41,098 bases of DNA from Candidatus Brocadiia bacterium (GTDB lineage Bacteria > Planctomycetota > Uabimicrobiia > Uabimicrobiales > JABWCH01). The position numbers and the translations under genes were made by a program. The stretch is from contig JABWCH010000013.1 of assembly GCA_013359215.1 (NCBI GenBank), positions 1 to 41,098 on the forward strand. Reading direction: 5' to 3'. Positions 1 through 41,098 of the stretch are shown piece by piece (position 1 is the first letter of the stretch; every line of letters starts with the position of its first letter). The notes under the pieces were generated by a model. The model worked only from the letters and a program-made list of their open reading frames with translations. It made no database searches and was not told where the DNA came from.

Positions 1-101
1 CGAATATACAAATTACGCGAATGAAATTTCTATAAAAATTATTCGTGCCATTCGACCATTTGTCTTATTCGTGATAAAAATCTTTGCTTTTTCTGCAAAA
101 A
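1..101 (+). repeat. Dispersed intergenic repeat, copy 1 (truncated by window start)
   Basis: This copy aligns without gaps to 6527-6627; both begin CGAATATACAAATTACGCGA and share ATTCGTG-type blocks and the ATCTTTGCTTTTT core. It holds no ORF. It lies just upstream of the PP2C gene, as copy 2 lies upstream of the glycosyltransferase gene. It is probably a non-coding dispersed repeat whose left end is outside the window. The rest of the leader (102-245) shows no convincing promoter. Confidence 0.75.
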
Positions 102-245
102 TTTAATTGCACAGGATCATTTTGACTATTACAAAAACACAAAAAAAGCACACCATTTTTTTTAAATTTAACATTGCCAAATTATGATTTCTATACTTCT
201 TTGTTCAAAGCATTAGAATCTGACGTGTAAGAAAGTTGAATAAAT

Positions 246-1010
246 ATGCTTTTGGAAATATCAGGTAAAACGGATGTAGGCCGCCAGCGTACACGAAATG
301 AAGACCATTTGTTGATTATGGAAGAATATTCCCTGACAGCAGTAGCTGATGGGATGGGTGGGCATGTTGATGGAAACATTGCAAGCCAGATAGCTGTAGA
401 TACTCTTATGGAAAAGTACACAACAGACTATCAGCAGATTATGGATGAATTTGGAAAAAGTCCAGAAAAGCTTCTCCAGGAGCAAGAAAAATTTCTATCG
501 AAAACTGTACAGGATGCCAATAAAAATATTTTTTCTCGCAATAGAGGCGCGTTTTCTTTAGAAGGAATGGGGACTACCATAGTCGCCTTACAAATTTCTC
601 TAGGCTATGCCATTACTGCTTGCGTGGGAGATAGCAGAATCTATTTGCTTCGCAAGAACAATCTGGTTCAACTTACTCAAGATCATTCTTTAGTAAGCGA
701 ATTGCTGCGCTATAATATAATAGCAGCAAAAGATCTACATCGTTTGCAAAACAAAAATATAATAACTCGTGCTTTAGGAATGTCAGAAACTGTTCTTGTG
801 GATACAAATACCCACGAAATCTTTGCAGGTGATATTTTTTTACTTTGCTCGGATGGATTGACAGATTTAATGACAGATGAAAAAATTGGTGAAATTCTCG
901 CCCAGAATCAGAAAGATATCCAAATAGCCAAGGATTTGCTCGTGGATGAAGCGAACAATCTTGGTGGGCAAGATAACATTACTGTAAGCATCTTAAAAAT
1001 AAATGAATGA
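246..1010 (+). CDS. PP2C-family Ser/Thr protein phosphatase (PrpC/Stp-like)
   Basis: A 254-residue single-domain PPM/PP2C phosphatase, which removes phosphate from Ser/Thr residues using two metal ions and opposes Hanks-type kinases. Metal-binding motifs are in order: the RNED block at 17-20, DGMGGH at 35-40, GDSR at 128-131, SDG at 202-204 and GGQDNIT at 240-246, so it should be active. There is no signal peptide or membrane segment, so it is cytoplasmic. Length matches bacterial stand-alone PP2C proteins. It starts at ATG 246 and its 3' end overlaps mtaB by 8 nt, heading a six-gene operon. The kinase at 9014 is a possible functional opponent, but it is not in the same operon and the link is only inference. 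Confidence 0.93.
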   Translation: MLLEISGKTDVGRQRTRNEDHLLIMEEYSLTAVADGMGGHVDGNIASQIAVDTLMEKYTTDYQQIMDEFGKSPEKLLQEQEKFLSKTVQDANKNIFSRNRGAFSLEGMGTTIVALQISLGYAITACVGDSRIYLLRKNNLVQLTQDHSLVSELLRYNIIAAKDLHRLQNKNIITRALGMSETVLVDTNTHEIFAGDIFLLCSDGLTDLMTDEKIGEILAQNQKDIQIAKDLLVDEANNLGGQDNITVSILKINE

Positions 1011-2325
1011 AGAATTAATCCACCCTTTAGTACCTCCCTTAAAAAAGATAGCTTTCGTAACTTTGGGATGCAAAGTGAATCAATATGAAACCCAGATTAT
1101 ACGAGAAAGCTTTCCTCCTCAGTTTTATGGAAACGCCGAAAGACATGAAGAGGCAGACATTTTTATTATCAATACATGCACTGTTACTTCGAGAAGCGAC
1201 CAAAAAACCAGAAAAATCATTCGCAATTTGAAGAAATCCTATCCTAATGCTTTCATTGTGATTACTGGATGCTATGCAGAACGGTCTGCTGAAGAGCTGG
1301 AAAGTATGCCAGAAGTAGATCTTGTCGTAGGAAATAAAGATAAACAGAAGATCGCAGAGAAGATACATGGAATATTGCATGGTTCTTCTCCCTTACCTTG
1401 TTTGCCAAAACAAGAAGATTTTTTGCATTCTTCTATATCCGAATTTCACGACCATACTCGTGCTTTTGTTAAAATACAGGAAGGCTGTGAGTCTTTTTGC
1501 TCTTATTGCATCATACCTTATGTTCGAGGGCCTTTGAAAAGCAAACCTAAAGATATTATCATACAAGAAAGTAAAAATCTGATTGCCCAAGGGACAAAAG
1601 AGATCGTTCTTGTTGGAATCCATTTAGGGCAATATGGTAAAGAAGCAGGGCAGGCTGGCTTATATCCTCTTTTGCAAGATTTAGCTAATCTGGAAGGAGA
1701 TTACCGTCTTCGTCTTACCTCCATTGAAATACACGAAGTTACACCACTTCTGATAGATTTTATTGCTTCGCATCCTAAAATGACACCTCATCTCCATATT
1801 CCTTTACAATCAGGCGAAGATAGTGTATTGCAAAGGATGAACAGAAAATATACGACACAGGATTTTTTTAATACTTGCGAAATGGTAAGAGATAAGATTT
1901 CTTATCCTGCCATTACTACAGATGTGATAGTCGGCTTTCCTGGGGAAACACAAGAGCAATTTGAAAAGACAGCTAAATTTTGCGAAAAAATTGGCTTTAG
2001 TCGCATGCATATTTTCCCTTACGCTGATCGAGAAGGGACAGTAGCCTCACAAATGGGAGACAAAGTCTCAGAAGAAGCCAAGAAAAGAAGAGTAGAAATG
2101 CTGACTCAGATAGCGCAAAAATCTCAAACAAAATATTTAGAAGGATTTTTGGGCAAAACAATTCGCGTTTTAGTAGAACAACAAGAAAAAGACAGAATAT
2201 TTTCTGGTTTGGATGAACATTATGTAAGGGTTCAGTTTGTCGGAAGCCAGGAGCAAATAGGGCATTTTGTTTCCGTAAAAATTCTGGAAACAGAAAAAGA
2301 TTACTTAAAAGGTATTCTGGAATGA
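1003..2325 (+). CDS. mtaB: tRNA (N6-L-threonylcarbamoyladenosine(37)-C2)-methylthiotransferase MtaB
   Basis: A 440-residue radical-SAM methylthiotransferase that converts t6A to ms2t6A at position 37 of ANN-decoding tRNAs. The N-terminal UPF0004 domain supplies three cluster cysteines (C23 in LGCKVNQYE, C59, C90). The radical-SAM motif CESFCSYC gives C162, C166 and C169, and a TRAM-like tail follows. The GCKVNQYE wording is typical of MtaB rather than MiaB (usually GCQMN) or RimO. Full length for the family (about 430-450). The ATG lies inside the end of the phosphatase gene and the stop overlaps the next start (ATGA), indicating translational coupling. Confidence 0.92.
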   Translation: MNEELIHPLVPPLKKIAFVTLGCKVNQYETQIIRESFPPQFYGNAERHEEADIFIINTCTVTSRSDQKTRKIIRNLKKSYPNAFIVITGCYAERSAEELESMPEVDLVVGNKDKQKIAEKIHGILHGSSPLPCLPKQEDFLHSSISEFHDHTRAFVKIQEGCESFCSYCIIPYVRGPLKSKPKDIIIQESKNLIAQGTKEIVLVGIHLGQYGKEAGQAGLYPLLQDLANLEGDYRLRLTSIEIHEVTPLLIDFIASHPKMTPHLHIPLQSGEDSVLQRMNRKYTTQDFFNTCEMVRDKISYPAITTDVIVGFPGETQEQFEKTAKFCEKIGFSRMHIFPYADREGTVASQMGDKVSEEAKKRRVEMLTQIAQKSQTKYLEGFLGKTIRVLVEQQEKDRIFSGLDEHYVRVQFVGSQEQIGHFVSVKILETEKDYLKGILE

Positions 2326-3659
2326 GCCACTATGGGAGAATTTTTTTGTGTTTTTTTTTATTGTCCAATATTCTTTTTGCTCAGGAAGAAGTAAGAGTAA
2401 GGGTTGAAGCTTTAGAAAAGCAAGTCAGAGAGCTTACAGACGAAGTCTTGCGATTGCGCAATGCTTTGCAACTCCAGGAAAAAACAACAGAAAAGCTTCT
2501 TCAGGAAAAAAATAATTCTCCCACAAAGCTTTATGATGGTTTGATTGTATCTTTCCAAAGAGAAAATCAAGAAAATAGCTTGGTTGGCTTCTATAGTAGT
2601 CTCACGCGATCTGAAATTTGGATTGGTGGCTATTTAGAAACGCAGCTCCAATCACAGGAAAGCAGGGATGGCAAAAACGCTTTAGATCTATCAAGTCTAG
2701 GCTTGCAGGTTCGCTCTTCCTGGAGTTCCTTTTTTTCTGTTGATGCAGAATTTAAAATTTCCCACCCTGAAAAGATAGAAATCATTCATGCTTACTGGCT
2801 TACTTCCATAGAGGATTTTTTTAATCTAAAAATAGGAGTAATTCGCGTTCCTTTAGGCAGGTACAATCTTCTATATTCTCCTCCTGCGCAATCTTTGGGA
2901 TCTATACCTCTTTTTCACGAATTTTTTTTGCCTTCTGTCTGGAGTGAACCTGGAATTTCTTTGTCTGGAGAATGGGAAAAGGGAATTCCTTTTAAAATTC
3001 GCTACGATATGCTACTCTCGAATGGATTAGGAGCAGGAAGTTTCCAATCGAACGAGAGATATAAAGTAGTCCAGCAGGAAATCCACGAAGACAACAATAA
3101 AGATAAGCAAGGTAGTATACGGATAGAAATCTCCCCTAAATTTTCTCTGGATATCATCAACCTACAGATGGGAGTTTCTGGTGCTATTGGAAAATATGAT
3201 GATAAAAATCAAAACCAATATAAGGCAATATCCCTGGACTTTTCTTTTAGAATCGGCCCTTTTTCTTTCATAGGGGATTATGACCAAATCGAGTTTTTGG
3301 GGGAATATACCCATTTTAGTATAGAAAGAAGCAGAGAAACTTTAGCCGAATTTCCTCAAACTGCCTCTCGGATGGAAGGGATCTATTACCAGGTAGACTA
3401 TTCCTTTTTCCCTCAAAGCTGGCGAAGTGTTAATTTTTTGTTTGGAGAAAAAAGCACCTTTGCTTTAGCCTTTCGCTATGAGAAAAATGGTATCCATGCA
3501 AAGTCTCTTACCAGCACAAATGCCTATACTGTAGGATTCCATTTTAGACCCCAGGAACAAATGATTTTTAGAGTAGAATATAGCTTTATCGAAGAAACGA
3601 TAAGATCCCAGAACGATTGGAACAATCGTTTTTTGGCCTCCTTTGCAACCTTTTTTTGA
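2322..3659 (+). CDS. Outer-membrane porin-like beta-barrel protein (OprO/OprP-like)
   Basis: A 445-residue exported protein. A signal peptide with a hydrophobic core at residues 7-20 ends near FA/QEE. A short coiled coil follows (about 22-63, heptads of V/L/E/K), as in the trimerising stalk of phosphate-selective porins O/P. The rest alternates aromatic and polar residues in amphipathic strands (for example IWIGGYLETQLQ and VDAEFKISHPEK) and ends in Phe, the usual barrel terminus. The OprO/P assignment rests on overall layout (coiled coil plus barrel) and phrases such as IGVIRVPLGRYN, not on a specific motif, so substrate is unknown. Its 4-nt overlap with mtaB places it in the same operon. 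Confidence 0.72.
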   Translation: MSHYGRIFLCFFLLSNILFAQEEVRVRVEALEKQVRELTDEVLRLRNALQLQEKTTEKLLQEKNNSPTKLYDGLIVSFQRENQENSLVGFYSSLTRSEIWIGGYLETQLQSQESRDGKNALDLSSLGLQVRSSWSSFFSVDAEFKISHPEKIEIIHAYWLTSIEDFFNLKIGVIRVPLGRYNLLYSPPAQSLGSIPLFHEFFLPSVWSEPGISLSGEWEKGIPFKIRYDMLLSNGLGAGSFQSNERYKVVQQEIHEDNNKDKQGSIRIEISPKFSLDIINLQMGVSGAIGKYDDKNQNQYKAISLDFSFRIGPFSFIGDYDQIEFLGEYTHFSIERSRETLAEFPQTASRMEGIYYQVDYSFFPQSWRSVNFLFGEKSTFALAFRYEKNGIHAKSLTSTNAYTVGFHFRPQEQMIFRVEYSFIEETIRSQNDWNNRFLASFATFF

Positions 3660-3678
3660 ATTTATAGGAGATTACGCT

Positions 3679-4161
3679 ATGGCTGAAAATCAAAAAGACA
3701 TAGAAAATGTGCTGAATGAAGTTAAAGAAATCAAAAAACTTGTACAGACAAAAGACAAAAAAAATCGAAGCTTTTTCCTCAAAATTTTACTATTTTTAGC
3801 TTTCGTAGGAATAGTTTCTGCTGTAGGCATATCTATTGGCTCTGGATGGGGAATTGGAATTGGGCTAGGCTCTAACAATACTTCTTCTGACAATAACAAC
3901 AATCCGCAAAATCCTCAGTTGCATCCTGTCTTTGGATATAGCTTCCTTTTAAAGAAAGACACGATCCAATACAAAGGCAGAACCATTTCTATAGATGAAT
4001 TCGCAAAGCATCTTAACGCTGCCAGCCAAAAAAAGGAAAGCGTGGAAATCACAATCGATGCGGTTAGTATCACTTCTTCTTTTAAGTCCCAGATATATAG
4101 CATAATGGATGATTATAAGATTCCCTATAGTGAAACCATCATTAGACCAGATAAAGAATAA
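3679..4161 (+). CDS. Small single-pass membrane protein of unknown function
   Basis: Start chosen at ATG 3679 because AGGAG sits about 8 nt upstream; an in-frame start at 3643 would overlap the porin gene and has no such site. The product has 160 residues. A charged, coiled-coil-prone N-terminus (1-31) precedes a hydrophobic, glycine-rich segment (about 33-64) that could cross the membrane once. An Asn-rich linker (66-80) follows, then a roughly 75-residue soluble domain that I expect to be periplasmic. The C-terminal pattern (VEITIDAVSITSSFKSQIY, then IMDDYKIPY) loosely recalls the ExbD/TolR periplasmic fold, but the resemblance is weak and there is no ExbB/TolQ gene nearby. I do not assign a function. 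Confidence 0.7.
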   Translation: MAENQKDIENVLNEVKEIKKLVQTKDKKNRSFFLKILLFLAFVGIVSAVGISIGSGWGIGIGLGSNNTSSDNNNNPQNPQLHPVFGYSFLLKKDTIQYKGRTISIDEFAKHLNAASQKKESVEITIDAVSITSSFKSQIYSIMDDYKIPYSETIIRPDKE

Positions 4162-4169
4162 ACATTTTT

Positions 4170-4778
4170 ATGGATAGGAATATGGAAAATCAGGCAAAAG
4201 TTGAATTTTCTTATACTCTGGACGAAGCTCAAAAAAAATTCCGTAGCAATCCACTTGTCTATGCTACTATAATTCTAGGGGTTGTCGGCCTTTTGTTTCC
4301 TTTTTTAGGATGGCTCATGCAATCCCAGGAAGTTCATGATTTAGACCAGCTAAAAACTGATCTGGAAAGCATACAATCTGCGTATAAAAAAGTTTATGGA
4401 ATCGTAGAAAAAACGGTTTCAGAAGAATCCTATCGATGGAAACTTTCCGACCATGACCGTAAGCTTTTAAAAAAGCTGGCTCAAGAAAAAAGAAATGCTT
4501 TTGTGGAATTTTTTAGTTTTTTGTATTTCCTTATGCAAGGCTGCTTTTTTTTGCTTTTGGGCATATTGTTGGAAAGAAAGGTTTTTTTCCCTAAGCGAAT
4601 GATGCCTAAGGAAAAGAAAGAAAAAAATACGATAATCCCTGAAACACGAATGCCTGAAGAAATCAAGCCACTCGATACAAAGCCCGTTGAAATACAGATT
4701 CCTCCTGCTTCCATAGAAAATCCAGAAAAAAAGCTTGCTCCTGTTTTGGAAATACAGCCAGAAAAGGATGGGCTATAA
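4170..4778 (+). CDS. Two-pass membrane protein of unknown function
   Basis: A 202-residue protein I do not recognise. From the first ATG (4170), hydrophobic segments lie at about 29-50 and 112-135, separated by a 60-residue helical, charged loop. A cytoplasmic-type basic patch (KRMMPKEKKEKN) leads into a Pro/Glu/Lys-rich tail of about 60 residues with repeated PE/KPxE/IQIPP wording. The start is uncertain: ATG 4182 is in frame with AGGA only 2 nt upstream, and neither start has a well-placed Shine-Dalgarno sequence. It is 8 nt after its upstream neighbour and 2 nt before the transporter gene, so it is co-transcribed and might be an accessory subunit of either. Confidence 0.68.
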   Translation: MDRNMENQAKVEFSYTLDEAQKKFRSNPLVYATIILGVVGLLFPFLGWLMQSQEVHDLDQLKTDLESIQSAYKKVYGIVEKTVSEESYRWKLSDHDRKLLKKLAQEKRNAFVEFFSFLYFLMQGCFFLLLGILLERKVFFPKRMMPKEKKEKNTIIPETRMPEEIKPLDTKPVEIQIPPASIENPEKKLAPVLEIQPEKDGL

Positions 4779-4780
4779 AG

Positions 4781-6415
4781 ATGCTAGTCGCTGTGCTTCT
4801 TGGATCATGTTTGTTTTTATATGCAGGGTATGTTGTGTATGGCGGGTATTTGCAAAAAATTTTTAAAATCAACGATAGCAATCTTACTCCTGCTTGTGAA
4901 AAGCAAGATGGTATAGACTATGTTCCTTCTTCTTGCATGGTTTTATTGGGACACCATTTTTCTTCCATAGCAGGTGCTGGCCCTATTGTTGGGCCAATCA
5001 TTGCTGGATTGTATTTTGGATGGCTTCCCGCACTTCTGTGGATATTGTTAGGGTCTGTGCTGATCGGAGGAGTCCACGACTATACCGCGCTTGTGGCTTC
5101 GATTCGCCACGAAGGAAAAAGTCTTTCAGAAATTTGCAGAAGATATATGAATCCTTTGTCTTATAAATTGTTTTTGCTTTTTACCTGGCTTGCGCTTGTT
5201 TATGTAATCACTGCTTTTGCAGACCTTACAGCAAAAACCTTTATAGACGATCAAGGCGTTGCCAGCACTTCGCTGCTTTATATTGTTCTTGCCATTGCCT
5301 TTGGATATTCTCTGTATAAAATCAAAGTCCCGTTGTTCTATGGCACGGCTATTGCTGTCTTGGTCATGTTGGGCTTTATTGTTCTTGGACAATATTATCC
5401 TATATCTTTAGATTGCCTGGCAAGCTCTTTGCTCAATACAAAGCAAATCTGGTATTTGCTGTTGATTCTTTATTGCCTTGTCGCATCAGTAACCCCTGTC
5501 TGGATTCTATTGCAGCCTAGAGACTACCTTTCTTCCTATCTCTTGTATTTGTCTGTAGGAATGGCAACTGTGGGGCTTTTATTCGGCGGATTTTCCATTG
5601 AATATCCGTCCTTTTTGGGCTGGCAATCCAAGGAAATTGGTTTTCTTTTTCCTATGCTTTTCATTACAGTCGCATGCGGAGCTTGCAGCGGCTTTCATTC
5701 CCTTGTGGCATCAGGAACGACCTCTAAGCAGCTTTCGATTGAAACCGATGCTAAAAAAGTGGCTTATGGTGGCATGCTCATCGAGGGCTTTGTTGCTGTA
5801 ATCGCACTATGCACGATAGCTATGCTGCAAAAAAGTTCTATTTCTTCTTTAGGCAGCGATCCTTTAAGGATATACTCGCACGGAATGGGAAAGTTTTTTG
5901 CCGTTGTAGGGCTGCCTGAGAAAATGGGCGCGTCCTTTGGGTCGCTCGCTATAGCAACTTTCATTCTTACAACATTAGACACAGCAACCAGGCTAGGAAG
6001 ATATATTTTCCAAGAATTTTTTGCTCTTTCCAACAACAAAGCCAGTCGCTATTTGTCTACTTTTGCCACTATCTTTCTTCCTGTTCTGTTTAATTTTATC
6101 ACGATACATGACAAAGCAGGCAATCCTATTCCTTTATGGAAAGCGATATGGCCTATCTTTGGGACAACCAACCAGCTTCTTGCTGGCCTTGCTTTGCTTT
6201 CGATTGTTGTCTGGCTAAAAGTAAAAAAAGTTCCTTATACTTTTGTTCTTTTGCCTGCTATCTTTATGATGGTAATGACTCTTGCCGCTTTGGTTTTGCT
6301 TCTTCAAAGTAATTCCTCTGTATTGATTACAAGCATTGCGGTTGTGCTTTTGTTTTTGGCACTTTTGCTTATAGCTCAGACAGCCAGAATTTTCTTTCCA
6401 CAACGCTTGAAATAA
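4781..6415 (+). CDS. cstA: CstA-family carbon starvation protein (peptide/pyruvate transporter)
   Basis: A 544-residue polytopic inner-membrane protein, hydrophobic almost throughout, with more than a dozen likely helices. Family hallmarks are the N-terminal AGYVVYGGYL helix, the GHHFSSIAGAGPIVGPIIA signature (about 57-75), GGVHDYTALVASIRHEGKS, the SGFHSLVASGTTSKQL segment and the late GTTNQLLAGLALL motif. CstA-family proteins take up peptides or pyruvate during carbon limitation (CstA and BtsT in E. coli). E. coli CstA has about 700 residues, so this is one of the shorter forms; the missing length is towards the C-terminus. AAGGA lies about 12 nt before ATG 4781. It ends the operon and is followed by a terminator. 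Confidence 0.9.
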   Translation: MLVAVLLGSCLFLYAGYVVYGGYLQKIFKINDSNLTPACEKQDGIDYVPSSCMVLLGHHFSSIAGAGPIVGPIIAGLYFGWLPALLWILLGSVLIGGVHDYTALVASIRHEGKSLSEICRRYMNPLSYKLFLLFTWLALVYVITAFADLTAKTFIDDQGVASTSLLYIVLAIAFGYSLYKIKVPLFYGTAIAVLVMLGFIVLGQYYPISLDCLASSLLNTKQIWYLLLILYCLVASVTPVWILLQPRDYLSSYLLYLSVGMATVGLLFGGFSIEYPSFLGWQSKEIGFLFPMLFITVACGACSGFHSLVASGTTSKQLSIETDAKKVAYGGMLIEGFVAVIALCTIAMLQKSSISSLGSDPLRIYSHGMGKFFAVVGLPEKMGASFGSLAIATFILTTLDTATRLGRYIFQEFFALSNNKASRYLSTFATIFLPVLFNFITIHDKAGNPIPLWKAIWPIFGTTNQLLAGLALLSIVVWLKVKKVPYTFVLLPAIFMMVMTLAALVLLLQSNSSVLITSIAVVLLFLALLLIAQTARIFFPQRLK

Positions 6416-6422
6416 AATGGGC

Positions 6423-6470
6423 TTGGGATAAAATTTTTATAAAAATTTCCTCCCAAACAAAATTTTTTTT
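6423..6470 (+). terminator. Rho-independent-type terminator after cstA
   Basis: TTGGGA (6423-6428) pairs with TCCCAA (6451-6456). An AT-rich self-complementary core lies between them (AAATTTT/AAAATTT). A short AC-rich gap and eight T (6463-6470) follow. It begins 8 nt after the cstA stop. Confidence 0.55.
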
Positions 6471-6526
6471 GCGTGCCTTCTATCTCGTACAAGCCGAAAC
6501 CAAAAAGGTATTCATCGCGAATGGGA

Positions 6527-6632
6527 CGAATATACAAATTACGCGAATAAAATTTTTATAAAAGCTATTTGTGCCATTCGGCCATTCGTCTTATTCGTGA
6601 TAAAAATCTTTGCTTTTTCGGCAAACATCTTA
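6527..6632 (+). repeat. Dispersed intergenic repeat, copy 2
   Basis: Same element as 1-101 in the same orientation and aligned without gaps (offset 6526). Its right end (6605-6632) matches 41005-41032 on the opposite strand at 28 of 28 positions. It fills most of the gap before the glycosyltransferase gene and contains no ORF. Confidence 0.78.
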
Positions 6633-6659
6633 CTTCTTTGTTTCTATTAAAAGAAAAAC

Positions 6660-7853
6660 ATGAAAATATTGACATTTACCACACTTTTTCCGCACAATAT
6701 CAACCCTAATTTTGGTATTTTTATTGCCAACAGAATGACTGCTTTTGCCAAAAGAGGCCATGAGGTCAAAGTGGTTGCTCCTGTTCCTTATTTTCCTGGC
6801 TGGTCTTGCCTGAAAAGATTTCCTAAATGGCATTCTCTATCCCAGGTTGCAAGAAAAGAAGAGCGAATGGGCATGGAAGTCTTTCATCCACGGTATTTTC
6901 TAACTCCTAAAATAGGAATGTCCTTCTATGGGCTGGAAATGTTTTTTAGTGTTTTGCCTTTGGTTCGGCAAATTAGAAAATCGTTTGCCTTTGATCTGAT
7001 CGATGCTCACTATTTGTATCCTGACGGGCTTGCTGCGATTCTTTTAGGGAAGCTTTTTGACTGCCCTGTTGTTGTCTCAGCAAGAGGGAGCGATGTTCAT
7101 CAGTATTCGGAATTTTTTTGGATTAAGAAGTGGCTAAAGTATGTCTTGAAATCTTCTTGTGCTTCTATTTCTGTGAGTTCGGATATTGGGGAGACTATGG
7201 TAGAGTTAGGCTCACCTGCTGCATCGACTCATATCATCCCTAATGGCATAGATGGAAAGATTTTTTATTGTATGGACAAACAAGAGGCAAGAGCCAAATG
7301 CAATTTGCCCCAAGACCAAAAGATCATCTTAGGGGTAGGGCATCTTAATGAAAGAAAGAATTTTTTGCTTTTGGTGGAAGCCATGAATTTTTTGGCAAAA
7401 GGCGAGCATCTTTATCTGATTGGACAAGGAGATGCCAGAGAGAAGTTCATAAGCAAAATAGCAGAATGCAAGCTACAAGACAGAGTTCATCTGATCTCTC
7501 CTGTTAAAAATTCTGAGCTTTGCTATTGGTATAATGCTGCGGATTTGTTGTGCCATCCTAGTAAGCATGAAGGCTCTCCTAATGTGGTTTGTGAAGCCAT
7601 TGCCTGCGGATGTCCTGTTGTTGCCAGCAATCTTGCGGGTTGTCAGAAAGCAGTTCAAAGCGAAAAACAAGGTACGATTGTGCCTACATGGGAACTGAAA
7701 GACTATATACACGCATTAGAGGAAGCTTTATGGAAAAAAGAATACGATAGAAAATGGATTTCCACAGAAGGCCATAAAAGAACCTGGGATAGCGTTGCTG
7801 TAGAGGTCGAAGATGTTTTCCAAAAGGCTTTGCAAAAATACCAAAGGAAATAG
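6660..7853 (+). CDS. GT4-family glycosyltransferase
   Basis: A 397-residue retaining glycosyltransferase of GT-B fold, expected at the cytoplasmic face of the inner membrane building a cell-surface glycan. The N-terminal half carries the acceptor-side opening (MKILTFTTLFPHNINPNFG, then the ANRM helix and GHEVKVVAP), characteristic of the TuaC-like branch of family 4. The C-terminal half carries the donor site: IPNGID (about 192-197), GVGHLNERKN, and the E-x7-E motif in HEGSPNVVCEAIACGCPVVAS. No signal peptide or membrane helix is seen. It lies two nucleotides before lpxC, so the pair is probably co-expressed, suggesting a role in lipopolysaccharide or another envelope polysaccharide. Sugar specificity cannot be read from sequence. 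Confidence 0.88.
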   Translation: MKILTFTTLFPHNINPNFGIFIANRMTAFAKRGHEVKVVAPVPYFPGWSCLKRFPKWHSLSQVARKEERMGMEVFHPRYFLTPKIGMSFYGLEMFFSVLPLVRQIRKSFAFDLIDAHYLYPDGLAAILLGKLFDCPVVVSARGSDVHQYSEFFWIKKWLKYVLKSSCASISVSSDIGETMVELGSPAASTHIIPNGIDGKIFYCMDKQEARAKCNLPQDQKIILGVGHLNERKNFLLLVEAMNFLAKGEHLYLIGQGDAREKFISKIAECKLQDRVHLISPVKNSELCYWYNAADLLCHPSKHEGSPNVVCEAIACGCPVVASNLAGCQKAVQSEKQGTIVPTWELKDYIHALEEALWKKEYDRKWISTEGHKRTWDSVAVEVEDVFQKALQKYQRK

Positions 7854-7855
7854 AT

Positions 7856-8743
7856 GTGAGGCAAAACACTATCCAAAAGCCTGTCTCTATAGCAGGAACA
7901 GGGCTGCATAGCGGGAAAACGATTCATTTAAAGCTACTTCCTGCTCCGTGCAACCATCATATTGTTTTTGTCAGAGTCGATCTGCCTGGAAAGCCTTGCA
8001 TCCCAGCCTGCATCCATAATCTATCCTCACAAATGAGATGCACTGCTTTGGTTCATAACAAGGCAAAAATACACACGACTGAGCATCTTCTGGCTACTTG
8101 CTTTGCTATGAAACTGGACAATCTGGTTATAGAGGTGGATGGGCCAGAAATTCCTGGCATGGATGGGAGTGCTTTGCCTTTTTATAATATGCTTAAAGAG
8201 GCTGGCATCCAGGAACAAGAGGCTCAGGCAGAAGAAATCATCATCACAAAAGAAATTTTGCTTCAAAAAAAAGCCAACCCTTTATGGCAAAAATTGCTGC
8301 AAGCTTTAAAAATCGGCGGCAAAATTCATTCTTCCAACATCCAGGTATTGCCGCATCCTTCAGGGTTGAAGCTGGAATATTTTCTGGATTATAGCTTTAG
8401 TCATATTCCCAAGCAAAATATAGCCTTAGAAATAGAGGAAGATACTTTTGCAAAAGAAATCGCGCCTGCAAGAACCTTTGCCTTACAAAAAGAAATTGGC
8501 ATAGGTCAGAAGATTTTGGGCTTGGGAAAAGGCACTACTTCGCAGAACACTCTCATTATAACAGACAAGGGAGAAATTCTGGACAACACACTTCGCTTCC
8601 CTGATGAACTCGCCAGACATAAAATTTTGGACTTGCTAGGAGATATATCTCTTGTGGGCAAGAGGATTCATGCTCACATCATAGCGAGATATTCTGGACA
8701 TTCTTTAAATGCTGCCTTAGCCAAAACTGTCGATAGCTTGTGA
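7856..8743 (+). CDS. lpxC: UDP-3-O-acyl-N-acetylglucosamine deacetylase LpxC
   Basis: A 295-residue zinc deacetylase that catalyses the committed step of lipid A synthesis. The opening IQKPVSIAGTGLHSGK is the family signature. Active-site residues correspond to E. coli LpxC: E76-H77 in TTEHLLA, H255 and D259 in RHKILDLLGD (zinc ligands), and H282 in YSGHSLNAALAK. The start is a GTG at 7856 within ATGTGAGG; the overlapping ATG (7854) is followed at once by a stop, and AAGGA at 7844-7848 is spaced 7 nt from the GTG. A complete LpxC implies a lipopolysaccharide-type outer membrane. No lpxA, lpxD or fabZ neighbour is present, so it is not in the classic lpx cluster here. Confidence 0.94.
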   Translation: MRQNTIQKPVSIAGTGLHSGKTIHLKLLPAPCNHHIVFVRVDLPGKPCIPACIHNLSSQMRCTALVHNKAKIHTTEHLLATCFAMKLDNLVIEVDGPEIPGMDGSALPFYNMLKEAGIQEQEAQAEEIIITKEILLQKKANPLWQKLLQALKIGGKIHSSNIQVLPHPSGLKLEYFLDYSFSHIPKQNIALEIEEDTFAKEIAPARTFALQKEIGIGQKILGLGKGTTSQNTLIITDKGEILDNTLRFPDELARHKILDLLGDISLVGKRIHAHIIARYSGHSLNAALAKTVDSL

Positions 8744-8765
8744 TGGAAAAAAGATTGTAGGTATT

Positions 8766-8939
8766 TGTTCAAAAGTTTTTATACCTATTGCAACATATTG
8801 ATAAGAAATAATTCACCGCAGAGGCACAGAGGTCGCAGAGGAATTATATAGTTCTTTTTTTCTTCTCTGCGTTCTCTGTGTCTCTGCGGTGAAATCTTAT
8901 GTCTTCAAGATTAAAGATTAATACAAAGACTTTTGAGCA
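8766..8939. repeat. Nested palindromic repeat (ttcaccgcagag type)
   Basis: The core arms 8812-8842 and 8863-8893 begin and end TTCACCGCAGAG/CTCTGCGGTGAA. They match at 27 of 31 positions; three of the four differences become G.U pairs in RNA. Outer arms 8766-8783 and 8922-8939 match at 15 of 18. This accounts for most of the lpxC-kinase gap. Similar CCGCAGAG-type palindromes are scattered through many bacterial genomes; their function is unclear. There is no T-tract directly after it. Confidence 0.75.
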
Positions 8940-9013
8940 GTTACCTAAGCGACAAGAATTAAGCGATGAGAATCAAATGCTTCCATAGAATTTCAATAGG
9001 AAAGGCAAATCGC

Positions 9014-12000
9014 ATGTTCAATATTAGCAAATATAAACAAGCCTTATTGCAATCCCATTGTATAACTCCTGCCCAGTTGGCTGCTGTATTGAAGCAATAC
9101 GAGGCTTTATCTGGTATTCCTTTTGAGGAATTTTTGATAAAGAATTGCATTATCAATGAAGAGCAACATAAAGCTATTTTAAAATCTTTAGGCGAAGAAG
9201 GAAATAAAATGCCAGAAAAAAGCAACCTTTTTGGGCATTTTCAAATTTTATCGAAAATAGCAGCAGGGGCTATGGGTGTTGTTTACAAGGTAGTCAACAC
9301 AAAAACATCGGAAATTGTTGCTTTGAAAGTTCTTCATGAGCTGGATAAAGCAGATGCAGTATTTTTAAAGCGATTCCAAAGAGAAATGGAAGCAGCAAGC
9401 AAGGTGGTACATCCTAATATTGTGGCTGTAAAGGAATTTGGCAATTATAACAATATTTGGTTTTTATCTATGGAATTGGTTGAAGGTAAAACCCTGAGCC
9501 AATATGCACCCAAAAAAGTCAAAGAATGTGTTTCCATTTGCCTTCAGCTATGCGGTGCATTGAGTCTGGTGCATGCGCAGGGTATTGTCCATCGTGATAT
9601 TAAGCCAGACAATATACTTATGGATATGAGCGTTCAGCCTCCTATTCCCAAGCTAAGCGACTTTTCTCTTGCGCTCATGAATGAATCCCGAAGTAAGAAA
9701 CTGACGCAAACAGGCCATTCTGTGGGAACGCCTCTTTATATGTCGCCTGAGCAGACTTTGGGAAAAGAAGTGGATAAGCGGACAGACATTTACAGCCTGG
9801 GAGTCGTCTTGTATGAACTTTTAACAGAGCAAATGCCCTTTAAAGCCAGAACTATCTCAGAATTATATGCTAAGATTGCCAATGAATCGCCTACCTCTCC
9901 CTCTTTATTGCGGAGAACCTTAAATCCCAGCCTGGACTATATTATCCTGAAAGCTATGTCTAAAAACCCTGACTATCGCTACCAGACTTGCGCTGAAATG
10001 GAGCAGGATCTAAAAAAAATCCTGGATGGCGAAAATGCTAAAATTGAAAAAAAGATTCTTTGGAGACAGATGATTAAAGACGCGCTGGCTTCCAGGAAAT
10101 ATATTGGATTGGGAGTACTTGTCATCTTGCTAATCGCTTCCTGGTCAATAGCTTTGCTATTTGCGTTTTCACCAGAAAGAACTCATATAAAAAACAGTGG
10201 CCTGGAAATTTCTGTTTTGCTAGAAAACGAATGCTTTTCTGTGGCCTGGGAAAATTTGCAAAAGAAAAAAAACCTTCTTTCTAAAGATGATTTTCAAAAG
10301 ATCCAGCAAGAAATCCGCCAAAAGCTATCCGATCCTTTTGTTCAGGAAACCTGGCTGGATAGAATAGAAAATTTATATAAACGCAATAAGGAAAAAGAGT
10401 GCTTTAAGGAATTAGGCGTTTGGGGGCAAATCTTTCCAGAAAAAAGCATGCTATCATGGGAATTGTTCCAGAAGCTGGAAAGGGATTCTGGATTGTGGTG
10501 GGAAACAATTCGCTCCTTGGAAAAATTGAGACCTGCATTCTTTTTATATCCTAAAATGCAAAAAAAAATGCCAGAATTTTTCCTTGCTGTATGCCATTTG
10601 CATCTTTGTCCCTTAAAGCCTTCTCATATTACAGATGCCTGGAACTTTTATATAAAAGAGAAAAAAAATACCTGGCATTATTTTTATTTCCAGGGGAAAA
10701 CAAAGATATATGCAGGTGCTTTGGATGAAGGCGTAAAGGATATGGAAATAGTGTACAAATTAGCGAGCAAGCCACCCTTGAACCTTGCCCCGCCTTTGTA
10801 CTATCTTGGGGCAAAAACAAATTATGAAGAAATGCTCTATGCTATTGAAACAAGGCTTAAAGATAATGAAAATAGCCAGGAAAAGGTCTGGTTAATTACC
10901 ATAGGATATTCTCTTCTTAACAATATGAAAAATTGCTATGATATTGAAATTCTTTGTAATGCTATACAACTATACCATCTTGCATGGAGTTACAAATCGG
11001 CTGGAGCATATCTGTCTCTGTCGAGCCACTATTTTAATATCAAAGAAATTCCTTTTATGCAAAAACTTTTGCAAACAGCTCAAGAATGTGGGCTACCTGA
11101 TATACTTTGGGAATTTCAAAAAGCAAAACTATTGGCAAATAAAGAAAACTTAGAAGAATTAAAAAAATTACAAAAAAAATATCCTTATTTTGAAAAATTG
11201 TACACTAGCGCAGGAGAACTATGCATACAAGATAAGCTCTATGCAGAGGCTGTGCCTTATTATAAGTCAATGGCTGAGAAATATCCTGACAATCTCAAAT
11301 ATCATAGCTTTTTAGGGTTTTTGTATGCTATCCAAAATCAAGATCTCCTTGCGATACAGTCAGCCAATAAATCCATTGATCTATATGAGAAAAGACCATC
11401 TTCTTTGCCGCGAAGCATGTTTGCCAGTAAGGCATATTTGATCAAAGGGCAAATTCTGGAAAAGCAAGCAAAAACAACGGAAGCTCTGCGTTGCTATCGG
11501 ATAGCCCTGAACATCTGTCCTTTTAAGGAACATACGCAAGAATCTTTAAAATCTCTGTACAACCATTATACATCCAGACAGCAATATGTTGAAATCATAC
11601 AAGAACATCTGTTTTTTTTAGATCTTTCTTCGCGGACTTTTCCTGTGCCAAAGGATATATACGAAAAAGCTTTGAACCAACTGAATGAATTGCAGACAAA
11701 ACACAGAGGCAACCAAAGGAAAACAGCATCTCTTTTAGCAGATAAAGCTTTAATTCTATATTCTGAACAAAGGCTGCCTTCCGCAGAAAAAATGCTGGAA
11801 GACTCTCTCCAGTTTTTCCCATTGCCTAGAACTTATTTATATTTGGGTTTTTACTATGAAAAGCAGAAACAACTCAAACAAGCCTTTGAAAGCTATGGTA
11901 AGGCTTTGTCCATGCCGCCTTCTGTTTATCCTGAAGATTTCCCTTTGTGCTATATGGCATACTTAGGGCAAATGAGATGCTATCGTGAAGACACGGATCT

Positions 12001-12439
12001 TTACACGCAAGAACTTAGCGATAGCGTAGAAAAAATGATAGAAATCTATCCTGATTATAAATACCACGATGACTTTTTTAATTGTTTTAATTATTCTTTT
12101 TTAAGAATAACAGACCCACAGAGAGTCGAAAAAATTTTATCTTTCAATTTAAGCAATTCCAGGCGGAACAACACATGGGCTTATAGTGCATTGGGAGAAA
12201 ATTACGCACAGGCAGGGAAAACAGAAAAGGCGTGGGAAATATACCAAAGAGCAATCGATTTAAGCCCCAATATCTATATTGGTTATATGCGGTTCGGCAA
12301 TTTCTTATTCAGGCAAAAAAAATACCATCAAGCTTTTCTCCACTATTCTATGGCTAAGTTCCTTGGGGCAGAAGAAAAGGATGCTGAACATATTGAAAAT
12401 AGGCTTAAAGAAATACAAAATTTATTCAATGAAAAATGA
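9014..12439 (+). CDS. Membrane-anchored Hanks-type Ser/Thr protein kinase with long TPR tail
   Basis: About 1141 residues. Start taken at ATG 9014, which has AGGAAAGG 8 nt upstream; an in-frame ATG at 8966 would add 16 residues. An N-terminal helical domain (about 3-60) precedes the kinase (about 74-338): glycine loop AAGAMGVVYK, catalytic Lys in VALKVL (K105), HRDIKPDN (D195), activation segment VGTPLYMSPEQ, and TDIYSLGVVLYELLT. One membrane helix follows (about 364-386). Roughly 750 residues of TPR-like helix pairs come after it (for example AWEIYQRAIDLSPNIYIGYMRFG near the end), probably outside the membrane as a sensing or docking surface. The metal-binding motif is DFS rather than DFG (216-218); the Asp is kept, so activity is likely. 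Kinase-TM-TPR proteins are abundant in Planctomycetota. The methyltransferase-like gene follows 9 nt later. Confidence 0.9.
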   Translation: MFNISKYKQALLQSHCITPAQLAAVLKQYEALSGIPFEEFLIKNCIINEEQHKAILKSLGEEGNKMPEKSNLFGHFQILSKIAAGAMGVVYKVVNTKTSEIVALKVLHELDKADAVFLKRFQREMEAASKVVHPNIVAVKEFGNYNNIWFLSMELVEGKTLSQYAPKKVKECVSICLQLCGALSLVHAQGIVHRDIKPDNILMDMSVQPPIPKLSDFSLALMNESRSKKLTQTGHSVGTPLYMSPEQTLGKEVDKRTDIYSLGVVLYELLTEQMPFKARTISELYAKIANESPTSPSLLRRTLNPSLDYIILKAMSKNPDYRYQTCAEMEQDLKKILDGENAKIEKKILWRQMIKDALASRKYIGLGVLVILLIASWSIALLFAFSPERTHIKNSGLEISVLLENECFSVAWENLQKKKNLLSKDDFQKIQQEIRQKLSDPFVQETWLDRIENLYKRNKEKECFKELGVWGQIFPEKSMLSWELFQKLERDSGLWWETIRSLEKLRPAFFLYPKMQKKMPEFFLAVCHLHLCPLKPSHITDAWNFYIKEKKNTWHYFYFQGKTKIYAGALDEGVKDMEIVYKLASKPPLNLAPPLYYLGAKTNYEEMLYAIETRLKDNENSQEKVWLITIGYSLLNNMKNCYDIEILCNAIQLYHLAWSYKSAGAYLSLSSHYFNIKEIPFMQKLLQTAQECGLPDILWEFQKAKLLANKENLEELKKLQKKYPYFEKLYTSAGELCIQDKLYAEAVPYYKSMAEKYPDNLKYHSFLGFLYAIQNQDLLAIQSANKSIDLYEKRPSSLPRSMFASKAYLIKGQILEKQAKTTEALRCYRIALNICPFKEHTQESLKSLYNHYTSRQQYVEIIQEHLFFLDLSSRTFPVPKDIYEKALNQLNELQTKHRGNQRKTASLLADKALILYSEQRLPSAEKMLEDSLQFFPLPRTYLYLGFYYEKQKQLKQAFESYGKALSMPPSVYPEDFPLCYMAYLGQMRCYREDTDLYTQELSDSVEKMIEIYPDYKYHDDFFNCFNYSFLRITDPQRVEKILSFNLSNSRRNNTWAYSALGENYAQAGKTEKAWEIYQRAIDLSPNIYIGYMRFGNFLFRQKKYHQAFLHYSMAKFLGAEEKDAEHIENRLKEIQNLFNEK

Positions 12440-12448
12440 AAGGCGAAT

Positions 12449-13393
12449 ATGCTGAAGTTTGGTATCTATAAACCATCCCAATTGTCGGACAAATCGGCAT
12501 TTTATGGTATTTTTGGCGATAAAAAACATTTTTCCATTGTTCTTTATGATCAAATCCCTTATATAGAAAACAGCGAGGAAATAGCGCAGGAAATCCTGAT
12601 GCAATTTTCAGATACCAGGGGAATATACAAAAGGACATACAGGAAACGATTTGAAGAATTCGATCAAAATTGTCTTGGTATTATCCAAGAAAAACTGTCT
12701 GGAAAAAAAATTATTGTGCATGATGTAGGTGTTAGTGATGCAAGGACTTCATGCGATTTTTATGAAAAATTGCAATTTTTTTTTCCTAATTGCGAATTTT
12801 ATGCTTCCGATTGCAATCCTGATGTCATAATATTGTATAAAGGAACTACAATAGTAGTTATCAATGAGGCTTTAGAAATTCTGGAAACGACAATGCCTCC
12901 TTTTGTGTGGAATCGCAATAGAATTCGAAAAGAAAAGTTGCTTTACCCTTTGAATTTTTTTATCCAGTGGATTGTGGAAAATTTTATATCGAAAAAAATA
13001 GTTTATGAGTACCAAAAAGGCAAAATCTCTATGAAAAGATTATCCCTTTTTTGCCAGAGAGCAAAAGACCTTTGCAATCAAAGCTCTCATTTCCATTTGC
13101 TTAAGCATAATGTGTTGGATAAAAGCCCTGTTTCTGATGAATTTTCTGTTTTGAGGGCAATGAATGTATTGAATCCAGCTTTATTCAGTGTCCAGGAATT
13201 GACAATAGCCATAGACCATTTTTGTTCCAGCCTAATAGAAGGCGGGCTTTTTATAACGGGTTGCAACCAAGATGCTAATTCTCTGGTACATGGGACAATA
13301 TACCAAAAAAAAGATTTTGCTTTTGTCCCTGTTTATGTTTCTGGCAAAGGTTCGCCTTTAAATGAAATCATCCTTGCCAAGGGGCAAAAGTAA
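12449..13393 (+). CDS. SAM-dependent methyltransferase-like protein
   Basis: A 314-residue soluble protein. KKIIVHDVGVSDARTS (86-101) has the position and character of class I methyltransferase motif I (acidic-x-G-x-S/G). ASDCNP (119-124) supplies the acidic residue that usually grips the SAM ribose. The late SVLRAMNVLNP and SLIEGGLFITG segments match motifs IV and VI. The layout recalls CheR-type or small-molecule methyltransferases, but the glycine pattern of motif I is degenerate, so it could be a non-catalytic relative. There is a Shine-Dalgarno-like AAAGG upstream. It sits 9 nt after the kinase gene and is probably co-translated with it, making it a candidate kinase partner or target. 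That is inference; the substrate is unknown. Confidence 0.6.
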   Translation: MLKFGIYKPSQLSDKSAFYGIFGDKKHFSIVLYDQIPYIENSEEIAQEILMQFSDTRGIYKRTYRKRFEEFDQNCLGIIQEKLSGKKIIVHDVGVSDARTSCDFYEKLQFFFPNCEFYASDCNPDVIILYKGTTIVVINEALEILETTMPPFVWNRNRIRKEKLLYPLNFFIQWIVENFISKKIVYEYQKGKISMKRLSLFCQRAKDLCNQSSHFHLLKHNVLDKSPVSDEFSVLRAMNVLNPALFSVQELTIAIDHFCSSLIEGGLFITGCNQDANSLVHGTIYQKKDFAFVPVYVSGKGSPLNEIILAKGQK

Positions 13394-13491
13394 AGAATTT
13401 TCAATGATTTGCACCAGGAATTTTATCTTTGCACAGGAAGTCCCATATTAGCAGTTGAGGCAATTTCTTTGTAACTATTTTTACAAATTTC

Positions 13492-13520
13492 TTGACAAAA
13501 AAATAGAATGTGTTAAAAAT
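13492..13520 (+). promoter_or_regulatory. Candidate sigma-70-type promoter for the 13582 gene
   Basis: A perfect TTGACA at 13492-13497 is followed after 17 nt by AAAAAT (13515-13520), which matches TATAAT at 4 of 6 positions. It is the best promoter-like match in the 188-nt gap. A weak hairpin TTTGTAA/TTACAAA (13468-13474/13481-13487) just upstream could end the previous transcript. Confidence 0.45.
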
Positions 13521-13581
13521 AGATAGAATATAAAATAGCAGACTTTTTATCTTTAAAAATTTAAAGATTTTGGGAAAAAAT

Positions 13582-14754
13582 ATGAATTCCATTATCAACT
13601 TTTTTAGAAAAGCCAGGATACACTTTTTGCGCAAGGTGCTTGAAAAAGGGGGAAAATTCGATATGGCTATGGTAAAGCCAGCTCCTTCTTTTTTGGGAAA
13701 GCTTATGTCTCCTCTAAGAAACTGGCTTATACCTTCAGAACGATTTGAATACATCTATACAGGCCCTATGGGCTTTGCTGTTTTGCGTGCAGCCTGTAAT
13801 ATTGGCGTTTTTGAGCTTTTGGACAAAAAGCCAGGTCTTAAGATTGCTGAAATTGCAGAGGCTTTAAAGCTGGAAGAATATCCTGCAAAATTGCTTTTGA
13901 TGGCATTGGTATCAATCAAGATGATTTATAAAATAGGCGATGAATACTATGGTGATCCTTTTCTTGTCAAGCCGCTTTTGAAGGATTCATGCGATGGATT
14001 TATGCTAAAACAATTAGAATACACACATCATCTGATTGCTCCTGCTATGCATTGTCTGCAAGAGTCTATTATAAAAAATAAGCCTGTTGGTCTTACTCAT
14101 CTTTTTGGCGAAAATGCAGGGAACTACTATTATGAAGTAGCTCAGGATAGCGAAAGAAATCGTTGCTTTGAGCAATTCATGAATTCTTTTAGCCAGATCA
14201 ACCAGCCTAGAATTGCATCCATGTCTGTTTTTTCTCGTTTTAAAAAAATTCTGGATGTTGGTGGAAATACAGGCGCACTTGCTATGTCTATCGCTAGAAA
14301 CCATCCTGATGTTAAAATTACTGTTTTTGATTTTCCTAGCGTGGTCGAGTCAGCAAAAAAGAATTTTAAAGAAAACCAGCTTGATAATCGCTTAGATGCT
14401 ATAGGAGGAAATATTTTAGAGAGTCCTTTGCCTCAAGGATATGACTGTGTTATCTTTTCTCATTTTATTGATCTATTGTCAGAAAAGATGAACAAAGAGC
14501 TAATCCAAAAAGCCATGCAGAGTCTTGTCCCTGGAGGCACATTATTTATTTTCTCTCCTATTGTTAACGATGAAGAAACCGAACCTTTTTTAAACTGCAT
14601 GATGGGGCTTTATTTTCTATGCCTTGCGAATGGAGTAGGACAGTTCTATAGTGGAAAAACCATTATGGACTGGATGAAAGAGGCAGGTTTTCATAAGTTG
14701 GAAAAGCGTCTTTTACCGTTTGATGAAGCAGTGTTTACAGGTCAAAAACCTTAG
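13582..14754 (+). CDS. O-methyltransferase family 2-like SAM methyltransferase
   Basis: A 390-residue two-domain protein. A winged-helix dimerisation region (about 58-135: GFAVLRAACNIGVFELL, IAEIAEALKL, then YLxDP-like YYGDPFLVKPLL) precedes a Rossmann methyltransferase domain. SAM motifs are ILDVGGNTG (223-231), TVFDFPSVVE with the acidic D250, and LVPGGTLFIFSP. The set resembles acetylserotonin/hydroxyneurosporene O-methyltransferases. The usual catalytic His-Asp pair after motif IV (H-D-W in plant enzymes) reads F-I-D here by my alignment, so the classic base may be missing and the reaction is uncertain. ATG 13582 is preferred over the upstream TTG (13570). It starts a run of genes continuing into the LolA-like and barrel genes, 23 nt before the next. 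Confidence 0.8.
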   Translation: MNSIINFFRKARIHFLRKVLEKGGKFDMAMVKPAPSFLGKLMSPLRNWLIPSERFEYIYTGPMGFAVLRAACNIGVFELLDKKPGLKIAEIAEALKLEEYPAKLLLMALVSIKMIYKIGDEYYGDPFLVKPLLKDSCDGFMLKQLEYTHHLIAPAMHCLQESIIKNKPVGLTHLFGENAGNYYYEVAQDSERNRCFEQFMNSFSQINQPRIASMSVFSRFKKILDVGGNTGALAMSIARNHPDVKITVFDFPSVVESAKKNFKENQLDNRLDAIGGNILESPLPQGYDCVIFSHFIDLLSEKMNKELIQKAMQSLVPGGTLFIFSPIVNDEETEPFLNCMMGLYFLCLANGVGQFYSGKTIMDWMKEAGFHKLEKRLLPFDEAVFTGQKP

Positions 14755-14777
14755 GTGTTATTTTGAAAGGATTCAGA

Positions 14778-16286
14778 ATGAAAAAAATCCTATGCGTTTT
14801 GTTGTTTGCTTTAAGTCTTTGCCCTTTATTGCTTTCTCAAGAAATAACAGCATTGAAGATTATTGAGAATGCAGATGATGTTCGTGGCGCAAAGAATTGG
14901 GGATTTTATGCATCTGTCGTCGACTATGATGGTACAAAAATTTTGACTCACAACAAATACCGTGTAACGGCAACGACGTTTGGCGAAAGACCAAATGATG
15001 TTTATAAATCTTTGGCATTCTTTGTTGAGCCTACCAACGTAAGAGGCCAGAAATCTTTAAAAGATGGACAAGTCTATTGGCAATATTTTCCTGATACAAA
15101 AAACCTGGTCAGAATCTCTGGTGCTCAAAGACTTTCTGGTCAAGTTACCGCCGCTGACCTTGCATCTTCCAACTTCGCAAGCGATTACAATGGTAAAATC
15201 CTTGGTGAAGAAGATGTTTTAGGAAAAAAATGCTATAAACTTGAGCTTTTGCAGAAGAATGAAGAAGTAGCCTATTATAAGCTTACCTACTGGGTAGAAA
15301 AGGAAAGTTTCCATCCTATCAAAGCCGATTATTATGCTATTTCTGGTACTCTTTTGAAAACCGCCTATTTCCGTGATTATAAAATGGCTTTAGGCAAACT
15401 CAAACCTCATGAATTTTTCGTTGTAGATCCCTTGAAAAAAGGCCATGTTACCCGCATGTTGTATTCCAGCATGAAACCAGAGACCATGCCTGAATATTTC
15501 TTCTCAAAAGAAAATTTGGAAACAGCAAAAGCTCCTCAGGATAGCAAGGTAGAAGAAGTGGCTGATGGTGGAACATCTGCTTATGACATCATGGCTAAAG
15601 CTGACGAAAGAAGATGCGGAGATGACTGGAAATTCAAAAATGTAGTATATGAATTCCAACCTGATGGCAATAAGCCTAAACTCGTTTCTACAGACGAATA
15701 TCTTGTAAGATCTAAAATTTTTGCAAAAGAAGATGGTCAAAATGACACCAAATCTTTCGTAGAATTTTTAGCTCCTGCTGCAACCAGAGGACAAAAACTC
15801 TTGAGAGATATGAGAGTCTATTGGCTTTATTTCCCTGGCACAAAAAATGTTGTCCGTATTTCTGGCTCTCAGATATTGTCTGGACAAGTAACAGCAGGCG
15901 ATATTGCTGCCACAAACTTTACAAACGATTACAATGGCAAAATTCTCGGAGTCGAGAACCTCGCTGATCTTAAGAAAGTATGCTATAAACTCGAACTAAC
16001 AGCAAAAGAAGAAGGCGTTTCTTATGCTAAACTCATGTATTGGGTAGAAAAAGATACTTTCAATCCTATTAAGATAGACTATTATTCTGTATCAGGAAGC
16101 CTTTTAAAAACTGGGTATTACAGAGACTTCAAAGCCATCAGTGCTGGCAGCGATGTCATTAAGGCTCATGAGCTTTTCATTGTCAATCCTCTTGTAAAAA
16201 ACCATGTCACAAGAATGATTTTCAAAGACATTGAAAAAGAAGTATCTCCTGAATATCTGTTTACAAAAGAAAATCTTTCCAAATAA
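14778..16286 (+). CDS. Periplasmic LolA-like protein with tandem-duplicated domain
   Basis: A 502-residue exported protein. Start at ATG 14778 with AAAGGA 6 nt upstream; a signal peptide (1-20, ending LLLS/QE) follows. Two copies of one domain lie at about 24-245 and 262-500. Each contains an ADD/ADE-R opening, a TN/ATRGQK(S/L)L motif, VYWxYFPxTKN, VRISGxQxLSGQVTA, DYNGKILG, a CYKLEL strand, YWVEKxxFxPIK and a closing VTRM...PEYxFxKENL. This wording matches the outer-membrane lipoprotein-sorting (LolA-like) family (COG2834 type), which normally has one such domain in about 250 residues. LolA-like proteins hold acyl chains in a half-barrel and shuttle lipidated cargo across the periplasm. The duplication is unusual. 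The following two genes are a membrane-anchored relative and an outer-membrane barrel. Confidence 0.82.
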   Translation: MKKILCVLLFALSLCPLLLSQEITALKIIENADDVRGAKNWGFYASVVDYDGTKILTHNKYRVTATTFGERPNDVYKSLAFFVEPTNVRGQKSLKDGQVYWQYFPDTKNLVRISGAQRLSGQVTAADLASSNFASDYNGKILGEEDVLGKKCYKLELLQKNEEVAYYKLTYWVEKESFHPIKADYYAISGTLLKTAYFRDYKMALGKLKPHEFFVVDPLKKGHVTRMLYSSMKPETMPEYFFSKENLETAKAPQDSKVEEVADGGTSAYDIMAKADERRCGDDWKFKNVVYEFQPDGNKPKLVSTDEYLVRSKIFAKEDGQNDTKSFVEFLAPAATRGQKLLRDMRVYWLYFPGTKNVVRISGSQILSGQVTAGDIAATNFTNDYNGKILGVENLADLKKVCYKLELTAKEEGVSYAKLMYWVEKDTFNPIKIDYYSVSGSLLKTGYYRDFKAISAGSDVIKAHELFIVNPLVKNHVTRMIFKDIEKEVSPEYLFTKENLSK

Positions 16287-16321
16287 AAGTAGCATTTTCC
16301 CCTGTGTTAAGTTAGAATAGG

Positions 16322-16350
16322 TCAGACAATGCTGGTTCAGCATTGTCTGA
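16322..16350. other. Perfect 13-bp hairpin between genes
   Basis: TCAGACAATGCTG (16322-16334) pairs perfectly with 16338-16350 around a GTT loop. It lies 36 nt after the LolA-like gene. No T-run follows, so it may act as an mRNA 3'-end stabiliser, a Rho-type end or an operator rather than a classic terminator. The rest of 16287-16500 shows nothing else recognisable. Confidence 0.6.
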
Positions 16351-16500
16351 TTCAACAAGGAATATTGGAAAAATGACACTGGAATGAAAGCTTGATTTCA
16401 TGATGTAAATTTTGGCTGTATTTTAATTTTTAAACCTTCCTAGAAACAATTTCAATTTTTCACACCTAATTTTTTTTAAGCTGTAGTAAAAGGGGAAAGT

Positions 16501-19059
16501 ATGAAAAATGATGACAATGAAAAAATAGATAATTTTTTCCGTCCAGAAGAAGATCCTTCCCAAAATGAAGAGCTGCATCCTCAGTTGGAAAATCTTTTGG
16601 AAGAAGAAGAGGATGAAAGAAAAAATTCTATTGAGCAAATCAAAAATGTAACGCATATTTTAAAAACGCAATATAGAGATGATCTCCTCAAAAGCTCCAA
16701 TGACGTTGTTTTGACACAGTCTAAAAAGATTTTGCAGGACAGCATGCAAAAGACAAGAATTTTTCAGAGTGCGCCTGTCAAGGATAGTGTTACTGCTGAA
16801 TTGATTAAAGAAACCCAGATGTTGCAAAAAATCTTAGCAAACAACCTGGAATACATTGAAAATTTGGGAAATAACGCAGATCAAGGTATAAAAACAAAGA
16901 AAAAAGCTCTGAAAATATACCAGATAATATGCCTTTTTCTTTTAGGCATTACGGTAGGTCTGGTTGGCTACTATAAACTCGTTTTGACAACCGAAGAGCA
17001 AGAACATTGGAAGAGTTTAGTAGCAGATAAGCTGAGAGATTTAAAAATATTAGAGGAGAAAGTAGAAGAGAAGAAGCAGCTTGTTGAGAACAAAGAAAAA
17101 GAAGTTACTCAAAAAGAACAGCAAGTTGTGACAAAAGAGAAAGAAGTTGGACAAAAAGAAAAAGAAGTTGCCAGCAAAGAAAAAGAAGTTGGACAAAAAG
17201 AGCAACTTGTAGGAAAGAAAGAAAAAGAGATTGGGCAAAAAGAAAAGCTCATTGTGACAAAAGAAAAAGAAGTTACCAAAAAGGAACAATGGGTAAAAAG
17301 ACAGAAAGAACTGCTTGATACACACCTACAACTCGAAGATAAAGCATCCCAGATTTCTGAAAGATTTGTATTGGAAAAAAAACTCCAGGATGTGCGATCT
17401 TTTGCTTCTAAAAAAGAAGAATCTTCTCAACAATTGTTCATGAAGGTGCGCAATCTCAACCTATCCTTTGATCCTGGATATGAATATATTTCCCAGGAGT
17501 TTTTCGTCACCATCCGAGAACCAGAGCGAAAGATGTGGAATCAAAAGCAAGAATATCTAAAATGGCTTGGCAATGCACTAGATAGCAGGAAAGAAATAGT
17601 GACTGCATGCCTGTCAGAGATCGCTCAAGTTAGAAAAAATCAAAATGAAGATTTGGATTTAATGGAAGAGCAAAACAAAAAATTTTCTGGAGAACTGGAT
17701 AATGTAGAAAAATTTTTGAACATCCATGAATCCTTTTTAACAGAACTTTCTGACTATGATAGTAAAGCTGACCGTGCTACAAAAGAATACGAAACCATTC
17801 TGATCCGCGAATTGACATACTTCAAAGATGTATTCCAAAATTTACAAACTTTGGATGATCTGCAAAATAAAACAGCAAAAGCTTTAGACGAAGCCTCTGA
17901 AAAAAAACAAGACGATCAAAACATCCTCATAGAGCAAAAACAAAGCATTGCAGATGTAAAAAAAGACTTGCCAGTACTTTATAGAAAATATATCCAAAGA
18001 TTCCAGGAATTGTCTCATGAATATATGTCTGTCATAAAAAATTCCCCTAAAATAGACGTAGAGCATGGATTTTCAGCAAAGGAAATTGCGAGTGCAGCAC
18101 TTGAAATTTCTTCAAAATCTAAGGCTCTTCAAGGACAAATACCTCAAATTCAAAAAATTTATGGAAGTCTGGATCGGTCTAATGAGCTAGAAAGCTTAGA
18201 GAAGAAGGTCAACCAGTCCTTTGTTGCTTTGAATTCTATTGTGATTCCAGAAAAAAAGCCCACACCTACTGTTGCTGTTAAGCCTACGTCACCTGACATC
18301 AAGAAGACTGTAGAGCCTGGGCAGGCAGATATAGAAAAAGCGGTTATGGAAATGGGGCAATTGTTTGAATTTTCTCCTGCTGAATACCTCATGGATGTTC
18401 AATTTTTTGCCAAAGATGGTGCTAAGTTTAAAGTAGCTCACCAAATGCAATTTAAAATCCTATCCAAAAACAAAGGCGAAATGAAAGATATGGCAAGATT
18501 TTTTATTGCTAAAACCCTTCTCCCCAGGCAAGAAAGAGGAACAGTTCTTTTGAAAAAAGATCGCCAGGTATGGGTTTATGATATAAAAGAAAGAAACATT
18601 GTCCGCAACTCTCCTGAAGGCGAAAGCGGTGGAGATAGCAAAAAGAAAATGCTCAATTCTCTTTTAAGCTTAGGGAGAATGAATCCTTATCTTTACTCGA
18701 TTGATCTAAAAAAAGAAACCGTGGTTGTGAACAATAAAAATGCTTATAGGGCAAGGCTGTTTTTAAATCAGACAGAATTTCCAGAGCAGCATCCTGAAGT
18801 TTTTGTCTTACTTAGCCAGGATACATTGAGTCCTTTTAAGCTGGAATTCTGCAACCAGAATAGCAATCCTGTAAAAATATTCTATCTCATGAACTACCAG
18901 GAAACCGAGCTAGGGAAGAAAGTAAAAACAATACAATTCCTTGACAATACAGACAAGAGCATGATTTTGCAAATTACCTATTCCAACATTAAAAAAAGAG
19001 AAATCCCTGATTACTATTTTGAAGAAAACTATATGACTACCTTCAGTAGTAGCCATTAA
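16501..19059 (+). CDS. Inner-membrane-anchored coiled-coil protein with C-terminal LolA-like domain
   Basis: An 852-residue protein with an AAGGGGAAAG ribosome site before ATG 16501. Residues 1-137 are acidic and soluble. One membrane helix lies at about 138-160 (YQIICLFLLGITVGLVGYY). A near-perfect seven-residue repeat of the KEKEVGQ type fills about 190-265 (some ten copies), followed by more predicted coiled coil to about 590 and a Pro/Thr linker. The last 240 residues (EFSPAEYLMDVQFFAKDG, then GTVLLKKDRQVWVYDIKER and NIVRNSPEGESGG) follow the strand pattern and wording of LolA-like domains, including the equivalent of VYWxYFPxTKNxVRIS in the preceding gene. I infer N-terminus inside, with the coiled coil reaching across the periplasm and presenting the LolA-like domain. 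Whole-protein function is unknown. Confidence 0.75.
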   Translation: MKNDDNEKIDNFFRPEEDPSQNEELHPQLENLLEEEEDERKNSIEQIKNVTHILKTQYRDDLLKSSNDVVLTQSKKILQDSMQKTRIFQSAPVKDSVTAELIKETQMLQKILANNLEYIENLGNNADQGIKTKKKALKIYQIICLFLLGITVGLVGYYKLVLTTEEQEHWKSLVADKLRDLKILEEKVEEKKQLVENKEKEVTQKEQQVVTKEKEVGQKEKEVASKEKEVGQKEQLVGKKEKEIGQKEKLIVTKEKEVTKKEQWVKRQKELLDTHLQLEDKASQISERFVLEKKLQDVRSFASKKEESSQQLFMKVRNLNLSFDPGYEYISQEFFVTIREPERKMWNQKQEYLKWLGNALDSRKEIVTACLSEIAQVRKNQNEDLDLMEEQNKKFSGELDNVEKFLNIHESFLTELSDYDSKADRATKEYETILIRELTYFKDVFQNLQTLDDLQNKTAKALDEASEKKQDDQNILIEQKQSIADVKKDLPVLYRKYIQRFQELSHEYMSVIKNSPKIDVEHGFSAKEIASAALEISSKSKALQGQIPQIQKIYGSLDRSNELESLEKKVNQSFVALNSIVIPEKKPTPTVAVKPTSPDIKKTVEPGQADIEKAVMEMGQLFEFSPAEYLMDVQFFAKDGAKFKVAHQMQFKILSKNKGEMKDMARFFIAKTLLPRQERGTVLLKKDRQVWVYDIKERNIVRNSPEGESGGDSKKKMLNSLLSLGRMNPYLYSIDLKKETVVVNNKNAYRARLFLNQTEFPEQHPEVFVLLSQDTLSPFKLEFCNQNSNPVKIFYLMNYQETELGKKVKTIQFLDNTDKSMILQITYSNIKKREIPDYYFEENYMTTFSSSH

Positions 19060-19097
19060 TACAATTTACCAAACCCTTGAATTTTAGACAGGATACC

Positions 19098-21497
19098 ATG
19101 AATAAAAGAAATTTTGGTAAAATAAAGATTGCTGGAATATTGTATGTTTTTTTCTTTTTTTTCTTCTGCTTAAATATAGCATCACAAGATATTTTTGGTG
19201 GTTTTGAGTTGCCTGGAGAAGAAAAGCCTGCTCCTCCTGCCGAAGAAAAAAAAGCAACAGAGCCAAAGCAGGAAGAAAAAATTCTGGAAGCTACCGAAGT
19301 GCCTGGAGAGCAGCCAAAATCTTCCGAAGAAAAGCCCAAAGCATCCTCAGAAGAGGATATGTTTCAATTTTTTGATTCTGGTGCAGCACAGCCAGGATCT
19401 AACACAGAAGTCGAGACAAATTCTGTTGATATTGAAGAAAAAATAGAAAAAAATTTAGAAAAAGCATTACAATATTTTAATCTTTATAGCAATTTTAAAA
19501 AAATAAAAAAGTCTTTTAAGACTAAAAAAGAAAAAAAAGAAGAAGCGCCTAAGGCTTCTCCTCAAGAAAAGATTACAACAGAAAAAGTAGATCAAAAAAA
19601 ACCACAGCAAGAAAAAACTCAAGAAACCAAAGCATCTAAACAAGAAACAGCTTTCGATGATTTTGCCATTCCTGGTGAAACCAAAGAAGAAACCTCTTTT
19701 GACGATTTTGCCATCCCTGGCGAAACCAAAGAAGAGCCAAAAGAAGAAACCTCTTTTGGGGACTTTACCATTCCTGGCGAAACCAAAGAAGAGCCGAAAT
19801 CTGTATTTGATGGATTTGACCTTCCTACAGGAGAATCTACACCACAAGAAGAGATTCAGTCTTCAACAGAAACAACTCCATCGGATACTCTTGATATCTC
19901 TCATATATCAGAATTGGGAGGTGTCATTGAAGAAGAAAAGCCACAAGAGCAAACCAAGCCAGAATCACCACGAAAAATACAGCCTGTGAAGAAAGTAGTA
20001 TCGACACAACCTGAAACACCTGTCTCTTCCGATCCACCGCCTTTTATGGATGAACTTCCTTCTCTTCCTGATCCTACTTCTGCATCTACAGAAGAAGCAG
20101 CAGAAGAGGATGATGATTTTTTCCCTCTTAATATGCGCACGCTGTTTGAATACAATGTTTTTGGGGTAAGCAGAAATTGTCTCTACAACCCTAAAAACAT
20201 GTTTCATATAGCCCATAACTACTCTCGTATCCTTGTAAAATTTGATTTTTCCCATTCTATATACGATAATGACGATATAGCCGCACCTTTTAAAGTAAAT
20301 TTTGAAATTCGAGACACAGTAGTTTATCGTAGCAAAACAGATAGCTCGGCAGACGATATAGTCACAAACTATATTCAGGAAGTCTTTTTCAACGTACAAT
20401 ACCAAAGACTTCAGATCGCAGCAGGTAAGAAAAATGTAAAACCTGGAGAAGGTGGTGGTTATGCATGGAATGTGGTGGATATTTTTAGCCACAATTCCAG
20501 CCTTTTTGAAGCCAATGCAGGCAACTGGAACAAAAGAGGAGATCGCCCTGGTCTTTATGGAATCTATGGACGATATTCTTTTGATTTCGCAGATTTTAGT
20601 TTTGCTTATACCCCTGATCTCACCAAAAAGAAAACTGGGCAGAAAATCGCAAGAAACGATACCGAATTCGTAGACAATACAAGCGATATTCTTATGCTTA
20701 AACTTTCCTGGCGTAACCTTTTTACTAAAGATTTGCTAGGAAAACCGCCTAGCGATATAACACCTTCTGCTCCTGATTTTATTTTTTCCTATCGCAGCAA
20801 TAGCCTTATTTTCGTAGAATCAGGCGGCCAATATGTTCCTGTTTACAAAAGCGACAATAGCTATAATTTTGGCCTTGTATGGTCTGTTGGCTTAGGAGAC
20901 AGCGTCATCCTAAGAACAGAACTAAACTATAGCACCACTACAGACATCCAGGAGATGAACCAGATTGGAGTATTTCCTGATGGTTCAAAACAATTTGAAT
21001 TCAAAAAGCGCAATGGATCCAATTTCGGGCTTATTCTGTCTATGGCTTATACCTTCTCCGATATAACTTTAGACCTGGAATATTACTACAACTCCAATGG
21101 ATATAAGCATGATGAGCTGGAAGACTATTTTGACAATGTGAAATACATCAACCAAAATCTTAACCATCCTTTCCCTCCTTTGCAAAGCTATTACTTTGGT
21201 AAGCTCGCACACGCTATTTCTTTTGATCCCAACAGTCTTGGACAGCATTACGCTTACATCTCTCTATCGAGATCCTGGAGTCTTGGACAGAAAAAAAGAG
21301 AATTGAGCCTTCGCTGCCTGAATATCTCCAGCTTGCAAGATTTTAGTGGTAGCGCAGCCGTATTCCTTACTTACAAATTTTTTAACTATGCCAATTTACA
21401 GGTAGATTTCAACTATTTTTATGGCAAAGAAAAGTCCATTTTTGGGTCTAACCCTTATGAATGGCTTTTGCTTGGAACGTTTGAATTCTTATTTTAA
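19098..21497 (+). CDS. Large outer-membrane beta-barrel protein with repeat-rich periplasmic N-terminus
   Basis: About 799 residues from ATG 19098, which has AGGA nearby; an in-frame TTG at 19077 has no support. A signal peptide with a six-Phe run is at 1-30. A long Glu/Lys/Pro-rich, low-complexity region follows to about 335. It contains near-identical units of the FDDFAIPGETKEE type (three at about 184-232, with looser relatives DIFGGFELPGEE at 31-42 and FDGFDLPTGES). From about 340 to the end, alternating aromatic/polar strands form a barrel (for example LVKFDFSHSIYDND, IAAGKKNVKPGEGGGYAWN, and FGLVWSVGLGDSVILRTELNY), ending EFLF with terminal Phe. It resembles alginate-export/DUF1302-like barrels in layout only. 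It follows the two LolA-like genes and is probably their outer-membrane partner. Confidence 0.72.
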   Translation: MNKRNFGKIKIAGILYVFFFFFFCLNIASQDIFGGFELPGEEKPAPPAEEKKATEPKQEEKILEATEVPGEQPKSSEEKPKASSEEDMFQFFDSGAAQPGSNTEVETNSVDIEEKIEKNLEKALQYFNLYSNFKKIKKSFKTKKEKKEEAPKASPQEKITTEKVDQKKPQQEKTQETKASKQETAFDDFAIPGETKEETSFDDFAIPGETKEEPKEETSFGDFTIPGETKEEPKSVFDGFDLPTGESTPQEEIQSSTETTPSDTLDISHISELGGVIEEEKPQEQTKPESPRKIQPVKKVVSTQPETPVSSDPPPFMDELPSLPDPTSASTEEAAEEDDDFFPLNMRTLFEYNVFGVSRNCLYNPKNMFHIAHNYSRILVKFDFSHSIYDNDDIAAPFKVNFEIRDTVVYRSKTDSSADDIVTNYIQEVFFNVQYQRLQIAAGKKNVKPGEGGGYAWNVVDIFSHNSSLFEANAGNWNKRGDRPGLYGIYGRYSFDFADFSFAYTPDLTKKKTGQKIARNDTEFVDNTSDILMLKLSWRNLFTKDLLGKPPSDITPSAPDFIFSYRSNSLIFVESGGQYVPVYKSDNSYNFGLVWSVGLGDSVILRTELNYSTTTDIQEMNQIGVFPDGSKQFEFKKRNGSNFGLILSMAYTFSDITLDLEYYYNSNGYKHDELEDYFDNVKYINQNLNHPFPPLQSYYFGKLAHAISFDPNSLGQHYAYISLSRSWSLGQKKRELSLRCLNISSLQDFSGSAAVFLTYKFFNYANLQVDFNYFYGKEKSIFGSNPYEWLLLGTFEFLF

Positions 21498-21544
21498 TAT
21501 TTACCCAGGGCATTGCCAATTTAATATTTACCCAGGGCGTTGCC
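21493..21544. repeat. Two tandem 25-bp direct repeats
   Basis: Copies at 21493-21517 and 21520-21544 begin TTTAATATTTACCCAGGGC and differ at one base (CATTGCC against CGTTGCC). The first overlaps the stop codon of the barrel gene. ACCCAGGGC-type wording recurs loosely at 32283-32305. Confidence 0.8.
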
Positions 21545-21551
21545 CCATAGA

Positions 21552-21746
21552 TGTCAATTTAAAGGATAAGCAGAGCGTTAGTGTAAGCCTTCTGTAAGGA
21601 ATCAAAAACAGTACCGCCTGGCGCATCAAAAAATTTTATTCCACACCGAAGCCTGGCACAAAGAAAAGATTGATACCTGTTTTTTTGATTCCCGAAAGAA
21701 GGCTTACACGGAGCGACTGCTTCAGTTTGACCTTCTTAAGTTGACA
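21552..21746. repeat. 195-bp imperfect palindrome (MITE-like element)
   Basis: Nested inverted arms: TGTCAATTTAA (21552-21562) with TTAAGTTGACA (21736-21746); AAGCAG (21568-21573) with CTGCTT (21717-21722); and long inner arms 21581-21611 with 21677-21709, which begin GTGTAAGCCTTCT and end AATCAAAAA...CAG. The 65-nt centre contains GCCTGGCGC/GCCTGGCAC direct repeats. There is no ORF. Size and terminal inversion suit a small non-autonomous mobile element or a giant hairpin. I see no clear target duplication. Confidence 0.72.
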
Positions 21747-21756
21747 GCGTTATTGG

Positions 21757-21784
21757 TTGGCATGTTAACCCCATACAATATAAA
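21757..21784 (+). promoter_or_regulatory. Candidate promoter of the polyketide cassette, with two GTTAAC sites
   Basis: TTGGCA (21757-21762), a 16-nt spacer and TATAAA (21779-21784) match sigma-70 boxes at 5 of 6 positions each. The palindrome GTTAAC occurs inside the spacer (21764-21769) and downstream (21799-21804). GACGT-TC-ACGTC (21811-21822) is a further inverted repeat. These could be operators. It lies directly after the palindromic element and about 100 nt before the first gene. Confidence 0.5.
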
Positions 21785-21891
21785 GAATTATATGAAAAGT
21801 TAACACGTATGACGTTCACGTCTAAGCTTGCAACCTATTGCAGTTTTACAATAAAATTTTGTTCCCTTCTAAATCACGAATAAAACCAATT

Positions 21892-22809
21892 ATGATAAAA
21901 AAAGTTGCTGTTCTATTCCCTGCTTTTGGCATGGGATATAAAATTTCTTTTCCTTCATACCAGGAAGAATATAAAACACTTCTAGCTCTGGCCTCCAAGG
22001 TTGTCAAAATTGATGAAAGCCAATTCGAAAAAATATCGAATCATATTATAGAAGATGATTTGCAGGCACATTATTTTTGCTATATACAAAGTTGTCTTAT
22101 ATCTCAAATATTGAAAAAAGAAAATGTTCCTTGCGATTATGTAGCTCCTTACAGCATGGGCATTTTTTCAGCACTTGTATATCTTGGCTCTTTGGATTTC
22201 CAAGAAGGTCTTTTGCTTATGGATTATACTTGCAGATCCACAATGCTATGCGTTGACAAAGCAAAACAATATGGTATGGGGGCGGTTATTGGGCTTACTT
22301 TGGAGAACGTACAAGAAATTCTCGCTACAGGCTTTCCTGATATTGAAGTGGCAGATGTAAGCAATGACCATGTCGTTTTAGTAAGCGGGGTTGCCCAGGA
22401 AATACAGAGACTTCTTCCTGTTGTAAAAGAAATAGGAGCTATACAGAGTAAAATGCTACCGATTTCTTTGCCATACCATTCCAGGTTTATAAAAAATGTT
22501 TTGCAAGAACTCCAAAGCTATGTAGATAAAATGAACATCAAGCCTCCTATGTATCCTCTTATTTCTGGTGTAGACCAGAGGTTTTTAGACAATCCTGATG
22601 AAATCAAAAAAGAACTGGTGGTAAGTATCAGTCAGTCTTTAAATTGGGTAGGCAGCATTAGAAAGTTGCTTACCCTGGGCGTGTCTGTTTTTCTGGAATG
22701 TGGAGCTAGCGACAGCCTGGTGAAAATGCTTCGTTTCATGGATGGGGATTTTGAAGCATATCATCCTAAAAATTTTGATAAATTTTTTAAAATTTTAAAG
22801 GGAAACTAA
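21892..22809 (+). CDS. FabD-like acyltransferase with YSMG nucleophile motif
   Basis: A 305-residue malonyl-CoA:ACP transacylase-fold protein. The nucleophile serine is in APYSMG (Ser88), where the family has GHSxG, so the His before Ser is Tyr. Arg115 (CRSTML) occupies the carboxylate-binding position of malonyl-specific enzymes. His196 (SLPYHSR) matches the catalytic His of FabD (SVPSH). The N-terminal LFPAFGMGY replaces the usual FPGQGSQ. It therefore keeps the Ser-His dyad and malonyl Arg but belongs to a divergent branch. It is the first gene of the cassette, 5 nt before the first crotonase. No acyl carrier protein is in the window, so the acceptor is unknown; it could serve a carrier protein elsewhere or act on CoA esters. 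ATG 21892 is preferred to an upstream TTG at 21838. Confidence 0.82.
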   Translation: MIKKVAVLFPAFGMGYKISFPSYQEEYKTLLALASKVVKIDESQFEKISNHIIEDDLQAHYFCYIQSCLISQILKKENVPCDYVAPYSMGIFSALVYLGSLDFQEGLLLMDYTCRSTMLCVDKAKQYGMGAVIGLTLENVQEILATGFPDIEVADVSNDHVVLVSGVAQEIQRLLPVVKEIGAIQSKMLPISLPYHSRFIKNVLQELQSYVDKMNIKPPMYPLISGVDQRFLDNPDEIKKELVVSISQSLNWVGSIRKLLTLGVSVFLECGASDSLVKMLRFMDGDFEAYHPKNFDKFFKILKGN

Positions 22810-22814
22810 AATAC

Positions 22815-23555
22815 ATGGATAAAAAAGATTGGCTTTTGGATTCTGGCTTGCTTCGTACCTGGAAACAGGGTACAATAGGGTATATACAAATCCATCGCCC
22901 AGAAAAAGCAAATGCTTATAATGAAAGCCTGCTTGATACCTTTTTTTCTGTTCTTCCTCAAATAGAATCCGATGAAAGCATTCGGGTTATAATTATAACA
23001 GGCGCAGGAAATCGTTCTTTTTGCGCTGGTGCTGATTTAGAAGAAATGCAGACAAAAGACTATCGTGCAGCTTTAAATCTTAAAAGCGCAAGGCTTTTTC
23101 ATGCTGTTGCAGCATCGTCTAAAATAACATTAGCTTGCATCAATGGTGCGGCTGTTGGCGGTGGTTTAGAGCTGACACTGGCATGCGATCTTAGAATTAG
23201 CTCAAATCAAGCAAGATTTTTTTTTCCTGAAACAAAATTTGGCTTGATCCCTGCTGCTGGTGGAACACAGAGATTATCCCAGCTTTTAGGAGTCGCTAGA
23301 GCAAAGGAATTGATTCTAGGGGGACGTATATGGAGTGCAGAAGATGCCTTAAAAAATGGATTAGTCACAGAAATTGTACCCTTTGCTGAACTCATTTCCA
23401 AAGCCCAAAAATGGGGAGAAGAAATTGCACAACGTGACCCTGTTGCTCTGGAATTCGCTAAAAAAGCTATTGAAATGGAATATAGCTCGCATACAGGTTA
23501 TAATTATGAAAGAATTGCGGAAGCTTTACTCTATCAACTAAGGCTCAAAAAATGA
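22815..23555 (+). CDS. Enoyl-CoA hydratase/isomerase (crotonase), DpgD-like
   Basis: A 246-residue crotonase. The oxyanion-hole segment FCAGADLEEM (69-78) and GGGLEL carry the family signature. Both catalytic glutamates of true hydratases are present: E119 (GGGLE) and E139 (FPET), followed by LIPAAGGTQRL. It should be a competent hydratase/dehydratase on CoA thioesters. In the glycopeptide DPA pathway, DpgD is the crotonase with canonical residues, acting with DpgA and DpgB to dehydrate and aromatise the tetraketide. By position next to the type III synthase I infer the equivalent role. Stand-alone it would simply be called enoyl-CoA hydratase. The stop overlaps the synthase start by 4 nt (ATGA), implying coupled translation. 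Confidence 0.85.
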   Translation: MDKKDWLLDSGLLRTWKQGTIGYIQIHRPEKANAYNESLLDTFFSVLPQIESDESIRVIIITGAGNRSFCAGADLEEMQTKDYRAALNLKSARLFHAVAASSKITLACINGAAVGGGLELTLACDLRISSNQARFFFPETKFGLIPAAGGTQRLSQLLGVARAKELILGGRIWSAEDALKNGLVTEIVPFAELISKAQKWGEEIAQRDPVALEFAKKAIEMEYSSHTGYNYERIAEALLYQLRLKK

Positions 23556-24643
23556 ATATGATAAACAAAAATAAAATACAAGACTTTGTATATCCTGAAA
23601 ATGGGCCTCGTATTGTTTCTATTGGCACTGCCAATCCAGGTACACGTTACTCTCAAGAAGAAATCGTGAAGCTTTACCATGAAACAAACCCTATTATAGT
23701 TGGTCTTTTCCAAAATAGCCATATCAAACACAGACATTTGATTCTTCCTGAGCCAGTGAATGGAGTTATGCCAGAAGAAACCAATGAACAACTCATTGCC
23801 AAACATAGAAAAGGTGTTGAGGAATTTGGCGCAAAAGCTGTTGAAGAATGCCTGAATCCTTTAAACTTGGGCCCAAGGGATATTGATTTTTTATGCTGCG
23901 TTAGCAGCACTGGCTTTCTTTGCCCTGGAATCACTGCCAGGCTGATAAAAAAAATGGGATTTCGAGAGAATGTTCATCGCATCGATATTTTAGGAATGGG
24001 CTGCAATGCTGGATTAAATGCCATAAATCCAGTTGTTTCCTTTGCTAAAAGTAACCCAGGAAAACTTGGTCTTATGGTTTGCACAGAAATATGCTCTGCT
24101 GCTTATGTCTATAATAAAACTTTGAATACTGCTGTTGTGAATTCTCTTTTTGGTGATGGCGTTGCAGCCGTTTTGGTTCGCCAAGACAACGCAGATACAT
24201 GGAAAAAAGGCCCTATTGTACACGATTTTGAATCTCATATCATAGTCGATTCTATTGAAGCTATGAAGTTCGAACTAGAGCGAGATAAACTATCTTTTTT
24301 CTTAGACAGAGATATCCCTTATGTTATTGGCCTTAACATAGAAAAACCTGTAACTCGTCTTTTAAAGAGAAATAATCTGAAACTCAGGCATATAAAACAT
24401 TGGCTGGTGCATTCTGGCGGCAAAAAAGTACTAGATGCCATTGAGTACAATCTTGGACTTACAGACTATGATGTTCGCCATACACTCCATATTTTACAAA
24501 ATTTTGGAAACCTTTCTTCTGGCTCCTTTTTGTTTTCTTATAAAGAGCTATGCAAAGAACAAATCATTGAGGAAGGCGATCTGGGCGTTGCTATAACTAT
24601 GGGGCCAGGCACTACGATTGAAACTGCTTTGCTTGTATGGTAG
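23552..24643 (+). CDS. dpgA: Type III polyketide synthase, DpgA-like (3,5-dihydroxyphenylacetyl-CoA synthase type)
   Basis: A 363-residue chalcone-synthase-fold enzyme. The Cys-His-Asn triad is complete: Cys151 in GMGCNAGLNA, His287 in VHSGGKKVLDA and Asn320 in FGNLSSGSF. The Asn and the GNLSSG/LFSY wording separate type III synthases from FabH and HMG-CoA synthase. The GCNAGLN, HSGGKKVxDAxxYNLGL and DVRHT stretches are those I associate with DpgA. DpgA condenses four malonyl-CoA into a C8 chain that cyclises to 3,5-dihydroxyphenylacetyl-CoA with help from the crotonases DpgB and DpgD. Two crotonase genes flank it here, which supports the assignment. ATG 23552 overlaps the previous stop; ATG 23558 is an alternative. 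Product identity is inference. Confidence 0.85.
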   Translation: MNMINKNKIQDFVYPENGPRIVSIGTANPGTRYSQEEIVKLYHETNPIIVGLFQNSHIKHRHLILPEPVNGVMPEETNEQLIAKHRKGVEEFGAKAVEECLNPLNLGPRDIDFLCCVSSTGFLCPGITARLIKKMGFRENVHRIDILGMGCNAGLNAINPVVSFAKSNPGKLGLMVCTEICSAAYVYNKTLNTAVVNSLFGDGVAAVLVRQDNADTWKKGPIVHDFESHIIVDSIEAMKFELERDKLSFFLDRDIPYVIGLNIEKPVTRLLKRNNLKLRHIKHWLVHSGGKKVLDAIEYNLGLTDYDVRHTLHILQNFGNLSSGSFLFSYKELCKEQIIEEGDLGVAITMGPGTTIETALLVW

Positions 24644-24708
24644 GCGATAAGAATCAAATAAATTCACGATTTTTAACCAAATACAAATCAAATGCAAGAG
24701 GAATCATA

Positions 24709-25461
24709 ATGAAAAATTACAGTACTTTACAAATACAAAAAGAAAAAGACGTTGCAACGATTTTTTTGCACCGCCCTGAAAAAAAGAATGCAATCAATAT
24801 CCAGATGGTCAATGATCTCACAGATGCTTTGGATACAATAGAGGATACAAAAGAAATAAAATTTTTAATCCTTCGGAGCAAGGAAAGCCTTTTTTGCTCA
24901 GGTCTTGATTTAGAAGATGTTACCTCTAAAAATCCACCCGATATTTATGGTTTCCAAAAATGGGAAAAGATGTGCCATAGAATAGAAAATCTCAATAAAA
25001 TAACCATAGCTTCTATAGAAGGAGAATGTATTGGCGGAGGCTTTCAGCTTGTCCTTCTCTGCGATATACGTTTGGCGACCACAAGAGCTAAGTTTGCTTT
25101 TAATGAAGTCAGGAATGCTTTTCTTCCAGGCTTAGCAACATATCGTCTCGCGAAATATGTTGGTTTGGGTAAAGCCAAACAACTCATGATGGGCGATAGC
25201 CTGGATGCCAGGGATGCTCTTCATTGGGGGCTTGTCAATCAGGTTTGTGAACCAGAAAATATGCTAGAGATTATCCAGCAGAATTTAAACAATCATTCCT
25301 CTTTGCCGCTGCCTGCCTGGACACTCGCAAGAAGGCTTATGAATGAATGCTACTCTAGTCCTTACGAGAATTTTCTCGGACATTTTTTAGCAGCCCAACA
25401 TCGTGCTATCAATCTGGAAGATTTCCAGAAAGTTGCGCAACAACAGCAAGGTAAAAAGTAA
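24709..25461 (+). CDS. Crotonase-fold protein with Glu-to-Gln change, DpgB-like
   Basis: A 250-residue crotonase-superfamily protein. ATG 24709 is chosen because AGAGGA lies 6 nt upstream; an in-frame ATG 24 codons earlier (24637) overlaps the synthase gene. FCSGLDLEDV and IGGGFQLVLLCD align with the oxyanion hole and first catalytic position, where Glu is replaced by Gln (Q113). The second Glu is kept (E133 in FNEVRNAFLPG). One-glutamate crotonases often do isomerase, decarboxylase or helper chemistry rather than hydration. In the DPA pathway DpgB is the non-canonical crotonase that boosts DpgA output, so I infer a DpgB-like role. A bifunctional DpgC-type dioxygenase is longer (over 400 residues), so this is not DpgC. 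Confidence 0.8.
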   Translation: MKNYSTLQIQKEKDVATIFLHRPEKKNAINIQMVNDLTDALDTIEDTKEIKFLILRSKESLFCSGLDLEDVTSKNPPDIYGFQKWEKMCHRIENLNKITIASIEGECIGGGFQLVLLCDIRLATTRAKFAFNEVRNAFLPGLATYRLAKYVGLGKAKQLMMGDSLDARDALHWGLVNQVCEPENMLEIIQQNLNNHSSLPLPAWTLARRLMNECYSSPYENFLGHFLAAQHRAINLEDFQKVAQQQQGKK

Positions 25462-25567
25462 AGACGTTTTTAGAAAAAAATATACTTTTGAATATTGTTT
25501 TTCTTAACTCCTTATATACCAATAAGAAAAAAATATCAAAAAAAAACGTAAAAAAAAAATTTTTTAC

Positions 25568-25595
25568 TTGCATTTGGAATTTTTAATTATATAAT
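25568..25595 (+). promoter_or_regulatory. Candidate promoter of the tRNA-tuf-rpoBC operon
   Basis: TTGCAT (25568-25573), a 16-nt AT-rich spacer and a perfect TATAAT (25590-25595) lie about 125 nt before the first tRNA. An AT-rich stem (TTTTTCTTA/TAAGAAAAA) just upstream may help end the polyketide transcript, but it has no convincing T-tract. Confidence 0.55.
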
Positions 25596-25719
25596 ATGCT
25601 CATTCAAAGATAAAAATCTTTTAAAGATATTTATCTAACATGAATCTTTGACAACTTTAGAAAAAGACAAGAAAAAGCAAAATACCTTAGCTTAATCTCA
25701 AATTAAGTTAAAGTGTTTT

Positions 25720-25791
25720 GCTAACGTAGCTCAATGGCAGAGCAGCTGATTTGTAATCAGCAGGTTGTGGGTTCAACTCCCACCGTTAGCT
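25720..25791 (+). tRNA. trnT: tRNA-Thr (anticodon TGT)
   Basis: A 72-nt cloverleaf: acceptor GCTAACG/CGTTAGC fully paired, anticodon stem CTGAT/ATCAG with loop TTTGTAA, and T-loop GTTCAACTC. Discriminator T; no encoded CCA. Reads ACA codons. First of four tRNAs leading to tuf, equivalent in place to E. coli thrU. Confidence 0.96.
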
Positions 25792-25800
25792 TGTCTTTAT

Positions 25801-25885
25801 GGAGAGATACCTAAGCGGCCAAAGGGGATGGACTGTAAATCCATTGGCAACGCCTTCGAAGGTTCGAATCCTTCTCTCTCCACCA
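25801..25885 (+). tRNA. trnY: tRNA-Tyr (anticodon GTA)
   Basis: Acceptor GGAGAGA/TCTCTCC, anticodon loop CTGTAAA, a long class II variable arm and T-arm GGTTCGAATCC. Unlike its three neighbours it is followed directly by CCA (25883-25885), included here. Equivalent in place to E. coli tyrU. Confidence 0.96.
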
Positions 25886-25888
25886 ATT

Positions 25889-25959
25889 GCGGGTGTAGCT
25901 CAATGGTAGAGCCCTAGCCTTCCAAGCTAGTTGTGTGGGTTCGATCCCCATCACCCGCT
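25889..25959 (+). tRNA. trnG: tRNA-Gly (anticodon TCC)
   Basis: A 71-nt cloverleaf: acceptor GCGGGTG/CACCCGC, anticodon stem CTAGC/GCTAG with loop CTTCCAA, T-loop TTCGATC. No encoded CCA. Reads GGA codons. Equivalent in place to E. coli glyT. Confidence 0.96.
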
Positions 25960-25978
25960 TTCATTATGTTTACTGATC

Positions 25979-26050
25979 GCTGCAGTAGCTCAGTGGTAGA
26001 GCACCTCCTTGGTAAGGAGGGGGTCATGGGTTCAACCCCCATCCGCAGCT
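25979..26050 (+). tRNA. trnT: tRNA-Thr (anticodon GGT)
   Basis: A 72-nt cloverleaf: anticodon stem CCTCC/GGAGG, loop TTGGTAA, T-stem ATGGG/CCCAT. The acceptor GCTGCAG against CCGCAGC leaves an A.C mismatch at the sixth pair (A25984, C26044). No encoded CCA. Equivalent in place to E. coli thrT. Confidence 0.94.
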
Positions 26051-26568
26051 CAATATCTATCTTCTTCAAAAACACTTATTTCCATATCAAAAATCTTAAA
26101 AAGTTTCAAAAAGAAGAAATATAGGTTAAATCTTTATCTTTGCAGGATTTTATACGACTTTTTAAGTTGATATAAAAAATTTTAAGCTGTTTTAAAATTT
26201 TGTCGTGTTGAAAGAGAGCCTTTCCATGGCTCCTGTAATGCTGCAAGGGAGTTGGCGTAACACCCAATACCAAAGCTAATTTACGTTGCATCCTAAGTTT
26301 TGCCTCTTGGATTTCTGTAGGTTTAAGTCAACGGTGATTATCTCAAAAATAACCCCCTAGCTGACTTCTAACACCATAAGAGTCATTCCAACTACTTCAT
26401 CCAAAAAAAATATATCATGCTAGCCATTATAACGAAGAAATAACAAAGAGGAAAATGAGATAAGATTTTAACCTTCCTAAATTTAGGACAATTGTAACAG
26501 CAACTACCGTAAGAGTTTTTTTTTGATTGTGTAGTTACGCTGATAGCCAATTTTTTAGGAGTATCCAG
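26051..26568 (+). other. tuf leader region, no gene seen
   Basis: This 518-nt gap between the last tRNA and tuf has no credible ORF on either strand. Visible structure is modest: GAGCC/GGCTC around 26215-26235, a perfect 14-nt palindrome TCCTAAATTTAGGA (26475-26488), and AACTAC/GTAGTT (26502-26507/26531-26536) enclosing a nine-T run. TTGATA near 26170 followed by AT-rich sequence could be a weak internal promoter. RNase processing of the tRNA precursor is expected at the left end. Confidence 0.4.
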
Positions 26569-27753
26569 ATGGCTAAGGAAAAGTTTGAAAGAACTAAACC
26601 CCATGTCAACGTAGGAACTATTGGGCACATTGACCATGGTAAAACCACGTTGACCTCAGCAATCACCAAAACGCTTGCTGAACAAGGGTTAGCACAAGCA
26701 ATGGATTTTGATCAGATTGACAAGGCACCAGAAGAAAAGGCTCGTGGAATAACGATCCAGGTATGCCATGTTGAATATGAAACCACCAATAGACATTACG
26801 CCCACGTCGACTGCCCAGGACATGCAGATTATATTAAAAACATGATCACTGGTGCTGCCCAGATGGATGGCGCAATTCTCGTAGTATCTGCTCCAGAAGG
26901 TCCCATGCCACAAACTCGTGAGCATATTTTGTTAGCAAGACAGGTAAACGTTCCTTACATTGTTGTTGCTTTAAATAAAGCCGACTTGTTGGAAGACGAA
27001 CCTGATTTACTCGAAATCGTCGAGATGGAACTTAGAGAGCTTTTGACCAAATATGGCTTCCCTGGCAATGATATCCCCATCGTCAAAGTTTCTGGCTTAA
27101 AAGCAATGGAAGGCGATGAAAAATGGAGAAAATCTGTTCTCGATTTGATGGCAGCAGTAGATAGATATATTCCTACACCTGTCAGAGCAACAGATAAACC
27201 TTTCTTAATGCCAGTAGAAGACGTATTCTCCATCAAAGGACGTGGAACTGTAGGTACTGGTCGTATCGAACGCGGAATCGTCAAGGTCAATGACCCTGTT
27301 GAAGTCGTTGGTATCAGAGAAACCAAAAAGAGCGTTTGCACTGGTGTTGAAATGTTCCGCAAGCTTCTTGATGAAGGTATGGCAGGCGATAATGTTGGTG
27401 TTCTGCTTCGTGGTGTCGAAAAAGATGAACTGGAAAGAGGACAGGTTTTAGCCAAACCAGGATCTATCCATCCTCATACCCATTTCAAAGCAACTGTTTA
27501 CGTATTAAGCAAAGATGAAGGTGGAAGACACAAGCCCTTCTTCAATGGATATCGTCCTCAGTTCTATTTCAGAACCACAGACGTTACTGGAACAGTAAAA
27601 GTCATTGGTGCTGAAATGGTTATGCCTGGTGACAATGTTCAATTAGAGATTGAGCTGATTACTCCTATCGCAATGGAAAAAGAATTGAGATTTGCTATTC
27701 GCGAAGGTGGTAAAACAGTAGGTGCTGGTGTTGTCACTGAAATGTTGGAGTAA
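26569..27753 (+). CDS. tuf: Elongation factor Tu
   Basis: A 394-residue GTPase that delivers aminoacyl-tRNA to the ribosome. Start at ATG 26569 with AGGAG 7 nt upstream; the frame opens 14 codons earlier but those codons are not EF-Tu-like. G1 is GHIDHGKT (18-25), G2 GITI, G3 DCPGH with the catalytic His, and G4 NKAD. Domains 2 and 3 are complete, ending [10 protein letters not shown]. Length equals the family standard. It follows four tRNA genes and precedes rpmG by 3 nt, the position of E. coli tufB. Confidence 0.98.
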
Positions 27754-27756
27754 TCC

Positions 27757-27945
27757 ATGGCAAAAAAAGGTTCTCGTGAGTATCTGACCCTTGAATGTAG
27801 TGAATGTAAAAACAGAAACTACCGTACCAGTAAGCAAATGAAACCTAGGACTGCCAAAAAACAGGATCAAGTAGAAAAACTTTCTCTTAAAAAATTCTGT
27901 AAAGCCTGTCGCTTGCATACTGTGCATCGCGAAAGAAAAAGATAG
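27757..27945 (+). CDS. rpmG: 50S ribosomal protein L33
   Basis: A 62-residue bL33. The opening MAKKGSREYLTLECSECK and the closing KFCKACRLHTVH give two CxxC pairs, the zinc-binding (C+) form. GGAG at the end of tuf, 6 nt before the ATG, is the ribosome site, so it is coupled to tuf. Slightly longer than the typical 50-55 residues through a KPRTAKKQDQ stretch in the middle. Confidence 0.95.
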   Translation: MAKKGSREYLTLECSECKNRNYRTSKQMKPRTAKKQDQVEKLSLKKFCKACRLHTVHRERKR

Positions 27946-27957
27946 CGTAAATAAATC

Positions 27958-28092
27958 CAAACGCTGTATGCTGGATTATGGTACTTTAAAAATTGATTTT
28001 TAAAATGAGGAGACGATTGTTTCTATTATTGCTCTCTAAATATACATTTAGAAAAAACAATTTTTTAGGTTATTTTCAGTATACAGCGTTTG
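27958..28092 (+). other. Structured RNA element between rpmG and secE
   Basis: Arms 27958-27973 (starting CAAACGCTGTAT) and 28077-28092 (ending ATACAGCGTTTG) pair over 16 bp with one G.U. They enclose 103 nt that hold at least two more hairpins: TTTAAAAAT/ATTTTTAAA, and TCTAAAT-ATAC-ATTTAGA. No ORF or tRNA is present. It could be a processing site or a regulatory or small RNA. I do not recognise the family. Confidence 0.55.
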
Positions 28093-28159
28093 TTGCTTTA
28101 CCAAAGGACAAAAATAGCTGAAATTATTTCTGACTAATTTTTGAAAGGCAGACTAGGGA

Positions 28160-28630
28160 ATGTTTTTAAGCTCATACAAAACAAAACAAGGCAAAATAGT
28201 TCGATGGGGAACGTTCATTCTTTCCGCTTTATTGACTATATTTGCCATGTATCGTGTTTTTTACAGTTTCCCTTATATCAATGTCATTCCAGATGAAAGA
28301 CCAGATTTCTGGAAATGGGTATACCAAAGCCTGTTAAGCTTCACTATTCCAGGAGTAGATATTTCTATTACGGTGTCGCCAAGATTGATTTTCACTCTGG
28401 CTTTAGGCACCGTTTTGTTGTTGGTAATCGCGTATGCATGTTTCCGCAATATCCGCGTTTCTGAGTTCTTGATCGACACAGAAAGCGAAATGCGAAAAGT
28501 ATCGTGGCCAACATTAAGAGAAGTTGTCGATTCTTCCTTGGTAGTGATTATCGTCATTATTGCATTAGGTATCTATCTTTTCTTTGTAGATATGGGATTA
28601 AGCAAATTTTTTAACTGGTTATTTTTTTAA
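28160..28630 (+). CDS. secE: Protein translocase subunit SecE
   Basis: A 156-residue SecYEG subunit in the inner membrane. The conserved cytoplasmic amphipathic helix SEMRKVSWPTLREV (109-122) is followed by the essential last membrane helix (about 126-148). Two extra helices precede it (about 17-38 and 74-95), so this is the three-helix form as in E. coli, somewhat longer than E. coli's 127 residues owing to a loop at 39-72. The upstream ribosome site is weak (GAAAGG about 12 nt away). nusG follows 18 nt later. Confidence 0.93.
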   Translation: MFLSSYKTKQGKIVRWGTFILSALLTIFAMYRVFYSFPYINVIPDERPDFWKWVYQSLLSFTIPGVDISITVSPRLIFTLALGTVLLLVIAYACFRNIRVSEFLIDTESEMRKVSWPTLREVVDSSLVVIIVIIALGIYLFFVDMGLSKFFNWLFF

Positions 28631-28648
28631 ACTCAGGAACATTACACT

Positions 28649-29356
28649 ATGACTCTCCCAGAGCGGGATGAAAATAATATAGAAAAATCTTTATGTAAAG
28701 CAGAAGAGGAAACACCAACTGCAACAGAAGAAATTTCTGAACAAATTTCCCTTCAGGAGCCTTCTTCTTCGTCTGTAAAGAGCATTCTTTTGGGAAGTAC
28801 AGCTTCTCCAGAAAAAAGAGAAGACACTTTGCAATGGTATGTTGTAAGAGTGCAAAGCGGAAAAGAAGATAAAGTCAAAGCTGCTCTGGAAAACAGAGTA
28901 ATCGCTTTGGGAATACAAGACAAGATCCAACAGATCGTAGTTCCAACAGAGTTGATTTCTGAAATCAGAAAAGGCTCTAAGCGAGTTGTAGAAAGAAAAC
29001 TTTATCCTGGTTATGTAATGGTTTATATGATAAAGAATCAAGATACCCATTACATGCTGAAATCTACTCCAGGAATAGGGGAATTTGCTGGAATGATGTC
29101 AGAAAAAGAAGTAGAGCAAATGCTTGCTTCTTGTGGACAAACAAAAGATAATAAACCTAAGCCCAAAGTATCCTTTTGTAAAGGTCAGAGCATCAAAATC
29201 AAAGAAGGTGCTTTTGAGAATTATAAGGGTATAGTAGACGAAATTAACGAGCAAAAGGGAATTGTAAAAGTAAGAATCAAAATCTTTGGAAGATTTACCC
29301 AGATTGAGCTGGGATACTGGCAGGTAGAAAGTGTAGAAGATGAAGGGGAAGGCTAG
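28649..29356 (+). CDS. nusG: Transcription termination/antitermination factor NusG
   Basis: A 235-residue RNA polymerase-binding elongation factor. Residues 1-60 are an acidic, Ser/Thr-rich extension absent from E. coli NusG (181 residues). The NGN domain follows (about 62-165: WYVVRVQSGKEDKVKAAL, KLYPGYVMVYM, STPGIGEFAG), then the KOW domain (about 175-235: KGQSIKIKEGAFENYKGIVD, RFTQIELGYWQVE). There is no good internal start at the NGN boundary, so the extension looks real. The stop codon lies inside a hairpin that begins the rplK leader. Confidence 0.95.
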   Translation: MTLPERDENNIEKSLCKAEEETPTATEEISEQISLQEPSSSSVKSILLGSTASPEKREDTLQWYVVRVQSGKEDKVKAALENRVIALGIQDKIQQIVVPTELISEIRKGSKRVVERKLYPGYVMVYMIKNQDTHYMLKSTPGIGEFAGMMSEKEVEQMLASCGQTKDNKPKPKVSFCKGQSIKIKEGAFENYKGIVDEINEQKGIVKVRIKIFGRFTQIELGYWQVESVEDEGEG

Positions 29357-29535
29357 CAATTTTTAATTGCTTGTTTGAGCAGATAGATTTTATTATTAAA
29401 ATTTTTAAAACGCGCTTTACAAAAATACCCCTGATTGCTAGATAAAGCAGTAATCCAACAAATAAATCTGGTTTTTCAAAAGCTACATAAATAAAATGTA
29501 TAAAAATTTTCCAAAATTATAGCTAGCAATTAGGG
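29355..29535 (+). promoter_or_regulatory. rplK leader with alternative RNA stems
   Basis: The 261-nt nusG-rplK gap contains CTAGCAAT at 29353-29360, its complement ATTGCTAG at 29434-29441 and CTAGCAAT again at 29523-29530. The second and third copies sit in a 13-bp stem (29429-29441/29523-29535, one G.U). The first copy can instead pair with the second, or fold locally (29355-29361/29365-29371). Such mutually exclusive stems fit a regulatory leader. L1 is known to repress the rplKA mRNA by binding its leader in E. coli. Confidence 0.5.
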
Positions 29536-29617
29536 CAAACAAGGATCGAAGTATTAAATTTTTTAATATGTAGATTCATTTTAAAAGCCTGACCTGTTAT
29601 TTTTTTTAGAGGAATTT

Positions 29618-30043
29618 ATGGCTAAATCAGTTGTTGCAAAAGTGAAACTATTAGTGGTTGGTGGCCAGGCATCTGCTGCTCCGCCTGTAGGTCCAGCACT
29701 AGGTCAACATCAAGTAAATATTGGTGACTTTATCCGCCGATTCAATGAAGCAACGAAAGATCTCAAAGGAACAGACGTAGGCGTTATTTTAACAATTTAT
29801 AACGACAAATCCTATGATATGATCGTGAAAGGTCCTCCAGTTTCTGTACTCTTGAAACAAGCTGCTGGAGTTGCTAAAGGGTCTGGCGTTCCGAATCGCG
29901 AAAAAGTAGGTAAAGTAACCAAAGCTCAGGTTCGTGAAATTGTTCAGAAAAAAAAGAATTTTTTGAATGCACGAGATGAAGAACACGCTATGAGGATAGT
30001 AGAAGGCACTGCAAGAAACATGGGCATTAATATTGTTTCTTAG
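29618..30043 (+). CDS. rplK: 50S ribosomal protein L11
   Basis: A 141-residue uL11, which forms the GTPase-associated centre with 23S rRNA. Diagnostic stretches are the N-terminal VVGGQASAAPPVGPALGQ, the PPVSVLLKQAAG segment and the C-terminal GTARNMGI. Exactly the standard length. AGAGGA lies 4 nt before ATG 29618. rplA follows 76 nt later. Confidence 0.98.
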   Translation: MAKSVVAKVKLLVVGGQASAAPPVGPALGQHQVNIGDFIRRFNEATKDLKGTDVGVILTIYNDKSYDMIVKGPPVSVLLKQAAGVAKGSGVPNREKVGKVTKAQVREIVQKKKNFLNARDEEHAMRIVEGTARNMGINIVS

Positions 30044-30119
30044 TTGAGCTTGAAAATTCTTTTACATAGAAGTTCTTGAAAAATTTTTGAGTTTATCAGA
30101 AAAGTTTAAGAGGTAAAAC

Positions 30120-30875
30120 ATGAGTGACACTACAGAAAAGATTGAGCAGAAGTCACACAAAAGAAGACGACCTGGTCCTCCGAATCGCAGACAGCCTTCA
30201 AAACGTCATATAGAAAATAAAAGCAAAGTAGATAAAATAAAAAAATATTCTCTGGAAGAAGCAGTAAATCTTTTAAAATCCACAAAAAATGCCAAAATGG
30301 ATGAAACGGTAGATATCGTAATGAAACTCGGTATTGACCCAAGAAAATCCGAACAAATGGTAAGAGGCTCTGTTTCTTTGCCTAAGGGAATTGGCAAACA
30401 ATTGAAAGTTATCGCTTTTGTAGAGGGTGATCTTGCAGAAGAAGCCAAAAAAGCAGGAGCAGATTTGGTTGGAGCAGGCGATCTAGTTGACAAAATTCTA
30501 AATGAAAACTGGATGGACTTTGATGTTGCTATTGCTCACCCTGGCATGATGAGATTTGTAGGTAAATTAGGTAAGGTATTAGGTCCTAAGGGAAAGATGC
30601 CTTCTCCTAAATCTGGCACAGTTACACCTGATGTAGTAAAAGCAGTTACAGAATTTAAAGCAGGTAAAGTAGAGTATAGAGCTGACAGCTTTGGAAATGT
30701 TCATGCCCCAGTTGGCAAAAAAAGTTTTCCACCAGAAAATTTGATTGCTAATATTGACACCTTCATCGAACATATCAAACAAGTGAAACCCCCAACAGCA
30801 AAAGGTACCTATATTCAAAAAGTGGTCATCTCTTCAACTATGGGACCTGGTGTTCCCATTGAATTGAAACGTTAG
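30120..30875 (+). CDS. rplA: 50S ribosomal protein L1
   Basis: A 251-residue uL1 of the ribosomal L1 stalk. The core starts near residue 38 ([15 protein letters not shown]) and includes [41 protein letters not shown] and a final [13 protein letters not shown] basic N-terminal extension of about 35 residues ([19 protein letters not shown]) makes it longer than E. coli L1 (234). It is also the likely autogenous repressor of rplKA. Confidence 0.97.
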
Positions 30876-30892
30876 GCGAGAAGGAGATCAAA

Positions 30893-31426
30893 ATGTCAAA
30901 ACTACTCAGGAAGTTGATGGCCAAGGAACTAAGCAAAACTCTAAAAAACATAGATTGTTTTATACTTTTTGGTTATGACCGTGTTAATGCAGAACAAGCC
31001 CATCAATTTAGAGTTAAACTGAGAGAAAATAAAGTTTCTGTCAAAATTTTAAGAAATAAATTGTCCCGTATTGCAATCGAACAAACATACAATAAAAATT
31101 TGAAAAACTTGCTTAAGGGACCAGTTGGTATAGTTTATGGCGGAGAATCTCCAGTAGACCTTGCTAAAATCATGACAGAATGGGCCAAAAAAAATAAAAC
31201 TACCCCCATCAAAGGTGGCTTTCTTTCTGGCCAGGTTCTTAGTGTAAAAGATATTGATGAACTTTCTAAAGTTCCTCCCAGAGAAGTTGTACTTTCTCAA
31301 CTGGCAGGAGCATTCGTTGGTTCTATCCAGCAAGTTGCTACTATTTTCAGTGCTGCTATCCAGGATGCAAGCAATGCATTTGGGAGTCTGGCAGAAAAGC
31401 TGGAAAAACAAGAAAAACCTTCATAA
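30893..31426 (+). CDS. rplJ: 50S ribosomal protein L10
   Basis: A 177-residue uL10, the base of the L7/L12 stalk. The RNA-binding N-terminus (LFGYDRVNAEQAHQFRVKLRE, LRNKLSRIAIEQ) and GPVGIVYG precede the helical tail that docks L7/L12 dimers (after about residue 135). GAAGGAG is 8 nt before the ATG. The gap after rplA is only 17 nt, so there is no room for an E. coli-style L10 leader site directly upstream. Confidence 0.97.
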   Translation: MSKLLRKLMAKELSKTLKNIDCFILFGYDRVNAEQAHQFRVKLRENKVSVKILRNKLSRIAIEQTYNKNLKNLLKGPVGIVYGGESPVDLAKIMTEWAKKNKTTPIKGGFLSGQVLSVKDIDELSKVPPREVVLSQLAGAFVGSIQQVATIFSAAIQDASNAFGSLAEKLEKQEKPS

Positions 31427-31432
31427 GAAGGT

Positions 31433-31453
31433 TCTGGTTGTAAGTCAACCAGA
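31433..31453 (+). other. Hairpin between rplJ and rplL
   Basis: TCTGGTTG (31433-31440) pairs with CAACCAGA (31446-31453) around a TAAGT loop. An A-rich run follows rather than a T-run, so it is not a terminator for this strand. It overlaps an alternative stem AACCTT/AAGGTT at the rplJ stop. It may slow decay or set the L10:L12 ratio. Confidence 0.45.
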
Positions 31454-31552
31454 GATTAAAAAAAAATACAACCACGTAATTCATGAATTTATGTATAATT
31501 TTTTAATGGGTAAAATACCCTATAGGCTAAATTTTTTGAGATGGGAGAGCAT

Positions 31553-31987
31553 ATGAGCGACAATGTAAAGCTCTTGGAAGAAGTAAAAAAATTATCTGTT
31601 ACAGAAAAAAATACTCTTTTACTTGAAGTATTCAAAAGCTACAATCTTCTTGAGATCAAACAGTTCAAAGATTTGTTCTGCGAAACTTTCGGTGTATCTG
31701 CTGCTGCACCCATGATGGCTGGTCCCATGGTTGTTGCTGCTGCTAGCGAATCCAAAGAAGCAGCCGAACCAACAGAATTCAACGTAGTCATTACAGCAGT
31801 CGGCGATAAAAAAATCCAACTGATTAAAGTCGTAAGAGAAATCACTGGTCTTGGTCTGAAAGAAGCCAAAGATTTAGTAGATGCAGCACCTAAGCCAGTA
31901 AAAGAAAAAGTTGGAAAAGAAGATGCTGACAAGATTAAAAAACAATTAGAAGAGGCTGGCGCAACAATCGAGATCAAAGGTCTCTAA
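31553..31987 (+). CDS. rplL: 50S ribosomal protein L7/L12
   Basis: A 144-residue bL12, the multicopy stalk protein that recruits translation factors. Start at ATG 31553 (GGGAGAG close upstream) rather than ATG 31541, which encodes an un-L12-like MGEH. The N-terminal dimerisation domain ends near residue 50, an Ala/Met/Pro hinge follows, and the C-terminal factor-binding domain (about 74-144: [40 protein letters not shown]) is canonical. Longer than E. coli (121), mostly through extra N-terminal and hinge residues. Confidence 0.97.
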
Positions 31988-32005
31988 TTGCTTTATTTCA
32001 AAAAA

Positions 32006-32091
32006 AACCTCGGCCTGTCCAAGTTTTGTAAATTTTTTTTCTAAAACAGAGAGAAATTTGAACTGGATGCTATGGCCGTGGTTCTTTTTTT
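32006..32091 (+). terminator. Attenuator-like stem plus T-run after rplL
   Basis: AACCTCGGCC (32006-32015) pairs with GGCCGTGGTT (32074-32083) at 9 of 10 positions. Seven T follow at 32085-32091. The loop is long (58 nt), so efficiency would be partial. It lies 19 nt after the rplL stop. E. coli has an attenuator in the same place. Confidence 0.45.
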
Positions 32092-32259
32092 GGATAGAGA
32101 GTATTTACCCAGATATGATATTTCAAAAATGCTGTTAAGATTTATTTTCCAATCTATTGTAGAAAAGGAAAAAAAACACATAGAAAATGCTTAATATCAT
32201 GAAAAAAATTGAAATTAGTCTGGGTTTCAGCAATCCGCACCTAGGGTGCAAAAAAAATA

Positions 32260-32344
32260 AGCCAGGAAATGTAAATCACTTCACCAGGGCTTTGCCCAGG
32301 CTGGTATATATACGCCTTTCAGGCTAAAGATTACATTCTTGGCT
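32260..32344 (+). other. Branched RNA structure in the rplL-rpoB gap
   Basis: A closing stem (32260-32277 with 32329-32344; AGCCA/TGGCT, ATGTA/TACAT, ATC/GAT, two bulges) encloses two hairpins: ACCAGGGC/GCCC-bulge-TGGT (32283-32305) and GCCT-TTC-AGGC (32314-32324). The CCAGGGC...GCCC wording echoes the tandem repeat at 21493-21544, so it may be a relative of a dispersed palindrome rather than a dedicated regulator. Confidence 0.45.
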
Positions 32345-32397
32345 AATTTTCTACAACCTCAAAAAAATTTGATTACTGATTTCTAACAGATTATGAT

Positions 32398-32418
32398 AAG
32401 CAGCATTAAGCTGCTTTT
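32398..32418 (+). terminator. Weak terminator-like hairpin before rpoB
   Basis: AAGCAGC (32398-32404), loop ATTAA, GCTGCTT (32410-32416), then only two further T and CT. Downstream of it, the 7-mer AACTAGT is duplicated just before the rpoB ribosome site. It could be a partial attenuator tuning rpoBC against the ribosomal proteins. Confidence 0.35.
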
Positions 32419-32511
32419 CTGCATTTTAAACTTTCCTTCCTGAAACTAGTAACTAGTAACCCGTTGTTTCAAAAACAATATTACAGGCTTTTTTTCCAGC
32501 AAGGATGCAGG

Positions 32512-35500
32512 ATGAGATTCTTTCCAAATCGTAGAAATTTTGGAAAACATCGTGAAATCATAGAAGTTCCTAATTTAGTAGAGCTTCAATTAAAGGCTTA
32601 TGAAGATTTTTTACAAAGCAACATTCCTTCTATTATCCGACAAAATAAAGGCTTGGAAGCCATCATTCGCGAAATTTTTCCCATTGAAAGCTATAATAAA
32701 AAATTCATCTTGGAATATTTAGGTTATGAATTGGGAAAGCCTAGATATAGTCCAGACGAATGTCGCAAACTGAAGCTTAGCTATGGAGCTCCTTTAAAAA
32801 TTAGAGTGCGTTTAGTCAATACAATCACAAAAGATTACCAGGAAGAAGATGTCTATCTGGGCGAAGTTCCTATGATAATCGGCGGAGGGGAATTTATTAT
32901 CAATGGAGCAGAAAGGGTTATTGTAAGCCAATTGCACCGTTCTCCTGGCGTAGATTTTGCAGACGATGGAAATGTAGGCGAAAAACACCTACATACCTGT
33001 TGGATTATACCTGAACGTGGAAGTTGGATAGATATCAATGTAACAAAAAAAGAAACCCTCGTTATTCAAATTGATAAAAGCGGAAAGCTTCCTATCACGA
33101 TTTTTATCCGTGCTCTCGATGAATCCTATTCAACAGACGAATCTATATTGGCTTTATTTTATGAGAGGGAAAAGGTACTTCTGAAGGGTGCAAACCCTGC
33201 TAAAAAACTAGTAGGCCAGACACTAGCAGCACCAGTTCAGTTGGGCAATCTGAAAGATAAAGAAAAAGATTTAAAAGATAAAGAAAAAGAGGGTATTTCA
33301 TTACTTCCAGCAGGAACATTGCTTTCGGAAGCAGCAGTAGAAGCAATTTTAAACCAAGATCTGAAATCTGTTACAATTTTAAAACCCAAATTGCAGAAAA
33401 AAAATCCCCAAGATCCTGGAAAAGCAAAAGAAGAGAGGATCGACCCTCTTATAGTTAATACATTACAAGAAGATCCTACAAGCGATATAAACAGAGAAGA
33501 ATCAGAGCAGGATGGACATAAAGCTGCTTTAGTTAAAATTTTTGCTAAATTGCGTCCTGGAAATCCATTCAATATTGAAAAAGCTAGGTCGCTTTTCAAT
33601 GATAAGTTTAAAGATATAACAAGATACCGACTAGGCAGAGTCGGCCGCTTCCGTTTGAACCGCAAGTTTAAACAAACTATAAATCCCGATCAGATGGTAC
33701 TTACGCCTGAAGACGTTATCAATTCTGTACGCTATATCATGGATCTTAGACAGGATGTTGGCGAAGTAGATGATATTGATCATTTGGGCAATCGCAGAAT
33801 TCGTACCATAACAGAATTGGCAGGAGATGAATTCAGGAAAGGATTCTTAAAGCTCAAGAGAACTATCCAGGATAGAATGGGCGGAGAATCCGATGAACCT
33901 TTAAGTGCAAAAAGCCTGATCAATGCTAAAACAATTTCTTCTGCTATCGATTACTTTTTTGGCAGAGGCGAACTTTCCCAGGTTGTAGACCAGACTAACC
34001 CTCTGGCACAGTTGACCCACGAAAGAAGACTGTCTGCTCTTGGGCCTGGCGGTTTGAACCGTAAAAGAGCTGGTTTTGATGTTCGCGATGTCCATATATC
34101 TCACTATGGTAGAATTTGCCCTATTGAAACACCTGAAGGAACGAACATTGGTTTGATCTCCAGCCTTTCCATCTATTCAACTATCGATGAGTATGGCTTT
34201 TTAGTAAGCCCTTACCGCGTGATTAAAGACGGTAAGGTAACAGACGAAGTCAAATACTTACGAGCAGATGAGGAGCAAAACCAGGTTTTAGCACCTGCCG
34301 ACAGCCATACCCGCGAAGATGGAACTTTCGTGGATGAGAAAGTTATGATTAGGGTTAACGGCGATTACAAATATGTAGATCCCCAAGAAGTTAACTATTG
34401 TGATATTTCTCCTAAGCAGATGTTAGGCGTATCCGCTTCCTTGATACCCTTCTTGGAACATGACGATGCTAACCGCGCTTTGATGGGATCTAACATGCAG
34501 CGACAGGCAGTACCTCTTGTGCTTACCGAGCCACCTTTGGTTGGTACAGGCATGGAAGATGTTGTCGCACAAAATTCCAGTATGGTTGTATGTTCTCCTG
34601 TAGATGGAAAAATTCTTTTTTCTGATGCCAAAAAAATTACCATACAGCCTAAAGATGATCCAGCTACTATTGACCTTTCTTTAAGAAAATTTGTAGGTTT
34701 GAACGAGCGTACCTGCTTAAACCAAAAGCCCATTGTTAAAGAAAATGATATAGTAAAAAAAGGCCAGGTTATTGCTGATGGCGCATGCACATGCCAGGGC
34801 GAGCTTGCCTTAGGAAAAAATGTTCTGGTTGCCTTTATGCCTTGGGATGGCTATAATTTCGAAGATGCCATCATTGTTTCGGAAAAATTGGTTAAAAACG
34901 ACCACTATACATCCATTCATATCGACGAATTTGAATCCGAAATACGGGAAACAAAGCTCGGAAGAGAAGAATTTACAAAAGATATACCCAATGTGACTGA
35001 CCGCGCTCTCTACAATTTAGATGAAAACGGAATTGTCCAGGTAGGTACAATCGTAAAATCAGGAGATATCCTTGTTGGTAAAGTTGCTCCCAAAAGTAAG
35101 TCTGAGCTGACACCAGAAGAAAAGCTTTTGCATGCTATTTTTGGGCGAGCTGGCGAAGATGTCAAGAATGATAGTTTGGAAGTTCCTTCTGGTGTCGAGG
35201 GAATTGTGATCGCAACGCAAAAATTTTCCCGAAAGACCAAATTCACGGAAGAAGAAAACCAAAAAATCAAAGATGACATCAAAAATTTGGAAAAAAAATT
35301 CTGGACTACAAGCCGAGATATGGTTCGCAAAATGTATTTTGAAATCAAAGAAATTTTAGGCGAACCTCCCAGAGAAAAGAAAACAAACAACTATATCAAA
35401 TGGTTAGACGATGAACCCACTTCCCGAGAGCTAAAATCTTTACGAGATCGTTTAAATATCTATAATCTGGAAATAGATGATGAGTATAAAGAAAAAGTAG

Positions 35501-36357
35501 CTAGAGTCATAAAAAAGTATACAGAAATCATTGGAGAAGAAGAAGACCAAAAAAATAAAGTTATAACCAAACTTCAATCTGGTGATGAATTGCCTGCTGG
35601 TGTTCTGGAACTAGTCAAGGTATATATTGCGACAAAGCGAATTCTATCTGTTGGTGACAAGATGGCTGGCCGCCATGGAAACAAAGGGGTAATTGCGAAA
35701 ATTTTACCTGAAGAAGACATGCCTCATCTGGAAGACGGAACTCCAGTGGAAATCATTTTAAATCCTTTAGGCGTTCCTTCTCGTATGAATGTCGGCCAAA
35801 TTTTAGAAACTCATTTAGGCTGGGCAGCTAAAAAACTAGATTTCCAAGCCATTACGCCTGTTTTCGATGGATGTAGTGAAGAAGAAATCGAAAAATGCCT
35901 TGTCGAAGCTAAGTTGCCCAAAGATGGCACAATAAAACTTTATGATGGTCGTACAGGTGATCCATTTGAACAAAATGTAACCATTGGTTATATTTACATG
36001 ATGAAACTCCACCACCTGGTAGACGATAAAGTTCATGCCAGAGCAACAGGGCCTTACTCCTTAATTACGCAGCAGCCCCTTGGTGGTAAAGCACGCTTTG
36101 GAGGGCAGCGTTTTGGAGAAATGGAAGTCTGGGCTTTGGAAGCTTATGGTGTTGCCAACATCTTGCAAGAGCTTCTCACTGTCAAATCCGATGACGTTGA
36201 AGGCCGTACCAAAATTTATGAATCCATGGTAAAAGGAAAAAATACCTTAGAACCAGGAACACCCGTTTCTTTTGAAGTGCTTACTTATGAAATTAAAGGT
36301 CTGGCATTGGATATGCAGCTTCATAAGAAAAACAAAAAAGAAATGCCTTCTTCGTAG
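32512..36357 (+). CDS. rpoB: DNA-directed RNA polymerase subunit beta
   Basis: A 1281-residue beta subunit. Start at ATG 32512 with AAGGA 6 nt upstream; the open frame extends 16 codons further but those codons are not RpoB-like. It begins [20 protein letters not shown] and contains GEVPMI (beta lobe), [16 protein letters not shown], the rifampicin region (about 488-520), GYNFEDAI, the [12 protein letters not shown] catalytic-side motif and a C-terminal [20 protein letters not shown] lineage-specific insert at about 235-345 is rich in KDKEK and DP/EE residues. In the rifampicin pocket the E. coli F514-M515 positions read V491-V492. It lies 524 nt after rplL and 143 nt before rpoC. Confidence 0.98.
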
Positions 36358-36388
36358 TTTCCAAAAAATTTGTGGTGAAATAGAGATT

Positions 36389-36421
36389 GTTATAAGCTGA
36401 GATTAATTCTCAGCTTATAAC
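36389..36421 (+). other. Perfect 14-bp hairpin between rpoB and rpoC
   Basis: GTTATAAGCTGAGA (36389-36402) pairs perfectly with 36408-36421 around a TTAAT loop, 31 nt after rpoB. No T-run follows. Candidate RNase III-type processing or stability element. Confidence 0.6.
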
Positions 36422-36440
36422 CTTAAAAGAAATTGTTGTC

Positions 36441-36463
36441 GCCAGAGGAACATAACCTCTGGC
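36441..36463 (+). other. Hairpin just upstream of the rpoC ribosome site
   Basis: GCCAGAGG (36441-36448) pairs perfectly with CCTCTGGC (36456-36463). The AAGGAG ribosome site of rpoC starts 23 nt later (36486), so the hairpin leaves it free. It could protect the rpoC 5' end after cleavage of the upstream stem. Confidence 0.5.
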
Positions 36464-36500
36464 AATAGGAAATATCTTCCTTTTCAAGGAGCTCCACCGC

Positions 36501-39500
36501 ATGGTAGAAGCTTTTTATGATCGAATTAACGATTATGCTGCTGTAACCATTAAACTTGCTTCGCCTAAAGATATCCGAAATTGGTCTTATGGTGAAGTCA
36601 AAAAGCCAGAAACGATCAACTATAGAACCTATCGTCCTGAAAAAGATGGTCTTTTCTGCGAACGTATTTTTGGGCCAGAGAGAGATTGGGAATGCTATTG
36701 TGGCAAATATAAGGGAATGAAGCATAAAGGCATCGTTTGTGATCGTTGTGGAGTCAAAGTCATTCATTCTCGCGTAAGACGCAAAAGAATGGGCCATATC
36801 AATCTCGCTTCTCCTGTTGCCCATATTTGGTTTTTTAAGGCTATGCCAAGTCGTCTGAGTACAATACTTGGAATGAAAGTTGCTTCTCTGGAAAAAGTTA
36901 TTTATTTCCAAGAGTATGTAGTCATTGATCCTGGCAAAACTTCTCTCAAAAAATATGAACTGCTCTCTGAAGACAAGTATAGAGAGCTACAATTTCAGCA
37001 TGGCGAAAAATCCTTTAGAGCTGGCATGGGAGCAGAAGCCATTAAAGAATTGTTGCAAAGCATGAATATTCCTGAGCTTTTGAGAGAATTGAATACACAG
37101 TATGAAAAAACAGGCTCAAAACAAAAGCAAAAAGAGATTATAAAAAGACTCAAGCTATTAAAAATGATCAGAGAATCAGGAAACCTTGCTGAATGGATGA
37201 TCCTGGACGTAATTCCTGTCATTCCTCCTGATCTAAGACCTCTTATATTATTGGATTCTGGAAACTTTGCAACAAGCGATTTAAACGACCTTTATCGCAG
37301 GCTGATCAACAGAAACAACCGTCTCAAAAAACTGCTGGATATGAATGCCCCTGAGGTAATCATAAAAAATGAAAAAAGAATGCTCCAGCAATCTGTGGAT
37401 GCCCTTTTCGATAATTCACGTTGCAGAAGACCTGTTTTAGGCACAGGAAATCGCCCGCTTAAGAGCCTTACTGATATGATCAAAGGTAAGCAAGGACGAT
37501 TCAGGGAAAATCTTTTGGGTAAACGTGTTGATTATTCTGCACGTTCTGTTATCGTTGTAGGCCCAGAACTCAAATTGCATCAATGCGGATTGCCTAAAAA
37601 AATAGCTTTGGAATTGTTCCAGCCTTTTATTATCCGAAAGCTCAAAGATTTAGGATATGCTGATACAATCAAAAGCGCAAGAAAAATGCTGGAAAGAAAA
37701 GACGACAGAGTATGGGATATTCTGGAAGAAGTAATCCATGAGCATCCTGTCCTGCTGAACCGCGCTCCTACACTTCATAGAATGGGTATACAAGCATTTG
37801 AGCCTATTCTGGTCGAAGGAAACGCGATCAAGATCCATCCGCTTGTTTGCACAGGCTTTAACGCTGACTTTGATGGCGATCAAATGGCAGTCCATCTTCC
37901 TTTGTCTATAGAAGCTCAGGTCGAAGCATCTACTTTGATGCTTTCGATCAACAATATTTTTTCTCCTGCAAATGGGCAGCCCATCATCGCCCCTAACCAG
38001 GATATTGTGCTTGGATGCTATTATCTCAATAAACTCAAAGAAGGCGAGCCTGGAGAGGATATGGTTTTCTGCTCTTATGATGAAGTATTCCATGCTCACT
38101 CTCATCATAAAGTTACCTACCATTCCCGAATATGGTACAATCTTGGCAATGTTGCCAATGTCAGTCCAAAGCCAACAGAGGAGAATGTAAAAGGCAAATT
38201 TATCCGCACAACCGTGGGGCGTGTCATTTTTAATGGCATTTTGCATCCCAGCCTGCCTTTCTACAATCTGGATTTGGATAAAAAGAATATCAACAAAATC
38301 ATTGCAGAGTGCTATAACACTGTAGGACGAGCAGCCACACTGAAATTGCTGGATGATTTAAAGCGTCTTGGCTTTTATAGTGCAACCATAGCTGGTATTT
38401 CCTTTTCTAAAAATGACCTAATCGTTCCTAATCAAAAAGAAGAAATCATCGCAAAAGCACAAGAAGAAGCCAACAAACACGAGAAGGCATTCAAGGAAGG
38501 CGAAATCACCGACCAGGAACGCAAAAACAACATCATCGACTGCTGGACTTATGCAAGAGATAGAGTCGGTAAAGCCATGATGGAAACCCTAAAGAATGCA
38601 CGCGGAAGCGATGGAAGATCGTTCAACCCTGTTTATCTCATGGCCGATAGTGGTGCTAGAGGTAGCCAGGAACAGATCCGCCAGCTTGCAGGTATGCGCG
38701 GTCTGATGGCAAAGCCTAATGGCGAAATCATCGAAACGCCTATCATTGCAAACTTCCGTGAAGGACTGAAAGTATTAGAGTATTTTAGCTCTACACACGG
38801 CGCACGCAAAGGTCTTGCTGATACTGCATTGAAAACAGCCGATGCTGGCTATTTAACCAGAAAGCTTGCCGATGTCGCTCAGAATGTTGTTATCAATGAA
38901 GTTGATTGTGGCACAATTTCTGGAATTTCCAAAGGTGCTATCAAACAAGGCGATGAAGTCAAAGTTTCCTTGAGCGATAACATTTATGGACGTGTTGCCC
39001 GCGATCCTATCATCGATAAACAAACAGGCGAAATCATCGTCAATGAAAATGAAGTGATTACGCGCGAAATCGCCAGAAGAATTGAAGCCTTAGGATACGA
39101 AAAAATTCGCGTCCGCAGTCCTTTGACATGCCAGACTCCTTTAGGAATTTGCAGCAAATGCTATGGTATGGATCTCTCCACAGGAAGACTGGTAGAAGAA
39201 GGCATGGCAGTCGGCATTATCGCTGCCCAGTCTATTGGTGAGCCTGGTACACAGCTTACCATGAGAACGTTCCATATTGGTGGTATTGCCATGAAAAAAA
39301 GAGAAGAGCCTTTGATTAAGCTGCCCTACAAGGGAAGCCGATCTTATATCAAATTCCACAATATGAACATTGTAAAAAACAAAGAAAGCAAATCTGTTGT
39401 TATTGGTCGTAATGGCTTTATCACTCTAAGAAATGAAGAAATCGTCGAACTTCCCAAAGATACTCAGATTAAGGTAGTTATTGGTCAACAAGTAGTACCA

Positions 39501-40892
39501 GGAACTACTTCCGAAATCTTGGCAGCTAAAGGTAAAAAAGAAACCAAAGCCAAGATGTCTGGTACCATCAAGGAAATCGAAGGCGAACTAGATAGCAAAA
39601 GAATTGCCACTTCCAAATGCAAAATCACCATAGTGAACGAAGAAAATATCAATATTCCCATGGGGGCTATACTCAACAAGATTGAATCCACGGGCAAAGT
39701 GATCGAAGATGGCAGCATATTAGAAAATTTGAGCGGGGAAATTATCATTGCAACAAGAGATCCTCACACTACCCCTATTTTTTCTGAATATGAAGGCTAT
39801 GTCCGCTACGATGAAATTATTCCTAATGTCACTATGCGCCAGGAATCCAAAGGCAAAATCATCATGGAACACAAAGGCGAAAAGCATCCTGCCATTGTCA
39901 TCCAGGGAACAAAAGGCGAAATTCTAAGACATTATCCTTTGCCAGAAAGATCTCACATTGAAGTAGAAGATGGCACTCACGTTAGCCCAGGTACGCTGTT
40001 AGCCAAGATACCTATGGCAATCAGTGGAACGCAAGATATTACTGGTGGTTTACCTAGAGTTACAGAAATCTTGGAAGCCCGTAGGCCCAAGAATCCATCT
40101 GTGATTAGCGAAATCGATGGTATTGTAACACTTGGCGACAAACGTAGAGGGAAACGCACTGTGGTTGTAGAAAATGCAGAAACTAAAACCAAAAAAGAAC
40201 ACCTCGTGCTTTATGGTAAAGACCTGAGAGTTGCCACGGGCGACCGAGTAAAAGCAGGAGACGCTCTCATCGATGGGCCAAAAGTTCCTCATGATATTTT
40301 ACGTTGCTGCGGCCCGCAAGCTCTGCAAAACTATCTCATGGAAGAAATCCAAAGCGTTTACCGTTCTCAAAATGTTAAGATCGATGATAAGCATATAGAA
40401 ATTATCATCAGCCAGATGATGCGCAAAGTCAAGGTTGACAAACCTGGCGATACCGAATTCTTGCCTGGAAGCGTTGTGGATAAGTTCTACTTTAACCACA
40501 TCAACGAAAAAGTGCGCTCTGAAGGCAAAAAGCCAGCAAGCTATAAACCCTTGCTGCTCGGAATCACCAAAGCATCTTTGCAATCAGATTCTTTTATCAG
40601 CGCTGCTTCCTTCCAGGAAACAACAAAAGTTCTGACCGAAGCTGCTTTAGCTGGCAAAAAAGACAACCTCCTTGGTCTTAAAGAGAATGTCATTCTAGGC
40701 CACATGGTACCAGCAGGCACTGGCTTTAGAAAACATTCCAAAACAAAGCTAATTATGAAGGACATAGAGATACCTGACAAGGCTACTACAGAAAAGAAAG
40801 CCGAAGAAGAACCAGCAGAAGATCCCTCTGCCTTCCAAAAAGCAAAACCTGAAAAAGCAAAAGACAGCTTCAGCGACAACTTCCATCCCTAA
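36501..40892 (+). CDS. rpoC: DNA-directed RNA polymerase subunit beta'
   Basis: A 1463-residue beta' subunit with AAGGAG 9 nt before ATG 36501. The N-terminal zinc site is C65, C67, C80 and C83. The catalytic loop [12 protein letters not shown] starts at N454, with D456, D458 and D460 binding the active-site magnesium. The bridge-helix region, the second zinc cluster (ending [13 protein letters not shown]) and the trigger loop ([11 protein letters not shown]) are all present. A sandwich-hybrid insertion follows the trigger region (about 940-1170), and the C-terminal [18 protein letters not shown] and [18 protein letters not shown] are conserved. The last 50 residues are an acidic/Lys/Pro tail. 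A strong terminator follows. Confidence 0.98.
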
Positions 40893-40924
40893 AGCCAGAT
40901 GGGTTGACTGAATATAGAAAAGCA

Positions 40925-40973
40925 TAGCCGAGTGTTGTAATTTTTTTAATTACAGCACTCGGCTATTTTTTTT
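40925..40973 (+). terminator. Rho-independent terminator of the rpoBC operon
   Basis: An 18-bp stem (40925-40942/40948-40965, one G.U; starts TAGCCGAGTG, ends CACTCGGCTA) with a T5 loop and eight T at 40966-40973. It lies 32 nt after the rpoC stop. Confidence 0.9.
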
Positions 40974-41004
40974 AGGAATCTTTCACAAATTCTATGATAA
41001 AAAC

Positions 41005-41032
41005 TAAGATGTTTGCCGAAAAAGCAAAGATT
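41005..41032 (-). repeat. Dispersed repeat fragment, inverted copy 3
   Basis: The minus-strand sequence is identical to 6605-6632 (28 of 28) and close to the right end of 1-101. Only the right end of the element is present. The following 66 nt to the window edge hold no recognisable gene; AGCCTATCCGAAAAT there might be the edge of a further repeat, cut by the window. Confidence 0.75.
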
Positions 41033-41098
41033 CTTAGAGCCTATCCGAAAAATAATTTTAGGCGAAAATTTTGAGGCACTCGGAGAGCGAGGAGAAAG

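Follow-up and report, generated by a model that had tools for sequence, protein, structure and literature searches.

A DpgA-type polyketide synthase cassette in a Gram-negative bacterium and its proposed link to a type II fatty-acid/dialkylresorcinol-like gene set

Gene content of the locus

The window, i.e. the whole stretch of 41,098 nucleotides that was analysed, contains a cassette of four intact genes, all on the forward strand (Table 1). The preliminary description had recognized a type III synthase flanked by two crotonases, so that the cassette is larger than was stated; a fourth gene, which went unmentioned and has its ATG at position 21892, encodes a malonyl-CoA acyltransferase-like protein (MAT). 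This protein retains the Ser, Arg and His residues, its GHSxG motif reads PYSMG, and DisD is its nearest solved structure. MAT homologues could also be found near DpgA in the loci L027, L028, L029, L030 and L050. To our knowledge, a malonyltransferase gene is no part of Dpg pathways. The tight coupling claimed for the genes was found upstream of the synthase, with a gap of 5 bases between MAT and ECH1 and an overlap of 4 bases between ECH1 and DpgA. The ECH2 ORF likewise opens inside dpgA, but homologues of ECH2 begin at the Met at 24709, indicating that the DpgA-ECH2 coupling is looser than it appears. A scan for promoters and terminators gave signals at no more than chance level.

Table 1. 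Features of the window and of contig C443 of the same genome
Feature	Position	Strand	Basis
O-methyltransferase, FlxJ-family-like (flexirubin cluster)	13570..14754	+	PF00891 97 bits; NF053543 149 bits, below cut-off 560
LolA-like periplasmic lipid-carrier protein	14763..16286	+	PF17131 282 bits
Protein with C-terminal LolA-like domain	16501..19059	+	PF17131 39 bits, residues 672-846
Putative outer-membrane protein	19077..21497	+	hhalign to outer-membrane-like protein of single-locus clusters
Malonyl-CoA acyltransferase-like protein (MAT; MdcH/FabD/DisD type)	21892..22809	+	TIGR03131 121.9 bits, TIGR00128 120.5 bits, both below cut-off
ECH1, canonical crotonase, both Glu, counterpart of DpgD	22815..23555	+	PF00378 194.5 bits
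DpgA-family type III polyketide synthase (3,5-dihydroxyphenylacetyl-CoA synthase), 363 aa	23552..24643	+	NF042429 449.4 bits, tree, conserved columns
ECH2, Glu144-to-Gln crotonase, probable counterpart of DpgB	24709..25461 (probable start; ORF opens at 24637)	+	PF00378 144.3 bits
KSIII-like (DarB/StlD-like) protein	C443:1365-2498		DarB/StlD tests below cut-off
DarA-like flavoprotein	C443:2520-3428		WrbA/flavodoxin fold

Four further genes lie upstream of the cassette. The O-methyltransferase is likely, though unproven, to be part of the cassette's pathway. The first LolA-like protein, which aligned with LolA-like proteins of the single-locus clusters L145/L157 (hhalign E 3.5e-19), is a likely export component and the larger protein with the C-terminal LolA-like domain a possible one. 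The resemblance of the product of 19077..21497 to an outer-membrane-like protein of these clusters is tentative, the hhalign match being weak (E 6.4e-6 over 118 columns, probability 85). The presence of LpxC and LolA-like genes supports the Gram-negative host that had been proposed.

The synthase and its crotonases

The synthase has the complete catalytic triad reported for it (Cys151, His287 and Asn320, with the motifs GMGCN, VHSGG and GNLSSG) and scores 449.4 bits with the NCBI DpgA equivalog NF042429, above the cut-off of 425. Its identity to actinobacterial DpgA is only 47-50%. Of 123 columns without variation among 26 actinobacterial DpgAs it retains 102, compared with at most 64 for the phylum's other type III synthases. 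A phylogeny, as had been suggested for the synthase, placed it within the DpgA family; 75 DpgA-like rows were split from 15 other type III rows with an SH-aLRT of 99, the outgroup branches being long. There it belongs to a non-actinobacterial clade, in a group of seven with 99% support, five of which have type II partner genes adjoining DpgA. Within the phylum, only one of 392 genomes had DpgA.

The flanking crotonases were also as described, one canonical and one with a Glu-to-Gln exchange: ECH1 has both catalytic Glu residues, while ECH2 carries Gln at the position of rat ECH Glu144 and keeps Glu164. This Gln is conserved in nearly all sampled ECH2 proteins, one having His. ECH1 groups with DpgD and other DpgA-linked ECH1s (SH-aLRT 96), which supports its being the counterpart of DpgD, and ECH2 forms a clade with DpgA-linked ECH2s (SH-aLRT 99). 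ECH2 is probably the counterpart of DpgB, an assignment with weaker support than that of ECH1, as its resemblance to actinobacterial DpgB is not close. The DpgA/B/D-like character first assigned to the cassette could therefore be retained for the synthase and ECH1 and, less firmly, for ECH2, although neither crotonase reached the cut-off of 400 of the DpgD equivalog NF042430 (ECH1 153 bits, ECH2 101 bits).

DpgA is mainly known from actinobacterial antibiotic clusters, in which its product is oxidized towards dihydroxyphenylglycine or dihydroxybenzoate. The reported absence of DpgC extends to the whole genome (G000, 85% complete), where only ordinary crotonases matched, with 28-34% identity over the crotonase domain, and no match to an HpgT-type aminotransferase was obtained within the window. 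The cassette does lie outside the classic setting, as had been claimed, but is not unique in this: 56 of 58 non-actinobacterial DpgA loci have no DpgC within 8 kb, indicating that these lineages usually lack it.

Type II partner genes in relatives and in the host genome

The closest relatives (Desulfobacteraceae, Thiococcus, Rokubacteria, Chloroflexi, a gammaproteobacterium and a myxococcote) encode the cassette within or close to a type II fatty-acid/dialkylresorcinol-like cluster, and G000 has matching genes on two further contigs, C443 and C329. These partner genes, which had been missed before, give a concrete identity to the other pathway that the cassette was earlier supposed to feed. 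In the relatives they encode a FabF-type ketosynthase (KS), an acyl carrier protein (ACP), a DarB/StlD-like KSIII, a DarA-like flavoprotein, a 3-hydroxyacyl-CoA dehydrogenase (3HCDH) and exporters. Hybrid clusters on one contig were observed in L028/G060, L030/G062, L027/G059, L029/G061 and L050/G064, and a partial one in L077/G065; in the myxococcote (L036/G400) type II partner genes lie near DpgA. When 13 other DpgA genomes were searched with the DarB model, only this myxococcote gave a match. Genes of high-GC loci were called by homology guidance and tblastn, and the KS tree rows L133, L135 and L139 were ignored, as they have very long branches and look mis-extracted. No report joining DpgA to a type II line was found in the open-access texts searched. 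For Thiococcus pfennigii a named strain (Pfennig 8320) is on record.

In G000, one run of genes on C443 encodes a KSIII-like protein, a DarA-like protein, 3HCDH, an ECH and an ABC exporter, and a run on C329 encodes a KS, an ECH and an ACP. The KS of C329 groups with DpgA-adjacent KSs, apart from the FabF of G000 itself, and the extra ECHs likewise group with DpgA-linked relatives. The KSIII-like protein of C443 stayed below the cut-offs of NF005293 (114 against 450 bits) and NF053539 (90 against 550 bits). KSIII-like enzymes keep the Cys but have Asn at the catalytic His and Tyr at the catalytic Asn, wherever the alignment covers these positions. The DarA-like protein matched the WrbA/flavodoxin fold (E about 1e-7, from a model with a mean pLDDT of 71.5), and its homologue in G060 is 32% identical to a protein adjoining a DarB-family KSIII in Streptomyces; an NCBIfam search for DarA identity matched no model.

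The three gene sets of G000 lie on separate contigs, so that their link is one of homology and co-occurrence, not of contiguity. Within the phylum, a KSIII-like protein was found in two of the 392 genomes, and together with DpgA in one. Contamination was rejected as the origin of C329 and C443, since their tetranucleotide correlation with the window was 0.54-0.66, compared with at most 0.36 for other genomes; the protease beside the KS of C329 is also closest to genomes of the same family and order. A flanking gene of C443 gave only a weak same-family match.

Proposed pathway and alternatives

Gene content, homology, active-site residues, phylogeny and co-occurrence make it fairly probable that 3,5-dihydroxyphenylacetyl-CoA is the starter of a dedicated type II line leading to an exported resorcinol-headed lipid or pigment; the reactions, their order, the product and the export route are predicted as follows. 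DpgA would condense and cyclize four malonyl-CoA to 3,5-dihydroxyphenylacetyl-CoA, with ECH1 and ECH2 assisting dehydration and aromatization. The thioester would escape oxidation to dihydroxyphenylglycine and prime the type II fatty-acid/dialkylresorcinol-like line, whose genes lie elsewhere in the genome and for which the malonyltransferase may provide malonyl-ACP. The divergent KSIII-like protein would hand the starter to the ACP, probably acting as a transacylase in view of its exchanged catalytic His and Asn, and the FabF-type KS would elongate the starter. The 3HCDH-like protein and the extra crotonases might act on the beta-carbon, the DarA-like flavoprotein and the O-methyltransferase might tailor the product, and the FtsX-type ABC transporter and the LolA-like proteins could bring it to the outer membrane.

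It is unlikely that the cassette works alone, its 3,5-dihydroxyphenylacetyl-CoA being hydrolysed or entering an unrelated pathway while the type II genes of C443 and C329 serve something else. Many non-actinobacterial loci do consist of ECH1-DpgA-ECH2 in genomes without a KSIII-like protein, as in Acidobacteria (L078/L079); in the draft genome of an Opitutaceae relative (L031) the cassette is present without a KSIII-like protein, and genome G037 has a KSIII-like protein, MAT and 3HCDH without DpgA. However, both gene sets are fused in single loci of several phyla, with common DpgA, ECH2 and KS sub-clades, and they co-occur in that one genome of the phylum. A different product of the synthase, i.e. 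an alkylresorcinol, pyrone or other tetraketide made from an acyl starter, is less likely still. Its modest identity to actinobacterial DpgA would allow this, and type III synthases of Planctomycetota are commonly of the alkylresorcinol type (PMC10896814), but the score above the equivalog cut-off, the DpgA-invariant columns (102, against at most 64 in the phylum's other type III synthases) and the presence of both crotonase partners speak against it. Decay of a dihydroxyphenylglycine pathway, with loss of DpgC and the aminotransferase, would fit the genes present and those missing, but is very improbable, as nearly all non-actinobacterial DpgA loci also have no DpgC nearby, all four cassette genes are intact and conserved, and one of them is the malonyltransferase gene foreign to Dpg pathways.

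More tentatively, a relay from type III to type II enzymes, in which a His-less KSIII-like protein hands 3,5-dihydroxyphenylacetyl-CoA to a fatty-acid-type line, might yield resorcinol-headed outer-membrane lipids or pigments of a class not yet described, spread among at least six bacterial phyla. The DpgA module of antibiotic clusters appears to be joined to lipid-type machinery in varied Gram-negative lineages. If true, this would add a further route to aryl-headed lipids besides those from coumarate and hydroxybenzoate, might give a new role to a KSIII-like enzyme devoid of the catalytic His, and would place a module central to glycopeptide antibiotics in a different setting. A named strain of T. 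pfennigii would make the joint pathway testable.

Comparison with known systems

The DpgABD systems (vancomycin-type, venemycin and kendomycin; Actinobacteria, also Xanthomonas META-B) share with the window a DpgA-family synthase, two crotonases and the expected intermediate 3,5-dihydroxyphenylacetyl-CoA. The window differs in having no DpgC genome-wide and no aminotransferase of its own, in its separate DpgA clade, in a Gln-type ECH2 distant from DpgB and in the malonyltransferase gene inside the cassette.

In dialkylresorcinol clusters DarA and DarB are paired with KS, ACP and ABC genes (PMC3949708). The DarA/DarB/DarC dialkylresorcinol, flexirubin and arcuflavin clusters resemble the present gene sets in a DarB/StlD-like KSIII beside a putative DarA-like flavoprotein and in KS, ACP, ABC permease and ATPase, FlxJ-like methyltransferase and LolA-like genes. 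The KSIII-like protein of G000, however, scores far below DarB cut-offs and is without the catalytic His and Asn, and the aryl unit would derive from a type III synthase, not from coumarate or hydroxybenzoate.

Aryl polyene and xanthomonadin clusters likewise have an aryl-primed type II line and outer-membrane export genes. In the gene sets of G000 that were seen, there was neither a 4-hydroxybenzoate or coumarate AMP-ligase nor a FabG/FabZ-type pair, and 3HCDH and crotonases occur instead.

Planctomycetal alkylresorcinol operons comprise methyltransferase, oxidoreductase and type III PKS genes (PMC10896814). They have a type III synthase and resorcinol chemistry in common with the cassette and, should the host be a planctomycete, also a similar host group, but they are without crotonases and use acyl starters. 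In the tree, the non-DpgA type III synthases of the window's phylum are remote relatives of the window DpgA.

Identity and organization of the cassette

All four reading frames of the cassette, MAT, ECH1, the type III synthase and ECH2, are intact. With 449.4 bits, the synthase exceeds the cut-off of 425 set for the NCBIfam DpgA equivalog model, and Cys151, His287 and Asn320 were located in the expected motifs. It keeps 102 of the 123 columns invariant across 26 actinobacterial DpgAs, compared with 64 at most in the phylum's other type III synthases. As first read from the sequence, ECH1 is a canonical crotonase carrying both catalytic Glu residues, and ECH2 is of the Glu-to-Gln type, with Gln in place of Glu144 and with Glu164 kept. 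Directly downstream of ECH2, in the region 26527-40892, lie four tRNA genes and EF-Tu, and beyond these ORFs resembling ribosomal protein and RNA polymerase genes; this is an unusual location for a biosynthetic cassette. In the gap 5' of MAT (21498-21891) there is a short direct repeat (tttacccagggc-ttgcc), and remnants of a broken gene may lie there too.

Positions of the cassette genes and of the genes upstream of them
Feature	Position	Strand	Remark
O-methyltransferase resembling the FlxJ family, two LolA-like proteins, possible outer-membrane protein	13570-21497		upstream of cassette
MAT, malonyl-acyltransferase-like	21892-22809	+	ATG at 21892
ECH1, crotonase	22815-23555	+	
Type III synthase, DpgA family	23552-24643	+	
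ECH2, crotonase	24637-25461	+	ORF opens at 24637; probable start 24709

Phylogeny of the synthase

One scan of the genome collection yielded 367 relatives, the best 80 of which were examined. To these the tree adds four DpgAs from actinobacterial plasmids and 15 type III synthases of other kinds, and it leaves out ten of the actinobacterial rows. In the phylogeny, which the preliminary description had proposed as a check, the synthase grouped with the DpgA-like rows, all 75 of which separated from the 15 other synthases (SH-aLRT 99). Since the outgroup rows are long-branched, membership in the DpgA family is more secure than depth within it. Actinobacterial DpgAs formed a single clade (SH-aLRT 100). 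Among these best 80 relatives, the window synthase fell in a clade of seven (SH-aLRT 99) with sequences from Rokubacteria, two Desulfobacteraceae, Thiococcus pfennigii, an Opitutaceae genome and a Chloroflexi genome. Four loci (L032, L040, L043, L054) come from records whose titles name Klebsiella pneumoniae or Bifidobacterium breve; in the tree they sit among lake MAG sequences, and those titles are probably wrong.

Hybrid clusters and type II partner genes

In the closest of these best 80 relatives, the cassette is embedded in larger clusters, whose gene families were assigned by profile or family matches and by homology among clusters. A single contig of the Desulfobacteraceae genome G060 encodes three KSs, KSIII-like, ECH, ACP, ABC ATPase, FtsX-type permease, LolA-like, outer-membrane-like, DarA-like flavoprotein, sulfotransferase-like, FabI, 3-hydroxyacyl-CoA-dehydrogenase-like (3HCDH) and MAT proteins together with ECH1, DpgA and ECH2. 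About 18 cluster genes of this kind form a single run in the gammaproteobacterium G064; genomes G062, G059 and G061 carry akin clusters, and G065 partly so. In the myxococcote G400, KSIII-like and 3HCDH genes adjoin KS and ACP at roughly 8 kb from DpgA; this arrangement holds if L036 and contig C154 overlap, as they appear to.

In the window's genome, a draft, the corresponding genes lie on three separate contigs: the cassette on C33 (the window), a run on C443 (ABC ATPase, FtsX-type permease, ECH, DarA-like flavoprotein, KSIII-like protein and 3HCDH) and a set on C329 (KS, ECH and ACP). The C329 KS retains Cys-His-His and clusters with DpgA-adjacent KSs (support 95) and not with the FabF that the genome encodes on C325. 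The two extra crotonases likewise group with those of hybrid clusters, and the first LolA-like protein of the window aligned to hybrid-cluster LolA-like proteins (hhalign E 3.5e-19); the link between the possible outer-membrane protein and its hybrid-cluster counterpart was weak. Among 392 genomes of the phylum, DpgA (E <=1e-60) was found in the window's genome only, and no genome besides it and G037 has the KSIII-like protein (E 1e-50). A 13 kb contig of G037 carries KSIII-like, MAT-like and 3HCDH genes (L161, C28:7708-11736), and no DpgA was found on that contig or genome-wide at E 1e-60, so the type II line may also run without DpgA.

The nearest solved structure to the KSIII-like protein is StlD. 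In nine homologues (L143:1365-2498 on C443 of the window's genome, L145, L147, L150, L155, L156, L157, L161 and L166), Cys is invariant, Asn occupies the catalytic His position in all nine and Tyr the catalytic Asn position wherever the sequence extends that far. The pattern is conserved across phyla, and the myxococcote copy shares it. Cys-His-Asn is intact in a Streptomyces DarB-family protein (374 bits), which adjoins a homologue of the DarA-like protein. The DarA-like protein itself was modelled as a WrbA/flavodoxin domain with C-terminal helices. The replaced triad suggests that the KSIII-like protein transfers a starter, and disfavours ordinary decarboxylative condensation.

Proposed pathway

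The cassette most likely yields 3,5-dihydroxyphenylacetyl-CoA, which would prime the type II line. The chain would be processed by 3HCDH and the crotonases, then tailored, and exported via the ABC and LolA-like proteins; candidates for the product are a saturated resorcinolic lipid, a polyene and a compound to which the DarA-like step joins a second ring. DpgA and dialkylresorcinol clusters are already known separately. One known dialkylresorcinol cluster contains KS, ACP and ABC genes alongside DarA and DarB (PMC3949708), and the hybrid clusters likewise combine KSIII-like and DarA-like genes with KS, ACP and ABC genes. Flexirubin is an outer-membrane pigment with a LolA gene in its cluster (PMC3992019); LolA-like genes occur in the window and in hybrid clusters, and the window also has the FlxJ-resembling O-methyltransferase. 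The union of DpgA with dialkylresorcinol genes, the Gln-type crotonase as near-constant DpgA partner and the His-less KSIII-like enzyme were not found in the open-access papers searched.

DpgA settings outside Actinobacteria

DpgC lay within 8 kb of DpgA in 25 of 26 actinobacterial loci and in 2 of the 58 non-actinobacterial loci examined (L073, L085). Outside Actinobacteria, these loci thus usually carry a DpgA-crotonase module without DpgC. ECH2-like genes were near DpgA in 51 of the 58 and ECH1-like genes in 31. No DpgC was found elsewhere in the window's genome, a 6.39 Mb draft of 576 contigs (84.7% complete). The cassette stands outside its classic setting, as had been proposed, in a form that is common among the 58 loci. 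Complete DpgA-D genes are present in Xanthomonas META-B (PMC3849588), and a lone cyanobacterial sequence has been placed in the DpgA clade (PMC8086630).

Further settings were observed. Type I PKS-like genes lie near DpgA at two lake MAG loci (L043, L049). The myxococcote locus L073 carries DpgC in addition to DpgA and crotonases, has a 2147-aa neighbour and resembles the classic Dpg setting. Three cyanobacterial loci (L086, L091, L092) have ECH1-DpgA-ECH2 cassettes that lack DpgC. A conserved 340-aa gene follows the cassette in L086 and L091, and each of these two loci gives a weak methyltransferase match.
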